The notes beneath the pieces are model-generated. The model saw only the letters and a program-made list of their open reading frames with translations. It had not been told where the DNA came from and did not search any database. Positions 1 to 64,000 of a stretch of 64,000 nt of DNA are shown in pieces (positions within the stretch are counted from its first letter, which is position 1; each line of letters begins with the position of its first letter). The DNA is taken from positions 62,001 to 126,000 of the forward strand of contig NCEM01000017.1 of the NCBI GenBank assembly GCA_002280725.1. Direction: 5' to 3'. Source of the stretch: Alphaproteobacteria bacterium 32-64-14 (GTDB lineage: Bacteria > Pseudomonadota > Alphaproteobacteria > Caulobacterales > Hyphomonadaceae). Made by a program: the position numbers and the translations under genes.

Positions 1-77
1 ATGCCGGCGCGCCCGCGCGCTATTTCCAGCAGGACCGCGGCGGCTGGGCGGAAAAGACGCCGGCGAAGAAAGACTGA
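1..77 (+). CDS. C-terminal end of an upstream gene (partial)
   Basis: An open frame enters from the left edge and ends at a TGA at 75-77. The visible tail reads about 24 residues and finishes in a lysine-rich end (TPAKKD). The part inside the window is too short to assign a family. It lies on the same strand as the next gene, with a gap of about 76 bases. Confidence 0.45.
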   Translation, partial: AGAPARYFQQDRGGWAEKTPAKKD

Positions 78-153
78 GTCTGCAGGCGCTGAAGTTTTCA
101 GTTGGCAGATACGATAATTCCGGCAAGCCTCTCCGTGGGTCGGGGAGACAATC

Positions 154-1707
154 ATGCGCAGACGCACATTGCTGAAGGGGATTGGCGGAACGGCCGTGCT
201 CCTGGCGGCTCCACGCGCGTGGGCCCAGAGCGATCAGGGCCGGTGGTTGCGTTTTGAAAGCGCGAATTTCATCTACTTCTCGACGGCCGACGAAGCGAAG
301 GCGCGCACGGAAGTTGCGGCGCTCGAAGGTTTCCATGCGCTGCTTGGCCGTTTGATGCCGCGCTCGCAGCGTAGTGCGCTGAAGCTGACGGTTTACGACA
401 CAACCACGCAACGCGAACTGGAGACGGCCTCGCCCGGCGCGGACGAGATCGTGCTGGGCTTCTATCAGCCGCGCATCGAGCACATCCGCGCCGTCACGTC
501 CTCGCGCAAGGATATGGAGCGCCAGCGCGACGTGCCGCGCCATGCCCGCGCCATGGATGCGCGCACCGTGTTGTTTCACGAGTATGCGCATCACCACATG
601 CGCGCAAACAACCGGCTGGCTTATCCCGCCTGGTACACGGAAGGGTTTGCCGAGTTTCTGTCGACGGTGGAGTTCACCGACAAGGGTGCGGACATCGGCA
701 AGGTGACGGTGAACCGGGCGACATGGATCATCCATGGCGACTGGCTGCCGATCGAGCCATTTCTCACCAAGCATCCGGCCCAGCTGAAGAGCGGCAAGGA
801 AGTGGCGCAGTTCTACGCCCAGTCGTGGATGGCCGCGCACTATCTCTTCTCGACGCCCGAGCGTGCGCGAGGCTTCGACAAGTACACCGCCGCGCTGCTT
901 CAGGGCGGCGATCTGTTGGGCGCGTTCGAGCCTGCCTTTGGCATCACGCCCGAGCAGTTTGACAAGGAGCTGCGCGACTACAAGCGCAAGCCGATCCGGT
1001 TCTGGACGCTCGGGGAATCGAAGCCTGACGGTTCGACCATCAAGGTTCAGCGTCTGGGCAAGTCGGCAGACGAGTTGTTATTGTCGATGTCGTTCCTGCG
1101 CGGCCTGCCGCCGCGGGAGGAGGCGAAGGATGCCATCGCGCGTGTTCTGGGCGAAGCGAAGAAGCGCCCGTCCGATCTTTACGCGCTGCAGTGCAAGGCG
1201 CTGAGCGAGGTCTGGTACGGGGACCTTGCAGAGGCGCGCACGCAGCTTGACGCCTTGCTGCCGCTGGATGCGTCGAACGCGGAGGTCCACCACCTCAGCG
1301 GGTTGTGCGATCTGCGTGCCGGCCGGAAGCTGGGTGACGAGGCTTTGCTGCAGAAGGCGCAGAACGCCTTTGGCCGGGCACATCAGCTTGATGATACGCG
1401 GCCGCAGACGATGTATCGCTATGTCGAATCCGGATTGGCGCTCACGGGCATGGACGATCAGCTGCTCGACGTGCTGGTCGGCGCCTATCTGTTGGCTCCG
1501 CAGGTCGATCCCATCGCGTTGACGACAGCGCAGGCGCTGATCGAGCGCGGGCGGCATGACGAGGCGATAGCCGTGCTCCGGCCGCTGACCGCGGAGTTTC
1601 ACGGAGACGGCATGGCGCGCCTCGCGCGGGAGCTGACGGATACCGCACTGGCGAAGGAGCAGACAAGGTTCAGCTTCTTCGGCGCAGCGGTGATGGACGA
1701 TGAGTAG
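154..1707 (+). CDS. Tat-exported HExxH metalloprotease-like protein with TPR-like C-terminus
   Basis: 517 residues. The N-terminus has a twin-arginine motif (RRRTLLKG) followed by a hydrophobic stretch and an AWAQ cleavage site near residue 25, so folded export to the periplasm is likely. A zinc-binding HEYAH lies at 142-146, followed about 17 residues later by a W..EG.AE segment whose Glu163 would be the third ligand of a gluzincin (peptidase MA-like clan). The C-terminal half (about 290-500) is helical and Ala/Leu-rich in the manner of tetratricopeptide repeats. This layout is seen in DUF1570-like proteins; the substrate is unknown. The stop lies 3 bases from the end of the convergent patatin gene. 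Both zinc histidines and the glutamate are present, so an active enzyme is plausible but unproven. Confidence 0.75.
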   Translation: MRRRTLLKGIGGTAVLLAAPRAWAQSDQGRWLRFESANFIYFSTADEAKARTEVAALEGFHALLGRLMPRSQRSALKLTVYDTTTQRELETASPGADEIVLGFYQPRIEHIRAVTSSRKDMERQRDVPRHARAMDARTVLFHEYAHHHMRANNRLAYPAWYTEGFAEFLSTVEFTDKGADIGKVTVNRATWIIHGDWLPIEPFLTKHPAQLKSGKEVAQFYAQSWMAAHYLFSTPERARGFDKYTAALLQGGDLLGAFEPAFGITPEQFDKELRDYKRKPIRFWTLGESKPDGSTIKVQRLGKSADELLLSMSFLRGLPPREEAKDAIARVLGEAKKRPSDLYALQCKALSEVWYGDLAEARTQLDALLPLDASNAEVHHLSGLCDLRAGRKLGDEALLQKAQNAFGRAHQLDDTRPQTMYRYVESGLALTGMDDQLLDVLVGAYLLAPQVDPIALTTAQALIERGRHDEAIAVLRPLTAEFHGDGMARLARELTDTALAKEQTRFSFFGAAVMDDE

Positions 1708-1710
1708 GCC

Positions 1711-3513
1711 TCAGTCCGCGGTCGCCGCTGCGTTGCCGCGGATGATCTGGGCGAGCGGGCCTTTGAGATCGGCTAGCGCCTGACGGGTTGCGTCGTAGCC
1801 GGACTGGACGGCGGGGTCGTATTCCTTCCAGTCGCGCAGCTCGATGCCTTTCATCTCCGGCGTCAGCAGGATGTCGGTGAGGGCGCGATGCTGGTTCGGG
1901 TTCACGCTGATCGTTGCAGCGCGCATCAGCAGGTTGGCGATGGGTGGCGGCGTCTTGAAGCCGTGTCGTAGCGTCCAGCCAAGGAAGCCGGGCGGGTTGA
2001 TGAAATCGTCCGCCGAAAGCGCTTCAGGCGCAACGGCGACATCGACGCCGATGATGCGGCCGCGATGGGTCTCGCGCATGACGTCGACCGGGAAGTTGTT
2101 GAGCACAGCGCCATCGACCAGCACTTGCCTGTCCGACGAGACGACGGGCGGCAGGATGCCGGGCAGCGAGATCGTGGCGCGCAGGGCTTCGCGCAGCAGC
2201 CCCGATGTGTGCACCTGGAAGGTGCCCTGCGTGAGATTGGTCGAGACCGCGAAGAAAGGTAGCGGCAGGTCCTCGATCAGAATGTCGCCGAAATGCTCTT
2301 TCAGCCGGGCATCCACCTTGTGGCCCTTGACGAGGCCGACAACGGGCAGGCGGTAGTCAGACAGCGGATTGCTTTCCACGAACGCCTTGTAGATGCGCGT
2401 GTGCATTTCCTCATCGTCCCAGCCGCATGCAATCCCGGCGGCGATGATCGCGCCCATCGATGCCCCGCCGACGAAGTCGACCGGGCAGGACGCCTCCCGC
2501 AGCGCCTTGATCACGCCGACATGGGCATAGGCGCGCGCGCCACCGCCGGAGAGCACGAGCCCGACTGACTTTCCGGACATGGTGCGCGCAAGGCGTCGCG
2601 CCTGTTCCTGATCGAGGCCGTCCCAATGGAACACGCGCGTCGCCTCGGTGGCGTACTTCCATTCCAGCGTGGATGTCGCGCGGCGCTCTTCGTGGTGATG
2701 AATCAGAACAAGGTCGACCAGACGAAACTGGCGGGCGGGCGATGTGTCCTCGGGAAGCAAGGGCACGGAGGGGCGCGCATCTGCGCGGGCCAGCACCCAC
2801 ATGCGGTCGGCGTGGCGCTGGGTCATCTTGAACCAGGCCGTATCGCCGATGGCGCCGAGCAGGAGCACGATGTCGTTGCGATTTTCCAGCTCGTCGAAAT
2901 AGGCGGCGGGCATGCCGACGGCCTCTTCGCCCACGGTGGCGACGCGCAGGCCCATCGTCTTCAACTCGTCCGTCAGCATCGTGGCGCGGAGCTTCAGGTC
3001 TATGGTCGGCGAGGTGGTGACAAGCGCGAACACTTTCGGTTCGGCCGAGCGGCCTGTCTTCCGGCGCGCCTGGCGCATGCGCACCATGATGACGCGGGTG
3101 AGCCGCTCCATGATGGCGGGGTCGGAGCGGACGAGTTGCATGAAGCTCTGCCGCGGCATGGACAGGAGCTCGGTGTCGCGCAGCGCGAAGACGGCGTGTT
3201 CGTGCGGCTCGCCGGCGATCATCGACATCTCGCCAACAGGATCGCCCGCGCGGATGTGGCCCACGAGTTCAAGCTGGCCGCTGGCGTTTGTGCGGAAGGC
3301 GCCGAGCGAGCCGGACAGGACGAAGTAGATCTGGTCGGACGGATCGCCCGGGGCAAACAGCTGCCAGCCGCCGGGCAGGCCGAAATAGCGGGCGTCCTCG
3401 TCGGCGGCCTTCAGCGCGCGCGGGGGCGCGCCCCGCAGGAAGGGGACCGATTTGAGCGTGGGGGCAAGGGGATCGGCATCCACCTTTGTCCGGTTCTTGG
3501 TTTTCAAGCCCAT
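1711..3513 (-). CDS. Cyclic-nucleotide-binding patatin-like phospholipase (NTE family)
   Basis: 600 residues from the ATG at 3513; a TTG 19 codons upstream is possible but less likely. The N-terminal third carries a cNMP-binding fold (APGDPSDQIYFVLSGSLG, then a GDPVGEM segment resembling the phosphate-binding cassette). The middle part links to a patatin domain with the glycine-rich oxyanion motif GGGARAYAH, the nucleophile motif GGASMGA (Ser352) and the dyad aspartate in VDGAVLNN (Asp467). Family knowledge: this is the bacterial counterpart of neuropathy target esterase, a lysophospholipase or esterase whose cNMP-like domain may or may not bind a nucleotide. No signal peptide or membrane segment is obvious. 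Three tandem 17-bp repeats lie just upstream. It converges on the metalloprotease gene. Confidence 0.85.
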   Translation of the reverse strand: MGLKTKNRTKVDADPLAPTLKSVPFLRGAPPRALKAADEDARYFGLPGGWQLFAPGDPSDQIYFVLSGSLGAFRTNASGQLELVGHIRAGDPVGEMSMIAGEPHEHAVFALRDTELLSMPRQSFMQLVRSDPAIMERLTRVIMVRMRQARRKTGRSAEPKVFALVTTSPTIDLKLRATMLTDELKTMGLRVATVGEEAVGMPAAYFDELENRNDIVLLLGAIGDTAWFKMTQRHADRMWVLARADARPSVPLLPEDTSPARQFRLVDLVLIHHHEERRATSTLEWKYATEATRVFHWDGLDQEQARRLARTMSGKSVGLVLSGGGARAYAHVGVIKALREASCPVDFVGGASMGAIIAAGIACGWDDEEMHTRIYKAFVESNPLSDYRLPVVGLVKGHKVDARLKEHFGDILIEDLPLPFFAVSTNLTQGTFQVHTSGLLREALRATISLPGILPPVVSSDRQVLVDGAVLNNFPVDVMRETHRGRIIGVDVAVAPEALSADDFINPPGFLGWTLRHGFKTPPPIANLLMRAATISVNPNQHRALTDILLTPEMKGIELRDWKEYDPAVQSGYDATRQALADLKGPLAQIIRGNAAATAD

Positions 3514-3572
3514 GGCGTTCAGACCCGGCCCGACTGTGGTTCCCGCTCGAGTTCCAACACTAACGCACAAAC

Positions 3573-3623
3573 TTGAAAGAAAGGTTGGCTTGAAAGAAAG
3601 GTTGGTTTGAAAGAAAGGCCGGC
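3573..3623. repeat. Three tandem 17-bp direct repeats upstream of the patatin gene
   Basis: Units at 3573-3589, 3590-3606 and 3607-3623 share the core TTGAAAGAAAGG; the first two differ only in the last base and the third has CC in place of TT near its end. They abut without spacers and sit between the divergent patatin (start 3513) and DUF885 (start 3771) genes. The strand bias (purines on +, CTTTCTTTCAA on -) and placement about 60 bases before the patatin start suggest a regulator-binding array or a replication-slippage tract. Confidence 0.8.
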
Positions 3624-3770
3624 TTTATGGGCGCGGCGAAACGGCCGGTTTTCCATCCTCCCACTGACGTAGGGGCTGTGGCCGATATCTTTCAAGGCGC
3701 AGGACGCAGCCAAGCCTTGACCGCGAGGCCTTGCACCTAGCAATTCCGCAGGAATGGCGGGAGTGAACCC

Positions 3771-5561
3771 TTGAAGATCGTCGGTGTGTGCGTGGCGGGC
3801 TTGCTGGCGTCGGCCTGTATGTTGCCTGCGCCTGCGCAGGTGGTTGACGCGGCTGCCGTCAGGAATGCCGAGAATCCAGCGCTCGCCGCCATCCTGGCGG
3901 ATTACGAGGCGTACTCGCGGCAGGTCGATCCGATCTCGGCGGGAATGGAGGGCGACAGAGCCGCGCTGTCGCGCCTGCCGGACAATTCACGCGCGTTCGA
4001 GGTTGCGCAGGAGCCGGCGTTGACGGCGTTCGCCCGGCGGCTGGCCGCGATCGATCCGGCGGCGCTTTCGGCGGCGGATGCGCTGAACCACGCTTTCCTG
4101 GCCTATGTGATCGACCGGACCCTCGCAGGCATACCGCTGGATACGGACAGGCTGGATGCGTTCAACTCGGAAGGCGGGCCGGGTCAGACGGCGGCGTACC
4201 TTGCGCGCGTGACGCGGGTTGTGACGGTGGAAGACGCCGAGGCGTGGATCGCGCGGTTGGAGGCGTTGCCGAAATTCTATCGCGACCAGCTGGAGAGCGC
4301 GCGGCGCGGGCTGACCACCGGCATGATGCAGCCGCGATCGGTTGTGGAAAGCGCGCTGGGCCTGATGGAGCCGGATGCCGCGCTGACGCCGGAGACGGAC
4401 CCGCTTCTGAAGCCGTTCGCGGCGCTGCCTGCGACCATTCCGGCGGATCGGCAGGCGAGCCTGCGGGCGCGGGCGGCGAAGGCGGTGGCGGATGGCGTGA
4501 TGCCGGCGCGGCGTGAGTGGGCGACGTTCCTGCGGCAGGAGTATCTGCCGAAAGCGCCAGAGACTCTGGGGCTCGCGTATCGGCCGGGCGGCAAGGAGAT
4601 GTATGCGTATCTGGTGCGCAGCTTCACCACGACCGAGCTGACGCCGGACGAGGTGCACGAGATCGGCAAGCAGGAAGTCGCCCGCATCCGTGCGCGCATG
4701 GATGTGGAGATGGAGGCGGCGGGCTGGACGGGAGACTTTGCAAGCTTTCTGCATTTCCTGCGCACCGATCCTCAGTTCTACGCGACGACGCGCGTGGACC
4801 TGCTGGAGAAGGCGTCCGAAATGGCCAAGCGCGCGGATGATCATCTGCCCGCGCTGTTCTGGACATTGCCGCGAACGCCTTATGGCGTGCGCGAGGTGCC
4901 GCGCGAGATCGAGGCGACGTACACGACGGGGCGCTATTTCCAGGGCTCGCTGCGCAATGGCGTGGCGGGCGGGTACATGGTCAACACGTCTGCGCTGGAT
5001 CAGCGGCCGCTGTATGAGTTGCCGGCGCTGACGCTGCATGAGGCGGCGCCGGGGCACCACATACAGATCGCGCTGCAGCAGGAGGCGGACGACCAGCCCT
5101 ATTTCCGGCGCGGCGTTGATGTGACGGCGTTCGTGGAAGGCTGGGGTCTCTATTCCGAATTCCTGGGCGAGGAGATGGGCTTCTATCGCACGCCGTATGA
5201 GCGCTTTGGCCGCCTCTCATATGAAATGTGGCGTGCGTGCCGGCTGGTGGCGGATACGGGCATTCACTGGCTGGGCTGGAATATCGAGCAGGCGCGGGCG
5301 TGCTTCCGCGATAACTCGGCCCTGTCTCCGCTGAACATCGAGACCGAGCTGCAGCGCTATATCGGCTGGCCGGGGCAGGCGACGGCCTACAAGATCGGCG
5401 AGATCAGGCTGCGGGACGTGCGGGCGAGGGCGGAGCGTGAGCTGGGCGCCCGGTTCGATATCCGGCGTTTCCATGATGCGCTGCTGGTCAATGGCCCGCT
5501 GCCGATGGCGTTGCTGGACAGCCGGATGGACCGCTGGATCGCGGATCAGAAGGCCAGATAG
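3771..5561 (+). CDS. DUF885 family exported protein
   Basis: 596 residues, starting at a TTG preceded by GGGAG at suitable spacing; no in-frame ATG or GTG fits better. A hydrophobic N-terminus with a cysteine at 16 (LLASACMLPAPAQ) points to a secreted protein or possibly a lipoprotein, though the lipobox is weak. The C-terminal half carries the family hallmark HEAAPGHHIQ, an HExxxxH-type zinc-like motif, followed by an EGW(G)LYSE segment. Family knowledge: DUF885 proteins resemble metallopeptidases, and most members have no characterised substrate. It stands alone between the divergent patatin gene and mccB. A role as a periplasmic carboxypeptidase-like hydrolase is inference. Confidence 0.85.
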   Translation: MKIVGVCVAGLLASACMLPAPAQVVDAAAVRNAENPALAAILADYEAYSRQVDPISAGMEGDRAALSRLPDNSRAFEVAQEPALTAFARRLAAIDPAALSAADALNHAFLAYVIDRTLAGIPLDTDRLDAFNSEGGPGQTAAYLARVTRVVTVEDAEAWIARLEALPKFYRDQLESARRGLTTGMMQPRSVVESALGLMEPDAALTPETDPLLKPFAALPATIPADRQASLRARAAKAVADGVMPARREWATFLRQEYLPKAPETLGLAYRPGGKEMYAYLVRSFTTTELTPDEVHEIGKQEVARIRARMDVEMEAAGWTGDFASFLHFLRTDPQFYATTRVDLLEKASEMAKRADDHLPALFWTLPRTPYGVREVPREIEATYTTGRYFQGSLRNGVAGGYMVNTSALDQRPLYELPALTLHEAAPGHHIQIALQQEADDQPYFRRGVDVTAFVEGWGLYSEFLGEEMGFYRTPYERFGRLSYEMWRACRLVADTGIHWLGWNIEQARACFRDNSALSPLNIETELQRYIGWPGQATAYKIGEIRLRDVRARAERELGARFDIRRFHDALLVNGPLPMALLDSRMDRWIADQKAR

Positions 5562-5624
5562 GCGACCCGGCTTGCCACAAGGGCGCCGCGTGACCTTAAT
5601 GCCCGGGATTCGAAAGGCTTGTTC

Positions 5625-7213
5625 ATGGCGAGACTGCATTCTCAGGTGAGCGCTGCGACGGCGAAGTTTCAGGGCAATGCCGCAGGGATGCAGCGGCTTG
5701 TGCAGGAGCTTCGCGAGAAGACCGCCAAGGCAGCGCTTGGCGGGCCAGAAAGCTCGCGCACGCGCCATGCGGCGCGCGGAAAGTTGCTTCCGAGGGAGAG
5801 AGTGGAGCAGCTGGTGGATGCGGGCTCGCCGTTTCTGGAGCTGTCGCCGCTAGCGGCGGAGGGCATGTATGATGGCGAGGCGCCAGCGGCGGGCGTGATC
5901 ACTGGCATCGGCCGCGTGGCGGGGCGCGAGTGTGTGATCGTCTGCAATGACGCCACCGTGAAGGGCGGCGCGTATTTCCCGATCACCGTGAAGAAGCACC
6001 TGCGCGCGCAGGAAGTGGCGATCGAGAACAGCCTGCCGTGCGTCTATCTGGTGGACTCGGGCGGCGCGAACCTGCCGCACCAGTCGGAAGTGTTTCCGGA
6101 CCGCGAGCATTTCGGGCGCATCTTCTACAACCAGGCCAACATGAGCGCGCGGGGAATCCCGCAGGTCGCCGCCGTGATGGGCTCGTGCACGGCGGGCGGC
6201 GCGTATGTGCCGGCGATGTCGGATGAGACGGTGATCGTGCGCAAGCAGGGCACGATCTTCCTTGGCGGGCCGCCGCTGGTGAAGGCGGCGACGGGCGAGA
6301 TCATCTCGGCGGAAGATCTGGGCGGCGCGGATGTGCACGCGCGCAAATCTGGCGTGGCGAATCACTATGCGGCCAACGACGCGCATGCGCTGCAGATGAT
6401 CCGGGACATCGTGAAGAACTTCAACCGCGCGAGTCGCTGTTCGATCCAGCGGAGCTGGATGGCGTTGTCCCGCAGGATGTGCGCGAGCCGTATGACGTGC
6501 GCGAGGTGATTGCGCGGCTGGTGGACGGATCGGAGTTCGACGAGTTCAAGAAGCTGTATGGCGAAACGCTGGTGACGGGGTTTGCGCACCTGCACGGCAT
6601 GCCGATCGGCATTGTCGCCAACAACGGCATCCTGTTTTCCGAAAGCGCGCAGAAGGCGGCGCACTTCATCCAGCTGTGCGATCAGCGCGGCATTCCGCTG
6701 GTGTTCCTGCAGAACATCACGGGCTTCATGGTCGGCTCGAAATACGAGACAGGCGGCATCGCCAAGGACGGCGCGAAGATGGTGACGGCGGTGGCGACCG
6801 CGCGCGTGCCGAAATTCACCGTGGTGATCGGCGGCTCCTACGGCGCAGGCAATTACGGCATGTGTGGTCGTGCGTATTCCCCGCGCTTCCTGTTCATGTG
6901 GCCGAACGCGCGCATCAGCGTGATGGGCGGCGAACAGGCGGCCAGCGTGCTCGCGACCGTCAAGCGCGACGCGATGGAAGCCAAGGGGCAGTCGTGGGCT
7001 GCGGAAGAGGAAGCCAAGTTCAAGGCGCCGATCCGCGATCTCTACGAGCGCGAAGGCTCGCCTTACTTCTCGACCGCGCGGCTGTGGGACGATGGGATCA
7101 TCGCGCCGAGCGACACGCGGCGTGTGCTGGGTCTGGCGTTGTCGGCGTCGCTGAACGCGCCGCACGGGCGGGCGGCGGATCGCGAGACGGGGTTTGGCGT
7201 TTTCAGGATGTAG
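5625..7213 (+). pseudogene. mccB: Methylcrotonyl-CoA carboxylase beta subunit, frameshifted and internally shortened
   Basis: The carboxyltransferase subunit of 3-methylcrotonyl-CoA carboxylase (leucine degradation). It starts at the ATG at 5625 after AAAGG. The first frame reads a normal N-terminal domain ([44 protein letters not shown]) up to IVKNFNR near 6428. The downstream frame resumes at about 6431 with [16 protein letters not shown] and continues to a normal C-terminus ([12 protein letters not shown]-type motif, [14 protein letters not shown], ending FGVFRM). The two halves are one base out of phase. Compared with remembered MccB/LiuB proteins, about 11 residues between the N-x-N segment and the EPLF-type segment are missing. 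A deletion of 3n+1 bases (about 31-37 nt) fits; an assembly error is the alternative. As read, no complete enzyme is made. Confidence 0.85.
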
Positions 7214-7215
7214 TC

Positions 7216-7884
7216 ATGGCGAGCGACGCATTTCCGCCGAAGGGTAGTACAGCCATAGGCAAGCCCGTTTGGGAGCTGCGTTCGATACGCACCATGTCCT
7301 ACACGTGCGGCCATTGCGGAAACCTCGTTTCAAATAACGAGGGGTTCCAAGCCACAGTGTACTACCAGCAGCTGCTTGGCAGCCGCATGGAAAAGAACGC
7401 GGCTGTTGGTGCCTACATTCAAATCTGTCACGTCTGCGGCCATCCAACCTACTTTCGCTCTGACGGTGTTCAGCACCCCCTTGGCGTTGTTGGTCGTAGA
7501 TTTAAGCACGTTCCCAAAGATCTTGTTTCAACTTATCTGCAAGCCTGTCGAGCCCTCAAAGCCGGATGCTTTGAAGCGTCAGTCATGGTGGCGCGGAGGT
7601 TGCTGATGGTTCTGGCTTGGAGGCTTAAGGCCGACGATGGGAAGAAGTTTCAGTACTACGTGGAGTACCTGGTTTTCGTTGGAGCGATCTCGGCCCCAAT
7701 GAAGACTTGGGTCGACAAAATCAGAACTATCGGAAATGCGGCAACGCACGAAATTCCTGAGGTAAGCGAAGAAGAAACGAAGTCGGTTCTAAAATTCGTT
7801 GAGCTGGTGTTCGAGAACGTCTTTGAGGCAGCTGGCGATGCTGGCGTCGACTCTCCCTTCGAATTGAGAAGTTCGACCGACTAG
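7216..7884 (+). CDS. Zinc-ribbon DUF4145 protein, low GC
   Basis: 222 residues, starting 2 bases after the mccB stop. Two CxxC pairs (Cys31/34 and Cys71/74) form a likely zinc ribbon. The C-terminal two thirds match the DUF4145 pattern: an amphipathic helix with many Ala/Arg (FEASVMVARRLLMVLAWRL), then KIRTIGNAATHE and an acidic EEET helix. Family knowledge: DUF4145 occurs alone or fused to restriction and defence proteins; its function is unsettled. Bases 7621-7800 contain 86 G+C out of 180 (48%), far below the flanking genes, so this looks like a recently acquired gene placed inside the leucine-degradation block. Confidence 0.75.
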   Translation: MASDAFPPKGSTAIGKPVWELRSIRTMSYTCGHCGNLVSNNEGFQATVYYQQLLGSRMEKNAAVGAYIQICHVCGHPTYFRSDGVQHPLGVVGRRFKHVPKDLVSTYLQACRALKAGCFEASVMVARRLLMVLAWRLKADDGKKFQYYVEYLVFVGAISAPMKTWVDKIRTIGNAATHEIPEVSEEETKSVLKFVELVFENVFEAAGDAGVDSPFELRSSTD

Positions 7885-7892
7885 GAGGCCCC

Positions 7893-8696
7893 ATGAACTC
7901 CGAAGCCCTAAACGCGCTTGAGCAGACGATTGCCATCGCGCGTCAGCGGGCGGAGGGCCGGGTGCCGGTTGTCGGTGTGGCGGGACCGCAGGGCTCTGGC
8001 AAGACTACGCTGGTGGCGGCTTATGCGGCGGCGCATCGGGATGTGGCGCATTTCTCGCTTGATGATGTGTACCTGCCTGCGGGGTATCGCCGCCTGATTG
8101 CGGAGAGCGTGCATCCATTGTTCGGGACGCGCGGGCCGCCGGGGACGCACAATCTTCTGCAGCTCAACGAGACGCTGGATGAGCTGCTGGAAGCAAAGGC
8201 CGGTGCGCAGATTTTCCTGCCGGCGTTCGACAAGGTGACCGACAATCCGGTCCATTCGACGCGGCGGCCCGTGTTTCGCGGCAAACCTTCGGTTGTCCTG
8301 GTGGATGGCTGGTGTCTGGGCGCGCTGGCGGAGGCGGATGACGCGCTGGTTACGCCCCTCAATCTGCTGGAGACGGAGCGCGACAAGGACGCGGGCTGGC
8401 GCAAGGAAGTGAACGCCAATCTTGCGGGCGCTTACCAGCTGACGTTTGGGCGGCTGGACGCGATCATCGCCCTACAGGCGCCGTCCTTCGCCATCATCAA
8501 TGACTGGCGCTGCGAGCAGGAGGCGGGGCTGCTGGGGCGGGACCTGACCGAGGAAGATCGCAAACGGATATGGCTGTTCGTGCAGTTCTTCGAGCGCATC
8601 ACGCGGCACATGATGGCCGGCGGGCGGCGGGCGGATATCGAGGTGCAGCTCGACGAGCGTCGCAATGTGACCGAGATCAGGCGCATCGCGGTTTGA
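7893..8696 (+). CDS. P-loop kinase of the D-glycerate 3-kinase (GLYK/Tda10) family
   Basis: 267 residues, ATG preceded by AGGAGG. The Walker A motif GPQGSGKTT is at 31-39. It is followed by SLDDVYLP and HPLFGTRGPPGTHN, signatures of the plant-type glycerate kinase/Tda10 family, and VLVDGWCLG as the Walker B region. Family knowledge: plant GLYK makes 3-phosphoglycerate from D-glycerate, while bacterial members (YggC-like) are poorly tested and may phosphorylate other small acids. It sits between the DUF4145 gene and the hydratase of leucine degradation. The location gives no clear substrate, so glycerate is the default guess. Confidence 0.75.
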   Translation: MNSEALNALEQTIAIARQRAEGRVPVVGVAGPQGSGKTTLVAAYAAAHRDVAHFSLDDVYLPAGYRRLIAESVHPLFGTRGPPGTHNLLQLNETLDELLEAKAGAQIFLPAFDKVTDNPVHSTRRPVFRGKPSVVLVDGWCLGALAEADDALVTPLNLLETERDKDAGWRKEVNANLAGAYQLTFGRLDAIIALQAPSFAIINDWRCEQEAGLLGRDLTEEDRKRIWLFVQFFERITRHMMAGGRRADIEVQLDERRNVTEIRRIAV

Positions 8697-8755
8697 TCGC
8701 GCTACGTGACGTGCAGCCCCAGTCGCACTAGATGATGGGGCAAAGGAGTCTTCCC

Positions 8756-9547
8756 ATGGCCTATGAGCACATCCTTCTAGACGTTTCGCCGGAGGGCACG
8801 GCGGTGCTGACGCTGAACCGGCCGGCCAAGCGCAATGCGTTCAATGCCGAGGTGATTGCCGAGCTGAACGATGCGTTCGAGACGCTGGCGAAGAACCCCA
8901 GCTGCCGCCTGGTGCTGGTGCGCGGCAACGGGCCGGTGTTCTCGGCGGGGGCCGACCTCGAATGGATGAAGGCGGCCTCGCACTACTCCGAGCGCGAGAA
9001 CGAGGAAGACGCCATCGGCATGGCCGAGATGCTGCGCCGCCTGTTCGAGCTGCCGCAGGTGACCATTGCGCTGCTGCATGGCGCGGCCATGGCGGGCGCG
9101 TGCGGCATCGCGGCGGCGTGCGATATCGCGATCGCGAAGAAGGGCACGATCTTCTCGTTCTCGGAAGTGAAGCTGGGGATCATTCCGGCAACGATCTCGC
9201 CCTACATCATCAACGCCATCGGACCGCGCTGGAGCCGCGCTCTGTTCGTGACGGCGGAACGCTTCGAGGCGACATTCGCGGAGAAGATCGGCCTGATCCA
9301 TCACGAGGTCGAGGACGAGATGGCGATGGAAAAGCTGGTCGAGCACTATGCTGACCTGACCTATGCGGCGTCCCCCGCCGCGATTGCCGACACCAAGGAC
9401 CTGGTTGCGCGCGTGACCGGCGAAGAGATCGACGCAAGCCTTGGCCGCCTGACCGCCAAGCGCCTCGCGCACCGCCGCGTGAGCGAGCAGGGCAAGGAAG
9501 GCCTCGCGGCGTTCCTCGAGAAGCGCAAGCCGAGCTGGTCGCGGTAA
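8756..9547 (+). CDS. liuC: Enoyl-CoA hydratase family, probable methylglutaconyl-CoA hydratase
   Basis: 263 residues, from the ATG at 8756 with AAAGGAG upstream. A crotonase fold is evident: NRPAKRNAFN at the N-terminus, the oxyanion segment FSAGADLEWMK, and GAAMAGACGIAAACD with SEVKLGIIPATISPY. The GADL-WM wording is typical of 3-methylglutaconyl-CoA hydratases, which hydrate the product of methylcrotonyl-CoA carboxylase to HMG-CoA in leucine breakdown. Position between mccB and mccA supports this. An isomerase or general enoyl-CoA hydratase role cannot be excluded from motifs alone. Confidence 0.85.
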   Translation: MAYEHILLDVSPEGTAVLTLNRPAKRNAFNAEVIAELNDAFETLAKNPSCRLVLVRGNGPVFSAGADLEWMKAASHYSERENEEDAIGMAEMLRRLFELPQVTIALLHGAAMAGACGIAAACDIAIAKKGTIFSFSEVKLGIIPATISPYIINAIGPRWSRALFVTAERFEATFAEKIGLIHHEVEDEMAMEKLVEHYADLTYAASPAAIADTKDLVARVTGEEIDASLGRLTAKRLAHRRVSEQGKEGLAAFLEKRKPSWSR

Positions 9548-9572
9548 GCCGATCGCGGCATGAGGGGACGCC

Positions 9573-10436
9573 ATGTCGCGCCGCCTGAAGATGGAAGCGT
9601 GGCTGCATGCGCGCCGTCAGGCGTGGCGGGCGGCGTTCGTGCGCGGGTGGTTTACGGGCTTCGTGTTCGAGTTCGTCTCGTTCGGCGTGAAGCAGGCGTG
9701 GTGCTGTCTGTTTGGCGGGTTGATGCTGGCGCTGCTGCTGGGCACGCACCTGTTCTATCCGGCGAATGCGCCGCTCGCGCGCTATGATTTCCTGACGCTT
9801 GCGGCTCTGGGCATTCAGGCGGGAATGCTGGCGACGAAGCTGGAGACGTGGGAGGAGGCGCGCGTCATCTTTGCGTTCCACGTCGTCGGCACTGCGATGG
9901 AAGTCTTCAAGACCGGCGCGGGGTCGTGGCTCTATCCCGACCCGTCAGTTCTGCGGATTGCTGACGTGCCGCTCTATTCCGGATTCATGTATGCGGCGGT
10001 GGGCAGCTTCATCGCGCGAAGCTGGCGCATCATGGATTTCCGCTTTGTGCGCTTTCCGCCGATCTGGATGCAGGCGGCGCTGGCGGTGGTCGTTTATGTG
10101 AACTTCTTCACGCATCACTGGCTGCCGGATATCCGGCTCGGGCTGTTCGTGGCGAGTGCGCTGATCTATGGGCCATGCATGCTGTATTACCGGCCCGACC
10201 TCAAAGAGCGCTCCATGCCGCTGCTGCTAGGGCTTGTGCTGGTCGCGATGTTCATCTGGTTTGCGGAAAATCTTGGCACGTTCGCGCGCGCCTGGGTCTA
10301 TCCGAGTCAGGGCGCGGGATGGCATCCCGTGTCGCTGGAGAAGCTGGGCTCGTGGTATCTGTTGATGCTGATCAGCTTCGTGCTGGTGGCTGGTTTGCAT
10401 GGGCGGGCCGGGCCGACCGAGAGGCAGGGGCAATGA
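9573..10436 (+). CDS. DUF817 integral membrane protein
   Basis: 287 residues with about seven to eight hydrophobic segments, beginning near 40 (LFGGLMLALLLGTHLFY). Conserved DUF817-type stretches include KLETWEEARVIFAFHVVGTAMEVFKT, here split over residues 90-115, and a later WFAENLGTF. The protein contains charged residues inside predicted membrane helices (E, K, H), a feature of enzymes or transporters rather than plain anchors. No function is established for the family. It is followed by an ATGA overlap with the DUF3667 gene, so the two are translationally coupled inside the mcc block. Confidence 0.8.
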   Translation: MSRRLKMEAWLHARRQAWRAAFVRGWFTGFVFEFVSFGVKQAWCCLFGGLMLALLLGTHLFYPANAPLARYDFLTLAALGIQAGMLATKLETWEEARVIFAFHVVGTAMEVFKTGAGSWLYPDPSVLRIADVPLYSGFMYAAVGSFIARSWRIMDFRFVRFPPIWMQAALAVVVYVNFFTHHWLPDIRLGLFVASALIYGPCMLYYRPDLKERSMPLLLGLVLVAMFIWFAENLGTFARAWVYPSQGAGWHPVSLEKLGSWYLLMLISFVLVAGLHGRAGPTERQGQ

Positions 10437-11413
10437 ACGGGGAAATCGAAGCGGCGGGCGCGGCCGTAACTGCTGGCGTTGTCGCTGGCGCGATCGACAA
10501 GGGCGATCACGGCGCAGAGGGCCACGGCCCCTGTTCCAACTGCGGCGCCCAGATCGACGGAAAGTTCTGCGCGTCGTGCGGGCAACCCGCGCATCTGCAC
10601 CGCACGCTTGGGCACATGGCGGAGGAGTTTCTCCACGGCATCATCCACTTCGACACGCGGGCGTGGCGCACGCTGCCCATGCTGGTGTTTCGTCCCGGAA
10701 CGCTGACGCACGCCTACATTCACGGCAAGCGCGCGAAGTACATCTCGCCGCTGGCGATGTTCCTGCTGGTGATCTTCTCGATGTTTGCGGTGTTCGCCTT
10801 TGCGGGCGGCGCTGCTGTCGGCGTCGATCCCGCATTGCGCGCCGAGTTTGCCGATGCGCCTCAGCCCGTCTCACCGGAGGCTGGCAGCGAGCCGGGCAAT
10901 TATCGCGTCGATACCGACGGCGACATCTTCGCGCAGATCAAGGCCGCCTATGAGCGCGGCGACATCACGGTGAATACAAGCTGGGCGGGGCTCGACAAGA
11001 AGATCAAGCGCAAGCTCGAGAACCCGGAGCTGGCTTTCTACAAGATCCAGAATGCGGCGTACAAGTTCGCCTTCCTGCTGGTGCCGATCTCGCTGCCTTT
11101 CCTGTGGTTCCTGTTCTTCTGGAAACGCGGCGTCACACTGTTCGATCACGCGGTCTATATTCTCTATTCGCTCAGCTTCGTGTCACTGTTGTTCATCACG
11201 CTGTCGCTGCTGGCCTACATTCCTGGCGCGCTGAGCGTGATCTCGCCGTGGTGGATGTTCGCGATACTCGTCCACGCCTATTTCCAGGTGAAGGGCGGTT
11301 ACAGTCTCGGCTGGTTTTCGGCCTTGTGGCGAACGCCCGTGCTGATGCTGTTCGCGGCGCTGGGGCTGGCGCTGTTCCTCGTGGCGATCATCGTGGTGGG
11401 CGTGGCGGGTTAG
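10433..11413 (+). CDS. DUF3667 membrane protein with zinc ribbon
   Basis: 326 residues. The ATG at 10433 overlaps the stop of the DUF817 gene (ATGA). A CSNCG...CASCG zinc ribbon lies near 34-50. Next comes the DUF3667 segment (REFL/RTLPMLVFRPG type: WRTLPMLVFRPGTLTHAY), then a membrane helix at about 105-125, a soluble acidic loop, and three more helices in the last third. The family is widespread and uncharacterised. Coupling to DUF817 implies the two act together at the inner membrane, possibly in transport of an acid related to the surrounding catabolic genes; that last point is inference. Confidence 0.8.
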   Translation: MNGEIEAAGAAVTAGVVAGAIDKGDHGAEGHGPCSNCGAQIDGKFCASCGQPAHLHRTLGHMAEEFLHGIIHFDTRAWRTLPMLVFRPGTLTHAYIHGKRAKYISPLAMFLLVIFSMFAVFAFAGGAAVGVDPALRAEFADAPQPVSPEAGSEPGNYRVDTDGDIFAQIKAAYERGDITVNTSWAGLDKKIKRKLENPELAFYKIQNAAYKFAFLLVPISLPFLWFLFFWKRGVTLFDHAVYILYSLSFVSLLFITLSLLAYIPGALSVISPWWMFAILVHAYFQVKGGYSLGWFSALWRTPVLMLFAALGLALFLVAIIVVGVAG

Positions 11414-11507
11414 GGCTGCCGGATTCGCGCCGGTCGTGGGGGAAATGCACAAAAGCTTGCCCCGAAAGGCGCTTCCAACCCGGCCCGGCGCAGCCTAGCT
11501 TGCCGCC

Positions 11508-13520
11508 ATGTTCTCATCGATCCTCATCGCCAACCGCGGCGAAATCTCCCGACGCATCATGCGCACGGCTCGCAGGCTGGGGTTACGCACAGTCGCGGTC
11601 TATTCGGATGCTGATGCCGGCGCCGCTTTCGTGCGCGAGGCGGATGACGCCGTTTGGATCGGGGCGGCGCCTGCAGCCGAAAGCTATCTGCGCGGCGAGC
11701 GCATCATCGAGGCCGCGCTGGATGCGGGGGCGGAGTGCATCCACCCCGGCTATGGCTTCCTGTCCGAGAATGCGGGCTTTGCGGAAGCTGTGGCCAAGGC
11801 TGGCCTGACCTGGATCGGTCCGCCGCCCGAAGCCGTCCGCGCGATGGGACTCAAGGACGCGGCCAAGGCGCTGATGGAGAAGCACGGCGTTCCGGTGACG
11901 CCCGGCTATCATGGCGAGGATCAGGGTCTGAAGACGCTGAAGGCGGCGGCCAAAAAGATCGGCTATCCGGTGCTGATCAAGGCCGTGGCCGGCGGCGGCG
12001 GGCGCGGCATGCGCAAGGTAGACGCCGATGCCGACTTCGAGGCGGCGCTGGTGAGCGCGCAGCGCGAGGCCAAGGCGAGCTTTGGCGACGATCGCGTGCT
12101 GGTCGAGAAGTTCGTCGAGAACCCGCGCCACATCGAGGTGCAGGTGTTTGGCGATAATCACGGCAACTACATCCACCTGTTCGAGCGGGACTGCTCGCTG
12201 CAGCGCCGCCGCCAGAAGGTGATCGAAGAGGCGCCCGCGCCCGGCATGACAGCGGCGGTGCGCGAGGCGATGACAAGCGCGGCGATCATGGCGGCCAAGG
12301 CGGTCGGCTATCGCAATGCGGGCACGATCGAGTTCATCGTGGATGGATCGGGCGCGCTGCGGCCGGATGGCTTCTGGTTCATGGAAATGAACACGCGGCT
12401 GCAGGTCGAGCATCCGGTGTCGGAGCTGATCACGGGGCTGGACTTCGTGGAGTTGCAGCTGCGCGTTGCTGCGGGCGAGAAGCTGCCGAAACAGTCCGAG
12501 ATTACGATCAACGGCCATGCGGTCGAGGGGCGGTTGTGCGCGGAAGACCCGGCGCGAGGCTTTATGCCGTCGTCGGGGCTGCTGGAAGTGTTCGACCTGT
12601 CGGCGTTCAGCGCGGACGATGAAGGCGGCGCGGTGACCTTGCGGCTCGACAGCGCGGTGGACGAGGGCGATGAGGTGCCCGCGACCTACGACAGCATGAT
12701 CGCCAAGGCGATTGCGCATGCGCCGACGCGCAACGAGGCGCTGGATGCGCTGGCGCAGGGGCTGCGCGAGGCGGAGGTGTGGCCTGTGGCCACCAACGCG
12801 GCGCTGCTGGCGAACCTGCTGGATAATGACGAATTCCGCGAAGGCGTGGCCACCACCAATCTTGTGGAAGCGAACATCCACGAACTCGCAGATGTGGATG
12901 AGGCCGAACTGACAGACCTGCTGGTTCTCGGCGCGGCGGGCATGGGCGCGCTGACATCGAACGGGGCGGACCCGTGGAGCCAGTCCGATGGTTTCCGCGT
13001 CAATGGCGCAGGTCGTGTCACGTTCTTGTTCGAGGGCGGCGAGAGCAGCCACACGGTCGTGCTGACGCCGGACGCCAATGGCGATGCGCAAGCCATCGTA
13101 AATGGCGAGGCTTTGGAGATAGAGATCGACGCTGCAGCGCTGCCTGATGGTGTGCTGGTGTCGGGCGCGATACAGGGCGTCGATGTGATGGGCGTTGTGC
13201 GCGAGTTGCGCGACGGACCGGTGGTGTTCGCGCGTGGGCGGGCCATGGCGCTACGCCGGCCGGACTATACGCACGCGATCGAGGGGTTGGCGGGCGGCGA
13301 TGATGTGCGCGCGCCGATGCCGGGGAAGGTGCTTGAGGTGAAGGCGACGGCGGGGCAGGCCGTGAAGCGCGGCGACGCGCTGGTCGTCATGGAAGCCATG
13401 AAGATGGAACACACGCTCACCGCGCCGCGCGATGGCGTCGTGGCGTCGGTGGATGCTTCAGCAGGCGCGCAGACTGTCGAGGGCGCGGTGTTGGTGCGGC
13501 TGGAAGCCGTGGCAGAATAG
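11508..13520 (+). CDS. mccA: Methylcrotonyl-CoA carboxylase biotin-containing alpha subunit
   Basis: 670 residues. An N-terminal biotin carboxylase domain (ILIANRGEISRRIMRTA, HPGYGFLSENAGFA, the ATP-grasp glycine loop GGGGRGMRKV, FMEMNTRLQVEHPVSE) spans about 1-445. A linker follows, and the biotin carboxyl carrier domain ends the protein with VMEAMKMEHTL, where Lys632 is the biotin attachment site. Length and order match MccA/LiuD. It forms a complex with MccB to carboxylate 3-methylcrotonyl-CoA. This subunit is intact although mccB nearby is damaged. It could also partner another acyl-CoA carboxylase beta subunit encoded elsewhere. Confidence 0.92.
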   Translation: MFSSILIANRGEISRRIMRTARRLGLRTVAVYSDADAGAAFVREADDAVWIGAAPAAESYLRGERIIEAALDAGAECIHPGYGFLSENAGFAEAVAKAGLTWIGPPPEAVRAMGLKDAAKALMEKHGVPVTPGYHGEDQGLKTLKAAAKKIGYPVLIKAVAGGGGRGMRKVDADADFEAALVSAQREAKASFGDDRVLVEKFVENPRHIEVQVFGDNHGNYIHLFERDCSLQRRRQKVIEEAPAPGMTAAVREAMTSAAIMAAKAVGYRNAGTIEFIVDGSGALRPDGFWFMEMNTRLQVEHPVSELITGLDFVELQLRVAAGEKLPKQSEITINGHAVEGRLCAEDPARGFMPSSGLLEVFDLSAFSADDEGGAVTLRLDSAVDEGDEVPATYDSMIAKAIAHAPTRNEALDALAQGLREAEVWPVATNAALLANLLDNDEFREGVATTNLVEANIHELADVDEAELTDLLVLGAAGMGALTSNGADPWSQSDGFRVNGAGRVTFLFEGGESSHTVVLTPDANGDAQAIVNGEALEIEIDAAALPDGVLVSGAIQGVDVMGVVRELRDGPVVFARGRAMALRRPDYTHAIEGLAGGDDVRAPMPGKVLEVKATAGQAVKRGDALVVMEAMKMEHTLTAPRDGVVASVDASAGAQTVEGAVLVRLEAVAE

Positions 13521-13523
13521 CGC

Positions 13524-14567
13524 TCAGCTCTTCGCTGACAGCATCAGCTTGATGATCTCTTCAGTGATGTTGGGTTCGAGGCCTTCAGTGTGGCCCTTGT
13601 CCAACCGAGAGATGTCGGCAACAACGCGGCCACCAGCGCAATTGGGATAGGTCCAGATCATCGCCTTGCCGGGACGCGGATCAAGGCCCCAAACCTTGTT
13701 GCGGTTGTCCTGCGAGCGGCCATCGAAGACGTATCCGGCTTTCGTATCAGCAACTTCGCGCGGAGCGGCCTGCGCACCGCAACCAAGCGTCTGCGCCCAG
13801 AGCGAAGCCTTCGGCACGCCAGCGGATGTGTACTCGTGCTCGCCGGCTTCATAGATGAATGAGAATCGTTTTGCCGGCAGCACGGAGGCGTCCGCAGCGA
13901 GGCCGCCCGCAGGTGGCGTAGCTCCGGGGGTTGGCGTCGCTGCAGGAGGTGGTGGCGTGCCGCGGGGGATGGCAGCGCGGATGTCCTCGCGCTTGGAGCC
14001 CAGACGTCCGCCGGAAAGCGAGACCCAGCCATCGACTCGTTCCTGAAAAAACGGATCGGTGTTGATCAGGCGGTTGGAGGTCTGGCCACCGAAGGAATGC
14101 CCCGCAAGCCAGAACGCCTTGATGCTTTGCGCGCCGAGCGCATTCTCGACATCCTCGACGATGTTGCGGAGGTGCTGATCATCACGTGGTCCCTGCCAGA
14201 TGCCGTTCGGCCCATAAGGCGTAGCGACTACGAGGCGATATTTTTCCTTGAAGTCCATGATGGGAAAGTAGTGGCGCTGCCAGTTGGCGATGGAGCCGCC
14301 ACCATGCAGGTTTAGGACGAAAGTTACTTTTTCGCCGGGCTTCAGGTCGCACGGATAGTCCAGGAAGTAGGCGCGCTTGTCGGAGGCGCGCTCGTCGATG
14401 ACGTTGCCTGTTGCCGATGTGAGCGAGCCTGGGCAGGCGGTGTCCGGACAGTGGAGCGACGGCGGGCTCGCGCAGGGAGCGCCGAGCAACGTGACGGGCA
14501 GGGTGGGCGTGATCTGGCAGGCGGCGCCAAGCGCGGCGGCGGCAGTCAATGCGGCAAGGCGGATCAT
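13524..14567 (-). CDS. Exported alpha/beta-hydrolase, PHB-depolymerase/feruloyl-esterase-like
   Basis: 347 residues, ATG at 14567 preceded by GGGAGAA. A hydrophobic N-terminus ends in LGAAC (Cys17), suggesting secretion or weak lipidation. The motif HGGG (oxyanion) and GHSFGG (nucleophile Ser) place it in the LpqC/poly(3-hydroxybutyrate) depolymerase-like esterases. A Pro/Ala/Thr-rich insertion (about 205-225) with PPPP runs interrupts the fold, probably as a surface loop. Several cysteines suggest periplasmic disulfides. It is convergent with mccA, 3 bases apart. The substrate is unknown: a polyester, a feruloyl ester or a cell-wall ester. Confidence 0.75.
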   Translation of the reverse strand: MIRLAALTAAAALGAACQITPTLPVTLLGAPCASPPSLHCPDTACPGSLTSATGNVIDERASDKRAYFLDYPCDLKPGEKVTFVLNLHGGGSIANWQRHYFPIMDFKEKYRLVVATPYGPNGIWQGPRDDQHLRNIVEDVENALGAQSIKAFWLAGHSFGGQTSNRLINTDPFFQERVDGWVSLSGGRLGSKREDIRAAIPRGTPPPPAATPTPGATPPAGGLAADASVLPAKRFSFIYEAGEHEYTSAGVPKASLWAQTLGCGAQAAPREVADTKAGYVFDGRSQDNRNKVWGLDPRPGKAMIWTYPNCAGGRVVADISRLDKGHTEGLEPNITEEIIKLMLSAKS

Positions 14568-14734
14568 GACGCTTCTCCCATGGCTGGACTTCTGGCCGGC
14601 CCATCTATCATTGATAGGCTAACCGGAATTCCGGTGCAAGGCGGGCGGGGCAAGGTCGTGCGGGGGAAGGGTCTTGCGGGGCGTCGCCGAGCAAGAGTTG
14701 ACCAAGGCGGGCGACCCGCGTAGAAGCCCCGCCC

Positions 14735-14815
14735 ATGCAACGTTCGTTTTTCAAGCGCTACTGGAAAACCATTACCCCCGCGGGGCTGATGGCGCGCTTG
14801 GCTATGACGAACTAG
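14735..14815 (+). CDS. Possible 26-residue leader peptide upstream of asd
   Basis: A short frame from the ATG at 14735 to the TAG at 14813 in the 330-base gap before asd. Its middle reads KTIT and its end MTN, so it is enriched for end products of the aspartate pathway (Lys, Thr, Ile, Met, Asn). A hairpin lies 35 bases further on. This would fit a translation-coupled attenuator, but the ribosome-binding site is weak (GAAG). The wording KRYWK...GLMARL also resembles the start of some histidine kinases, so a gene remnant or chance frame is possible. The rest of the gap (14568-14734) shows nothing recognisable. Confidence 0.3.
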   Translation: MQRSFFKRYWKTITPAGLMARLAMTN

Positions 14816-14849
14816 CCAGAAGCCCGCCGACCAGCCCCGCCGGAAACCG

Positions 14850-14872
14850 GATGGGGCAGAGATCGCCCCGTC
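14850..14872 (+). promoter_or_regulatory. Hairpin just upstream of the asd ribosome-binding site
   Basis: An 8-bp stem (GATGGGGC paired with GCCCCGTC, including one G-T pair) closes a 7-base loop. It ends about 13 bases before the AAGAGGAGA Shine-Dalgarno of asd. It has no T-tract, so it is not a simple terminator. It could control access to the ribosome-binding site or act with the short upstream frame. Confidence 0.4.
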
Positions 14873-14897
14873 TCCCGGCTCAAGAGGAGACTACCCC

Positions 14898-15962
14898 GTG
14901 ACGCACTCTAGCCAGGCTTTGGCCAGCCAGACCGCAGAGCTCAGCTCCCGCGCGGGCGTTGGTACGAAGACCGTCGCCGTTGTCGGCGCGACCGGCGCGG
15001 TGGGCGCAGAGATGCTGCGCTGCCTTGAGGAGTCCAGCTACCCCACCGAAACGCTGAAGGCGTTCGCGTCCGAACGTTCGGCCGGCAAGCGGTTCAAGTT
15101 CCGCGGCAAGGACGTCGAGATGCAGGTGCTGACCGACGACGCCTTTGAAGGTTGCGACGCGGTGCTGTTCGCCTCCGAGACGGACATCTCAAAGAAGTAT
15201 GTGCCGTTGGCCGTGAAGGCAGGCGCTTATGCGATCGACAACTCCTCGGCGTTCCGGATGGATGCGTCGGTGCCGCTGGTGGTGCCCGAAGTGAACGGCG
15301 CGCTGATCACGCCTGCGCAGAAGATCTACGCCAACCCGAACTGCGTTGCGGCGATCATGGTGATGGCGCTGTGGCCGCTGCATCAGGCGGGCAAGCTGAA
15401 GCGCGTGATTGCGTCGACCTATCAGTCGGCATCCGGCGCCGGCCGTCCTGCGATGGATGAGCTGGAAGAGGCGACGCGCGCCTATCTCAAGGGCGAGCAC
15501 TACGAGCCGCGCGTGCTGCCGCATCCTTATGCGTTCAACCTGTTCAGCCACAACACGTCGATTGGCGCGGATGGCTATAATGGCGAAGAGACGAAAGTCG
15601 TCGCCGAGCTGCGCAAGATCATGGGTCTGCCGGATCTGCGCGTGGGCGTGACCTGCGTGCGCGTGCCGGTTCTGCGCGCCCACTCGATGGCGATCACGGC
15701 GGAGTTCGACTCGAAGGTGTCGGTCGATGCGGCGCGCGCGCTGCTCTCGAAAGCGCCGGGCGTGAAGATCGTGGACAATCGCGAGACGAACCATTTCCCG
15801 ATGCCGGTTGAGTCCGGCGGGCAGAACGATGTGCTGGTGGGCCGCATCCGCGAGGACATTTCGGACCCCACCGGCCATTCGCTGGCGCTGTTTATCTCCG
15901 GTGACCAGCTTCTTAAGGGCGCGGCCCTGAATGCGGTGCAGATCGCGGAACGTCTGATCTAG
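14898..15962 (+). CDS. asd: Aspartate-semialdehyde dehydrogenase
   Basis: 354 residues, GTG start at 14898 with AAGAGGAGA upstream. The NADP-binding loop GATGAVGAEM lies at 31-40 and the catalytic cysteine is in NPNCVAAI (Cys149). Substrate-binding signatures (SASGAGRPAMDE, HPYAFNLF) follow. It converts aspartyl-phosphate to aspartate semialdehyde, the branch point for Lys, Met, Thr and diaminopimelate of the cell wall. The N-terminal extension of about 22 residues before the Rossmann fold is slightly long; a later internal start is possible but no better ribosome-binding site was seen. It is followed by DAHP synthase on the same strand. Confidence 0.93.
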   Translation: MTHSSQALASQTAELSSRAGVGTKTVAVVGATGAVGAEMLRCLEESSYPTETLKAFASERSAGKRFKFRGKDVEMQVLTDDAFEGCDAVLFASETDISKKYVPLAVKAGAYAIDNSSAFRMDASVPLVVPEVNGALITPAQKIYANPNCVAAIMVMALWPLHQAGKLKRVIASTYQSASGAGRPAMDELEEATRAYLKGEHYEPRVLPHPYAFNLFSHNTSIGADGYNGEETKVVAELRKIMGLPDLRVGVTCVRVPVLRAHSMAITAEFDSKVSVDAARALLSKAPGVKIVDNRETNHFPMPVESGGQNDVLVGRIREDISDPTGHSLALFISGDQLLKGAALNAVQIAERLI

Positions 15963-16059
15963 TGTTTGCGCGTGTTGAGTGTGTGTGATGAGCAGTGACC
16001 GTATTGATGCTGGCTTCGGCGATGTGGTTGATCGCGCCGGAGTGCTTGGAGGCGGCGAC

Positions 16060-17442
16060 ATGAGTTCGGATGGAACGAGTGCTGGCGCAGCTTCCGGGTG
16101 GTCGCCTGCGTCCTGGCGAAAGAAGCCGGCGCTGCACATTCCGGCCGACTACCCGGACATGGGCAAGCTTGCCGATGTCGAGAAGCTGCTGTCGACCTAT
16201 CCGCCGCTGGTGTTCGCGGGCGAAGCGCGCACGCTGACGCAGAAGCTGGGCGAAGTGGCCGAGGGCAAGGCTTTCCTGCTGCAGGGCGGGGATTGCGCGG
16301 AGAGCTTCAAGGAGTTCCACCCGAACAACATTCGCGACACGTTCCGCCTGATCCTGCAGATGGCCGTGGTGCTGACGTTCGCGGGCAAGAAGTCTGTCGT
16401 AAAGGTTGGCCGCATCGCCGGGCAGTTCGCCAAGCCGCGCTCGGCGCCCACAGAGACGATCGATGGCGTGACGCTGCCGTCCTATCGCGGCGACAACATC
16501 AACGGGATGGAGTTCACGTCGGAAGCGCGCATTCCCGATCCGCAGCGCCTGCTGCAGGCCTACCTGCAATCGGCGGCGACGCTGAACCTGCTGCGCGCGT
16601 TTGCGCAGGGCGGTTATGCCAGCCTGGACAACATCCATCGCTGGATGCTGGGGTTTGTGGAGCGTTCGCCCACCGCAGACCGCTACAAGGCAATGGCGGC
16701 GCGGATCACGGACGCGATGGAGTTCATGCAGTCGTGCGGCATCACGCCGGAGACGACGCCTGCGCTCAAGCAGACCGATTTCTACACGAGCCACGAGGCT
16801 CTGCTGCTCGGTTATGAGCAGGCGATGACGCGGGAAGATTCCACGCGGCCGGGCGAGTTCTACGATACCTCCGCACACATGATCTGGATCGGCGATCGCA
16901 CGCGGCAGCCGGACGGCGCGCATGTGGAATTCTGCCGGGGCGTGCGCAATCCGATCGGCATGAAGTGCGGCCCAAGCCTCGCGCCCGACGACATGCTGCG
17001 CCTGATCGACATCCTGAACCCGGACAACATTCCGGGCCGTCTGACGCTGATCGCACGCTTCGGGTCGGACAAGGTGGCCGAGGGCCTGCCGAAGCTTGTG
17101 AAGGCGGTGCAGAATCACGGCGCGAAAGTCGTGTGGTCGTCGGACCCGATGCACGGGAACATCGAGAAAACCAATTCAGGCTACAAGACACGGCCGTTCG
17201 ATCGCATTCTTGGCGAAGTGAAGGACTTCATCGACGTCGTCGAAGGCGAAGGCGGACACGCTGGCGGCATCCACCTCGAGATGACCGGACAGGATGTGAC
17301 CGAGTGCACAGGCGGCGGCCGCGAGATCACGGCGTTCGATCTGCAGGACCGCTATCACACGCATTGCGACCCGCGTCTCAACAACGAGCAGGCGCTGGAC
17401 CTGGCGTTCCTCGTGGCCGAGAAGCTGGCCGGGAAGCGGTAG
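16060..17442 (+). CDS. aroG: Class II 3-deoxy-7-phosphoheptulonate (DAHP) synthase
   Basis: 460 residues, choosing the ATG at 16060 with GGAGG seven bases upstream; the frame stays open 27 codons further. Class II signatures are present: [11 protein letters not shown] (Mn/PEP region), [54 protein letters not shown] and [14 protein letters not shown]. It condenses PEP and erythrose-4-P to begin the shikimate pathway. Length matches the plant/actinobacterial-type enzyme rather than the shorter E. coli class I. Gene naming in this class varies (aroG/aroF/aroH). No ACT domain is visible. Confidence 0.93.
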
Positions 17443-17481
17443 GCATCCCGTTCTGTAATGGAATCGGGCTAGGGTGGCGGC

Positions 17482-17856
17482 GTGATGATGCTGCGGCCCG
17501 CCATATCCCTGTTGGTCCTTGGATGCGCCGCGTGCGATCCGCCGCCGCCGGCTGCGACGCTGAGCGAAATTCCGGCGGCGTTCGCGGGGCGGTGGGTTCT
17601 CATTCTCGGCGATTGTGAGAGTGGCGGCGGGCCGGAGGCGATACGGATCAGCGCCACGGAAGTTGTGCTGCCCGATAGCCGGCTGGACGTGACGGGCGTT
17701 GCGCCCGATGGCGAAATGGCGCTGCGCGCCGATGGGCATTTCAAGTCGTCTATTGCCGAATGGGACGGCTCCGTCCGGCTGGAGCTTGCCGAGGGCGGGT
17801 CCGTGCTCAATGCCGTTACGGGGTCCACGGTGAAGCCGCGCGTGAAGTGTCCGTAA
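17482..17856 (+). CDS. Small putative lipoprotein
   Basis: 124 residues beginning GTG-ATG-ATG. A short hydrophobic leader ends LLVLGCAACDPPPP, with a possible lipobox (VLGC or CAAC) followed by a proline run, so an outer- or inner-membrane-anchored small protein is likely. The mature part is a probable beta-rich domain (GRWVLILGDC, SSIAEWDGSVRLEL) with paired cysteines near its start and end. I do not recognise the family. It precedes two small exported proteins whose sequences resemble each other. Confidence 0.55.
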   Translation: MMMLRPAISLLVLGCAACDPPPPAATLSEIPAAFAGRWVLILGDCESGGGPEAIRISATEVVLPDSRLDVTGVAPDGEMALRADGHFKSSIAEWDGSVRLELAEGGSVLNAVTGSTVKPRVKCP

Positions 17857-17934
17857 GCTGCTGTGGGCTGGTGGACTATCCCCGCGCATCCGCGTATCCG
17901 GGAAACCGGCCTTGAGGCTGGAGGAGCGACAACA

Positions 17935-18399
17935 ATGGTTCGTATCATGTCTGGCGCGCTTGCGGCGATTGCCCTCTCGGCCTGCGCAACCGCTCCGCAG
18001 ACACCGCAAGAGAAAATCCTCGGCAAATGGTCGTGCTCGCTGGACATGAGCGGCCTCAAGGGCGCCGCCAACCTGACCTATGTGGCCGATGGTACATCGT
18101 CTGGCCCGATCTCGTTCAAGGGCGAGTCCGAAGGCATCAATGTCGACATCACAGGCAGCGTCGAGGCGACGTGGCAATTCCTCGCCGATGGCCAGCTGCG
18201 CGAGAGGATCACCGATTTCGCGATCAAGACTGCGTCGTTCGACGGCGAAACGATGGACCAGGCGATGATCTCCGCAGTGATCGAGCCGATGCTGGCCGAG
18301 ACGATCACGGGCGGGGAGTCGCTCGCGGACGTCACTTTCGAGGGCAACACAATGACGCTCGACGCCGAAGGCGCCGATCCGACCGTGTGCACGCGCTAG
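17935..18399 (+). CDS. Small lipoprotein, paralogue of the next gene
   Basis: 154 residues from the ATG at 17935 after GGAGGAG. The lipobox LSAC places the acylated cysteine at 17. The mature domain begins ILGKWSCS, then YVADGTSS, ATWQFLADGQLRERI and a C-terminal cysteine (TVCTR). The next gene has the same layout (IVGEWHCS, YKADGTST, ATWQIEADGRLTDRI, SSCRR). The framing GxWxC at the start and a cysteine at the end suggests a disulfide closing a lipocalin-like or beta-barrel domain. Function unknown; the likely location is the periplasm, membrane-anchored. Confidence 0.65.
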   Translation: MVRIMSGALAAIALSACATAPQTPQEKILGKWSCSLDMSGLKGAANLTYVADGTSSGPISFKGESEGINVDITGSVEATWQFLADGQLRERITDFAIKTASFDGETMDQAMISAVIEPMLAETITGGESLADVTFEGNTMTLDAEGADPTVCTR

Positions 18400-18429
18400 A
18401 CCAGATTTTCGACACTGGGAAAAAGCTAC

Positions 18430-18879
18430 ATGCGCCTGACCGCTTCGACTGCCGCCGTCCTGTTCCTGCTGGCGCCCGTCGCGCACGCGCAGAATGCCGC
18501 CCAGCTCATCGTGGGCGAGTGGCATTGCTCCGCGCCCGCGGGCGATCTCGTTTCCGCAGGGCCCATGATCTACAAGGCCGACGGCACGTCGACCTTCGAC
18601 CAGACCGTGACCGGCAAGATCGACGGCATGGACCTGATGGTCCGCCTCGTCGGCAACGCGACCTGGCAGATCGAGGCCGATGGCCGGCTGACCGACCGCA
18701 TCCTTGAAGCCAACGGTCTTGCAGGCACCATCAATGGACAACCGCTGCCGGCAGACATGCTTCTCGCGTTTGCGGATGAGGTCGTGGCGAACGGCTTGTC
18801 GACGTCTGACTTCACGGTGAGTGCGCACGAGATGATGATCTCGGACGGCGAGGGTGGCGGCAGCAGCTGCAGGCGCTAG
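18430..18879 (+). CDS. Small secreted protein, tandem paralogue
   Basis: 149 residues with a cleavable signal peptide (VLFLLAPVAHAQ) and no lipobox. It shares the GEWHCS...KADGTST...ATWQIEADGRLTDRI...C framework with the lipoprotein encoded 30 bases upstream, so the pair arose by tandem duplication, one copy kept lipidated and one soluble. Conserved cysteines at the start and end of the domain probably pair. Same strand and short spacing suggest one transcript. Confidence 0.65.
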   Translation: MRLTASTAAVLFLLAPVAHAQNAAQLIVGEWHCSAPAGDLVSAGPMIYKADGTSTFDQTVTGKIDGMDLMVRLVGNATWQIEADGRLTDRILEANGLAGTINGQPLPADMLLAFADEVVANGLSTSDFTVSAHEMMISDGEGGGSSCRR

Positions 18880-19004
18880 CGCTTCCCCAGCGGCGCCGGT
18901 AACCGGCATAATCACTTCGTATTGAGCAGCGTCCAGCGGGCTTGCCAGATCGTCGCGGATCGTGGACAAGCCTGCTCCCGCTTGGCTTGAAGAGGAGGGA
19001 GTCG

Positions 19005-19064
19005 ATGAGTTCAGTTGATCTTTCCTCCGTCGCTTCGCCGGTTTGCGTCGTTCGCGACCGATAG
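19005..19064 (+). CDS. Possible 19-residue leader ORF before the MATE transporter
   Basis: Within the 287-base gap 18880-19166 a short frame (ATG 19005 to TAG 19064) follows an exceptionally strong AGGAGGGA site four bases away. It ends about 100 bases before the transporter start. The peptide is Ser/Val-rich with no domain. A translated uORF controlling the transporter is possible; chance is equally likely. Near 19107-19125 a short direct repeat (GATCCACGA twice) is also visible; nothing else stands out in the gap. Confidence 0.22.
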   Translation: MSSVDLSSVASPVCVVRDR

Positions 19065-19166
19065 CGGCCAGCCGCTGGTTCCGCTTCGCGGGGCGCCCCC
19101 CAAGATCCACGACGATCCACGAAATTCCAAAAGGCGCGCCGGAAGAGTGCGCCCGGAGAAGACCAC

Positions 19167-20588
19167 ATGACGTCCACACGCCGTCTCCCTGAATGGGCAA
19201 GACCCTCAGAGATTCTCGATCTGACACGCCTTGCCGTGCCGGTCGCGCTGTCGCGCGCATCCTTCATGCTGATGGGCCTGACCGACGCCATCATCCTTGC
19301 GTGGTATGCGCCGGGCGAGCTGCCGCTGGTGTTGAATGGCTGGCTGCCGAGCGGCGTCACCATGGGCTTCGGCATGGGCCTGATGCTCGGCGTTTCGGTG
19401 ATGACGGCCGAGTTGGGCGGGCAGGGGCGCGCGGACGAGACGGGCCGCATCGTGCGGCGCGGACTGTGGGTGGGCGCTCTCTATGCGCTGCTGGCCACGG
19501 TGCTGGTGTTCCTGATCGCGGATCCGCTGGTGCATGCCTTCGGCTTCAGCGAGGAGCTTGCCGTCCCGATCACACAGACGACGCAGATTCTCGCACTGGG
19601 CACGCTGGGCCACATGCTGGGCATGGCGTGCTCGATGTATCTTGAGGCGCTGCGCAAGCCCAATCTGGTGACCGCCGTGTCGATGTCTGCGGTCGTGCTG
19701 AACGCGATTGTCGGGCTGATCCTGGTGCCAGAGCACGGCGCGATTGGCGTCGCCTGGGCCACGACCATCTCGCGCTGGTACATGATGCTGGTGTTCCTGG
19801 TGATCATCGCGCTTGCGACGCCGGCGTTCAGGCCGTCGCCCAAAGGGCCGCCGGGCGAGTTCGTCCGCCAGAACAAGGTGGGCATCGGCACCGGCATCGC
19901 CAACGCAGCGGAATGGGGCGCGTTCAACCTCACCTTCGTGATCGCGACAATTGTCTCAATCGATGCGGGCACGATCTATGGCCTCGCCGTGCAGATGATG
20001 GGCGTGATCTTCATGATCTACATGGGCATGGGCACCGCCACGAGCGTGCGCGTGGCCGAGCGCTTCGGGCGCAAGGACGCAACCGGCGTACGCGAGGCTG
20101 CGCGCCTTGGCGTGGTGGCGTCGGTCGTGATGGGGCTTGTGCTGGCGGCGTTGCTGGTGCTCGCGCGCGATCTGCTGGCGCACTGGCTGCTCACCGGGCC
20201 TGAAGCGCAGGCGAGCGGCGGGGAGCATTCAACCGCGCTGATGCCCACGCTTGCGCTCATGCTGGCCTTTGCGGCTGGCGTGACGTTGTTCGACGGCCTG
20301 CAGGTTGTCGGCGCCATGGGCCTGCGGGCGCAGGGCGTGGTGTGGCTGCCGACGATGATCCATGTGGGCAGCTACATTGTCGTGATGCTGCCGCTGTGCG
20401 TGTGGCTGGCCTTCGGGCCGGACCGCGTGCCGGGCGGGATGAACATGGGCGTGTGGGGCGTCTTCATCGGCATCAGCATCGCCTCCATCGCCGCCGGCGT
20501 CGGGCAGGTGCTGGCGCTGGAGATCAAGAGCCGCAGCGCGGCTGCGCGTATCGCTGCGGGCGTGAAGGTGGATGTGGGCGGGCATTAG
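19167..20588 (+). CDS. MATE-family multidrug/toxin efflux transporter
   Basis: 473 residues, ATG after GGAGAAG. Twelve hydrophobic helices can be traced, with MATE-type stretches such as ALSRASFMLMGLTDAII in helix 1, GLMLGVSVMTAELGGQGR in helix 2 and VVLNAIVGLILVPEHGAIGVAWATTISR. The second half repeats the first pattern (MGMGTATSVRVAERFGRKD). It exports cationic compounds by Na+ or H+ antiport. No regulator is adjacent. A 120-base structured repeat follows the stop and probably terminates transcription. Confidence 0.9.
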   Translation: MTSTRRLPEWARPSEILDLTRLAVPVALSRASFMLMGLTDAIILAWYAPGELPLVLNGWLPSGVTMGFGMGLMLGVSVMTAELGGQGRADETGRIVRRGLWVGALYALLATVLVFLIADPLVHAFGFSEELAVPITQTTQILALGTLGHMLGMACSMYLEALRKPNLVTAVSMSAVVLNAIVGLILVPEHGAIGVAWATTISRWYMMLVFLVIIALATPAFRPSPKGPPGEFVRQNKVGIGTGIANAAEWGAFNLTFVIATIVSIDAGTIYGLAVQMMGVIFMIYMGMGTATSVRVAERFGRKDATGVREAARLGVVASVVMGLVLAALLVLARDLLAHWLLTGPEAQASGGEHSTALMPTLALMLAFAAGVTLFDGLQVVGAMGLRAQGVVWLPTMIHVGSYIVVMLPLCVWLAFGPDRVPGGMNMGVWGVFIGISIASIAAGVGQVLALEIKSRSAAARIAAGVKVDVGGH

Positions 20589-20616
20589 GCATTTGGCCGT
20601 GTGCTACACCAACGGT

Positions 20617-20736
20617 GTCATCCTCGGCCTTGTGCCGAGGATCCCGGTTTTCGATCCAAAGGTATTGGCTGACGATCCCTTGCTTTAGGCAACCGGGATT
20701 CTCGGGATGTGCGCTACGCGCTTACCCGAGAATGAC
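20617..20736. repeat. 120-base cruciform-type intergenic repeat element
   Basis: The outer ends are inverted (GTCATCCTCGG at 20617, CCGAGAATGAC ending 20736). Inside are a local hairpin (CCTCGGCCTTGTGCCGAGG), an inner inverted pair (ATCCCGGTT and AACCGGGAT) and a further hairpin (TCGGGATG...TACCCGA). The whole can fold as a multi-arm cloverleaf. This matches the type of mobile palindromic intergenic elements common in Caulobacterales and Rhizobiales. It lies between convergent MATE and HU genes, where it may also end transcription both ways. Confidence 0.7.
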
Positions 20737-20787
20737 TCCACGAGTGATGACTGCCGCAGCAAGGCCGGGCAGGCGCCCGGCGGTCCG

Positions 20788-21057
20788 CTACTTCAAATCC
20801 TTCATCGCCGCTGCCGCCTTGAAGGTGACGGATGTGCGCTCCGGAATCCGGATCGTTGCCCCCGTCGCCGGGTTGCGCCCGTCACGCGCGACGCGCGTCT
20901 TCGCGACGAAGCTGCCGAAGCCGGAGATGGTCACCTGATCCTGCTTGCGCAGGGCGCCGGTGATCGTGTCGAACACTGCATCCACCAAGCGGGTGGCCTC
21001 CGCCTGCTTGACGCCAGTCGAGTCTGCGATGGACTTGATAAGGTCGGACTTGTTCAT
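20788..21057 (-). CDS. hupB: HU-family nucleoid DNA-binding protein
   Basis: 89 residues, complete HU: MNKSDLIKSIAD at the start, VSGFGSF-type hinge (ISGFGSFVAKTR), the DNA-contact arm R(N)PATGATIRIPE and a C-terminal Lys. It bends and packages DNA as a homodimer. Length and arm sequence fit HU rather than IHF. It is monocistronic, with the repeat element downstream. Confidence 0.95.
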   Translation of the reverse strand: MNKSDLIKSIADSTGVKQAEATRLVDAVFDTITGALRKQDQVTISGFGSFVAKTRVARDGRNPATGATIRIPERTSVTFKAAAAMKDLK

Positions 21058-21167
21058 GGATATGGCCCTCCCGTGCCCGAGGCATTTTTGGCATGCCTTC
21101 GTCTACGGAGCCGATGAGGCCGCCGCCGGGAAGATTCTTCAATCCTGACGTTGAGGGAACCGGGAAA

Positions 21168-22073
21168 CTAAATTCCCAGAATCCAGCCTTCCTCGGACGT
21201 AACCGACGCTTTCTTGCCTTCGGTGAGCTTTGCTTCACCTGCGAACATGGCGGCGAGCTTTCCGCTGGCGTCACGCTCGGCAAGCGCTTCGCACAGGACG
21301 CGGACCTGCGCCTCGTCGCGGATTTCGCTGGCCTGCTGGGTGGTGGCGTTCAGCGTCGTCAACACTTCGGCGACAACGATGCGCGCGTCGCCCATCGCTT
21401 CGTCATCGAGCTTCGCCAGCGGCAGGTCGAACGGCCAGACCTTCAGTGCCGGGAACTTCTCGCGCAGACGTTCCATGGCCGGGATACCGGTCATGGCCTG
21501 GCCGCCGATGGCGCCGGCATAAGCGATCTTCCAGACCGGCTGCGGCCGGGCCTTCTTCGCGTCCATGGCGGCCTCTTCCACGATGCGGAATTCCCCGATG
21601 TCCTTCGGGCCGTGCTCGCGGGTCTTCTTCACCGACAGCGTGGTCAGCTCGTCCTTCTTCGAGCAGCCCCAGAACGGGAAGGGACCATCCGAGATGAGCC
21701 GGTTCATCCGCGCCGCCAAGGCGAAGCGGTTGTTGGAGTTGTCAGGCTTGTCCTTCATTTCCTTGAGCAGGAAATCGCGCATGCCACGCCAGGGCTCGCC
21801 CTTGAGCTTCAGCGCAGCCGACGTGCCGGCCGGGAAGCCAAGCGGGAAGTCGACGCCCACGAGCACGCGGTCGCCACGCTTCAGGCAGCGGCCTAGCAGG
21901 TCGGTCAGCTCTTCGATGGCCTTGGCGCGCGTGGGCGGGTTCGTGGCCTTGAAAGCCAGCTTCAGGCGCGAATCCGGCGTCATCGCGCCGATCCAGATGG
22001 AGTCGGCGCCGGTGGCGGGTTTGGAGGCCGCGCTCCAGTCCACCATCACATAGCTGTCGAACAGGCGTGCCAT
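21168..22073 (-). CDS. Conserved protein with RNase H-like (DUF429-related) features
   Basis: 301 residues, choosing the ATG at 22073 after AAAGAAG (another ATG lies 6 codons upstream). The N-terminus reads YVMVDWSAAS, then VGVDFPLGFP about 75 residues later. This spacing of acidic strands resembles the RNase H-fold of DUF429 proteins. Relatives in Rhodobacterales and Caulobacterales carry misleading molybdopterin or cobalamin names in databases. No signal peptide. The DNA or small-molecule substrate is unknown. It ends 110 bases upstream of the hupB start on the same strand. Confidence 0.6.
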   Translation of the reverse strand: MARLFDSYVMVDWSAASKPATGADSIWIGAMTPDSRLKLAFKATNPPTRAKAIEELTDLLGRCLKRGDRVLVGVDFPLGFPAGTSAALKLKGEPWRGMRDFLLKEMKDKPDNSNNRFALAARMNRLISDGPFPFWGCSKKDELTTLSVKKTREHGPKDIGEFRIVEEAAMDAKKARPQPVWKIAYAGAIGGQAMTGIPAMERLREKFPALKVWPFDLPLAKLDDEAMGDARIVVAEVLTTLNATTQQASEIRDEAQVRVLCEALAERDASGKLAAMFAGEAKLTEGKKASVTSEEGWILGI

Positions 22074-22445
22074 AGGCAGGTCTTCTTTCATCGTGCGGCA
22101 GCGCAGGGGCGGCCGGTGGCTGACATACGTCCGCGTTGAGCGCGGCGGAGAGGGTTCAAAGCAGGGAAGTTGAGGCGGAGACGTCCGCCCCCAAGCAATA
22201 TAGGTGGGCTAGCCGGTAATATCGAACATGTTGGCGGCTATCCCTCCGTTACGCGGACCGGAACAGCCTACAGCTCTGCCGCCCGTCAGTATCATTCCTC
22301 GTAACCGATTTGGGCTTCGTAAATCCAGCATAAGATGTCCAGCATCGGCTGCGGCGCGATTCCAGCGCCGGCGGGTATGGTTTACGGCGACTCACGCGAT
22401 GTTACGGATTACATCACGGGCAGCAAAATTGCCGCACGCCCGCAA
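22074..22445. other. Intergenic stretch without recognisable genes
   Basis: A gap of about 370 bases ahead of the promoter at 22446. Frames here are short, have no convincing ribosome-binding site and give arginine/serine-rich peptides without domains. It contains the start region of the leftward gene at 22073. I see no other structured signal. Confidence 0.5.
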
Positions 22446-22505
22446 TTGTGAGATGGGCGACAAATACCGTATAAAAACAGTATGATACGGATTGAAAGAT
22501 ACTGT
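22446..22505 (+). promoter_or_regulatory. Sigma-70-type promoter with nested inverted-repeat operators
   Basis: A -35 TTGTGA (22446-22451), a 17-base spacer and a -10 GTATAA (22469-22474) lie in a locally AT-rich stretch (23 of 60 G+C over 22441-22500). Two inverted repeats overlap the start site: CCGTAT (22467-22472) with ATACGG (22485-22490), and ACAGTAT (22477-22483) with ATACTGT (22499-22505). The arrangement is that of a repressor operator covering the -10 and start site. The target is the oxidoreductase gene beginning at 22630, leaving a leader of about 150 bases that contains a GC-rich hairpin (GCCGCCTGCGGCGGC). Confidence 0.55.
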
Positions 22506-22629
22506 AACCAACCTTGATGCCGACGCTCATTGTGCAGCCGCGTCGTTCGCGTATCTGCTGACCTTACGCCGACCTTGAGACGCCGCCTGCGGCGGCTCCA
22601 AGAGGGGGGCGCGTCGGAGGGTTTGTGTA

Positions 22630-23610
22630 GTGAAGCGTATCGAATCTTCGGCCAGAACGGCCACTGTCGTCGGCAGCCACCAGGGCAAGGTCCGGGTTGG
22701 CGTAATCGGCGCGGGCGTGTTCGGCGGCTATCACGCGCAGAAATTCGCCTCCAGCTTCCATTCCGAATTCGTCGGCGTGTTCGATCTGAACATTGAGAAC
22801 GCCGGCAAGCTGGTCGCCAAGATCGGCAAGGGCGAGGTGTTCTCCTCGTTCGAAGCCATCGCCGATGCCTGCGACGCGCTGGTGATCGCGACGCCCGCCT
22901 CCTCGCACGCCTTCCTGACGCGCAAGGCGCTGGAAGCCGGCAAGCACGCGCTCGTTGAAAAGCCTCTGGCGCTGACGGGCGTTGAAGCCCGCGCGCTCGC
23001 CAAGCTCGCGCTCGACCGCGACCTCGTTCTCTCCGTCGGCCACCAGGAGCGTCTGGTGTTTGAAGCGATGGGCCTGTTCGCCACGGGCGAGCGTCCCAAG
23101 CGCGTTGAAGCTGTCCGCATGGGCCCCGCCTCGCCGGATGGCCGCTGCGAAGATGTGTCGGTTGTATTCGACCTGATGATCCACGACCTCGACCTTACGG
23201 CCGAACTGTTCGGCGGCGATGTGCGCGGCGTCGATGGCTCGGGCCACTCGGCTCACACGCGCCTGCTTGATCACGCCACGTCCGAACTGATGTTCGGCGT
23301 CAACGGCCACGCCCGCCTAGCGGCCTCGCGCTGCGCCGAGAAGCGTGAGCGCTGGATGAAGATCGAATACGCCTCGGGCACGGTCGAGATCGACTTCCTG
23401 ACGCGCACGGTGAAGAACACCACGGCGTTCAACATCCGCGCGGACGTGTCGGCCATCCTGCCGGATCCGCTCAAGGCTGCGGACGAAGCTTTCCTCGCCG
23501 CGATCCAGGGCCGTGCGGCCCCGGTGATCACCGGCGGCGTCGGAGCCCGTGCCGCTGCGATGGCCGAGATGGTCGAAAGCTGCGCGCTGGCGGTTACAGT
23601 CGCAGCCTAG
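22630..23610 (+). CDS. Gfo/Idh/MocA family oxidoreductase
   Basis: 326 residues, GTG start after GGAGG. A Rossmann fold begins KVRVGVIGAGVFGGYHA, followed by VFDLN and the family EKP motif (ALVEKPLALTG) with the adjacent lysine used in catalysis. A later FDLMIHDLDL carries the histidine/aspartate typical of sugar dehydrogenases. The substrate is probably a sugar, nucleotide sugar or inositol-type compound; nothing adjacent fixes it. It is preceded by a strong promoter and possible operator and ended by a clear intrinsic terminator, so it is a single-gene unit. Confidence 0.85.
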   Translation: MKRIESSARTATVVGSHQGKVRVGVIGAGVFGGYHAQKFASSFHSEFVGVFDLNIENAGKLVAKIGKGEVFSSFEAIADACDALVIATPASSHAFLTRKALEAGKHALVEKPLALTGVEARALAKLALDRDLVLSVGHQERLVFEAMGLFATGERPKRVEAVRMGPASPDGRCEDVSVVFDLMIHDLDLTAELFGGDVRGVDGSGHSAHTRLLDHATSELMFGVNGHARLAASRCAEKRERWMKIEYASGTVEIDFLTRTVKNTTAFNIRADVSAILPDPLKAADEAFLAAIQGRAAPVITGGVGARAAAMAEMVESCALAVTVAA

Positions 23611-23641
23611 GCCACGCACCACACTTCAGGTTTGAGGAAGC

Positions 23642-23670
23642 AGGAGCGCCTTCGCGCTCCTGTTTTCGTT
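23642..23670 (+). terminator. Rho-independent terminator
   Basis: A perfect 8-bp stem (AGGAGCGC with GCGCTCCT) closes a 4-base CTTC loop and is followed by GTTTTCGTTT. It follows the oxidoreductase stop by about 30 bases and lies just before the end of the convergent gltX. Confidence 0.85.
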
Positions 23671-23675
23671 TGTGC

Positions 23676-25031
23676 TTACGGCGCTGCCTGCACAAGCCGC
23701 GCGCGGGCTTTGTCGCCGCCGATGAGCACGAGCATGCGGTCCATCTCGGGCCCGTGCTCCTGATCAGTCAGCACGCGGCGCAGGGGCATGAACAGGCCTT
23801 TGCCCTTGCGGCCGGTCTTGGCTTTCACTGCGTCGACCCAGACTTTCCATGTCTCAAGCGTGACATCGCCCGCCGGGAAGAGCTTGGCCGCCTCGCCGAT
23901 GAAGGCTTGGTCGACCGCATCGAGTTCCGGGCCCGTCAGACCGCCGCCATAGACGACCGTGAGCCACAGCGTGGCATCCGGTACGGTAACGATGTTGCCG
24001 CGAACGGCGTCCCAGAATTCCGGCGTCGCCTTGTCGCCATAGGGTAGCCTCGCAAGGCGCGCCTGCACGCTGGCGAAATCCAGCCCCCGCACGATATGCG
24101 AGTTGAGCCCGTTGAGTTCGTTCTCGTCGAAGCGGGCAGGCGCCCGGCCCATCTTGGAGAACGCGAATTCGAGCGCCAGCTGTTGCAGGCTGTCGCGCGC
24201 CTCCACCGGATCGGACGTCCCGATCTTGCCGAGCAGTGAGAGGATCGCCATCGGCTCGAACCCGCTGTTGCGCAACTCCTGCGCCGACAGGGAGCCGAGG
24301 CGCTTGGACAGGCCCTGGCCATCTGCGCCGATCAGCAACGGCATGTGCGCCATCTCCGGCGGCTTGGCGCCGAGGGCGAGGAAGATCTCGATCTGCGCGC
24401 CCGAATTGGTGACGTGATCCTCGCCCCGGATCACATGCGTGATCTTCGCGTCGATATCATCGACCACGGACGGCATGGTGTAGAGGAATGAACCATCCTC
24501 ACGGATCAGAACGGGATCAGAGACGGACGCCGTGTCGATCGACTGCTGGCCGCGCACGAGGTCTACCCATTCGGCGCGTCCGCCCGACAGCTTGAAGCGC
24601 CAGTGCGGCTTGCGGCCTTGGGTCTCCAGATCCTTTCGGTCCGCGTCCGTCAGCTCCAGCGCGGCGCGATCGTACACAGGCGGCTTTCCGCGCGACTGGG
24701 CGATCTTCTTGCGGCGCTCGAGTTCCTCCGGCGTTTCATAGCAGGGATAGAGGAGGCCCTTGGCCTTCAGCTCTTCGGCGGCGGCCGTGTAGCGGTCGAA
24801 CTTCTCCGACTGCTTGAACGTCTCGTCCCACGTCATGCCGAGCCAGGTCAGGTCGGTGCGGATGCCGTCCTCGTTCTCCTTGGTGGAGCGCTCAAGGTCG
24901 GTGTCGTCGATCCGCAGCACGAAAACGCCGTTCCGGCCTTTCGCGAAAAGCCAGTTCACCAGCGCGGTACGGATGTTTCCGACGTGCAGCTTGCCGGTGG
25001 GCGAGGGCGCAAAGCGGACTTTTACGGTCAT
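23676..25031 (-). CDS. gltX: Glutamyl-tRNA synthetase
   Basis: 451 residues from the ATG at 25031; the frame stays open further upstream but MTVKVRFAPSPTG is the natural start. Class I signatures: FAPSPTGKLHVGN (HIGH variant HVGN) and GQGLSKRLGS (KMSKS variant). RIDDTD and VIRGEDHVTNS are also conserved. It charges tRNA-Glu and, in organisms with amidotransferase GatCAB, often tRNA-Gln too. The wording (KLHVGN, LSKRLGS) resembles the second GltX form frequent in alphaproteobacteria, so another gltX may exist elsewhere. A divergent small membrane protein gene starts 157 bases away. Confidence 0.93.
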   Translation of the reverse strand: MTVKVRFAPSPTGKLHVGNIRTALVNWLFAKGRNGVFVLRIDDTDLERSTKENEDGIRTDLTWLGMTWDETFKQSEKFDRYTAAAEELKAKGLLYPCYETPEELERRKKIAQSRGKPPVYDRAALELTDADRKDLETQGRKPHWRFKLSGGRAEWVDLVRGQQSIDTASVSDPVLIREDGSFLYTMPSVVDDIDAKITHVIRGEDHVTNSGAQIEIFLALGAKPPEMAHMPLLIGADGQGLSKRLGSLSAQELRNSGFEPMAILSLLGKIGTSDPVEARDSLQQLALEFAFSKMGRAPARFDENELNGLNSHIVRGLDFASVQARLARLPYGDKATPEFWDAVRGNIVTVPDATLWLTVVYGGGLTGPELDAVDQAFIGEAAKLFPAGDVTLETWKVWVDAVKAKTGRKGKGLFMPLRRVLTDQEHGPEMDRMLVLIGGDKARARLVQAAP

Positions 25032-25187
25032 TTGGTGCGGTTCCGGGATGCGGAGGGAGTGGCCGGATGCATGTACCCATCCGCCCCGGCTTGGCAAGCT
25101 GGGGCGCCCGTAGCTCCGCGCAGGGGCCAAAAGCGTTGACGAGGCCGGAGTTTCTCCCCAATCGTCCGGCCTCCGGGGCGAGGGAAC

Positions 25188-25736
25188 ATGACGACATTCG
25201 AATACGTGAGTGTTCTGCTGGCGATCGTAATTTCGCTGGCCTTTACCCATCTCGTGATGGGGATCGTGCGCCTGTTCCAGGCGAAGGGCGTCAAGGTCTC
25301 TTTCGTCTATCTGGGTTGGATCGGCGTGCTGCTGTTCTTGTGCGTCGATTACTGGCTTTCAGTCTGGCACGCGCGGAATGCCGATGTCTGGACTCTGGCC
25401 TTCATTGCCTTCCTGCTGGTGATGATCACGGTGCTTTACGCAACCTGCGCCTTCGCCGCGCCGGAGTCCGCCGCCACCGATGGCGTCAACCTCAACGAGT
25501 TCCACCGCGACAATCGCCGCAAATATCTCGGCGCGCTGTTCCTCTATACGATGCTCGGACTGGCCGGTAATTTTATCATCGCCTCACTCCAGCTTGCGAT
25601 GCTCGTGAGTGCGGCTCAGCTTCTATTGATCGCGGCTGCATGGCTATGGGCTGACCGGCGCGTGCAGATTGCAGCCCTGCTAGGCATTTATGCCGTCACG
25701 GGATGGTACGCCGTCACGTTCATCTCGGTGCTATAG
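25188..25736 (+). CDS. Small integral membrane protein, paralogue of the protein upstream of metG
   Basis: 182 residues, ATG after GAGGGAAC. Five to six hydrophobic helices are visible, starting YVSVLLAIVISLAFTHLV. A cytoplasmic or periplasmic loop (ESAATDGVNLNEFHRDN) interrupts them. The frame before metG (35350-35943) has the same plan: a FxxVxxLLxxVxxLAxxHLL start, a Trp-rich mid-section, the VLYxxCAxxxPE motif and an NxR(K/L) loop. I do not recognise the family. Location beside gltX mirrors its paralogue beside metG. Confidence 0.7.
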   Translation: MTTFEYVSVLLAIVISLAFTHLVMGIVRLFQAKGVKVSFVYLGWIGVLLFLCVDYWLSVWHARNADVWTLAFIAFLLVMITVLYATCAFAAPESAATDGVNLNEFHRDNRRKYLGALFLYTMLGLAGNFIIASLQLAMLVSAAQLLLIAAAWLWADRRVQIAALLGIYAVTGWYAVTFISVL

Positions 25737-25738
25737 CG

Positions 25739-26725
25739 TCAGCCAAAGGCGCCCGTGTTCCGCGCGATCAGGTCGCTGGCCGAGGCGAGTTCCGCATCGA
25801 ACACGCGGGCGCCGTAGTCGATCGAGAAGGATGACAGGCGCGACAGCAGGTTCACGCCGACGATCATGGCGGGTTCCTTCTCCAACTCCCACAGCTTGAA
25901 GATCGAAGCGTCCGCGATGACGGCCGCTGCGTCCTTAACCGAGAACGCTTTCAGGTCCACACGCGGCAGGGCGACGTACTCGCCCAGAATCTTGTGCCCC
26001 GTGACTCCGACTACGCGGACCTTGGACACGCGCTCCAGTCTCGGGTGTTCGGTGCGCAGGGCCTCGCCCAGTGCAAGGTTGGCGATGCAATGATCGGCCC
26101 CGGTGTCCAGCATCAGCTTGGCGGAGATATTGCCGACGCGGCCATCGACTTCCGCAAGCATGCCGTTGCGCAGGCGCATATTGCCACGCGGCGCGATGCG
26201 GGTCGCACGCTTGGTAGGTTCGACGCGGACCAGCTTGTCGCGAATGGCGAAATGCAGGCGCTTGCCCGCGAACACATCTGCGCCGAGGATGCCATCGCCA
26301 CGCGCGAGGCCAGTATCAGGCAGGATGGCGACGCGAAGCCGTTCCCGTGTCACGGCGCCGGTCTGCACGGTATCGAGCGCGGTCACGGGCGTGATCGTCG
26401 TGCCGGTCGTCCCGGCGACGATGGCCTCACCGGTGTTGATTGTACCCAGCAGCGTGGCGAGGCGCTGGGAGATCACGGTCGTGGTCGATCCGGTGTCGAC
26501 CATGAAGGCAAACGGGCCCTCTCCGTTGATCGTCGTGGAGGCAGTGGGACGGCCATAGGTGTCGGTCCACGCATCGAGCGTGATCGCGATCTCGTCTTCC
26601 TCGACGGGGATGAGCCGCGAGCCGGTGGGCGCAACGGGCGGCTGCGCCCATGAAGCGCCAGCGAAGGCGATGGGTGATGCGGCAAGCAGGCCGCCAAGGG
26701 CGGCGCGTCGGTTCAGCTGGATCAC
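25739..26725 (-). CDS. Exported retropepsin-like aspartyl protease with two DTG motifs
   Basis: 328 residues. The N-terminus has a twin-arginine-like NRRAALGG leader and an ASWAQ cleavage site, so export is likely. Two catalytic motifs, FMVDTGST (Asp77) and LMLDTGAD (Asp207), each begin a retroviral-type aspartyl protease domain, giving a single-chain pair. Such proteins occur in Caulobacterales and Sphingomonadales with unknown substrates. It ends 3 bases from the convergent membrane-protein gene. Confidence 0.8.
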   Translation of the reverse strand: MIQLNRRAALGGLLAASPIAFAGASWAQPPVAPTGSRLIPVEEDEIAITLDAWTDTYGRPTASTTINGEGPFAFMVDTGSTTTVISQRLATLLGTINTGEAIVAGTTGTTITPVTALDTVQTGAVTRERLRVAILPDTGLARGDGILGADVFAGKRLHFAIRDKLVRVEPTKRATRIAPRGNMRLRNGMLAEVDGRVGNISAKLMLDTGADHCIANLALGEALRTEHPRLERVSKVRVVGVTGHKILGEYVALPRVDLKAFSVKDAAAVIADASIFKLWELEKEPAMIVGVNLLSRLSSFSIDYGARVFDAELASASDLIARNTGAFG

Positions 26726-26773
26726 GGGCGTCCTCCCGCCCGCCGCTATTCATGCGGCTTGGTGGGCGGAAGC

Positions 26774-26806
26774 ATGATCCTCGCCGGTGTATCCGGCAAG
26801 GATCAT
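26774..26806. other. Long intergenic hairpin
   Basis: A 14-base arm (26774-26787, starting ATGATCCT) pairs with 26793-26806 (ending AGGATCAT) with one mismatch and a TGTAT loop. It lies 25 bases after the MAPEG gene stop and before the aspartyl protease start, on the shared minus strand. It lacks a T-tract, so it is either a factor-dependent terminator, an mRNA 3'-end stabiliser or a palindromic element. Confidence 0.6.
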
Positions 26807-26831
26807 TGCAGCAGCGCCTGCGTAATACGGC

Positions 26832-27242
26832 CTACACGCCCGGCAGGCAGGAGACCAGCACCAGCGCGATGCCGGCAATGGAAACAGTCCAGGCCAAGGT
26901 ACGAACCACAGGCAAGCCAAGCGCGTAACACGGCAGGAAAGCGACGCGGCTCCAGAAGTAGAGCTGCGCACCCAGTGCCGCGAGATCGCTGTCCGGTGTG
27001 ATCTGCGCCTCGACCAGGATCGCGGCGGCGAACAGCGGGAAGGTCTCGATGAAGTTCTTCCACGCCCGGTCGATGCGCGCGCCGGTGGCGTTGATCGATG
27101 GTGCTGCCTCATCGCGGGGCCCAAGCGCCCACTTCATTCCGCGCTGTCCGACAGAGGTCACAGCAGCGGCGAGCAGATAGACAAAGCCGAGCGCAATGCT
27201 CGCCCACAGCATGGAGAGTTCGGTTGATCCCATATCCGGCAT
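26832..27242 (-). CDS. MAPEG-family membrane protein
   Basis: 136 residues, ATG at 27242 after GGAGGAAG. Four hydrophobic helices and the motif RAWKNFIETFPLFAAAI followed by LYFWSRVAFLPCYALGLPVVRT identify the MAPEG superfamily (glutathione/eicosanoid metabolism in eukaryotes). Bacterial members of this short type have no assigned substrate; glutathione-linked detoxification is a family-level guess. Confidence 0.8.
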   Translation of the reverse strand: MPDMGSTELSMLWASIALGFVYLLAAAVTSVGQRGMKWALGPRDEAAPSINATGARIDRAWKNFIETFPLFAAAILVEAQITPDSDLAALGAQLYFWSRVAFLPCYALGLPVVRTLAWTVSIAGIALVLVSCLPGV

Positions 27243-27327
27243 GGCTTCCTCCCAGAAGTTGCTGGGGGGAGCGTATGCCTGCGTCAGGCACACGCAATCG
27301 GCGCCGTGGCGTCAGCCGCCGGGCGGC

Positions 27328-27549
27328 TTACTTGACGCGCGTGATCGACTTGATGCCCAGCGGGGGCAGGCCCGAACGCTCTGAGATCACCTTGTCCTGC
27401 TCCTCGATGGCCGCGCGGATGGCGCGGTCCTTGTCGTAGGGGTCGTCCAGCACATCGGCGGGAATCTTGCGGTTGGATTTCTGCGAGCCGTCTTCATAGA
27501 TGACGTTGAAGAGGACAAAATCCGTGCGCGCGGTCGGCTTCTTGGCCAT
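27328..27549 (-). CDS. Small conserved hypothetical protein
   Basis: 73 residues: charged, soluble, no signal peptide. It contains a FNVIYEDGSQ strand-like segment, then helix-like DKDRAIRAAIEEQDKVI and a basic end (ITRVK). Its composition and clear coding bias support a real gene, but I do not recognise the family. It lies upstream of MAPEG on the same strand, 85 bases away. The 190-base stretch after it (27550-27739) holds no further feature. Confidence 0.6.
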   Translation of the reverse strand: MAKKPTARTDFVLFNVIYEDGSQKSNRKIPADVLDDPYDKDRAIRAAIEEQDKVISERSGLPPLGIKSITRVK

Positions 27550-27739
27550 GGGGGAGGCTCCGCTGGTCTGGATGGGTGCTGCGCTTCGCGCAGGCGTCGT
27601 CTAGGCCCTATCGCGGGATTCGCAACCCCCTGCGACAGCGCAGCGTTGCCCGGAGGGGGGCGACGGCGGGGAATCGGGGCAGATCAACATTCAACCCAGC
27701 GTTGCGAGGGTTTCCTTGATCTCCAGCCTGCCGGCGACG

Positions 27740-28267
27740 TCAGATCCCGCGCTGTTCGGTAAGCAGCGCGTCGAGGCTCGCGTAGCTTATCTCCATGCCG
27801 TCGGTCATTCCGGTGGAGATGGCGGCGTTGCGCGCCGCTTTGGAACCGTAGTCTATCAACACGACAACCGTGGTGATGCCGTTTGCCTCGGTAAAGGTGG
27901 TGCGGTTGATCGACGGCGTGTTGACCGGCATGTCGCCGGTGATCTCGCTGGCGTCGCCCGCATCGAAGTACTCCTCCTGCGTCATCGTCGCCGGGGCGTC
28001 GACGTCCTTGAACTCGCCGAAGAAGCCGAACCCGGCGCCAGTCTCATCGGAGCGCCAGCCCCAGCGATACTTGCCGCCAGGGCGCACATCCATGTCGCAC
28101 ACCGGCATCGACCAGCCCGGCATGCCGCTCATCCAACGCCGAAGCAGGTGAGGTTCGGTGTGGGCCTGCCAGACAAGCGTGCGCGGCGCCTTGAAGCCGC
28201 GCGTGACGCGCACGCTTGTGTCGCCGGGCAGGGAAACCTGTGCTTTTTCCATCGTCCTCACCATCAT
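27740..28267 (-). CDS. SRPBCC/AHSA1-domain protein
   Basis: 175 residues; the start is at one of two adjacent ATGs after GGAGATC. The fold pattern (VRVTRGFKAPRTLVWQAHTEP, HLLRRWM, PGGKYRWGW, ENGITT-like strand) is that of AHSA1/START-type ligand-binding proteins. It is third in an ArsR-VOC-SRPBCC run; such cassettes are common and presumed to bind or process small hydrophobic molecules under repressor control. No catalytic residues can be named. Confidence 0.85.
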   Translation of the reverse strand: MMVRTMEKAQVSLPGDTSVRVTRGFKAPRTLVWQAHTEPHLLRRWMSGMPGWSMPVCDMDVRPGGKYRWGWRSDETGAGFGFFGEFKDVDAPATMTQEEYFDAGDASEITGDMPVNTPSINRTTFTEANGITTVVVLIDYGSKAARNAAISTGMTDGMEISYASLDALLTEQRGI

Positions 28268-28294
28268 GATCTCCTTGCGTCTTTGTTTGTGTGT

Positions 28295-28741
28295 TCAGCC
28301 GGCCGCTGCGCGATCGAGATCGGCGACGATGATCTTCTGCATCTTCAGCATGGCCTGGATGACGCGGTTGGCCTTGGCGCGATCCGGATCGCCCATATAG
28401 CGGCCAAGGGCATCGGGAATGATCTGCCAGGAGAGGCCGAACTTGTCCTTGAGCCAGCCGCACTGGCTTTCTTTGCCGCCGTTATTGATGAAGGCGTTCC
28501 AGTAGCGATCGACGTCCGCCTGATCCTTGCACGACACGAAGAAGGACACGGCCTCGTTGAAGGTGAATTGCGGCCCGCCATTCAGCGCCATGAAGGTGAC
28601 GCCGCACAGCTCGAATTGCGCGCTCATGGGATTGATCATCGCGATCTTCGAATCGGGGAAGAGCGAGGTGTAGAAGGTGACGGCCTCTTCGAGGTTGCCG
28701 TTGAACCAGAGGAAGGGGGCGATCTTGTGTGCGGTGGCCAT
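28295..28741 (-). CDS. VOC-superfamily (PhnB-like glyoxalase fold) protein
   Basis: 148 residues from the ATG at 28741. It opens KIAPFLWFNGNLEEAVTFY, has a FMALNGGPQFTFNEAVSF segment and ends with QKIIVADLDRA, all standard for PhnB-type VOC proteins formerly named 3-demethylubiquinone methyltransferase-like. A dimer with a metal-binding cleft is expected. It lies between the ArsR gene (11 bases) and the SRPBCC gene (28 bases) on the same strand. Confidence 0.88.
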   Translation of the reverse strand: MATAHKIAPFLWFNGNLEEAVTFYTSLFPDSKIAMINPMSAQFELCGVTFMALNGGPQFTFNEAVSFFVSCKDQADVDRYWNAFINNGGKESQCGWLKDKFGLSWQIIPDALGRYMGDPDRAKANRVIQAMLKMQKIIVADLDRAAAG

Positions 28742-28752
28742 GGCTGTTGGTC

Positions 28753-29109
28753 CTAATGACGCTTGCGTTTTGATCTGGGAGGCTTGGCCTGAAGCTGGCC
28801 GAGCAGGTCGTCGAGGGCGCTGTAGCGGCGCTCCCAGAACTGCCGGTATTCCTCGAGCCATGCCGTCGCCTCGCCCAGGCGCACGCCTTCGATCTTGCGC
28901 GGGCGGCGTTGGGCGTCCTGTGCGGTGGAGATGAGACCCGCGCGTTCGAGAACCTTCAGGTGCTTCGAGATGGCCGGCTGGCTCATGTTGAAGGGCAGGG
29001 TGAGTTCGGCAACCGAGGCCTCGCCGCTGGACAGGCGCGCAAGGATGGCGCGGCGCGTGGGATCGGCCAGGGCGGCGAATGTTGCATCAAGGCGTTCGTC
29101 AGGCGTCAT
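28753..29109 (-). CDS. ArsR-family transcriptional repressor
   Basis: 118 residues with a winged helix-turn-helix: ADPTRRAILARLSSGEASVAEL and the recognition helix MSQPAISKHLKVLERAGLI. The metal-sensing cysteines of classical ArsR are absent, so another signal is sensed. It heads the VOC-SRPBCC cassette and a palindrome lies in its promoter, so autorepression is likely. Confidence 0.92.
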   Translation of the reverse strand: MTPDERLDATFAALADPTRRAILARLSSGEASVAELTLPFNMSQPAISKHLKVLERAGLISTAQDAQRRPRKIEGVRLGEATAWLEEYRQFWERRYSALDDLLGQLQAKPPRSKRKRH

Positions 29110-29138
29110 CGCGGCTTATCCATAATCAATCAGTTATA

Positions 29139-29154
29139 ATAACCATGCGGTTAT
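29139..29154. promoter_or_regulatory. Probable ArsR operator
   Basis: A perfect 6-4-6 inverted repeat ATAACC-ATGC-GGTTAT lies 30 bases upstream of the ArsR start in an AT-rich stretch. Position and symmetry suit autorepression of the ArsR-VOC-SRPBCC cassette. Confidence 0.6.
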
Positions 29155-29196
29155 GTAATGCAAGAGCCTCCGCCCGTATTTTTCAGGCAGGGCAGT

Positions 29197-29649
29197 TTAG
29201 GGACGGCGCGGGCGCTGCTTGGCGGAAATCGACTGGATCAACAGTTCGCCCTTCGCCTTGGGCGCCAGCTTCCACCCGGCCTGCAGCACCGCTGCGGTTA
29301 TGAGCGTGTCCACGCTTTCGGACTTCAGCGTCGCCATCCCGTCTTCAAGCCGCAGGGAACGGATGCGCGCGCCCTTGCCCTCCAGCACGCCATCAGGATC
29401 GGGAAGCGTTGCGCCGAACATGAAGAACAGCGTCGCCCAACGCGGATAGAGCGCGATCGACAGCGGCAGGGTGGAGGGCTTGGCGTCCGGGCCAAAGCCA
29501 ACGGCTAGCGCGTTGTAATTGTCGTAAACCATGCAGATTGCGCCTGGCAGGCGTTTTCTCAGGTGAGAGATCGCCGATCGCCCGAGTTTTTCCATATCGG
29601 GCGAATACTTTTGCAGGAAGTTGTCGAGATGCTGCTGGGCAGTGGACAT
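29197..29649 (-). CDS. DUF1801-domain protein
   Basis: 150 residues, ATG after AAGGATAACC. The N-terminal HLDNFLQKYSPDMEKLGRSA helix and YDNYNALAVGFGP segment match the DUF1801 (YdhG-like) fold of small alpha/beta proteins, often encoded near AHSA1/VOC genes as here. Function unknown. It is separated from the ArsR gene by the operator region. Confidence 0.7.
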   Translation of the reverse strand: MSTAQQHLDNFLQKYSPDMEKLGRSAISHLRKRLPGAICMVYDNYNALAVGFGPDAKPSTLPLSIALYPRWATLFFMFGATLPDPDGVLEGKGARIRSLRLEDGMATLKSESVDTLITAAVLQAGWKLAPKAKGELLIQSISAKQRPRRP

Positions 29650-29756
29650 TGCGTCAGGTTATCCTTCCGTAGGTCGTCCGCATACTGCGGGAACCTACGG
29701 TTTCGTGGCGGGTTGAGCACGTAATGTGTTTGCGCACGCGAGGCGGAGGGTTTCCC

Positions 29757-30047
29757 ATGGCTACGGACGGACTGGGCAGAAACGGTGCGGCAGCTGCAAA
29801 AGCGGCCGGCAGGGTGGCGGAAAACATGAGCGAATTCACGGATCGGGCCCGGCGCGCGCTTGGCGACGCGGGCGACATGGCCGGCGACGTGGCGAACAAC
29901 GCCGTTCGCGGCGGCCGCAAGGCGGCCAAGTTTGTCGTGCGGGAGGTCCGCGAGCATCCGCTGCGGACGCTGGCCATCGGCGCTGCTGTCGGCGCCGTGG
30001 TTGCAGCGGTGATCATGCTGCGCAACCGGTCGAGCGACGAAGAATAG
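29757..30047 (+). CDS. Small YqjD/ElaB-like membrane-anchored protein
   Basis: 96 residues from the ATG at 29757 after GGAGGG. A long charged amphipathic helix (Ala/Arg-rich) is followed by HPLRTLAIGAAVGAVVAAVI, the family's C-terminal membrane anchor. ElaB/YqjD proteins bind ribosomes at the membrane in stationary phase in E. coli; transfer of that role here is inference. Confidence 0.75.
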   Translation: MATDGLGRNGAAAAKAAGRVAENMSEFTDRARRALGDAGDMAGDVANNAVRGGRKAAKFVVREVREHPLRTLAIGAAVGAVVAAVIMLRNRSSDEE

Positions 30048-30065
30048 TATAGAGTAGGACAAGTC

Positions 30066-31700
30066 TCAGGCGGCGGCGCGGGCCACACAGGCAAGCGCCA
30101 CCGCCTCGGCGACCTTGATGCCGTCGATGGCCGCAGACAGGATGCCGCCAGCATATCCTGCGCCTTCACCGGCGGGATACAGCCCTTTCACATTCAATGA
30201 CTGGAAATCATCGCCGCGCGTCATGCGCGTGGGACTGGACGTGCGCGTCTCGACGCCGGTCATCACCGCATCATCCATCGAGAACCCCTGGATCTGCCGT
30301 CCGAAAGTCTGCAACGCTTCGCGCATCGCCGTGGTCACATATTCCGGCAGGCAGAGCTTGAGATCCGTCGGCGTCACGCCCGGCTTGTAGGACGGGGTGA
30401 CCGCGCCGAGTTTGGTACAGGGCTGGTCTTTCAGGAAGTCGCCGACCAGCTGCACAGGCGCCGACCAGTTCGAACCGCCTGCGACAAACGCCTTCTCTTC
30501 CCAATGCTGCTGGAAGGCCATTCCGGCCAGCGGGTCGTTTGCGCTATCGCCGGGAAAGTCTTCCGGCGTCACGCCGACGACGATGCCTGCGTTCGCGTTG
30601 CGCTCTTTGCGAGAGTACTGGCTCATGCCGTTGGTGACGAGACGGCCTTGCTCCGACGCCGCCGCCACCACCGTTCCGCCCGGACACATGCAGAACGAAT
30701 AGACGCTGCGGCCGTTGGAGGCGTGGTGCGCCAGCTTGTAGTCGGCAGCGCCCAGGATCGGGTGTCCGGCATTCTTCTCGCCGAAGCGCGCGCAGTCGAT
30801 GATCGATTGCGGGTGTTCGATGCGGACGCCGATGGAGAAGGGCTTGGGCTCGAGAAATACGCCACGTTGATGCAGCATCGTGACCGTGTCGCGCGCCGAG
30901 TGGCCAAGCGCCATGACGACGCGGTCGGTTTCGATTGTCCCGCCAGTGGCCAGCACGACGCCAGCGATATGCTTTTCCCCGCGATGCTCGTGCAGCAGGA
31001 TGTCGGTGACATGCTGCTGGAAGCGGATCTCGCCGCCCAGCGTCTCGATCTTCGCGCGCATGTGCTCGATCATTGAGACAAGCCGGAACGTCCCGATGTG
31101 CGGCTTGGAGACGAAGAGGATTTCTTCGGGCGCTCCGGCTTCGACAAACTCGGTCAGCACCTTGCGGCCGAGATGACGCGGATCGCGCACCTGGGAATAG
31201 AGCTTGCCGTCAGAAAACGTGCCCGCGCCGCCTTCGCCGAACTGGGCATTGGATTCGGAGTTGAGTTCGGCCTTGCGCCAGAACCTGAACGTATCGACTG
31301 TGCGCTCGCGAACGATCTTTCCGCGTTCCAGGATGATCGGGTTGAAGCCCATCTCCGCGAGAATGAGTCCTGCGAACAGTCCGCACGGCCCCATGCCGAC
31401 GACGACAGGGCGCATCTGGCCGCCGGTTGCGCGCGTGGGTGGGGTGTAGGCCAGATCCGGCGTGGGGACGACATGCGGGTCTTTCGCCAACCGTTTCAGG
31501 ACGGCGGCTTCGTCCTTCACCTCGCAATCGACGATATAGATCAGCTGGATCGCCGAACGCTTCCGCGCGTCGTAGGCGCGCTTGAAGATGGTGAACGCGG
31601 TTAGCGCTTGGTCTGAAATCGAAAGGCGCTTGAGGATCGCCTCGCGCAGGGCAGGCTCGGCGTGATCGAGCGGAAGTTTGATTTCCTGGATGCGAAGCAT
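30066..31700 (-). CDS. NAD(P)/FAD-dependent oxidoreductase of the COG2509 type
   Basis: 544 residues, ATG at 31700 with GAGGA upstream (two earlier in-frame starts exist). An N-terminal basic domain of about 90 residues precedes a dinucleotide fold (RPVVVGMGPCGLFAGLIL), then ERG, NAQFGEGGAGTFSDGKL, and the C-terminal FAD segment GLYPAGEGAGYAGGI. This is the widespread uncharacterised FAD-dependent dehydrogenase group. The family is sure, the substrate unknown. It ends near the convergent YqjD-like gene. Confidence 0.85.
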   Translation of the reverse strand: MLRIQEIKLPLDHAEPALREAILKRLSISDQALTAFTIFKRAYDARKRSAIQLIYIVDCEVKDEAAVLKRLAKDPHVVPTPDLAYTPPTRATGGQMRPVVVGMGPCGLFAGLILAEMGFNPIILERGKIVRERTVDTFRFWRKAELNSESNAQFGEGGAGTFSDGKLYSQVRDPRHLGRKVLTEFVEAGAPEEILFVSKPHIGTFRLVSMIEHMRAKIETLGGEIRFQQHVTDILLHEHRGEKHIAGVVLATGGTIETDRVVMALGHSARDTVTMLHQRGVFLEPKPFSIGVRIEHPQSIIDCARFGEKNAGHPILGAADYKLAHHASNGRSVYSFCMCPGGTVVAAASEQGRLVTNGMSQYSRKERNANAGIVVGVTPEDFPGDSANDPLAGMAFQQHWEEKAFVAGGSNWSAPVQLVGDFLKDQPCTKLGAVTPSYKPGVTPTDLKLCLPEYVTTAMREALQTFGRQIQGFSMDDAVMTGVETRTSSPTRMTRGDDFQSLNVKGLYPAGEGAGYAGGILSAAIDGIKVAEAVALACVARAAA

Positions 31701-31789
31701 CGGCATGTCCTCATGGGGGTGGCGCAACGCACACCAGACCATGGGCGCCATATAGGCGAGGTTGCGCAGGCGCGCAAATGCTCGCCGAC

Positions 31790-32932
31790 CTACGCGTCCA
31801 GCAGCCCGATCAGCCGCTCGCGCGCATCCAGAAAGTCTTCGCGGAATTGCTGCACCACCTGCGCGCAGGACATTGACTGGTTCATCAGCCCCACGCCCTG
31901 ACCGACCCAGTAGGTCGCGAGCTGGCTGGCGCCCTCATGGCCGATCTCGGCCATCTTGTTGATGCGGCGCAGCGCGGGTTCAGAGACGAAAGATTGCAGC
32001 GGCATGGGCAGCGGCGTTGGCGCATCCTCACGTTCCCACGCATCGGTCCAGGGCGAGCGTAGCTGGCGCGAGGGTTTGCCCGTGCGCGAGCGGGAACGAA
32101 CGGTGTCGCGCGACGACGCAGCGAGCATCTTCTGCTTGATTGTATCGCTCGGTTCGGCCTCCGCCGTGGTGAGCCAGACCGAGCCGCACCATGCGCCCGA
32201 GGCGCCCATCGCCATTGCGGCGGCCATCTGCTCGCCGGTGGCGATGCCGCCTGCGGCGAGGATGGGCGTGTTGGCGCCCATGGCCTTCAGCGCGCGGTGA
32301 ACCTCGGGGATCAGCACGAGCGTGGACACCTCGCCGCAATGGCCGCCCGCTTCGCCGCCAGCGACCACGAGAATATCAACGCCGGCCTGCACCTGCGCGA
32401 CCGCATGCTCTTTCGCGCCGACAAGTGCGGCCACCGGCACGCCATGGCGCTTGCCCATCTCAAGCATCAGGGCGGGCGGCACGCCAAGCGCGTTGGCGAT
32501 CAGGCGGATCGGAAACTCGAACGCGACTTCCAGCGAGTTGGCAGCGCCGTCTGCACGCATGTTGCGGGCAAAGCCGACACTGCGTTCGCGATCTGCATCG
32601 ATCTCGCCGGGATCGATGCCATGCTGCTGGAGAATGCCGTTGGCGAATTCCTTGTGCTGCTGCGGCACGGCGGCGAGCAGCGCTTCGCGGTTGAACTCGG
32701 AGGATTTGCCTTCGATCTTGTTGGGTACGATGAGATCGACGCCGTAGGGCTTACCGCCGCAATGCGCGTCGATCCAGGTCAACTCCTCGCGCAGGCGATC
32801 CGGCGGCAGGTTGACCGCGCCGAACACGCCCATCCCGCCCGCGCGCGACACAGCCGCCACCACATCGCGGCAGTGGCTGAAGGCAAGCAGCGGAAACTCG
32901 ATGCCGAGCATCTGGCAGATGGGGGATTTCAT
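31790..32932 (-). CDS. Nitronate monooxygenase / 2-nitropropane dioxygenase family
   Basis: 380 residues from the ATG at 32932. A flavin TIM barrel shows ICQMLGIEFPLLAF, then the FMN phosphate motif GGEAGGHCG and the AAGGIATGEQMAAAMAMGA segment. Members oxidise alkyl nitronates or 3-nitropropionate; others are reductases of related type. The C-terminal extension after the barrel is helical. It is on the same strand as the COG2509 gene, 90 bases apart. Confidence 0.85.
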   Translation of the reverse strand: MKSPICQMLGIEFPLLAFSHCRDVVAAVSRAGGMGVFGAVNLPPDRLREELTWIDAHCGGKPYGVDLIVPNKIEGKSSEFNREALLAAVPQQHKEFANGILQQHGIDPGEIDADRERSVGFARNMRADGAANSLEVAFEFPIRLIANALGVPPALMLEMGKRHGVPVAALVGAKEHAVAQVQAGVDILVVAGGEAGGHCGEVSTLVLIPEVHRALKAMGANTPILAAGGIATGEQMAAAMAMGASGAWCGSVWLTTAEAEPSDTIKQKMLAASSRDTVRSRSRTGKPSRQLRSPWTDAWEREDAPTPLPMPLQSFVSEPALRRINKMAEIGHEGASQLATYWVGQGVGLMNQSMSCAQVVQQFREDFLDARERLIGLLDA

Positions 32933-33023
32933 GGCGTGCACCTGCGCTTTGACCTTACTTGCAGGGAAGGCTGGCGCGGCCAGAGCGTGCGGTCAATCTG
33001 TCGTCGGGGAAGCTGGTGGTCAG

Positions 33024-33620
33024 TTAAAGGCCGTCTTCTCTGTCAGATCGCCAGAACTGGAATTGCCTCGTGAGTTTCACACGATCTTCTGCCGACGGAA
33101 CGATGAGGTCCGCCCCGCCATCATACGGAGCGTAAACGGCTCCGGTCATAGCATTAGTCCAGATCAGCCCGTCGATGTCATCGTCTGCCACGGCGCGGAG
33201 CCAGCCAGTGTAGCTAGCGGCATTCCAGGTAGTCTGTCCTGCGAAGACCCGGAAGGGGACAGGCCCGTCCTCGCCTGGACGATACGCGCCGTGGTCGAGG
33301 CCGACGTATACCTCGGTGAGTCCCAGTGTTGCAGCGTCGGCTCTATCGTTCGCGATCAGATCGGGTTCGTCGGGGAAATCCGCTACGAACAATGACAGCC
33401 AGCAAGTTTCGCCGGGTCCTAAAACAGCATCAGCCACAGCGGCGTGGCGCATAAGCATGGTCTCATATTCTTCTGGTGTTTCCGCGTAACGCTTGCTGCC
33501 CGGAAGGCTGTGAATGCGGAACCAGCGATGGGCAAATGCTTCGCGTAGTTCGTAGCCAAGCGGCGGAACCTTACCGTAGCGTTGCTTCCAGAAGAGTTCG
33601 AAAGCTGCCCCCTCCGCCAT
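33024..33620 (-). CDS. Conserved hypothetical protein
   Basis: 198 residues from the ATG at 33620 after GGGGGG. A distinctive RWFRIHSLPGSKRYA segment near 35-50 is followed by a helix and an acidic Tyr/Trp-rich C-terminal half (TWNAASYTGWLRAV, IDGLIWTNAMTG). No signal peptide or membrane segment. I do not recognise a named domain. Four bases separate its start from the metG stop, suggesting cotranscription. Confidence 0.6.
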   Translation of the reverse strand: MAEGAAFELFWKQRYGKVPPLGYELREAFAHRWFRIHSLPGSKRYAETPEEYETMLMRHAAVADAVLGPGETCWLSLFVADFPDEPDLIANDRADAATLGLTEVYVGLDHGAYRPGEDGPVPFRVFAGQTTWNAASYTGWLRAVADDDIDGLIWTNAMTGAVYAPYDGGADLIVPSAEDRVKLTRQFQFWRSDREDGL

Positions 33621-33624
33621 TCGA

Positions 33625-35349
33625 TCACCCCCCGCCGAACCGCGCGGTCCACTCCGCAACCTGCGCGTCCTCGATCTTGGTGAAGAGCTGCGGGGGTACG
33701 TTGATGCTCATGCCGCGCGGCAGGGCATCCAGCAGGGCGGGATAGCCACCTGCGCCAAGCTTATCGAGCGCAAGGCTGCGATTGCCCTCGGGCACGCCGA
33801 GTGCGTCGAGGATCTTCTTCGCGGTCTCGGGAATGATCGGCTGGGCGATGATTCCGAAGAGGGCGACGAGGTTGAGGCCGGCGCGGATGCCGACTGCGGC
33901 CTGATCGACCGAGGTCTTGTAGGCCGTCCACGGCGCGGCCTTGGTGATGTATTCGTTGCCGGCGGCCCAGATGGCGCGGGTTTCGGCGGCGGCCTTGCGG
34001 AATTCCATCGCCTCGTAGTGGCTGATCAGCGCGGGCAGGCGCGTGGCGAGTTCGTTCGCCATCCAGGCTTCATGCTCGCCGGGCTGGCCGCCCTCGGGAA
34101 CCTTGCCGTCGAACTTTGCAGCGGCATATTTTGTGATGCGGTTCACGAAATTGCCGAGCACGTCATTGAGGTCTGAGTTGATCGTCGCTTTGAACTGCTC
34201 CCACGTGAACGCGGTGTCGGAGCTCTCAGGCGAGTTGGCGATGAGATACCAGCGCCAGTAGTCGCCGGGCAGAAGCTCCAGCGCCTGGTCCATGAAGACG
34301 CCGCGCTTCTGGCTGGTCGAGAACTTGCCGCCATACCAGTTGAGCCAGTTGAACGCCTTGAGCTTGTCGACCAGTTTCCACGGCTCTTCCGAACCGAGGA
34401 TCGTGACGGGGAAGGAGACGGTGTGGAAGGCGACGTTGTCCTTGCCCATGAACTGGACGTAGGTGACATCGCTCGCGCCCTTGTCGAGCCGCCACCAGCT
34501 TTCCCAGTTGCCGCTGTTGGCTTCTGCCCATTCGACGGTCGAGCCGATGTATTCGACCGGCGCATCGAACCAGACGTAGAAGACCTTGTTTTCGAAGCCC
34601 GGTCGCGTGGCCCCGTTGCGCGTCACCGGCACGCCCCAGGCGAGATCGCGTGTGATCGAGCGATCTATCAGGCCTTCATCCAGCCACTTGTAGGCGATGG
34701 ATGTCGTGAGGTGCGGCCAGTCCTTCGCGCGCGCGTCGACGAACTTGCGCACATCGTCCTGCAGTTTCGATTGCAGCAGATAGAGGTGTCGCGTGTCGCG
34801 GATCTCGACATTGCGCGAGCCGGAGACGGAGGAGTAGGGGTTGATCAGCTCGACGGGATCAAGAAGCGTCCCGCAATTGTCGCACTGGTCGCCGCGCGCT
34901 TTCTCATAGCCGCAATTGGGGCAGGTCCCCTCGACATACCGATCCGGCAGGAAGCGCTTGTCGTCCACCGAGTAGACCTGCTTCGAGGTGCGCTCGTCGA
35001 TCAGGCCCTTGTCTTCGAGCACATCTGCGAAGTGTTGCGTCAGCTTGCGATTGGGCTCGCGCGAGGAGCGGCCGAACCAGTCGAACGACAGGGAGAAACC
35101 GGCGCCGACGCGCTTCTGGATGTCATGCTGTTCGTCGCAATACTGCGCCGTTGTCTGCCCCGCCTCGATGGCCGCGAGTTCGGCAGGCGTGCCGTGCTCG
35201 TCGGTGGCGCAGATGAAAAGCACATCATTGCCGGCCGCACGGTTGTAACGGGCATAGACATCTGCCGGCAGCATCGACCCGGCGAGGTTGCCGAGGTGCT
35301 TGACCCCATTGATGTAGGGCAGGGCCGAAGTGATGAGGATGCGCGCCAT
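33625..35349 (-). CDS. metG: Methionyl-tRNA synthetase
   Basis: 574 residues if started at the conventional ATG at 35349 (MARILITSALPYING). Signatures: HLGN (HIGH), a zinc knuckle CPNC...CDNC, and KFSTS in place of KMSKS within GGKFSTSQKRGVFM, a variant common in alphaproteobacteria. It charges tRNA-Met and tRNA-fMet. The same reading frame continues upstream without a stop through a complete membrane-protein sequence, so a fusion of about 770 residues is possible. A weak GGA lies nine bases before the internal ATG. Confidence 0.92.
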   Translation of the reverse strand: MARILITSALPYINGVKHLGNLAGSMLPADVYARYNRAAGNDVLFICATDEHGTPAELAAIEAGQTTAQYCDEQHDIQKRVGAGFSLSFDWFGRSSREPNRKLTQHFADVLEDKGLIDERTSKQVYSVDDKRFLPDRYVEGTCPNCGYEKARGDQCDNCGTLLDPVELINPYSSVSGSRNVEIRDTRHLYLLQSKLQDDVRKFVDARAKDWPHLTTSIAYKWLDEGLIDRSITRDLAWGVPVTRNGATRPGFENKVFYVWFDAPVEYIGSTVEWAEANSGNWESWWRLDKGASDVTYVQFMGKDNVAFHTVSFPVTILGSEEPWKLVDKLKAFNWLNWYGGKFSTSQKRGVFMDQALELLPGDYWRWYLIANSPESSDTAFTWEQFKATINSDLNDVLGNFVNRITKYAAAKFDGKVPEGGQPGEHEAWMANELATRLPALISHYEAMEFRKAAAETRAIWAAGNEYITKAAPWTAYKTSVDQAAVGIRAGLNLVALFGIIAQPIIPETAKKILDALGVPEGNRSLALDKLGAGGYPALLDALPRGMSINVPPQLFTKIEDAQVAEWTARFGGG

Positions 35350-35943
35350 GGTGGTCCGTCGGATGCAGGGCGCAGTCGCAGGGAGGCGAAGCGCTGGCCG
35401 GGCTTGTACTGTCAGGACCAGCATGGCTACGCCCGCCGTCCATTGCGCCCAGCGCGCCGGCACGAATATGGCGAACAGGCAGATCAGCAAGTAAGGCAGG
35501 TTTCCAAGGGCCACCTGGAGCGCCAGCCATGGCGTCGGGGTCTGCAGGTAGACGAGGCTCATCGCCACGAAGACGAGCAGCAGCAAGACGTACAGGCCAT
35601 AGAACAGCCGATAGTTGCTCCAGTAGAACGCTTCCATGTCGATCGTCTTGTCCTCCGGCGCCTCGGGTGAAACCGCCGCGCACATGAGGTAAAGGACAAC
35701 TGACGCCACGAAGAAGAGCGTGATCGTGTAGAGGTCCCACGACGCGACGCCGCGATAGTCCCACATCGCCAGCCAGTCGATGTAGACCTCGATCACCGCC
35801 TTGAGCATCACCAGCGTGAGCAGGCCGGAGAAGCGGACGCGCTTGCGTGCGACCAGCATCAGGCCGACGCGGGACAGCAGGTGGCCCAGCGCCAGCGCGT
35901 ACACGAACGAAAGCAGGATCAGGACAAAGTCGAAGCTTTCCAT
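35350..35943 (-). CDS. Membrane-protein segment in frame with metG
   Basis: 198 codons from the ATG at 35943, then directly into MetRS with no stop. Hydrophobic helices begin FVLILLSFVYALALGHLL and continue with a VVLYLMCAAVSPE motif. The pattern matches the free-standing 182-residue protein at 25188-25736. The last 25 residues (Arg/Pro/Thr) look like a linker or former non-coding stretch. Either the stop has been lost, giving a membrane-anchored MetRS, or two genes overlap in one frame with separate starts. Confidence 0.6.
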
Positions 35944-36060
35944 CGCGCAGCAACCCATCGCGCGCGACCAGCCCACCCGTCACAACCGCCGGAAAAGCCT
36001 ACCGGAAGGCGTGGCTGGGCCGCAATTGTGGATTTGGCTGGGGAAGGGGAGCGCCGCCGC

Positions 36061-36267
36061 TTACTTTGCGACGATGGCGTCGCCGTCGCGGGCGAGGGTG
36101 TAGGAAGCAAGCACGACTGGAGCGCTGGTGGATGCGTCCGCACGTTGCGCCATGGCATACGCGGGCTGCTCGGCGACATCGCGGCGGTAGTCGGTGGAGG
36201 CATCATAGATGAAGCCGCAGAAGCCGATTGCGAGCGCGCCCAGGGTCATCAGATTGAGTCGTTGCAT
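36061..36267 (-). CDS. Small exported or membrane-anchored protein
   Basis: 68 residues: a hydrophobic N-terminus (LMTLGALAIGFCGFIYD) acts as signal or anchor, followed by a short polar tail. No family recognised. The 267-base gap after its start (36268-36534) holds the tRNA promoter and otherwise nothing evident. Confidence 0.5.
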   Translation of the reverse strand: MQRLNLMTLGALAIGFCGFIYDASTDYRRDVAEQPAYAMAQRADASTSAPVVLASYTLARDGDAIVAK

Positions 36268-36469
36268 CTCTCGTATCCCTGACCTGTCCGTTTTTTACGC
36301 TGGACCATGTATCCGTCTGGGCGTGCTAACGGCCCCGTTCGACCCGGGTTCCCGCCAAGTCCATTTCTCGCCGCCCGGACGTGACAAAGGCGCCGCAACG
36401 GCGCTGGCGTGGTCAAAAACCGGCCAGATACGGCGTTCCGTGCCGTGGGCAGGGTTTTCGCAAACCGGC

Positions 36470-36498
36470 TTGCACTGGAGCGGGAGGGCGCCTATTCC
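36470..36498 (+). promoter_or_regulatory. Probable promoter of tRNA-Thr
   Basis: TTGCAC (36470-36475), a 17-base spacer and TATTCC (36493-36498) lie 36 bases before the mature tRNA start, fitting a sigma-70 promoter with a short 5' leader. Confidence 0.5.
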
Positions 36499-36534
36499 CC
36501 CGGTTGCGGCCAGCATTCCACAAGGTGACGGCAC

Positions 36535-36609
36535 GCCGGATTAGCTCAGCGGTAGAGCAGCGGTTTTGTAAACCGAAGGTCGGGGGTTCAATCCCCTCAT
36601 CCGGCACCA
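36535..36609 (+). tRNA. tRNA-Thr (anticodon UGU)
   Basis: 75 bases including an encoded CCA. The acceptor stem GCCGGAT pairs with ATCCGGC, the D-stem is GCTC/GAGC, the anticodon loop is TTTGTAA (anticodon TGT, reading ACA-type threonine codons) and the T-arm GGGGG-TTCAATC-CCCTC is standard. A short inverted repeat (AGCCTC/GAGGCT) starts at the 3' end. No repeated 3' end suggesting integration was noticed. Confidence 0.97.
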
Positions 36610-36759
36610 GCCTCTCGCCCGAGGCTCGCGGCGACCACAGTTCCGAAACTCAGTGTTTTTCAGCAGCTTTGCCGTTGCGTGGCCTTTCTTCGCCGTGGCG
36701 CTGGGCTATGGTGATCACACACAGGTGAAATACCGGGGCGGGGACTCAGGAGGGACGTC

Positions 36760-39700
36760 GTGGGGACGAACAAGGTTTGGCGCGCGCTTAAGTACGCGGC
36801 CGCCACCGCTATCGCTGCAACTTCATTGGCGCTTCAGGCCTGCGGGCCATCGGCCAGCGATCCCAACCAGGCGACGAGCGTCAAGGGCGACGACCAGGGC
36901 CCGCAAATGGCGACGCGGCAGGGCAACTCCCCACGCTCTGGCGGCTCCGGCGAGTTCGAGTTTGTCCGCTACACGATCGATGTGGCCGGCGACACGCCGC
37001 GCGCCTGCCTCGCTTTCTCCTCCACACTCAGCCCGACGGCGGATTACCGCCCGTATGTGGACATGGGCGATGGTCCGCAGATCGCGCTGTCGACGGATGG
37101 CGCCAATCTATGCCTCGGCGGCCTGAATTTCGGCGCTGACCGTGAAATCCGCATCCGCTCCGGCCTGCCGTCCGCTGACGGCCGTTCGCTGGCGTTCGAC
37201 GAGGGCGTGACGATCTCGTTCGGCGATCGTCCTGCCTATGTCGGCTTCAAGGGCGATGGCGTGATCCTGCCGCGCATCGACGCTGACGGCCTCGCGCTGG
37301 AAACGGTGAACGTCGAGAAGGTGAAGGTCACCATCTCGCGCATCACCGATCGCGCGCTGGCCTTCAAGACCATCACCCAGGGCTATTCGCACAGCGCGGG
37401 CGGCTGGGGCTATATGGACTACAATTCGGAAGTCTATGACGTCGCCGAACAACTCTGGACCGGCGAAATCGACACGCCCGGATCGCCGAACTCGGCGACC
37501 ACGACCGTATTCCCGATCGCCAAAGCGGTTCCGCGTCTTCAGCCCGGCGCCTATTTCGTCGAACTCGACCAGATCAATGCTGGCGGCGATGTGCCCAGCG
37601 AAGCCGCGCGGGCCAAGCGCTGGCTGGTGATCACCGACCTTGCCGTCACCACCTATTCCGGCACGGACGGCATGATGGCGACTGTGCGGTCGCTCCAGTC
37701 TGCCAAGCCGGTGTCGGGCGTAAAGCTCGAGCTTGTCGCGCGCAACAACGAAGTGCTGGCGCGCGGCGACAGCGATAGCTCAGGCCGGGTCAGCTTCTCG
37801 GGTCCGATCATGCGTGGAGAGGGCAATGTCTCGCCGCGCATGTTGATGGCCTATGCGCCCAATGGCGACTTCGCGATCCTCGATCTTGACCGCGCGGCGG
37901 TTGATCTCACCGAGCGCGACATTGGCGGACGTGCACCGGCACAGGCGGCGGATGCGTTCGTCTATACCGAGCGCGGCGTCTATCGCCCCGGCGAGACCGT
38001 GCAGATCAGCGCCATCATCCGCGATGCTGCGGCGGTGTCGCTCAGCAATCGCGCGGGCTCTGTCGTCGTCTATGGCCCGAACGGGCTGGAGGCTGGGCGG
38101 CAGCGCTTCAAGGATACGCGCGCGCTCAATGGCGCGGTGACCTATCCGTTCCCAGTTCCCAAGACGGCAGCGCGCGGCTCGTGGCGCATCGCCACCGAGA
38201 TCGACGGCGTTGGCGTCGTCGGGTCGGAATCGTTCGCGGTGGAGGACTTTGTTCCCCAGCGCATCGAACTGAAACTGCAGGCGGACTCCACCTCGCCCAT
38301 GCGCGGGGATGAATCCCGCCCGATCACGTCCGACGTGCGCTTCTATTACGGCGCGCCGGGCGCTGACCTGCCGGTGGAAGGCAATGTGCGCGTCGAGCCC
38401 GACGCCAACCCGTTCCCAGAACTGAAAGGCTTCGCGTTCGGCCGTCATGACGAGCAGTTCCGCGAATCCACCTTCGATCTCGCGACCGCGACCACCAATG
38501 CGCAGGGCCGGGCCATCCTGACGCTCGATCCGCGTGCGGCTGACAACGTGGACTCAACGCGCCCGCTTCGCCTGCGCTCGGTCATCTCGGCCATCGAGCC
38601 GGGCGGACGCGCCGTTCGCGACGATGTGCGGATCGCCTACCGCCCCGAGGCCCGCTATGTCGGCGTGAAGCCGGCGTTTGAGGATCGGTCATCGAAAGAG
38701 GGCGAGTCGGCGAGCTTCGAGGTCATCTCGGTGGATCGCACGGGCGCGCTCAAGGCGGCCAAGATCAACTGGCGCCTCGTGCGCATCGACTGGAAGTATG
38801 ACTGGTACCGCGAAGGCGGCGGCGCCTGGCAGTGGCGTCAGTCGCGCCGGGTTGTCGAACTCGAAACCGGCCAACTCAACATCGCCGAAGGCCAGCGCGG
38901 CTCGCTGAAGACGCGCCAGCTCGACTATGGCGATTTCGAACTCTACCTGACCGAAGAAGCCAATGGCGGTGAAGCTTCCTATGGCTTCTGGTCGGGTTGG
39001 GGCGGCCAGCCGCAGGATGGCGTCGAAGCGCCGGATCGCGTGCGCGTGCAGGTTCCGGACAAGATGCCGGCCGTGGGTCAGGACGTCGATGTCACGATCA
39101 TGCCGCCCTATTCGGGCGAGGCTGAGATCGTGGTTGCCTCCGAGAACGTGATCACCACGCGCACCATCACAGTGGAAGCCAACAAGGGCGCGAACATCAA
39201 GTTTCCGGTCACGCGCGAGTGGGGCGCAGGCGTCTACATCATGGCGACGGTCTACACGCCGCGCGATGCCGTGAAGACGCCCAAGCCGCGCCGCGCCGTT
39301 GGCGTATCGCACGTGGCGGTCGATGTTTCGGCGCGCACGTTCAAGCTCGACATCGCAGCGCCGGAAGTTCAGCGCCCGAATGCCAAGATGACCATCAACG
39401 TCACGGCGTCGGGTCCGCAGGCTGGCGGCTTTGTGCAGATCGTGGCGGTGGACGAGGGCATCCTCGCGCTCACCCGTCACGCAACCCCCGATCCGGCGGC
39501 CTACTTCTTCGGCAAGCGCCGTCTCGGCGTTGAGCTACGGGATGACTATGGCCGCCTGCTCGATCCCAACCAGGGCGCGGCCGGCAACATCCGTCAGGGT
39601 GGTGACCAGATCGGCGGGGCAGGTCTTACTGTCGTGCCGACGCAGTCCGTGGTGCTGACGTCTGCGCCTGTGAAGCTAAATGGCGGCAAGGCGAGCGTCA

Positions 39701-41676
39701 CGTTCGACGTGCCGGCGTTCAATGGGCAGCTGCGCGTCATGGCGGTTGCGTGGTCGGACGCAGGCGTCGGATCGGCTGGCAAGGCCGTGACGGTGCGCGA
39801 TGCGGTGCCTGCGCTGATGGCGCTCCCGCGCTTCCTCGCGCCGGGCGACTCCGCAACGGCGACGCTGACCGTCGACAACGTTGAAGGACAGGCAGGCGCC
39901 TATGCCGCCGCGATCCAGGCGTCCGCGCCTGTACGCGCGTCGACCGGGCAGCTGACGGCCAACCTCCAGAAAGGCCAGCGTCAGGATCTCAGCGCGGCGT
40001 TCTCGGCTTCGGCAGAGGGCATCTCGACTGTGTCGTTCAACCTGACCGGTCCGGGCAACTATGCCGTCTCGCGCTCGTATCTGATCCAGACCCGTTCGGC
40101 CTGGATGCCGGCGAGCTATGTGGTGCGCACGACGCTGCAGCCGGGGGCGGCGTTCACGCCGGCCGCGGATTCGCTCGCCTCGTTCGTGCCGGGCTCGTCC
40201 TATGTGCAGGTGTCGTTCTCGCCCATTCCGATGGACGCGGCCGCCCTGTTCGAGTCGCTCGAGCAATACCCCTATGGCTGCACGGAACAGATCGTCAGCC
40301 GTGCGATGCCGCTTCTCTATGCGAAGTACGTCGCTGCGCTGGCCGGCCGGAAAACCCCGGCTGACCTGCAGGGCCAGATCCAGGAAGCTGTCTCGACGCT
40401 GCTGAACCGGCAGGGATCGGATGGCGCGATTGGCCTCTGGCGCACGGGTGACGGCCTCGCCAGCCCGTGGCTTGGCGCCTACGCGACGGACTTCCTGTTC
40501 CGCGCCAAGGCCGCCGGCTTCGTGGTTCCCGATGCGGCGCTCGACAAGGCGTATGACGCGCTCGAGGAGTTCGCGGTTCGCGAGGATCGCTACTCCTCCG
40601 GCTACGACTTCGACGTCTACGAAAGCCGCTGGCATTCGGACACGCAGAAGCAGTTGATGGATCGTTCGGTCGCCTATGCTGCCTATGTGCTGGCGAAAGC
40701 CGGCCGCATGGATCGTGCACGCCTGCGCTATCTGCACGATGACAAGCTGAAGGAAATTGGCAGCCCGCTGGCGCGCGCTCAGATTGGCGCCGCGCTCTAC
40801 ATGATCGGCGACAACGCCCGCGCCAAATCAGCCTTCGATCAGGCCGAAGCAGCGCTCGGCTACGTCAACACCGGCGACTACTACCAGACGACGCGCCGTG
40901 ATCTCGCTGGCGTTCTCGCCCTGGCGCAGGAAGCCAGGCAGACCGATCGCGTCAACAGGCTGTCCCAGCGTGTCGCGCAGGACATGCCCGAGCCGGACAG
41001 GCTGACGACGCAGGAGAAGGCCTTCCTTCTTCTCGCCGCCAATGCGCTGTCGGGCGGCCAGGCTGGCGTCAACGTGGCTGTCGGGGGGCAAGCCACGGCT
41101 GTGTCCACCGGCGTCTATCGCCTGAGCGGCGCCCAGATGGCCTCGCCCCCGTCCTTCACCAACCGCGGCTCCGGCCAGGTATGGGTGACGTCGGTCTCGC
41201 GCGGCTCGCCCGCGTCGGCCCCGCCGCCCGCCTATGACGGCATGGTTGCCTCCAAGCAGCTGTGGACGCCGGGCGGCGCGCCGATCAACGGCACGTCGTT
41301 CGCGCAGGGCGATCGCGTCATCATCGCGCTCTCGGTGGCCTCGTCCGAAATGCGGCGCACGCCGCTGATCGTGGCGGACCTGCTGCCGGCGGGCTTCGAG
41401 ATCGAAGCCGTGCTGCGTCCGGAAGATGCTGGGCCGTCGGGGGCTTACAGCTTCCTCGGCGATCTGGCGGCGCCGGATATCGCAGAGGCGCGCGACGATC
41501 GTTTCATCGCCTCGCTCGATCTCTATGACCAGCAGCGCGTGACGTTGGCCTACATGGTTCGCGTGGTGACGCCCGGCATGTTCACGATGCCCGGCGTCGT
41601 CGCCGAGCACATGTACAAGCCGGAAACCTTCGCGCGCACGGGTTCGCAGACGATCCAGGTATCGAAGCGGAACTGA
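36760..41676 (+). CDS. yfhM: Alpha-2-macroglobulin family lipoprotein (YfhM-like)
   Basis: 1638 residues, GTG start after AGGAGGGA. The lipobox LQAC puts the acylated cysteine at 28. The chain carries serial macroglobulin beta domains, the thioester motif GCTEQ (Cys1174) in YPYGCTEQIVSR, and a helical thioester domain after it. Family knowledge: such proteins trap attacking proteases in the periplasm and are coupled to PBP1C, which repairs the wall; E. coli has yfhM-pbpC in the same order. The stop overlaps the pbpC start by one base (TGATG). The thioester is intact. Confidence 0.93.
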   Translation: MGTNKVWRALKYAAATAIAATSLALQACGPSASDPNQATSVKGDDQGPQMATRQGNSPRSGGSGEFEFVRYTIDVAGDTPRACLAFSSTLSPTADYRPYVDMGDGPQIALSTDGANLCLGGLNFGADREIRIRSGLPSADGRSLAFDEGVTISFGDRPAYVGFKGDGVILPRIDADGLALETVNVEKVKVTISRITDRALAFKTITQGYSHSAGGWGYMDYNSEVYDVAEQLWTGEIDTPGSPNSATTTVFPIAKAVPRLQPGAYFVELDQINAGGDVPSEAARAKRWLVITDLAVTTYSGTDGMMATVRSLQSAKPVSGVKLELVARNNEVLARGDSDSSGRVSFSGPIMRGEGNVSPRMLMAYAPNGDFAILDLDRAAVDLTERDIGGRAPAQAADAFVYTERGVYRPGETVQISAIIRDAAAVSLSNRAGSVVVYGPNGLEAGRQRFKDTRALNGAVTYPFPVPKTAARGSWRIATEIDGVGVVGSESFAVEDFVPQRIELKLQADSTSPMRGDESRPITSDVRFYYGAPGADLPVEGNVRVEPDANPFPELKGFAFGRHDEQFRESTFDLATATTNAQGRAILTLDPRAADNVDSTRPLRLRSVISAIEPGGRAVRDDVRIAYRPEARYVGVKPAFEDRSSKEGESASFEVISVDRTGALKAAKINWRLVRIDWKYDWYREGGGAWQWRQSRRVVELETGQLNIAEGQRGSLKTRQLDYGDFELYLTEEANGGEASYGFWSGWGGQPQDGVEAPDRVRVQVPDKMPAVGQDVDVTIMPPYSGEAEIVVASENVITTRTITVEANKGANIKFPVTREWGAGVYIMATVYTPRDAVKTPKPRRAVGVSHVAVDVSARTFKLDIAAPEVQRPNAKMTINVTASGPQAGGFVQIVAVDEGILALTRHATPDPAAYFFGKRRLGVELRDDYGRLLDPNQGAAGNIRQGGDQIGGAGLTVVPTQSVVLTSAPVKLNGGKASVTFDVPAFNGQLRVMAVAWSDAGVGSAGKAVTVRDAVPALMALPRFLAPGDSATATLTVDNVEGQAGAYAAAIQASAPVRASTGQLTANLQKGQRQDLSAAFSASAEGISTVSFNLTGPGNYAVSRSYLIQTRSAWMPASYVVRTTLQPGAAFTPAADSLASFVPGSSYVQVSFSPIPMDAAALFESLEQYPYGCTEQIVSRAMPLLYAKYVAALAGRKTPADLQGQIQEAVSTLLNRQGSDGAIGLWRTGDGLASPWLGAYATDFLFRAKAAGFVVPDAALDKAYDALEEFAVREDRYSSGYDFDVYESRWHSDTQKQLMDRSVAYAAYVLAKAGRMDRARLRYLHDDKLKEIGSPLARAQIGAALYMIGDNARAKSAFDQAEAALGYVNTGDYYQTTRRDLAGVLALAQEARQTDRVNRLSQRVAQDMPEPDRLTTQEKAFLLLAANALSGGQAGVNVAVGGQATAVSTGVYRLSGAQMASPPSFTNRGSGQVWVTSVSRGSPASAPPPAYDGMVASKQLWTPGGAPINGTSFAQGDRVIIALSVASSEMRRTPLIVADLLPAGFEIEAVLRPEDAGPSGAYSFLGDLAAPDIAEARDDRFIASLDLYDQQRVTLAYMVRVVTPGMFTMPGVVAEHMYKPETFARTGSQTIQVSKRN

Positions 41677-43820
41677 TGCATGAGTTGCTGAAACGGGCTG
41701 CCAGCTTTCTTGGAAGGTTCAAACCTCCCGAGGGCTGGCGGTTTCGTTTCTGGTGGCCTGAAGAGTGGTGGCGCAAGGTCGCGCTGGTCGTGCTGTACAT
41801 CCTCGCGCCGCTGGTCGTGCTCGATTGGCTGCTGCCGCCGCCGATCTACAAGGGCGACATCGTCTCGGGTGTCGTCATGGACCGGCGCGGCGCCGTGATG
41901 CGCATCTTCCCGGTCGAGGACGGCAAGTGGCGCATGCGCGCGCACCTTGATGGAATCGACAGCGATTTCATCGATGCGCTGCTGGCCTACGAGGACAAGC
42001 GCTTCCGCGACCATGGCGGGGTGGATTTCCTCGCGCTGGCCCGGGCCGGCGGTTCGCTGGTATCGGCGGGCCAGATCGTGTCGGGAGGCTCGACCATCAC
42101 GATGCAGACGGCGCGCCTGCTCGAGCCGCGCTCACGCAATATCTTATCCAAGGTCATCGAGGTGTTCCGCGCCTGGCAGCTTGAACGGCGGCTGAGCAAG
42201 GACGAGATCCTCGAACTCTATCTCACGCTCGCCCCCTATGGGGGCAACCTTGAAGGCGTGCGCGCAGCCTCATGGGCCTATTTCGGACGGGAGCCGGATA
42301 ATCTCTCGCCAGACCAGATCGCCATGCTGATCGCACTGCCCCAATCGCCCGAGGCGCGCCGGCCCGACCTGCGCCCGCAGGCCGCCATCGTCGCGCGCGA
42401 GCGTGTGTTGATGCGTCTCGCCGTCGAAGGCGTCTTCGCCCCCGATCTTGCAAAAGAGTCAGCCGAATACCCCGCGCCCAAGCGCGGCAGCTTCCCGACG
42501 CTGGCTTGGCATGCGTCCGACGAGGCGCTGAAGCGCGCGCCATCGCCCGACAACATCCGCACCACGCTCGATCTCAATCTTCAGCGCGAGGTCGAGCAGA
42601 TCGCGCTGCGCGCCGCCGGTCCCACGCGCGATGGCGCGCAGGCGGCGGTGATGGTGGTGGACATCGCCACCCGCGAAGTGCGCGCGGCTGCGGGTTCCGC
42701 CAATCGCGCGTCGCTTGGCGGCTGGATCGATCTCACGGACCGGCCACGCTCACCTGGCTCCACACTGAAACCCTTCATCTACGGTCTGGCTTTCGACGAT
42801 GGCGTCGCTGCGCCCGACACGCGCATCTCGGACACGCCGCGCCGCTACGCGAGCTACCGGCCTGACAACTTCGACCGCACGTTTCGTGGCGATGTCACGG
42901 TCGCACAAGCGCTCCAACACTCGCTAAACGTACCTGCCGTGTCCGCGCTGGACGCAGTCGGCGCCCAACGCTTCGCCGCCGCGCTGGCGTTTGCCGGCGC
43001 CGATCTCTCCATGCCGTTGGCCGCAGATGATGAGGCTGGCCTTGCCATCGCGCTGGGCGGCACGGGCATGACGGTGCGCGATATTGCGCTGCTGTATGCG
43101 GCCCTCGGCGATGGCGGCCGCGCGCTGCCGCTGGTCTGGCTTGAGGACGAGCGCATCAAGGCGAAGGTGAGCAAGCCCGTCGCGACGCAGATCATGTCGG
43201 CGCAATCTGCGCTGCAGATTGTCGATATTCTCGCCGATGCGCCGGCGCCGGATGGACGCATGCCCGCGCTGCTGACGCAGGAAGCGCCGGTGATCGCGGC
43301 GAAGACCGGCACATCCTACGGCTTCCGCGATGCGTGGGCGGCGGCGACGGGCAATGGCTATGCCGTCGTCGTGTGGATCGGGCGCGCGGATTCCGGCCCG
43401 CGTCCGGGCGTCACGGGCCGCGATGCAGCGCTGCCGATCCTGTTCGACGTCTACGACGCGATTGGCCGCGTTCTGCCCGCGCGCACAACCGGGCCAAGCC
43501 TGCGCCAGGAAGCGCCGGGCGGCCACACGCCGCCATCCGCGCTGGCGCGGTTCGAGCGTGCGAATGCGCCGCCGCAGATATTTTTCCCGCCGGATGGCTC
43601 GGAAGTGTTCAAGGATGGCGAACACACATCCTTCGTGCTGTCGGCGCAAGGGCACGGAAAGCTCACCTGGTATGTCGATGGCAAGCCGCTGGCGCGCAAT
43701 GTCGCCGGCGATACGGTCTGGCGGCCCGGCGACACGGGCTTCTACGAAGTGAAAGTGGTCGACGACGCAGGCCGCACAACCAAGGCGCGTGTGCGCATCC
43801 TGTCGCCGGATGGAAACTAG
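41676..43820 (+). CDS. pbpC: Penicillin-binding protein 1C (bifunctional)
   Basis: 714 residues. An N-terminal cytoplasmic stub and membrane helix (VALVVLYILAPLVVLDWLL) are followed by a GT51 glycosyltransferase (AYEDKRFRDHGGVDF, Glu106, and GGSTITMQTARLLEP) and a transpeptidase with STLK (Ser362-Lys365), SLN and KTGTS. The C-terminal domain ends FYEVKVVDDAGRTTKA, the BiPBP_C type. It polymerises and crosslinks peptidoglycan. Coupled translation with the macroglobulin indicates a shared defence or repair function. Confidence 0.94.
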   Translation: MHELLKRAASFLGRFKPPEGWRFRFWWPEEWWRKVALVVLYILAPLVVLDWLLPPPIYKGDIVSGVVMDRRGAVMRIFPVEDGKWRMRAHLDGIDSDFIDALLAYEDKRFRDHGGVDFLALARAGGSLVSAGQIVSGGSTITMQTARLLEPRSRNILSKVIEVFRAWQLERRLSKDEILELYLTLAPYGGNLEGVRAASWAYFGREPDNLSPDQIAMLIALPQSPEARRPDLRPQAAIVARERVLMRLAVEGVFAPDLAKESAEYPAPKRGSFPTLAWHASDEALKRAPSPDNIRTTLDLNLQREVEQIALRAAGPTRDGAQAAVMVVDIATREVRAAAGSANRASLGGWIDLTDRPRSPGSTLKPFIYGLAFDDGVAAPDTRISDTPRRYASYRPDNFDRTFRGDVTVAQALQHSLNVPAVSALDAVGAQRFAAALAFAGADLSMPLAADDEAGLAIALGGTGMTVRDIALLYAALGDGGRALPLVWLEDERIKAKVSKPVATQIMSAQSALQIVDILADAPAPDGRMPALLTQEAPVIAAKTGTSYGFRDAWAAATGNGYAVVVWIGRADSGPRPGVTGRDAALPILFDVYDAIGRVLPARTTGPSLRQEAPGGHTPPSALARFERANAPPQIFFPPDGSEVFKDGEHTSFVLSAQGHGKLTWYVDGKPLARNVAGDTVWRPGDTGFYEVKVVDDAGRTTKARVRILSPDGN

Positions 43821-45173
43821 CTATCGCGTCAACGCGATGAAAGCGTCATTCCACGCCGTTGCTGCGCGGCCGCCAGCGATCAGGTCGTCAATCAGGTCGG
43901 CAGGCAGGCTGACGGCGGTTTCGGCTGAGCCAAGGCGCTCGGCCTTCGCCGCGCCCAGATCCGAGAACGACATCACGTCGAGCACAAAATCCACGTCCCC
44001 GCATGTCCAGTCCGGCCCGGCGCCCAGTTCCTTGGTTTCTTCCGGCGAGAGCCCGCAGCGCCATTTGATGACGCCGGCCTTCCAGTCTGTCAGATAGCCA
44101 TGCAGCGCATCGGCCGCGGCACGCTTGGGCGCATTCACGGCGATGCTCAGCGCGGTGGCGATCAACTCCGGGCCATCAGGTCCAGCCTGTTTCTTCGCCC
44201 ATGTTCCATCAGCCGGGCGTTCGGAATTGACGACCACAAATGTCAGGCGGCGCAGCTTCACCGCATCGCGCGGCGACATGGGCGCATAGGGCATTCCGCC
44301 CGCGGCCTGCAGCGTCACGAAGCTGGACACGCCGAAATTGTCGGCGACGCCGCCATCGGTGAGATGCAGGTAGGACATGCGCTCGGCATCGCGGAAGAAG
44401 CGGAAGGACCGCGCGGTTTCACGCAACAGCATGGGCGTGTTGCGCGCCGTCATCGCCTTGCTCACCCATGGCGGCAGGTCCACGGGGCATTTCTCGGGGA
44501 AGGATTGCACGACAACCGGCCGGAAGGCGATCGGAACCGACATCGATGCGGCCACGGCGTCGGCGATGCGCACTGTGCTGAGGTCGCTGCAGATCGCCTC
44601 GAACCAGGGCGGCGCAAACGCGAACGGCGCGCCGCTGTAGAGGTCAGCTGCGTTGATGACCACGTAAGGGCGCGTGTGCATGTCCCGCATGCGCCCGCCC
44701 GCGAAGATTTCCTTGTCGAGCCAGTTCGCCAGTTTGTCCGGTCCGTTGAGGCCGCCCTGCATCAGCCGCTGCCAGTTTTCTGGTGAGACCCAGGTCGTAT
44801 GCAGCTGCCCCTGCCAGTCGAGGTCGAGCGCCGCCTTGCGGAATCCATCAAGCCCCTCGGGCCCGTGCTGGCCATAATAGGCCGCCGTGATCGATCCGCC
44901 GGAGACCGCGGTGATGAACGCGACGCGGTCGAGTAGGGAGACGCCCTTGCTGTCCTTCATCTCGCGCAGCTGCAACAGCACGCCATAGGAAAAGGACGCC
45001 GCCCGCGCCCCGCCGCCGGAAAACGCAAGCGCGATAGCCTCGCCATCAACGCCGAGATCGTGGACCACCTGCGGGGGTGCAGACGTCAGGGCATGATTGA
45101 TCGGCGTCGTGTCGGGCGCGCTCACGCACGCGGAAGCGGCCAGTCCCAATGCCGCGATCATCGCATGGCGCAT
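43821..45173 (-). CDS. Patatin-like phospholipase lipoprotein
   Basis: 450 residues from the ATG at 45173 after GGGAGGG. The lipobox-like ASAC gives Cys16. Patatin signatures: oxyanion FSGGGARAAS, nucleophile region TAVSGGSITAAY, and DGGVADNFG with the dyad Asp. No second domain. It is expected in the periplasm or on the outer membrane as a phospholipase A. Back-to-back with pbpC (stop codons adjacent) and 70 bases from pgi on its own strand. Confidence 0.83.
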   Translation of the reverse strand: MRHAMIAALGLAASACVSAPDTTPINHALTSAPPQVVHDLGVDGEAIALAFSGGGARAASFSYGVLLQLREMKDSKGVSLLDRVAFITAVSGGSITAAYYGQHGPEGLDGFRKAALDLDWQGQLHTTWVSPENWQRLMQGGLNGPDKLANWLDKEIFAGGRMRDMHTRPYVVINAADLYSGAPFAFAPPWFEAICSDLSTVRIADAVAASMSVPIAFRPVVVQSFPEKCPVDLPPWVSKAMTARNTPMLLRETARSFRFFRDAERMSYLHLTDGGVADNFGVSSFVTLQAAGGMPYAPMSPRDAVKLRRLTFVVVNSERPADGTWAKKQAGPDGPELIATALSIAVNAPKRAAADALHGYLTDWKAGVIKWRCGLSPEETKELGAGPDWTCGDVDFVLDVMSFSDLGAAKAERLGSAETAVSLPADLIDDLIAGGRAATAWNDAFIALTR

Positions 45174-45243
45174 CAACGTCCCTCCCGAACGGTCTACAAC
45201 TTTCGGCGGAACGGGTCGCGATGTCCAGACACGTGATGCGCGA

Positions 45244-46830
45244 CTAGCCCCGCGTGCGGGCGCGCGCCACAAGCCGGAGCGTCGAGGGATCACGCTTGCC
45301 CGGGTCTTCGCCCGCGATTGCCTTGTCGAGCTGCTCGGCGAGAACCTTGCCAAGCTCGACACCCCACTGATCGAACGGGTTGATCCCCCAGAGAATTCCA
45401 GCCGCAAAGGTGCGATGCTCATAAAGGGCGATCAGCGCGCCAACGCTTTCCGGCGAGAGATCGTCGAGCAGGAGGGTGGTGGAGCCGCGATCGCCAGACA
45501 TGTGCATGTGCGCGGACTGCGCCTTGGCCTTGGCCGGGTCCATGCCTTTGGCGAGCAGCTCCTTCTCGGCAGCCGACTCCGAGCGGCCCGCAAGCAGGCC
45601 CTCGGCCTGTGCGAAAGCGTTGGAGAGCAGGGCGCGGCCACGGGCCTTGTCGCCGGCGCCGACATCAAGAGCGGCGACGAACTCGACCGAGCTCTCGCGC
45701 GTACCCTGGTGCAGCAACTGGTGGAAAGAGTGCTGGCCGAGCGTGCCGACCGAGCCCCACACGATCGGGGCGGTAGTGGACAAGCGGCCGCCAGGACGAT
45801 CGGCGGCATTCTTGCCGTTCGACTCCATCTCGAGCTGCTGCAGGAAGTCCGGCAGCCTGCGCAGACGATGCGCATAGGCGAGCACAACGCGGCTAGGCAC
45901 TTCGGCGGCGGTGTGGACATAGACGTCCATCATCGCGAGGCGCGCGGGCGTGTTGTGATCGAGCGGCGTATCGCGGAAGTGCACGTCCATCTCGGCCGCG
46001 CCCTTCAGAAAGCGCGACCAGACATCGGCGCCCAACGCGATCTGCAGGGACAGCCCTACCGACGACCAGACCGAGTAGCGGCCACCGACGGCTTCATCCA
46101 TCGGGAAAATGCGATCGTCAGCTGCGCCCCAGGCCCTGGCCTTGTCAGGCGCGGAGGACACAGCAGCGAGGTGGTTGTTCGCTTCGGCTTCGCCAAGCTT
46201 GCTCACAAGCCACTCGCGCGCCAGCGCAGCGTTGGACGCGGTCTCCGGCGTCTTGAAGGATTTGGACACGACCAGCACCAGCGTGGTCTTCGCGTCGAGC
46301 CCTGCCGTCTGCTCCGCAAAGTCTTCCGGGTCGACGTTGGCGACAAAACGGATTTGCGGGTCGTCCGAGAAATAGTCGCGCAGCGCATCCCAGATCAGGC
46401 GCGGACCAAGGTCCGAGCCGCCGATGCCGATGTGCAGGATCGTCTTCACCGGAAAACCGAGCCCGCCGGAGGAAGCCTTGCGGGCGAACGCCGCCGCCTT
46501 CTCGGCCTCGCGATACATCGCGTCGGCTGCGGGAATGCCCTTGCCATTGCCGCGCAGCGCCCAGTGCAGGGCGGGGCGGTTCTCGGAGGCGTTCACAATC
46601 TCGCCCGCGAACAGCGACTTGATCCTGCCCGACAGGTTCCGCTCGGTAGCAACCGCTTGCATGGCGTCCATCACGCCTTCGTCGATGATCTGCTTTGCGA
46701 CATCCGCCTCGAGATGGGGCGCCTTCCAGATGAACGCTTCGAGATTGGCGCGGGCGGCGGTGTAGCGAAGGTTCTTCTCGCCGAGACGCGCATATTCGGC
46801 TTCAACACGTTTCCAGCTGGCCAGCGTCAT
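45244..46830 (-). CDS. pgi: Glucose-6-phosphate isomerase
   Basis: 528 residues from the ATG at 46830. Both Pgi signatures are present (GGRYSVWSSVGLSLQIALG near 265 and the C-terminal region with FDQWGVELGK). It interconverts glucose-6-P and fructose-6-P, linking the nearby amino-sugar pathway, whose end product is fructose-6-P, to central metabolism. Length and motifs match the classical bacterial enzyme. A further in-frame start upstream lacks support. Confidence 0.95.
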   Translation of the reverse strand: MTLASWKRVEAEYARLGEKNLRYTAARANLEAFIWKAPHLEADVAKQIIDEGVMDAMQAVATERNLSGRIKSLFAGEIVNASENRPALHWALRGNGKGIPAADAMYREAEKAAAFARKASSGGLGFPVKTILHIGIGGSDLGPRLIWDALRDYFSDDPQIRFVANVDPEDFAEQTAGLDAKTTLVLVVSKSFKTPETASNAALAREWLVSKLGEAEANNHLAAVSSAPDKARAWGAADDRIFPMDEAVGGRYSVWSSVGLSLQIALGADVWSRFLKGAAEMDVHFRDTPLDHNTPARLAMMDVYVHTAAEVPSRVVLAYAHRLRRLPDFLQQLEMESNGKNAADRPGGRLSTTAPIVWGSVGTLGQHSFHQLLHQGTRESSVEFVAALDVGAGDKARGRALLSNAFAQAEGLLAGRSESAAEKELLAKGMDPAKAKAQSAHMHMSGDRGSTTLLLDDLSPESVGALIALYEHRTFAAGILWGINPFDQWGVELGKVLAEQLDKAIAGEDPGKRDPSTLRLVARARTRG

Positions 46831-46941
46831 TTTGCTGTATTCCCTAACGGCAAGAGTTGGGCGAGGTCTCGCCAGAATTGATGCAACCTGCGAGCCCGAC
46901 AATGGGTCATGCTGGTTAATGTAGTTGGGATTCTGGACGTG

Positions 46942-47409
46942 ATGCGCACGGGTTATGTGATTTCAGCTGTTGTGGCTTGTGCTGCCCTGCTGGCGGCATG
47001 CGGCGGCGAGTCCACGCCTGTGCCTGAGGCGCCTGTCGCGGCCGTTCCCGCGCCCACGGTGGAGCAGTTGCCGGCGCCATATAACGAGGCCAGCCTCGAA
47101 GCCGGGCAGGCCGCCTTCGGAAAGAAGTGCGCGGGCTGTCATTTCACCGACCGCGCAAAGGGCGACATGGTCGGTCCCAACCTGCACGGCATGTTCGAGC
47201 GCGGCCCCGGACATTCGCGCACCTACAAATCCTACTCGCCCGCGTTGAAGGATCTTGGTGGCGACGTCTGGGATCCTGCCGTGCTCGATCAGTGGCTGAC
47301 CAATCCGCGCGCCTTCCTGCCGGGCAGCTCGATGTTCTTCAACGGTATCGCCGATGCGGCCGAACGGCGCGACCTGATCGCGTTCCTGATGGTCCAGTCG
47401 CGCAAATAG
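46942..47409 (+). CDS. Lipoprotein c-type cytochrome
   Basis: 155 residues (ATG at 46942; an alternative lies 11 codons upstream). The lipobox LAAC gives Cys20. A Pro/Ala/Val-rich spacer leads to a class I cytochrome c domain with CAGCH (Cys63-Cys66-His67), VGPNLHGMFER, and the sixth-ligand region PGSSMFFNGI with its Met. It is an electron carrier tethered in the periplasm, resembling mitochondrial-type cytochrome c. Divergent from pgi. Confidence 0.87.
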   Translation: MRTGYVISAVVACAALLAACGGESTPVPEAPVAAVPAPTVEQLPAPYNEASLEAGQAAFGKKCAGCHFTDRAKGDMVGPNLHGMFERGPGHSRTYKSYSPALKDLGGDVWDPAVLDQWLTNPRAFLPGSSMFFNGIADAAERRDLIAFLMVQSRK

Positions 47410-47412
47410 CGC

Positions 47413-48285
47413 TCAGCCGCCCGCCAGCTTCCGCTTGGCGAGAATGATCCCGCCGGCCATCGCATCGCCCGCCGGAGCGACGATATCCGGTTGGATATGG
47501 TCTGGCAGCCACGCGCGCATCACATCGGCAAGCCCGCCAACAAGCGCAACCTTCGGCGCGCCCTTCTTCACGAGGGCTGCGGCAAGGTCTGCGATCTGGG
47601 ATGCGGCCTGTTTCATCAGCGCCGTTGCCCCGGCATCGCCTGCTGCGGCGTGATGGACGACCATCGGCGCAAGCGTCGCGTAATCCGTGGAGCTGGCGCG
47701 ATCCATCCAGTCCACGATCTCCACGGGATCATGCGAGAATTTGGCAAGCACCTCTTCCGTGAACGGCGTGGGCGAGACACGTCCATCCAGCGTGCGCAGC
47801 GCCGTGCGCAGGGCGTTGAGGCCGATGTCTGCGCCGCTGCCTTCGTCTGACACCGGAAAGCCATAGCCGCCAACGCGCAAAGTCTGTCCGCGCCAAGTGA
47901 TGCCGATACTGCCCGTGCCGCACACAACGATGCCGCCATCGCCGCCCGCAAACGCGCCAAGCAGCGCCATATAGCCATCGCCCTCAAAGCAGGCTGAGGC
48001 AAAGGGGTGCTCCCAGTTGTCCAGTGCGCGGCGCGCCCCGCGCGTGCCGGTTCCCGCGAGTCCGATGCCAGCGTGGATGCGCGGGTAGGCAGCCTCGCCG
48101 AGGCCGGATTCCCGCACGGCCTGCTGCGCGGCCGTTATGATGGAATAGAACGCGGCCGCGAATCCAAAGCGCATGCTGGCCGGGCCTGAGCGCCCCTGGC
48201 CCAGCACCTTGCCATCGGCTGTTTCCAGCCGGGCGCGGCAGCCCGTGCCGCCGCCATCGACGCCGAGGAACAGCGGGTCAGCCAT
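47413..48285 (-). CDS. BadF/BcrA-type amino-sugar kinase (GlcNAc/MurNAc/GlcN kinase)
   Basis: 290 residues with GVDGGGTGCRARL at the N-terminus, VVCGTGSIGITW and SDEGSGADIGLNALRTALR, the ATPase fold of NagK/GspK/MurK kinases. It phosphorylates an amino sugar at C6. Clostridial MurK in this family accepts MurNAc and GlcNAc. Divergent from murQ with a 63-base gap and near NamZ, so MurNAc is a reasonable substrate here; glucosamine or GlcNAc remain possible. Confidence 0.85.
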   Translation of the reverse strand: MADPLFLGVDGGGTGCRARLETADGKVLGQGRSGPASMRFGFAAAFYSIITAAQQAVRESGLGEAAYPRIHAGIGLAGTGTRGARRALDNWEHPFASACFEGDGYMALLGAFAGGDGGIVVCGTGSIGITWRGQTLRVGGYGFPVSDEGSGADIGLNALRTALRTLDGRVSPTPFTEEVLAKFSHDPVEIVDWMDRASSTDYATLAPMVVHHAAAGDAGATALMKQAASQIADLAAALVKKGAPKVALVGGLADVMRAWLPDHIQPDIVAPAGDAMAGGIILAKRKLAGG

Positions 48286-48348
48286 ATGTCCTGTCTAATG
48301 CGATTTGCCCGCCTTTCAATTGAGCCGCGCAGCGATAAGGATTGGGCC

Positions 48349-49263
48349 ATGGCGAACGAACACCCCAGAACCGAAGGCAAGACGGAAGATTGGGACCCCG
48401 CCTTCGCGGAACTTGATCAGTGGGACACCGCGACGGCCCTGCAGAATCTGCATGCGAGCCAGATGGCGGCGGTTGCGGCGGTCGGGCCTGCCTTGCCCGA
48501 ACTGACAAAGGCGGTGGATGCAGCCGCCGGCCGGCTCCGGCGGGGCGGCCGGCTGATCTATGCGGGCGCCGGCACATCGGCGCGCATTGCCGTTCAGGAC
48601 GGGGCGGAATTGCTCCCCACATTCGGTTGGCCCGCTGCGCGCGTGGCGTTCGTTGTCGCCGGCGGCGAAGAAGCGCTGCTGCGCCCGGTCGAGAATGCCG
48701 AGGACGGTCATCAGGCTGCACGGGACCGCGTGACTGAGCTGGGTGTCGGCGCCAACGATGTCATGATCGCCGTAGCCGCCAGCGGGGAGACGCCTTTCAC
48801 GATCAGCGCCTTGCGCGCTGCGGGTGCTGTAGGCGCTCTGACCATTGGCGTGGCCTCCAACGCAAGATCTACAATTCTCAATGAAGCAGACCACGCCATA
48901 ACGCTGCAGACAGGCGCCGAGCCAGTTTCTGGCTCGACGCGCATGAAGGCTGGCACGGCGCAGAAGGTGGCGCTGAACCTTCTCTCCACCATGATCATGG
49001 TGCGCATGGGCCGGGTCTATCGCGGCCGGATGGTCGACATGATCGCGACCAACGACAAGCTGCGAAAGCGCGCCGTGCGCATGGTCGCCGCACTTGATGA
49101 CTGCTCCGAGGCAGAAGCCGCGAAAGCGCTTGAGGCGGCGGGTGGCGATCTCAAGGCCGCTGTGTTGGTTCGGCATGGGCACGATGTGACCGCAGCAAAA
49201 GCCCTGCTGGCGAAGCATGACGGCAATCTGCGCGCGGCCATCGCGGAGCTTGAAAGCCGCTAG
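48349..49263 (+). CDS. murQ: N-acetylmuramic acid 6-phosphate etherase
   Basis: 304 residues from the ATG at 48349 after AAGGA. SIS fold with GRLIYAGAGTSARIAVQDGAEL (split over 65-87), FVVAGGEEALLRPVENAED carrying the catalytic glutamate, and EPVSGSTRMKAGTAQK. A C-terminal UBA-like helical segment follows. It removes D-lactate from MurNAc-6-P to give GlcNAc-6-P. The convergent nagA overlaps its stop by four bases. Confidence 0.95.
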   Translation: MANEHPRTEGKTEDWDPAFAELDQWDTATALQNLHASQMAAVAAVGPALPELTKAVDAAAGRLRRGGRLIYAGAGTSARIAVQDGAELLPTFGWPAARVAFVVAGGEEALLRPVENAEDGHQAARDRVTELGVGANDVMIAVAASGETPFTISALRAAGAVGALTIGVASNARSTILNEADHAITLQTGAEPVSGSTRMKAGTAQKVALNLLSTMIMVRMGRVYRGRMVDMIATNDKLRKRAVRMVAALDDCSEAEAAKALEAAGGDLKAAVLVRHGHDVTAAKALLAKHDGNLRAAIAELESR

Positions 49264-50375
49264 CTCAGGCGCTTTCCCGCGATCCAGACGCCTTGCGCCT
49301 TGAAGTGCGAATCCAGCAGCACGAAGTCCGCCCGCGCGCCGGAGGCGATCCGTCCGCGATCGTCGACACCCAGAAATTCAGCCGGCGTGCGTGTCGCCAT
49401 GCGAAGGGCCTCGGCCTCGCTCGCCCACATCATAGCCAGTGCATTGCGGACCGCGCCGGACATATCCAGATGCGCGCCTGCCAGCGTGCCGGAGGGAGTC
49501 CGCAGCGCCCCTTCGGAGAGGCTCACCTTTTCGCCGAACAGTTCCATGTCCGCCCCGCCGCCAACCGTCGCCATGGCGTCGGAGACAAGCATCATCCGCC
49601 GCGCGGTCTTCGCGCGAAACGCTGCGCGCGCCGACACCGGATGCACATGGATGCCGTCCAGGATCAGCCCCGTGAACGCCTCGGTGTGGGCGAGCGCGAC
49701 GCCCACCGGGCCGGGATTGCGCGACTCCATCGTCGGCATGGCGTTGAACAGATGCGTAAAGCCGGAAGCGCCCGCAGCCAGCGCTTCCTCAACCCGTTCG
49801 GTCGTTGCTGCTGTGTGACCAAGGCACACGCGCACGCCTTCACCGGCCAGCGTCCTGATATCATCGGGCGACACCCGTTCGGGCGCCACCGTAACCATCA
49901 GCGGAAAGCCGCGCCGCGCGGTGAGCATGATGAGGTCGACCTCATCCAGCGGGCGCAGGTTGGCGGCCGGGTGCACGCCGCGACGCGGCTCAGAAAGCCA
50001 CGGGCCTTCAAGATGCAGACCAATCAACCCATCCACGCCCACCGCGAATGCGCCCGACACCGCATCAAGCGCCGCTGCGGTTTTCTCGCGACTGTCGCTT
50101 ATCAACGTCGCCATAATCCCCGTGACGCCAAACGCCTGGTGCGCCGCCGTGATCGTGCGCAGGGCGTCAACCGTAGGAGCGTCATTGAAAAGCACGCCAC
50201 CGCCGCCATTCACCTGAACGTCGATGAAGCCCGGCGCCAGCAGGCCGTCGATCCGAATGCCGTCAGCGGGCGCCGTATCCAGAACCGCGCTGATGCGGCC
50301 GTCTTCAACCACCACGGCTGCGCCGGTGCGAAGCGTCTCGCCGTCGAACAGTCGTGTCGGAGCTAGGACAGTCAT
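49260..50375 (-). CDS. nagA: N-acetylglucosamine-6-phosphate deacetylase
   Basis: 371 residues. Amidohydrolase fold: GFIDVQVNGGGGV, the metal-binding HLEGPWLSEPRRGVH, LGHTAATTE, and LVSDAMATVGG with the catalytic aspartate. It converts GlcNAc-6-P to GlcN-6-P and acetate, the step after MurQ. Its start is one base after the stop of the SIS deaminase (TGAGATG), so the two are translationally coupled. Confidence 0.95.
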   Translation of the reverse strand: MTVLAPTRLFDGETLRTGAAVVVEDGRISAVLDTAPADGIRIDGLLAPGFIDVQVNGGGGVLFNDAPTVDALRTITAAHQAFGVTGIMATLISDSREKTAAALDAVSGAFAVGVDGLIGLHLEGPWLSEPRRGVHPAANLRPLDEVDLIMLTARRGFPLMVTVAPERVSPDDIRTLAGEGVRVCLGHTAATTERVEEALAAGASGFTHLFNAMPTMESRNPGPVGVALAHTEAFTGLILDGIHVHPVSARAAFRAKTARRMMLVSDAMATVGGGADMELFGEKVSLSEGALRTPSGTLAGAHLDMSGAVRNALAMMWASEAEALRMATRTPAEFLGVDDRGRIASGARADFVLLDSHFKAQGVWIAGKRLS

Positions 50376-50376
50376 C

Positions 50377-51384
50377 TCAGCGTGTCTCGGTGACTTTGCG
50401 CAGACGCGGCGGCTGGTCCGGCGAGCGCCCGCGCTGCAGCGTCGTGGCGTTGGCCAGAAGATAGAAGCGCGTCAGCAGACCAATCAGCTCCATCGCAGGC
50501 TGCGTCTCGTTCGGCGGCCACGCGACCAGCATGGCGCGGCTGCCGGCCTCCTCGAAGGCCTCGGCAATCTTATCCAGCCCTTCGCGCGCTGCATCGCGCT
50601 GGGCAAAAATCAGCACGCGCAGGTTGGGCCCCGCCAGTGCAAACGGGCCGTGCAGCACTTCGGCGGAGCTGTAAGCCTGCGCAAACACCCCAGCCGTTTC
50701 CTTGAGCTTGAGCGCCGCCTCCTTGGCGATCGCAAGTCCCGGTCCGCGGCCAATCGTGTAGAGCGGCGCATCGCCCGTCATGAAGTCACTCGCGCCCGGC
50801 CACTCAAGCGCCAGCGCACGCCCTAGCACGTCGGGCGAACCTTCAAAGGCGGCGATCATCTCCCTGTCGTTGCGCCAGTGAGCCACCAGCCCGAAGCACA
50901 AAAGCATGGCGGCCAGGCACGACTTGGTGGCCGCAACGCTCTTCTCGGGTCCGGCCTCCAGCGGCAGGGCAAGGTCCACCGCGCCTTCAAGGTTCGAGCC
51001 CGCCACATTGATCATGCCGACGCGCAGCGCGCCCTGGCCGCCTGCGGCGCGGCAGTAACCCACCAGATCGGGGCTCTGCCCGGATTGCGAGATGGCCACC
51101 ACCAACGACTCACGCAGATCCAGCGTGCCCCCATAGATCGAACTCAGCGAGGGCGTCGCTGATGCAGTCACAATCCCCAGATGCTGCTCGAACAGGTATT
51201 TCGCGAACAGGGATGCCGCTCCGGAACTGCCCCGTCCTGCGGTGATCGCAAAGCGTGGCGGGCTGGCGCGCAGGCGGGCGCCGAGCTCCGCCAGCGGCTT
51301 AGACGCGCGTTCAATCAGGCGCGCGGCCACATCCGGCGCCTCGCGCGTTTCAGCTTCCATATGGGTGAGCGCCGGGCCGGTCAT
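50377..51384 (-). CDS. SIS-type glucosamine-6-phosphate deaminase (NagB-II)
   Basis: 335 residues from the ATG at 51384. Two SIS domains: FAITAGRGSSGAASLFAKYL, VVAISQSGQSPDLVGY, then YTIGRGPGLAIAKEAALKLKE and SSAEVLHGPFALAG. It lacks the glutaminase domain of GlmS, and the length and motifs fit NagB-II deaminases (described in Shewanella), which turn GlcN-6-P into fructose-6-P and ammonia. Coupled to nagA. Confidence 0.88.
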   Translation of the reverse strand: MTGPALTHMEAETREAPDVAARLIERASKPLAELGARLRASPPRFAITAGRGSSGAASLFAKYLFEQHLGIVTASATPSLSSIYGGTLDLRESLVVAISQSGQSPDLVGYCRAAGGQGALRVGMINVAGSNLEGAVDLALPLEAGPEKSVAATKSCLAAMLLCFGLVAHWRNDREMIAAFEGSPDVLGRALALEWPGASDFMTGDAPLYTIGRGPGLAIAKEAALKLKETAGVFAQAYSSAEVLHGPFALAGPNLRVLIFAQRDAAREGLDKIAEAFEEAGSRAMLVAWPPNETQPAMELIGLLTRFYLLANATTLQRGRSPDQPPRLRKVTETR

Positions 51385-51472
51385 GCCTGCTAGATATGGA
51401 CCAGTCCGGGCAGGCTTACAAACACCCGCGCCACGGCTGGCGAGGGCCGGATACGCACGATAAAACGGCGGC

Positions 51473-52027
51473 ATGCGCCAGAGCCTGCGGCCCCATCCTG
51501 ATTCGCGTTGTGACACCGTAAGAGCGATTCAGGTCGAGGCCGCGCGCCATCCGGGCGGCGTGTTGCGGCTCGACTATGTCGCCAGCGGAAGGATTGCCGA
51601 CCTTCTGGTTCCGCCGCCTGCGCCGCCGCAACGGGCAGACAAGCTGTGGGAACACACCGTCTTTGAGGTGTTCGTGCGCCGGCCGGGTGAGCCCGGCTAT
51701 GTCGAGTTCAACTTCGCGCCCTCCGGCGCCTGGGCGGCCTACCGCTTCACCAGCCAGCGGCGCGGCATGTCGAATCTGGAGGAATTCCAGGACATGCCGA
51801 TAACGCTCGATGCTGGCATGAGCAGCCTGTCGCTGGCCGTGAAGCTCGATCTCGGCGTTCTGCCTGATTTTGCTGGTGATACGCCGTGGAGCATCGGCAT
51901 TTCGACCATCATCGAGGAAAGCAATGGCCGGAAGTCGTACTGGGCGTTAGCGCATCCGCAAGGAAAGGCGGATTTCCATCACCCCGACAGTTTTGCGCTG
52001 GACCTTCCTCCCGTGGGTGCATCATGA
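51473..52027 (+). CDS. DOMON-like domain protein
   Basis: 184 residues without a signal peptide. Beta-rich sequence with LWEHTVFEVFVRRPGEPGYVEFNF and YRFTSQRRGMSNLEEF fits the DOMON-like family found in alphaproteobacteria, a sugar- or haem-binding type of fold. Function unknown. The ATGA overlap with the NamZ homologue ties it to that enzyme; it is divergent from the deaminase gene. Confidence 0.75.
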   Translation: MRQSLRPHPDSRCDTVRAIQVEAARHPGGVLRLDYVASGRIADLLVPPPAPPQRADKLWEHTVFEVFVRRPGEPGYVEFNFAPSGAWAAYRFTSQRRGMSNLEEFQDMPITLDAGMSSLSLAVKLDLGVLPDFAGDTPWSIGISTIIEESNGRKSYWALAHPQGKADFHHPDSFALDLPPVGAS

Positions 52028-53235
52028 AATTTGGCATCGACCGCCTTATCGCCGACCCGGCGCTGCGCGCGCAGCTGAAGGGCAGGCGCGTGTCGCTGGT
52101 GGCGCACCCGGCCTCCGTCACTGCCGACCTCACGCACTCCCTTGATGCGCTGGCGGCGTGCGGCGACATCAAGCTGACGTCCGCTTTCGGCCCGCAGCAC
52201 GGCATGCGCGGCGACAAGCAGGACAACATGGTCGAAAGCCCGGACTTCAACGATCCGGTGCACGGCATTCCGGTGTTCAGTCTCTATGGCGAAAGCCGCC
52301 GCCCCACGGGCCAGATGATGAGCACGTGCGATGTCGTGCTGGTGGACCTGCAGGATCTCGGCTGCCGCATCTACACGTTCATCACCACGCTGCTCTACGT
52401 TCTGGAAGAGGCGGCGAAAGTCGGCCAGTCCGTTTGGGTGCTCGATCGGCCCAATCCGGTCGGCAGGCCGATCGAGGGGCTCACGCTGCGTGCGAGCTAT
52501 GAAAGCTTCGTCGGCGCGGGTCCCATGCCGATGCGCCACGGCCTCACGCTCGGCGAACTCGGTCAGTGGTTCATCGACCACTACAAGCTCAACGTCGACT
52601 ATCGCGTCATCGAGATGGTAGGATACGATCCCAACGCTGCGCCCGGCTATGGCTGGCCAATTGGTGAGCGAACCTGGGTGAACCCCAGCCCCAACGCGCC
52701 GAACCTCTGGATGGCGCGCGCGTATGCGGGAACCGTCATGCTGGAAGGCGCAACCCTGTCCGAAGGCCGCGGCACAACCCGCCCGCTCGAACTGTTCGGC
52801 GCCCCGGATATCGACGCCCGCGCTGTGATGGCGGAAATGCAGCGCTTCGCGCCGCAATGGCTGAAGGGCTGCATCCTGCGCGAATGCTGGTTTGAGCCGA
52901 CCTTCCACAAGCATGTGAAACAGCTGTGCCATGGCGTGCAGATTCACACGGAAGCGCCCGCGCACTACGATCATGAAGCGTTCAAGCCGTGGCGCGTGCA
53001 GGCGCTCGCCTTCAAGGCCATCCGCACGCTCTATCCGGAGTATCCGCTCTGGCGCGGACTGGATTTCAAATACGAGTACACCGCAGGCCACCTCGCCATC
53101 GACGTCATCAACGGCTCGGTCTTGCTGCGCGAATGGGTGGACGGCGCAAACACTTCCGCAGACGATCTCGATGCCCTGACCGTGCCCGACGAGACTGCCT
53201 GGGAAGAGGCCCGGCGGCCATACTTGCGCTACTGA
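52024..53235 (+). CDS. namZ: DUF1343 / exo-beta-N-acetylmuramidase NamZ homologue, without signal peptide
   Basis: 403 residues. DUF1343 landmarks: RVSLVAHPASVT, FGPQHGMRGDKQDNM, VDLQDLGCRIYTFITTL, WVLDRPNPVGRPIEG and YAGTVMLEGATLSEGRGTTRP. Family knowledge: B. subtilis NamZ releases MurNAc from the non-reducing end of glycans and is secreted. Here the start MKFGIDRLIADPAL has no hydrophobic leader, so a cytoplasmic enzyme is indicated. Coupled to the DOMON-like gene (ATGA). It probably supplies MurNAc to the kinase and MurQ nearby. Confidence 0.85.
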   Translation: MKFGIDRLIADPALRAQLKGRRVSLVAHPASVTADLTHSLDALAACGDIKLTSAFGPQHGMRGDKQDNMVESPDFNDPVHGIPVFSLYGESRRPTGQMMSTCDVVLVDLQDLGCRIYTFITTLLYVLEEAAKVGQSVWVLDRPNPVGRPIEGLTLRASYESFVGAGPMPMRHGLTLGELGQWFIDHYKLNVDYRVIEMVGYDPNAAPGYGWPIGERTWVNPSPNAPNLWMARAYAGTVMLEGATLSEGRGTTRPLELFGAPDIDARAVMAEMQRFAPQWLKGCILRECWFEPTFHKHVKQLCHGVQIHTEAPAHYDHEAFKPWRVQALAFKAIRTLYPEYPLWRGLDFKYEYTAGHLAIDVINGSVLLREWVDGANTSADDLDALTVPDETAWEEARRPYLRY

Positions 53236-53278
53236 GCGTTCGCTCACATAGTGCGCGCCAATCAAAGGGGAGCGCGCT

Positions 53279-54172
53279 TTGAGCGGTGTGGAATATATCT
53301 CGCCGGGAACGGTCGCCGAGGCGATCAGCGCCCTGCAGGCCGCCGGTGGCAACGGGCGGCTGCTCGCAGGCGGAACTGACCTGTTGGTGCAGATGCGCGG
53401 CGGACGGGCAAAACCGAAAGTCGTCATCGATCTCAAGGGCATCCCCGGCATTGCCGCAATCCGCGAAGAGGCTGGCGGCTTCATCATCGGCGCGGCCGCA
53501 AGCGGCGCGTTGATTGGAGAGCACGAAGGCCTGCGCAAGGCATGGCCCGGTGTTGTTGAAGCTGCGAACCTGATCGGGTCGACGCAGGTGCAGGGCCGTG
53601 CAAGTCTTGGCGGCAATCTCTGCAACGCATCACCCGCCGCCGATAGCGTGCCAGCCCTGATCGCAGCGGGCGCTATCTGCGTGATTGCCGGTCCGAATGG
53701 CCAGCGCGAGGCGCCGGTCGAAACGATCCAGTCCGGTCCCGGCAAGACAACGCTCGGCAAGGACGAGGTTCTCATGGCTTTCAAGCTGCCGAAGCGTCCG
53801 GCGCATTCGGGCGATGCCTATCTGCGCCTGATCCCTCGCACAGAGATGGATATCGCCGTTGTCGGGGCTGCTGTCAGCGTGACGCTGGATGCACCGGGCA
53901 AGTGCATCTCCGCCCGCGTGAGCATCGGCGCCGTCGCGCCGACCGCCTTGCTGGTCGAAACGGCGGGCTCCGCGCTTGTGGGGTCGTCGTTCGATGACGT
54001 GGCTCTCGCAAACCTCGAAGCTGCGGTTGCTGTGGCCTGCAAGCCGATCAGCGACAAGCGCGGCACGATTGAATACCGCACAAAGGTCGCGGCGGTTCTG
54101 GCGCGGCGCGCTGCGCTGATCGCCAGAGACCGGGCGCAAGGGAGCGATCGCGCCCAGGGAGCCGCGTCATGA
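53279..54172 (+). CDS. FAD subunit of molybdenum hydroxylase (CoxM-like)
   Basis: 297 residues, TTG start after GGGGAG (an in-frame GTG lies three codons later). The FAD-binding segment LLAGGTDLLVQMRGGRAKP and the TQVQGRASLGGNLCNASPAAD motif define the medium subunit of the xanthine dehydrogenase/CO dehydrogenase family. It passes electrons from the Fe-S subunit to NAD or quinone. ATGA overlap with the next gene. Confidence 0.9.
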   Translation: MSGVEYISPGTVAEAISALQAAGGNGRLLAGGTDLLVQMRGGRAKPKVVIDLKGIPGIAAIREEAGGFIIGAAASGALIGEHEGLRKAWPGVVEAANLIGSTQVQGRASLGGNLCNASPAADSVPALIAAGAICVIAGPNGQREAPVETIQSGPGKTTLGKDEVLMAFKLPKRPAHSGDAYLRLIPRTEMDIAVVGAAVSVTLDAPGKCISARVSIGAVAPTALLVETAGSALVGSSFDDVALANLEAAVAVACKPISDKRGTIEYRTKVAAVLARRAALIARDRAQGSDRAQGAAS

Positions 54173-54657
54173 GCCGCACAGTCGTCAACGCCATCGTCAA
54201 CGGCGAGCCGGTCGCGTTTCTCGGCGGCGGTGGACAGTCGCTGCTGGACGCCCTCCGTGATGAACTGCGCCTCACCGGCACAAAGGAAGGGTGTGGCACC
54301 GGCGATTGCGGCGCGTGCTCGGTCATCGTCGATGGCCGGCTTGTGTGCGCCTGCCTGATGCTGGCGCCCGAAGCCGAGGGCAAACGCATCGAGACCATCG
54401 AAGGATTGGCCGACAACGGCCACCTGCATCCGTTGCAGCATCAGTTCCTCGAACAGGCCGCGCTTCAGTGCGGGTTCTGTACGCCGGGTCTGCTGATGGC
54501 CTCGAAAGCGCTGCTGGATCGCAATCCCGATCCGACAGAAACCGAAGTGCGCTACTGGCTGGCGGGTAACATCTGCCGCTGCACGGGCTACGACAAGGTC
54601 GTCCGCGCCGTGATGGATGCGGCGGCTGACCTTCGTCAGGAGGAGAAACCGAGATGA
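54169..54657 (+). CDS. [2Fe-2S] subunit of molybdenum hydroxylase (CoxS-like)
   Basis: 162 residues. Plant-ferredoxin-type cluster at Cys42, 47, 50 and 62; second cluster at Cys101, 104, 136 and 138 (CGFC and CRC). All eight ligands are present. It links the Mo site to the FAD subunit. Overlaps both neighbours by ATGA. Confidence 0.95.
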   Translation: MSRTVVNAIVNGEPVAFLGGGGQSLLDALRDELRLTGTKEGCGTGDCGACSVIVDGRLVCACLMLAPEAEGKRIETIEGLADNGHLHPLQHQFLEQAALQCGFCTPGLLMASKALLDRNPDPTETEVRYWLAGNICRCTGYDKVVRAVMDAAADLRQEEKPR

Positions 54658-56927
54658 GCGATGGCAATCAGCCTCCTGTCGATTTCAAGGTTGTCGGCCA
54701 GCGGCCCATCCGCCCCGATGGCGTCGACAAGGTAACCGGCCGCGCCCAGTTCGGCGCCGATTTCCATCTGCCGGGCATGCTGACCGGCCGCATCAAGCGC
54801 AGCCCCCACGCCCACGCGCGTATCGTCAGCATCGACGCCTCAGCCGCAGAAAAACTGCCCGGCGTGAAAGCGATCGTCACGGGCGTCGATCTCGATGTCG
54901 GTGCTGGCGGCGATATCGAAGCGGGCGAACACGCCGCCGCCATGAAAGACGTCGCCGCCAACGTTCTGGCCGGCGACAAGGTGTTCTATCAGGGACACGC
55001 CGTCGCCGCCGTCGCCGCGACATCGCCAGAGGTCGCTGCCGAAGCCCTAGACCTGATCGTGGTGACGTATGAGATCCTGCCGCACGTGATCGACGTGGAC
55101 GAGGCAATGATGCCGGGCGCGCCCGTTCTCCATGACGACATGTACACCAAGGGCGTAACGCCGAAGCCCGCGAAACCGTCGAATGTCGCCCAGCGCCATG
55201 TGATGGGCCGCGGCGACGTGAAGGCCGCCTTCGCATCCGCCGGAGTGGTGATCGAAGGCCGCTACACAACGGCGGCCGTGCACCAGGGCTATATCGAGCC
55301 GCATGCCTGCGTCGCCTCGTGGGGTGCGGATGGCCAGTCGACCATCTGGTGCTCCAGTCAGGGCCAGTTCCTCGTCCGCGCGATGACTGCCCGGATTCTC
55401 AACCTGCCGCTGTCGGACCTGAAGGTCATCCCCGCCGAGATTGGCGGCGGCTTCGGCGGCAAGACGACTGTTTATCTCGAGCCTGTGGCGCTGGCCCTCT
55501 CGCGCAAATGCGGGCGGCCGGTGAAGCTGGTTATGTCGCGCGAGGAGGTGTTTCTCGCCAGCGGCCCCACATCCGGCGCGTCGATGGATATCAAGCTGGC
55601 CGCCACGAAAGACGGCAAGATCACGGCCGCCGAGATGGAGCTGCGCTATCAGGCCGGCGCCTTCGCGGGCTCGCCGGTCAATCTCGGCTGCATGACGGCG
55701 TTCGCCTGCTACGATGTCGAGAACCTCGCGCTTGTGGGGCTGGACGTGGTCAGCAACCGGCCGAAAGTCGCTGCCTATCGCGCGCCGGGCGCCCCGATGG
55801 CGGCCTTTGCCGTCGAAAGCGCAATCGATGATCTCGCCCGCAAGCTCGACATGGATCCCATCGACCTTCGCATCCTCAATGCTGTTAAGGACGGCGCAAA
55901 AACCGTCTACGGGGCAACCGTCCGCTACAGCGCTTTCATCGAAACGCTGGAAGCTGTGAAGGCGCATCCGCATTACAAGGCGAAGCTCAAGCCCGGTCAG
56001 GCGCGCGGCGTTGCCGCCGGCTTCTGGTTCAACATCGGCGGCGAATCCTCTGCTGCTGTCCACGTCGATGAAGACGGCGGCGCCACGGTCGTCTCCAGCA
56101 ACCCCGACATCGGAGGTTCGCGCGCTTCCATGGCGATGATGGCCGCCGAAACGCTTGGCCTGCCCATCGAGCGCGTCCGCTGCACAATTGCGGATACCAC
56201 CTCGATCGGTTTCAGCGGCTCCACCGGCGGCAGCCGCGTGACGTTCGCCACCGGCATGGCCGTCGTCGAAGCCGCGCAGAAAGTCGTCGCCGACCTCAAG
56301 CGCCGCGCCGCGCAGACGTGGGAATGCGACATCGCCCATGTCGAATGGCGCGATGGTGTGGCCACCTGCCTCGATCCGTCCAAGAACGTGAAACCGCTCA
56401 GCATGAAGGTGCTGGCCAGCAAGTCCGCCAAGACCGGCGGCCCCATCGCCGCTGAAGTCTCCCTCAATGCGCAAGGCGCGGCGGCTGGTTATGGCGTCCA
56501 TGTCTGCGATCTCGAGATCGACGCCGAGACCGGCCGCACGACCGTGGTGCGCTACACCGCCGCGCAGGATGTCGGCCGGGCGATCCATCCCGCCTATGTC
56601 GAGGGCCAACTGCAGGGCGGCGCGGCGCAGGGCGTCGGTTGGGCGCTGAACGAGGAATACGTCTACAACAAACAGGGCCTGCTCGATAACGCCAGCTTCC
56701 TCGATTATCGCATGCCGGTCGCGTCCGACCTGCCGATGATCGACACCATCCTGGTCGAGGCAAAGCCCAATCCGCGACACCCCTATGGCGCCAAGGGCGT
56801 CGGCGAGGTTCCCATCGTGCCGCCGCTCGCCGCTGTGTCGAATGCGGTCAGCGCTCTGGTGGGTAAACGTATGACGGCCCTGCCGCTGTCTCCCGTCAGC
56901 GTGCTGGCGGCCATGGGCAAGGGCTGA
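54654..56927 (+). CDS. Molybdopterin-binding large subunit (xanthine dehydrogenase/aldehyde oxidase family)
   Basis: 757 residues. IGGGFGGKTTVYLEP in the cofactor-binding part, AAYRAPGAPMAAFAVES, and the catalytic glutamate in KGVGEVPIVPP (Glu718). The active-site loop AYRAPG is not the AYRCSFR of true CO dehydrogenase, so a heterocycle, aldehyde or acyl-CoA substrate is more likely. Gene order FAD-FeS-Mo is that of the cox/ndh type. The substrate cannot be read from the sequence. Confidence 0.92.
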   Translation: MSDGNQPPVDFKVVGQRPIRPDGVDKVTGRAQFGADFHLPGMLTGRIKRSPHAHARIVSIDASAAEKLPGVKAIVTGVDLDVGAGGDIEAGEHAAAMKDVAANVLAGDKVFYQGHAVAAVAATSPEVAAEALDLIVVTYEILPHVIDVDEAMMPGAPVLHDDMYTKGVTPKPAKPSNVAQRHVMGRGDVKAAFASAGVVIEGRYTTAAVHQGYIEPHACVASWGADGQSTIWCSSQGQFLVRAMTARILNLPLSDLKVIPAEIGGGFGGKTTVYLEPVALALSRKCGRPVKLVMSREEVFLASGPTSGASMDIKLAATKDGKITAAEMELRYQAGAFAGSPVNLGCMTAFACYDVENLALVGLDVVSNRPKVAAYRAPGAPMAAFAVESAIDDLARKLDMDPIDLRILNAVKDGAKTVYGATVRYSAFIETLEAVKAHPHYKAKLKPGQARGVAAGFWFNIGGESSAAVHVDEDGGATVVSSNPDIGGSRASMAMMAAETLGLPIERVRCTIADTTSIGFSGSTGGSRVTFATGMAVVEAAQKVVADLKRRAAQTWECDIAHVEWRDGVATCLDPSKNVKPLSMKVLASKSAKTGGPIAAEVSLNAQGAAAGYGVHVCDLEIDAETGRTTVVRYTAAQDVGRAIHPAYVEGQLQGGAAQGVGWALNEEYVYNKQGLLDNASFLDYRMPVASDLPMIDTILVEAKPNPRHPYGAKGVGEVPIVPPLAAVSNAVSALVGKRMTALPLSPVSVLAAMGKG

Positions 56928-56930
56928 GGC

Positions 56931-57179
56931 GTGGCCCGCGTCGTCTCCATCTCGTCAAAGGTCAGGGACCTGACCGGCGGGCTGGATGCGTTTGACGTCG
57001 AGGCGGCCACGGTGCGCGGCCTGATCCGCGCACTGGAGGCGAAGTTCCCCGGCCTGGGCGACCTTGTGGAAAACGAAATGTCGCTCGCTATCGATGGCGA
57101 AATCCATCAGGACGCCATGCTGGAACCGCTGAGCCCCGGCAGCGAGGTCGTGCTGATTCCCCGGATATCGGGTGGCTGA
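56931..57179 (+). CDS. MoaD/ThiS-type sulfur carrier linked to the Mo hydroxylase
   Basis: 82 residues, GTG start 3 bases after the large-subunit stop. A ubiquitin-like beta-grasp pattern (VRGLIRALEAKFPGL, GSEVVLIPRISGG) ends in Gly-Gly, the site for adenylation and thiocarboxylation. A private MoaD next to the hydroxylase suggests a role in sulfuration or cofactor supply for this enzyme, though general molybdopterin synthesis is the simpler reading. Confidence 0.8.
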   Translation: MARVVSISSKVRDLTGGLDAFDVEAATVRGLIRALEAKFPGLGDLVENEMSLAIDGEIHQDAMLEPLSPGSEVVLIPRISGG

Positions 57180-57279
57180 TCTCCGGGCTCGCGCCCGTGG
57201 GCAGGAGCCTTGCAACACAGTTGGATTGCGTCAACAAAGGCGTTAACGCGCGGGGTGTGCGCGGCGAGGGGACGGCACA

Positions 57280-57840
57280 ATGGAAGGTGAGCCCAAGACA
57301 GCTCAGCTCCTGGCGGAATGGCGTGGCGGCGCGGTCGATGCGCGCAACGTCCTCATTGCGCGGCTGCACCCTGAATTGAGCGTCATCGCCGCCGCCCGCC
57401 TGCGAGCCGAGCGCGGCACGTCGCTATCGACCGGCGATCTGATCAATGAATCGGTGATGCGCATCGCCCAGGCCGATGGCCTCTCGATCGGGGATCGCAC
57501 GCACATGCTGGCGCTGGCGTCCCGCGTGATGCGTAACATCCTGGTGGACCACGCCCGCCAGAAGTCAGCGGGAAAACGCCAGCATCACAAGGTCGAGCTG
57601 ACAACGCAGGTGGATGGCGGGCAGCGCTTTGATCTGATGTCGCTTGATTCCGCGCTTATCAGGTTGAAGGTGCTCGATTCCCAACTCGCGGAGCTTGTGG
57701 AGATGAGATATTTTGGGGGAATGACGGTTGAGGATGTCGCGGCAGTGACAGGCCTTTCCGAGCCCACGGTGAAGCGCCGCTGGCAGGTGGCGCGTTCGTG
57801 GCTGCTGGATGCGCTCCAGAACTCGATCGATCAGGAATGA
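57280..57840 (+). CDS. ECF-type RNA polymerase sigma factor
   Basis: 186 residues. Region 2 (THMLALASRVMRNILVDHAR) and region 4 (LVEMRYFGGMTVEDVAAVTG followed by SEPTVKRRWQVARSWL) match the TIGR02999-type ECF group, which lacks a classic anti-sigma factor. Its stop overlaps the start of a Ser/Thr kinase (ATGA), the arrangement of kinase-controlled ECF factors such as EcfK-PknS of Xanthomonas. Phosphorylation control is inference. Confidence 0.88.
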   Translation: MEGEPKTAQLLAEWRGGAVDARNVLIARLHPELSVIAAARLRAERGTSLSTGDLINESVMRIAQADGLSIGDRTHMLALASRVMRNILVDHARQKSAGKRQHHKVELTTQVDGGQRFDLMSLDSALIRLKVLDSQLAELVEMRYFGGMTVEDVAAVTGLSEPTVKRRWQVARSWLLDALQNSIDQE

Positions 57841-60230
57841 CCGGGATCTCGCTTGAACGCGAGGCGCTGGCGCTTTTCGAGGATTTCCTTGAGGCGGAGC
57901 CGGCCGACGCGGAAGTCTGGCTGGCTGAACGCACGGGCGTGCGCGCCGACCTGCTGGCCCGTGTGCGCACGTTCATCGCCGCGGAGCAGGTCGTCACGAT
58001 GCGCACGGGCGGCGCCGTGTCGTCCATGGCGGCCGAGCCGCCCGCGCCGCAGCGTCTCGCCGGCTATGTGATCACCGAACGGATCGGCTCTGGCGGCATG
58101 GGCTCGGTCTATCTCGCGCGGCGCGATCGCGGCGACTTCGATCACATCGCAGCCGTGAAGATCATCCGGCCCGGCCTCCTGTCAGAGCGGCTGGTGGAAC
58201 GCTTCCGGCGCGAGCGTCAGATCCTCGCCCAGCTGCGCCATCCCAACATCGCGCAGCTGTTCGATGGAGGCTCCACCGAGGATGGCTCGCCCTACATCAT
58301 CATGGAGTACGTCGAAGGCCGCCCGCTGCTGACCTGGGCGGAAGAGACAAAGGCCACCCGCGAACAGCGCATCGACATGCTGCTGCAGGCGTGCACGGCT
58401 GTGGCCTTCGCCCACGCCAACCTGATCGTCCATCGCGACATCACGCCGTCCAACGTGATGGTGACCAATGGCAGCGTCGCCAAGCTGATCGACTTCGGCA
58501 TCGCGCGCCCGAAAGGCGCGGGCGACGAGCCCTCGCGCGCAACTAACGGCTCCGGCTCGCTGCACACGCTGAGCCTGACGCCCGGCTACGCTGCGCCCGA
58601 GCGCATGACAGGCGCCGAGCCCACCACGGTCGCCGACGTCTACTCGCTGGGCAAGCTGACGCAGAAACTGCTGGACGATCATCTGGCCGACAAGGAACTG
58701 GTCGCGATCATCGCCAGGGCAACGGCAAACGCGCCGGAAGAGCGTTATGCGTCGGTCGATCTATTTTCCGCCGATCTGAAAGCGCTGCGTGATGGTCACC
58801 CGGTAACGGCGTTCAAGGGCGGGCGAGGCTATGCTTTTGGCAAGTTCATCGCGCGTCATCGCGTGGCGACATGGGCGACAGGCCTGGGCGCGGCCTTGCT
58901 CGCAGCAGCCTTCGCCGCAACTGCGATTGCGTGGGTTGGCGCCGAGTCGGCGCGCGCGGCTGAGGCGCGGCGGTTCGAGGACGTGCGCGCGCTCGCCAAC
59001 TACCTTCTGTTCGACCTCAACGACAAATTGCGGGTCGTGCCCGGTAATACACAGGCGAGATTCGAGTTGGCCGCAAAGGCGCAGGGTTACCTCGACTCTC
59101 TCGCGCGTACGCCGGGCGCCAGCCGCTCGCTGAGCTTCGAGACCGCGAAGGGGTTCGTGCGGCTCGCGGAGATCCAGGATTCCCCGCTCGACCGAAATCT
59201 GGGCCAGACAACAGAAGCTCAGAAGAATCTCGAGCAGGCGCGCACCATCCTCGCAAGCCTCCGCGCGACGTACGGGGATGGCCCCGACAGTCTCATCCTG
59301 GAGGCGCATATCGAGGCGATCGGCGGCCTGATCGCGTTGTATGAAGATGCCGACGCAGACAAGGCGCTGGATCTCATCAAGCGTGGCCAGGCAGCGCTGG
59401 AGCGGGTTCCGGTAGCGGACAGGCAGCGGGACTGGCGATGGACGGAGGTCGATCTGTCCCGCGCGGAGACGGAATACTATTCGGTGAACGAGCGGCCGCA
59501 GGAGGCCCTCGACGCGGCCCTGCGCCACGCTGCGCTCGTGGAGGGCTGGCCGGCCGATGAACGCGCGACCGTAAGGGCGGAGAGCGAGCGTGCGTGGGCG
59601 ATGTACAATCACGGGCTCGCCCTCTCGGAAATCGACAGGGAGCCTGAAGGCTTCGAGATCCTCCGGGCGTCTCACGACAAGTTTGCAGCAGCGGAAAAGC
59701 AGGAGCCTAACAGCCCGGAACTGCTGTACATGATCGGATGGGCCGGCGCCGAAGCTTATGCGGTTGCGGCGCGGATCGATCGCGCTGCCGAAATGGAATA
59801 TCTGCTGCTGAGCGCACAGGATGCGGCAGAGCGACTGGTCGAGATCGAGGATCGCGATCAGTCTGCAGCCGTCCTGCGTTTCGCTGTTGGCGAAACCTAT
59901 TCCCAGCACCTTGGAAATCTTGGCCGCTTCGACGAAGCGATCGCCGAACAGCAGAAGCTGGTCGATATGCGTGTGGCTGAGCTCGACGAGACAAGCTCTG
60001 GAGCAAGCGCTGGCTGGAGCGAGATGATCCTGGGCCAGATCGCGCGGCAGGCCGAGCGGCGTGAATTGGCGTGCAAGTCCTACAAGGGCGCCAATACAAG
60101 GTTCATCAAGGCGGACGGCATGGGGCGCCTCATCGAATTCCAGCGGTCTTTCATGCCGGGCCTCAAGCGGTTCGTTGAGATGTGCGACAGCGGCGTGCCG
60201 CTTGCGGACTTCGGCCGGCTGAGGCCATAA
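57837..60230 (+). CDS. Membrane Ser/Thr protein kinase with TPR-like C-terminal half
   Basis: 797 residues. A helical N-terminal part (1-70), then a Hanks kinase domain about 76-325: GSGGMGSVYLARR, Lys108, HRDITPSN (Asp201) and DFG (Asp219). A membrane helix near 343-365 (LGAALLAAAFAATAIAWV) is followed by a long helical, probably TPR-like, periplasmic or sensory part. Thr203 occupies the position of the usual lysine in HRDLKPxN. The start overlaps the sigma gene; the kinase probably activates it by phosphorylation. Confidence 0.9.
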   Translation: MTGISLEREALALFEDFLEAEPADAEVWLAERTGVRADLLARVRTFIAAEQVVTMRTGGAVSSMAAEPPAPQRLAGYVITERIGSGGMGSVYLARRDRGDFDHIAAVKIIRPGLLSERLVERFRRERQILAQLRHPNIAQLFDGGSTEDGSPYIIMEYVEGRPLLTWAEETKATREQRIDMLLQACTAVAFAHANLIVHRDITPSNVMVTNGSVAKLIDFGIARPKGAGDEPSRATNGSGSLHTLSLTPGYAAPERMTGAEPTTVADVYSLGKLTQKLLDDHLADKELVAIIARATANAPEERYASVDLFSADLKALRDGHPVTAFKGGRGYAFGKFIARHRVATWATGLGAALLAAAFAATAIAWVGAESARAAEARRFEDVRALANYLLFDLNDKLRVVPGNTQARFELAAKAQGYLDSLARTPGASRSLSFETAKGFVRLAEIQDSPLDRNLGQTTEAQKNLEQARTILASLRATYGDGPDSLILEAHIEAIGGLIALYEDADADKALDLIKRGQAALERVPVADRQRDWRWTEVDLSRAETEYYSVNERPQEALDAALRHAALVEGWPADERATVRAESERAWAMYNHGLALSEIDREPEGFEILRASHDKFAAAEKQEPNSPELLYMIGWAGAEAYAVAARIDRAAEMEYLLLSAQDAAERLVEIEDRDQSAAVLRFAVGETYSQHLGNLGRFDEAIAEQQKLVDMRVAELDETSSGASAGWSEMILGQIARQAERRELACKSYKGANTRFIKADGMGRLIEFQRSFMPGLKRFVEMCDSGVPLADFGRLRP

Positions 60231-60288
60231 CGCCCGCCGCGCTTCGACGATTGAACGACACGCGCATCGATCCGGTGGCTCTGGCCGC

Positions 60289-61344
60289 CTAGCGCAGGCT
60301 GGCGTTGATCTTCGCCAGCGCGTCGGCGCCCGGCGTCAGGTCTGCCGTGTTGAGCTGGTTCAGCGGTCTCGCTGTCGTGTCCAGGCGATCGTGCAGGTCG
60401 GTCGCCTCGGGATCGACATAGAGCAACCCCGTCACGATCTCGCCCTCGGCATGCCGCTCCTGGAGATAGTTGGCCGCGCCGATCTTGTCGGTCGGATCGT
60501 AGTCGTCGTGCAGCTTGCGCAGCCGCAGGACAGACCCGTCATGCTGCGTCACTTCCCGCACTTCACCGGCCTTGTACTCCGCCGTGATCGGCGTGCGCCC
60601 GAGAATGACGTCGAGCCGGTTCACCGCTTCATTATGCTCGCGCACATAATCGAAGCTCTTGGTCGATCCGGTGTGGTTGTTGAACGCCACGCAGGGGCTG
60701 ATCACATCTAGGAAGGCGGGGCCGTGGTGCGACAGCGCGCCCTTGATCAGCGGCACCAGCTGCTCCTTGTCGCCCGAGAATGAGCGCCCGACATAGGTCG
60801 CGCCCAGCTGCAGCGCGAGCGCCACAAGATCGATGCCGGACTCGGTGTTCTCGACGCCCTTCTTCGATTTTGATCCCTTGTCCGACGTCGCCGAGAACTG
60901 GCCCTTGGTGAGGCCGTAGACGCCATTGTTCTCGACAATGTAGCTCATGTTCACGCCGCGGCGGATCGAATGCGCGAACTGGCCAAGGCCGATGGACGCA
61001 CTGTCCCCATCGCCGGACACGCCCAGATAGATCAGGTCGCGATTGGCAAGGTTCGCCCCCGTCAGCACGCTCGGCATACGCCCGTGCACGGAGTTGAAGC
61101 CATGGCTCTGGCTCAGGAAATAGTCGGGCGTCTTGGAGGAACAGCCAATGCCGGAAATCTTCGCAACACGATGCGGCTCGATCGAGAGTTCCCACACCGC
61201 CTGGATGATCGCCGCGCTGATCGAGTCATGCCCGCATCCCGCGCACAGCGTCGAGACGCGCCCCTCATAGTCGCGCCGCGTGAAGCCGAGAGCGTTTTTC
61301 GGCAGGCTGGGATGATGCAGCTTGGGCTTGAGAATGTAGGTCAT
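60289..61344 (-). CDS. korB: 2-oxoacid:ferredoxin oxidoreductase beta subunit
   Basis: 351 residues, ATG at 61344. TPP-binding: STLCAGCGHDSIS, ISGIGCSSKTPDYF and VSGDGDSASIGLGQFAHS with VENNGVYGLTKGQ. CxxC-type cysteines for a 4Fe-4S are present. It forms a complex with the alpha subunit to oxidise 2-oxoglutarate or another 2-oxoacid, reducing ferredoxin. Start and alpha stop overlap (ATGA). Confidence 0.92.
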   Translation of the reverse strand: MTYILKPKLHHPSLPKNALGFTRRDYEGRVSTLCAGCGHDSISAAIIQAVWELSIEPHRVAKISGIGCSSKTPDYFLSQSHGFNSVHGRMPSVLTGANLANRDLIYLGVSGDGDSASIGLGQFAHSIRRGVNMSYIVENNGVYGLTKGQFSATSDKGSKSKKGVENTESGIDLVALALQLGATYVGRSFSGDKEQLVPLIKGALSHHGPAFLDVISPCVAFNNHTGSTKSFDYVREHNEAVNRLDVILGRTPITAEYKAGEVREVTQHDGSVLRLRKLHDDYDPTDKIGAANYLQERHAEGEIVTGLLYVDPEATDLHDRLDTTARPLNQLNTADLTPGADALAKINASLR

Positions 61345-63218
61345 TGCTTGTCCGCCTTGCCGGTGACCTGGCGCGTCGCCTTGCGTGCCTCCAGTCGCTT
61401 GCCGATCGCATCGCAAAGGAAGCGCGCGGTTATTGGCGTGCCGTCATAATGGAGGATCGAGGTCAGATGAGCCGGGTCGATCCCGCCCTCTATCATCAGC
61501 AACGAGCGTAACTGCGCATCACGGTTCTGCTCCACCACGCAGATTTCGTCGTGTGCATGAATGAAGTCGAACACCTCCTGCGAGAACGGGAAAGCCCGTA
61601 CGCGCATGGCGTCGATATGGTGACCTTGCCTCTCCAGCGTCTCCAGCGCCTCGTGCATGGCCGGCGCCGTGGAGCCGAAATACAGCGCGCCGATCTTCGT
61701 GGACTGTTTGGCCGATCGCACGACAGGTGCCGGCACGAGCGCCGCCGCGGTGTGGAACTTCTTCAGCAGCCGTTCCATGTTGTCCTGGTAGTCGATGCCC
61801 TTTTCCGAATACCCGGCCAGCCGGTTGCGCGACGTGCCGCGCGTGAAATACGCGCCCTTGTTCGGGTGCGTGCCGGGCCATGTCCGGTACGGGATTCCAT
61901 CGCCATCAACGTCCGTGTAGCGGCCAAAAAACTTGCCCGCCTCCAGTTCCTCGGCCGTCATCACCTTGCCGCGGTCGATCCGTCTGGCGTCGTCCCACTT
62001 GAACGGCTCGACGAGCCATTCCTGCATGCCGATATCGAGGTCGAGCATCACGAACACGGTTGTCTGCAACCGGTCCGCCAGATCGAAAGCCTGTGCGCCC
62101 ATGGTGAAGCATTCGCCAGGATCGGAGGGCAACAACAGCACATGCTTGGTGTCGCCATGGCTGGCATAGGCCGCGAGCAACAGGTCGGATTGTTGTGTGC
62201 GCGTGGGCATGCCCGTGGAGGGCCCGCCGCGCTGCACGTCAAAGATCACGACAGGAATTTCCGCGAAGTAGCTGAGCCCGATGAACTCGTTCATCAGAGA
62301 TATGCCCGGCCCCGAAGTGCAGGTGAACGCCCGCGCGCCATTCCATCCCGCTCCGACCACAATGCCAATGGAGGCGATCTCGTCCTCGCCCTGCACGATG
62401 GCGTAGTTCTTCGTGCCGTCCGCATTGGTGCGGAAGTCTTCGCAATAGCCGGTGAATGCCTCCGCAACCGAGGTGGACGGCGTGATCGGATACCACGCGC
62501 ACACCGTCGCCCCGCCATAGACCGCGCCAAGCGCCGCCGCCGCATTGCCTTCCACGAAGATACGATCGCCGACCGCATCGGACGTCTGCAGCTGCAGCCC
62601 GATGGGCTTCAAGTTCGCCTTGGCCCAGTCGCGCCCGAGATTGAAGGCGTTGAGGTTCGCCCCGATCAGCTTGGGCTTGGAGGCGAACTCCTCCTTCAGC
62701 AATTGCTCCACCACGGCCGGATCGATGTTGATCAGCCAGGACAGGGCGCCAACATAGCAGATGTTCTTGAACAGCTGCCGCTCGCGCGGAATCTTGTACG
62801 CCTCGTTGCAGATGGCTGTCAGCGGTACGCCGATGATGTGGATGTCATCGCGGAATTTCGAGGCAGGCAGGGGCTTGGTCGAGTCGTAGAAGAGATAACC
62901 GCCCGGGCTGATCTCCTTCACATCATCTTCCCACGTCTGCGGATTGAGCGGCACGGCCAGATCAACCCCGCCGCGCCGCCCAAGATGCCCGGCGCCAGAC
63001 ACGCGCACCTCATACCAGGTCGGCAGCCCCTGGATGTTCGACGGGAAGATATTGCGCGCCGCCACCGGCACACCCATGCGGATAATCGCCTTGGCGAACA
63101 GCCCATTGGCTGATGCCGAGCCCGATCCGTTCACGTTGGCGAACTTCACGACGAAGTCATTGACCGCCGCGAGCCCTGCGGGCTTCGCACTGCCGCCCTG
63201 TGTCAGCGTGTCCGGCAT
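61341..63218 (-). CDS. korA: 2-oxoacid:ferredoxin oxidoreductase, fused gamma-alpha subunit
   Basis: 625 residues from the ATG at 63218. An N-terminal gamma domain (about 20-190, VKFANVNGSGSASANGLFAKA) is joined to an alpha domain with CAWYPITPSTSVAEAF, FTCTSGPGISLMNEFIGL and QRGGPSTGMPTRTQQSDLL. This fusion is usual for aerobic-type KorA. It overlaps both neighbours: 4 bases with korB and 16 with the upstream FAD gene. Confidence 0.93.
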   Translation of the reverse strand: MPDTLTQGGSAKPAGLAAVNDFVVKFANVNGSGSASANGLFAKAIIRMGVPVAARNIFPSNIQGLPTWYEVRVSGAGHLGRRGGVDLAVPLNPQTWEDDVKEISPGGYLFYDSTKPLPASKFRDDIHIIGVPLTAICNEAYKIPRERQLFKNICYVGALSWLINIDPAVVEQLLKEEFASKPKLIGANLNAFNLGRDWAKANLKPIGLQLQTSDAVGDRIFVEGNAAAALGAVYGGATVCAWYPITPSTSVAEAFTGYCEDFRTNADGTKNYAIVQGEDEIASIGIVVGAGWNGARAFTCTSGPGISLMNEFIGLSYFAEIPVVIFDVQRGGPSTGMPTRTQQSDLLLAAYASHGDTKHVLLLPSDPGECFTMGAQAFDLADRLQTTVFVMLDLDIGMQEWLVEPFKWDDARRIDRGKVMTAEELEAGKFFGRYTDVDGDGIPYRTWPGTHPNKGAYFTRGTSRNRLAGYSEKGIDYQDNMERLLKKFHTAAALVPAPVVRSAKQSTKIGALYFGSTAPAMHEALETLERQGHHIDAMRVRAFPFSQEVFDFIHAHDEICVVEQNRDAQLRSLLMIEGGIDPAHLTSILHYDGTPITARFLCDAIGKRLEARKATRQVTGKADKQ

Positions 63219-64000
63219 TTGGGGCCTGCCTGCGTGATGTCGATCAGATGCTTCTGCATGTCCCACGCGCCCGTGGGGCAGCGTTCAGCGCACAGGCCGC
63301 AATGGAGGCAGACGTCTTCGTCCTTCACCATCACCCGGCCTGTGGGCAGTCCATCAGCCACATACAAGTCCTGCCCCAGATTGATCGCCGGCGCCGTCAG
63401 CCGCGTTCGCAGCTCCGCCTCATCGCCATCCTCGGTGAAGGTGATGCAGTCCATCGGGCATATATCGACGCACGCATCGCACTCGATGCAGACCTTCGGC
63501 GTGAACACCGTCTGCACGTCGCAGTTGAGGCAGCGCTGCGCCTCCTTGAAGCCGAGTATCTGGTCAAAGCCCAGTTCCACCTCGGCCTTCACATCTTTCA
63601 GGGACACGGCCTTGTCGCGATGCGGAACCTTGTATCGGCTGTCGTTCGCGATGTCGTTGTCATAGCTCCATTCGTGAATGCCCATCTTCTGCGAGATGAC
63701 CGTCACGCCGGGAGCAGGGCGGATGCTGATGTCCTGATCGTTGAGAAACATGTCGATCGATACGGCCGCCGCATGTCCATGCGCCACAGCCCAGATGATG
63801 TTCTTGGGTCCGAACGCCGCGTCGCCCCCGAAGAACACATTCGGAATGCTCGACTGCATCGTCTCTTCGCCGACAATCGGCATGTTCCACTTGTCGAAGG
63901 TCATGCCGATGTCGCGCTCGATCCAGGGAAACGAGTTTTCCTGTCCGACCGCGACCAGCACATCGTCGCAGTCGAAATGCTGGTCCGGCTCGCCCGTGGG
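63203..64000 (-). CDS. GltD-like FAD oxidoreductase with two 4Fe-4S clusters (partial)
   Basis: The frame runs off the right edge; the C-terminal 265 residues are visible. A DVLVAVGQ strand and NVFFGGDAAFGPKNIIWAVAHG give the FAD/NAD end of a glutamate-synthase-small-subunit-like fold. Then come cysteine-rich segments CLNCD, CIECDACVDICP and CLHCGLCAERCP. It probably passes electrons between the KorAB ferredoxin-type chain and NAD(P)H. First gene of the kor operon. Confidence 0.9.
   Translation of the reverse strand, partial: PTGEPDQHFDCDDVLVAVGQENSFPWIERDIGMTFDKWNMPIVGEETMQSSIPNVFFGGDAAFGPKNIIWAVAHGHAAAVSIDMFLNDQDISIRPAPGVTVISQKMGIHEWSYDNDIANDSRYKVPHRDKAVSLKDVKAEVELGFDQILGFKEAQRCLNCDVQTVFTPKVCIECDACVDICPMDCITFTEDGDEAELRTRLTAPAINLGQDLYVADGLPTGRVMVKDEDVCLHCGLCAERCPTGAWDMQKHLIDITQAGPKCRTR

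Follow-up and report, generated by a model that had tools for sequence, protein, structure and literature searches.

Leaderless NamZ-like proteins that carry a PQHG motif show the distribution and the genomic position of a replacement for AnmK. AnmK, anhydro-N-acetylmuramic acid kinase (PF03702), belongs to the cell-wall recycling pathway. Together with a DOMON-like partner the NamZ-like proteins take its place in the genome and are almost confined to genomes that lack it, suggesting an unrecognised AnmK replacement. We consider the chances evenly balanced that DOMON and NamZ work as a pair in the cytoplasm and do in cell-wall recycling what AnmK does elsewhere. Somewhat more tentatively, we propose that PQHG NamZ and its CBM9-fold partner constitute an ATP-independent anhydro-N-acetylmuramic acid hydrolase, a new activity that may have taken over from AnmK on repeated occasions across Proteobacteria, often at the same chromosomal position, with the free MurNAc passing to MurU salvage or to MurK/MurQ catabolism. 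The pair was studied in a stretch of 64,000 nt (the window) from Alphaproteobacteria bacterium 32-64-14 (GCA_002280725.1, NCEM01000017.1, 62,001–126,000, forward strand), with the focus on positions 45,244–53,235 (Table 1).

Table 1. Genes of the focal region, in window coordinates.
Feature	Position	Strand	Evidence and remarks
pgi	45244..46902	-	PRK00179 548 bits; flank, conserved neighbour, outside inserted block
cytochrome c lipoprotein-like gene	46909..47409	+	PF00034; left border of inserted block
BadF/BcrAD-family amino-sugar kinase (NagK/MurK-like)	47413..48285	-	PF01869 3e-35
murQ, MurNAc-6-P etherase	48286..49263	+	PRK05441 350 bits, cut-off 168; likelier start ATG 48352
nagA, GlcNAc-6-P deacetylase	49260..50375	-	TIGR00221 252 bits, cut-off 226
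nagB-II type glucosamine-6-P deaminase	50377..51516	-	NagB_SO3506 272 bits, below cut-off 430
DOMON-like (CBM9-fold) gene, 184 aa, leaderless	51473..52027	+	first gene of cassette
NamZ-like gene (PQHG clade), 403 aa, leaderless	52024..53235	+	NamZ_N 3.5e-70, NamZ_C 2.8e-43

Profile matches confirmed the gene identities and coordinates of the first-pass annotation (PGI, BcrAD_BadFG kinase, MurQ-type SIS, NagA, NagB-II-type SIS, NamZ_N plus NamZ_C) and, as it had also stated, no transporter or regulator was found in the block or adjoining it. Its unbroken cytosolic route from MurNAc to fructose-6-P is supported, yet its genes form four transcription units (kinase, leftward; murQ, rightward; nagB-II-nagA, leftward; DOMON-NamZ, rightward), ruling out a single operon, and pgi is a flanking neighbour only. 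The region consists of two joined units, a kinase-murQ-nagA-nagB-II block and a DOMON-NamZ cassette. The four-gene block is patchily distributed: 8 of the 15 window-genus genomes carry it, the other genera of the family lack it, and in close relatives the same flanking genes are present while the block is not. At two such loci (L002 and L003) the cytochrome c gene is followed directly by DOMON-NamZ, and in L003 pgi keeps its place. The pgi and cytochrome c genes represent an older neighbourhood, which persists where the block is absent.

Within the block, the kinase scored 248 bits against NCBIfam NagK_SO3507, below the cut-off of 370, and matched PDB 1zc6 and 8zo3 (MurNAc/GlcNAc kinase). Small residues (S133, P134, L135) leave space for the lactyl group in Tannerella forsythia MurK; in the window kinase the residues F-P-V precede the SDEGSG motif and a bulky Glu/His is absent, residues from which specificity for MurNAc is not readable. 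MurQ passed the cut-offs of PRK05441 and PRK12570 and fell slightly under that of the equivalog TIGR00274 (276 vs 302 bits), and the NagB_SO3506 match of NagB-II begins at residue 51, placing its likely start nearer 51384. The block resembles the MurT-MurQ-MurK pathway of T. forsythia and the MurK pathway of Clostridium acetobutylicum in joining a BadF-type kinase to MurQ for the conversion of MurNAc to GlcNAc-6-P, but it lacks a MurT-like permease, import through AmpG being proposed instead, and its kinase is nearer to Shewanella-type NagK.

The NamZ-like protein belongs to the two-domain family NamZ (GH171, DUF1343), which includes Bacillus subtilis YbbC and T. forsythia NamZ1/NamZ2; both domains exceed the cut-off, and the motifs DxxDxQDxGxRxYT, DRPNP, PSPN and E...SxGRGT are kept. 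It differs in lacking the secretion signal typical of characterised members, in its coupling to the DOMON-like gene and in belonging to a separate clade (support 100) on a very long stem. In this clade PEHG has become PQHG: Gln at position 58 replaces a family-invariant Glu, presumably Glu92, the catalytic residue in B. subtilis NamZ. All 93 of 93 clade members have Gln here, and Glu is found in 9/9 homologues outside the clade as well as in PDB 4k05 and 4jja. N28H, E58Q, A67D and G68N are correlated changes within the clade, and F116I further distinguishes it from the known enzymes. A glycosidase without the invariant Glu may be inactive. Our literature search on the NamZ active site, DUF1343 and DOMON-NamZ found nothing about the PQHG clade.

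That the NamZ gene is leaderless and translationally coupled, as first annotated, was borne out: no hydrophobic stretch is present at the N-terminus, its start ATG at 52024 overlaps the DOMON-like stop by 4 nt (ATGA), and this start and overlap recur in relatives. The accompanying statement that known NamZ proteins are secreted holds for the characterised enzymes but not for homologues at large, as all of the best 80 of 582 matching genome stretches, those that were read, encode a leaderless protein. Likewise, the supposed unusual variant, a leaderless NamZ within a MurNAc block, is indeed leaderless, but represents a divergent clade without the invariant Glu in which MurQ is mostly not nearby and a DOMON partner is normal. 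The DOMON gene lies 5' of NamZ in 79 of these 80 relatives and is the sole near-universal neighbour; no conserved transporter was found beside the pair among them. DOMON-NamZ is an old and widespread cytoplasmic cassette, occurring in alpha-, beta- and gammaproteobacteria.

The DOMON-like partner gave no match in Pfam or PHROG. Its AlphaFold2 model (pLDDT 96) has as its nearest solved folds 4jpq (Z 16.4) and the CBM9 structures 7nwn (Z 14.0) and 1i82 (Z 13.4), predicting a CBM9 beta-sandwich and a putative sugar-binding role. Nanobodies and fluorescent proteins were rejected as relatives on their low scores in the fold search. The predicted fold is thus near CBM9 and a putative carbohydrate-binding protein among the CBM9/DOMON sugar- and haem-binding domains, from which the partner differs in being stand-alone, cytoplasmic and without a Pfam family.

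Among 398 genomes of the window organism's order, 254 encode AnmK only, 111 NamZ only, 32 both and one neither; for these genomes, related by descent, about 103 with both would be expected. A within-genus stratified test on the same related genomes, made without a species tree, gave z = -11. Leaving aside G123 (a weak match), the genomes with both comprise 17 in which NamZ is secreted only, without DOMON and not PQHG, and 14 with PQHG NamZ and DOMON. NamZ was PQHG and leaderless in all 40 of the NamZ-only genomes sampled and accompanied by DOMON in 37. The window genus has AnmK in 0 of 15 genomes and NamZ in 14. As for position, anmK adjoins tyrS in 8 of the 9 AnmK loci read, and in several genera DOMON-NamZ occupies this very slot; tyrS lies at most 3 kb away in 34 of 80 NamZ loci. 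One locus (L077) holds tyrS, anmK, DOMON and NamZ all together.

The first-pass annotation had named an AmpG-type permease as a candidate importer to be searched for; AmpG is encoded elsewhere in the window genome, as is NagZ, and an organism without an importer is thereby rejected. AmpG occurs in 395 of the 398 genomes and in 109 of the 111 with NamZ only. A search for tsaE to locate AmgK/MurU in the window's own MAG found none, probably owing to an assembly gap, and the context was taken from three relatives (G091, G094, G092); the order tsaE-amgK-murU is seen in two relatives with the same four-gene block. Recycling in Caulobacter crescentus employs AmpG, NagZ, AnmK, AmgK and MurU (PMC13046382); of these, AmpG and NagZ are encoded in the window genome and amgK and murU in relatives, while AnmK is missing, DOMON-NamZ being present instead and a MurQ catabolic branch added.

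AnhydroMurNAc is a hallmark product of lytic transglycosylases and, to our knowledge, AnmK is the sole enzyme described that re-uses it. From the observed genes, clade, complementarity with AnmK, shared locus and AmpG and NagZ, and from the predicted fold of the partner, we infer a reaction, its substrate and a use of MurNAc by the kinase. AmpG would bring in GlcNAc-anhydroMurNAc peptides, to be processed to anhydroMurNAc by NagZ and amidases. Exo-muramidases, from which the NamZ-like enzyme is descended, keep MurNAc bound where cleavage takes place; aided by its putatively sugar-binding partner, the NamZ-like enzyme would open the internal 1,6-anhydro bond. It would probably serve the same pathway step as AnmK, from the same phyletic slot and tyrS-adjacent locus, while belonging to an unrelated family and yielding free MurNAc without ATP rather than MurNAc-6-P. 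In most relatives AmgK/MurU would convert this MurNAc to UDP-MurNAc. Without AnmK, MurQ would depend for its MurNAc-6-P on a kinase that phosphorylates free MurNAc; the window lineage would have acquired the four-gene block, whose BadF-type kinase would form MurNAc-6-P (and GlcNAc-6-P), MurQ converting the former to GlcNAc-6-P, and NagA and NagB-II leading on to fructose-6-P. If this is true, many alpha-, beta- and gammaproteobacteria seemingly without a full recycling pathway do possess one, their links to fosfomycin tolerance and the beta-lactam response become testable, an unnamed and very widespread gene pair gains a function, and a glycosidase family offers a clean example of losing an invariant carboxylate and gaining a new reaction.

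A rather unlikely alternative is a cytosolic exo-beta-N-acetylmuramidase splitting imported or internal MurNAc-GlcNAc into MurNAc and GlcNAc, both then phosphorylated by the kinase for MurQ, NagA and NagB-II; AnmK would be dispensable because MurNAc is obtained by this cleavage. Family membership favours it, as do a Paenibacillus leaderless PEHG NamZ adjoining a BadF kinase and the gammaproteobacterial locus L075, where a PQHG NamZ without DOMON lies in an operon beside a TonB receptor, a sodium symporter, a kinase, NagA, NagB-II, GntR and MurQ. This neighbourhood, which counts against an AnmK replacement, agrees as well with a plain consumption of MurNAc-GlcNAc taken up by the cell. The loss of the invariant Glu throughout the clade argues against an exo-muramidase, the non-reducing end of AmpG substrates is GlcNAc rather than MurNAc, and the AnmK-or-NamZ pattern in nearly every genome, with AmpG retained, would be left unexplained.

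It is improbable that descent and linked replacement at the tyrS locus account for the complementarity, DOMON-NamZ having a role unrelated to AnmK such as muropeptide sensing or binding. Related genomes are over-represented, catalysis may have been lost with the Glu, and in genus g14 of family f5 AnmK and NamZ are independent (6 genomes with both, 1 with neither), so the two are not strictly interchangeable there. Against this, both states occur inside at least seven genera, a single genome has neither, and cassettes outside the tyrS locus, the window's included, also accompany absence of AnmK. Least probable is a phosphorylase activity of the PQHG protein, or an action on another cytosolic MurNAc conjugate, in which inorganic phosphate or a different acceptor would stand in for the missing carboxylate and give MurNAc-1-P for MurU or some other product: the Glu loss with conserved fold and correlated changes, the cytoplasmic location and the MurU-like protein encoded in relatives would suit it, but the window's MurQ block needs MurNAc-6-P, with which a phosphorylase would not provide it. 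Leaderless NamZ homologues also occur on Paenibacillus and haloarchaeal plasmids.

The gene content that the first-pass annotation gave to the window is real, and profile searches bore out its calls of PGI, a BcrAD_BadFG kinase, MurQ, NagA, a NagB-II-type SIS protein and a NamZ_N plus NamZ_C protein, with the Shewanella NagK and NagB-II models as best matches of the kinase and the deaminase, both below cut-offs. The reported coupling of DOMON and NamZ is also correct, the DOMON stop codon being overlapped by the NamZ ATG at 52024 (ATGA). The gene set from the kinase to NamZ falls into four transcription units and is thus not a single operon, which rules out that arrangement. The claimed lack of a transporter or regulator near the genes holds, but the alphaproteobacterial genome of the window (contig 31; 3.86 Mb, completeness 95.5%) encodes one AmpG elsewhere, over the curated cut-off. 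This genome also has one GH3 enzyme, taken as NagZ, within a SPOR/scpAB/tat neighbourhood; no anhydro-N-acetylmuramic acid kinase (AnmK) was found in it.

DOMON-NamZ is a conserved cassette. Among the best 80 of 582 matching genome stretches (73-84% identity; alpha-, beta- and gammaproteobacteria), none showed an N-terminal signal at the conserved NamZ start, and in 79 a DOMON gene of the same orientation preceded NamZ, mostly with the 4-nt overlap of the window or a few bases apart; no other neighbour recurred as frequently. The DOMON protein matched no Pfam or PHROG family. Its AlphaFold2 model (pLDDT 96) resembled the putative carbohydrate-binding protein 4jpq (Z 16.4) and CBM9 structures 7nwn (14.0) and 1i82 (13.4), followed by the ethylbenzene dehydrogenase gamma subunit 2ivf (10.6), all well above the remaining matches. 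The earlier reading of a leaderless ordinary NamZ gives way to that of a leaderless NamZ from a divergent PQHG clade with a CBM9-fold partner.

In this clade, Gln replaces the Glu of the PEHG motif in 93/93 proteins. That Glu, which we take to be the proposed catalytic Glu92 of B. subtilis NamZ, an equivalence serving only as a lead, is common to other DUF1343/NamZ proteins (archaeal, actinobacterial, deinococcal, bacillal, bacteroidotal, proteobacterial, PDB 4k05 and 4jja). N28H, A67D, G68N, F116I, L233A and P235A are further clade-wide changes at otherwise conserved positions; the remaining conserved acidic residues are retained. In a quick, midpoint-rooted tree with some long outgroup rows, one branch (support 100, stem 2.7 changes per site) sets the PQHG proteins apart from all the rest. 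One genus member has a second NamZ (L124, G101:C103), a fusion of 799 aa, secreted or lipoprotein-like, that has the ordinary PEHG motif and an N-terminal region resembling a serine hydrolase. Cytosolic NamZ also exists in another, independent form, on a Paenibacillus plasmid (L143), and two of the smaller genomes (L233 in G342, L235 in G350) have a PQHG NamZ without DOMON and no detectable AmpG or AnmK.

The comparative evidence for a functional exchange of the cassette with AnmK is strong. Across 398 genomes of the order (completeness at least 90%), NamZ_N occurs in 143 and AnmK in 286: AnmK only in 254, NamZ only in 111, neither in one (G231) and both in 32 against about 103 expected, counts of related genomes rather than independent events, computed without a species tree. 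When loci of the 32 were read, leaving out the weak match of G123, 17 genomes (genera g12, g13, g34, g42, g44; 26 loci) had an apparently secreted, non-PQHG NamZ without DOMON, with PEHG or VEHG and two loci without a readable motif, and 14 (family f5 and G172) had PQHG with DOMON. Sampled NamZ-only genomes had PQHG in 40/40 and DOMON in 37/40. The split recurs inside genera g3, g4, g11, g19, g21, g24 and g49, and a stratified test over eight genera, counting unsampled NamZ-only genomes as PQHG, found both in 7 genomes where 29.6 were expected (z = -11); genus g14 of f5 showed no avoidance.

Moreover, the two share a chromosomal place. anmK adjoins tyrS in 8/9 loci read in AnmK-only genomes, several times between suf/iscR genes and tyrS-bcp-M23-bactofilin. 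Where genomes from these genera or their neighbours have NamZ only (G152, G391, G320, G335, G012, G035, G189), it is DOMON-NamZ that lies near tyrS in this setting. tyrS is at most 3 kb from NamZ in 34 of the best 80 relatives, one of which (L077) may be at an intermediate stage between the two systems. The cassette of the window lies outside this setting, though AnmK is found in 0/15 genomes of the window's genus.

AmpG is kept in 395/398 genomes and in 109/111 NamZ-only ones, so import of anhydro-muropeptides presumably continues there, with anhydroMurNAc still needing processing. In C. crescentus, anhMurNAc is recycled via AnmK and the MurU pathway, without MurQ (PMC13046382). Perhaps the cassette acts as an anhydroMurNAc hydrolase, a reaction we infer at close to even chances; the free MurNAc made would supply AmgK/MurU, as which we take the tsaE, APH-family kinase and nucleotidyltransferase succession of relatives G091 and G094, which carry the same block, and in the window also the kinase-MurQ-NagA-NagB-II block. 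The PQHG clade is tied to MurNAc use by a locus of a gammaproteobacterium (L075), where a PQHG NamZ lacking DOMON occurs together with murQ, nagA, nagB-II, kinase, GntR regulator, TonB receptor and sodium symporter, adjoining tyrS. This gene set equally suits uptake of MurNAc-containing sugars. That the cassette is an ordinary cytosolic exo-muramidase is a reading we consider rather unlikely. The PQHG NamZ with its CBM9-fold partner has likely taken the place of AnmK, and next to it lies an acquired MurQ block.

The window joins two units with separate histories. In two close relatives of the locus, L002 and L003, the block is missing and cytochrome c is directly followed by DOMON-NamZ and CoxM; L003 also has A2M, PbpC, patatin and pgi on its left, as in the window. 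In 105 genomes of the family, true MurQ, excluding weaker matches that are other SIS proteins, was found in 8/15 of the window's genus and 0/90 outside it. Seven other carriers share the block's gene order and directions (the kinase end of L121 is cut off), but it adjoins DOMON-NamZ only in G091 and G094; in the other five it is placed elsewhere, with proteins 54-64% identical. Because of this patchy presence and varied location, the block is a catabolic module that is probably mobile. At its other sites in the genus, the block is sometimes next to a gene for a TonB-dependent receptor (L120, L121).

Coordinates of features in the window and in related loci
Sequence	Coordinates	Strand	Feature
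Window	51473..52027	+	DOMON-like gene
Window	52024..53235	+	namZ homologue
L077	6690-11200		tyrS, anmK, DOMON, NamZ, consecutive
L143	1456-3557		leaderless PEHG NamZ, then BadF-family kinase
L120	2051-8570		block with TonB-dependent receptor; also MFS transporter, ALO-type FAD oxidase, D-threonine-aldolase-like gene
L121	3601-6486		block with TonB-dependent receptor
Window	36760-43820		alpha-2-macroglobulin gene, then directly PbpC-type class A PBP with BiPBP_C domain; classical yfhM-pbpC pairing
Window	43821-45422		patatin-like phospholipase gene; adjoins pgi, kept in genus relatives
Window	57280-60230		ECF sigma factor gene overlapping serine/threonine kinase gene; C-terminal half of kinase (about residues 300-810) without Pfam match
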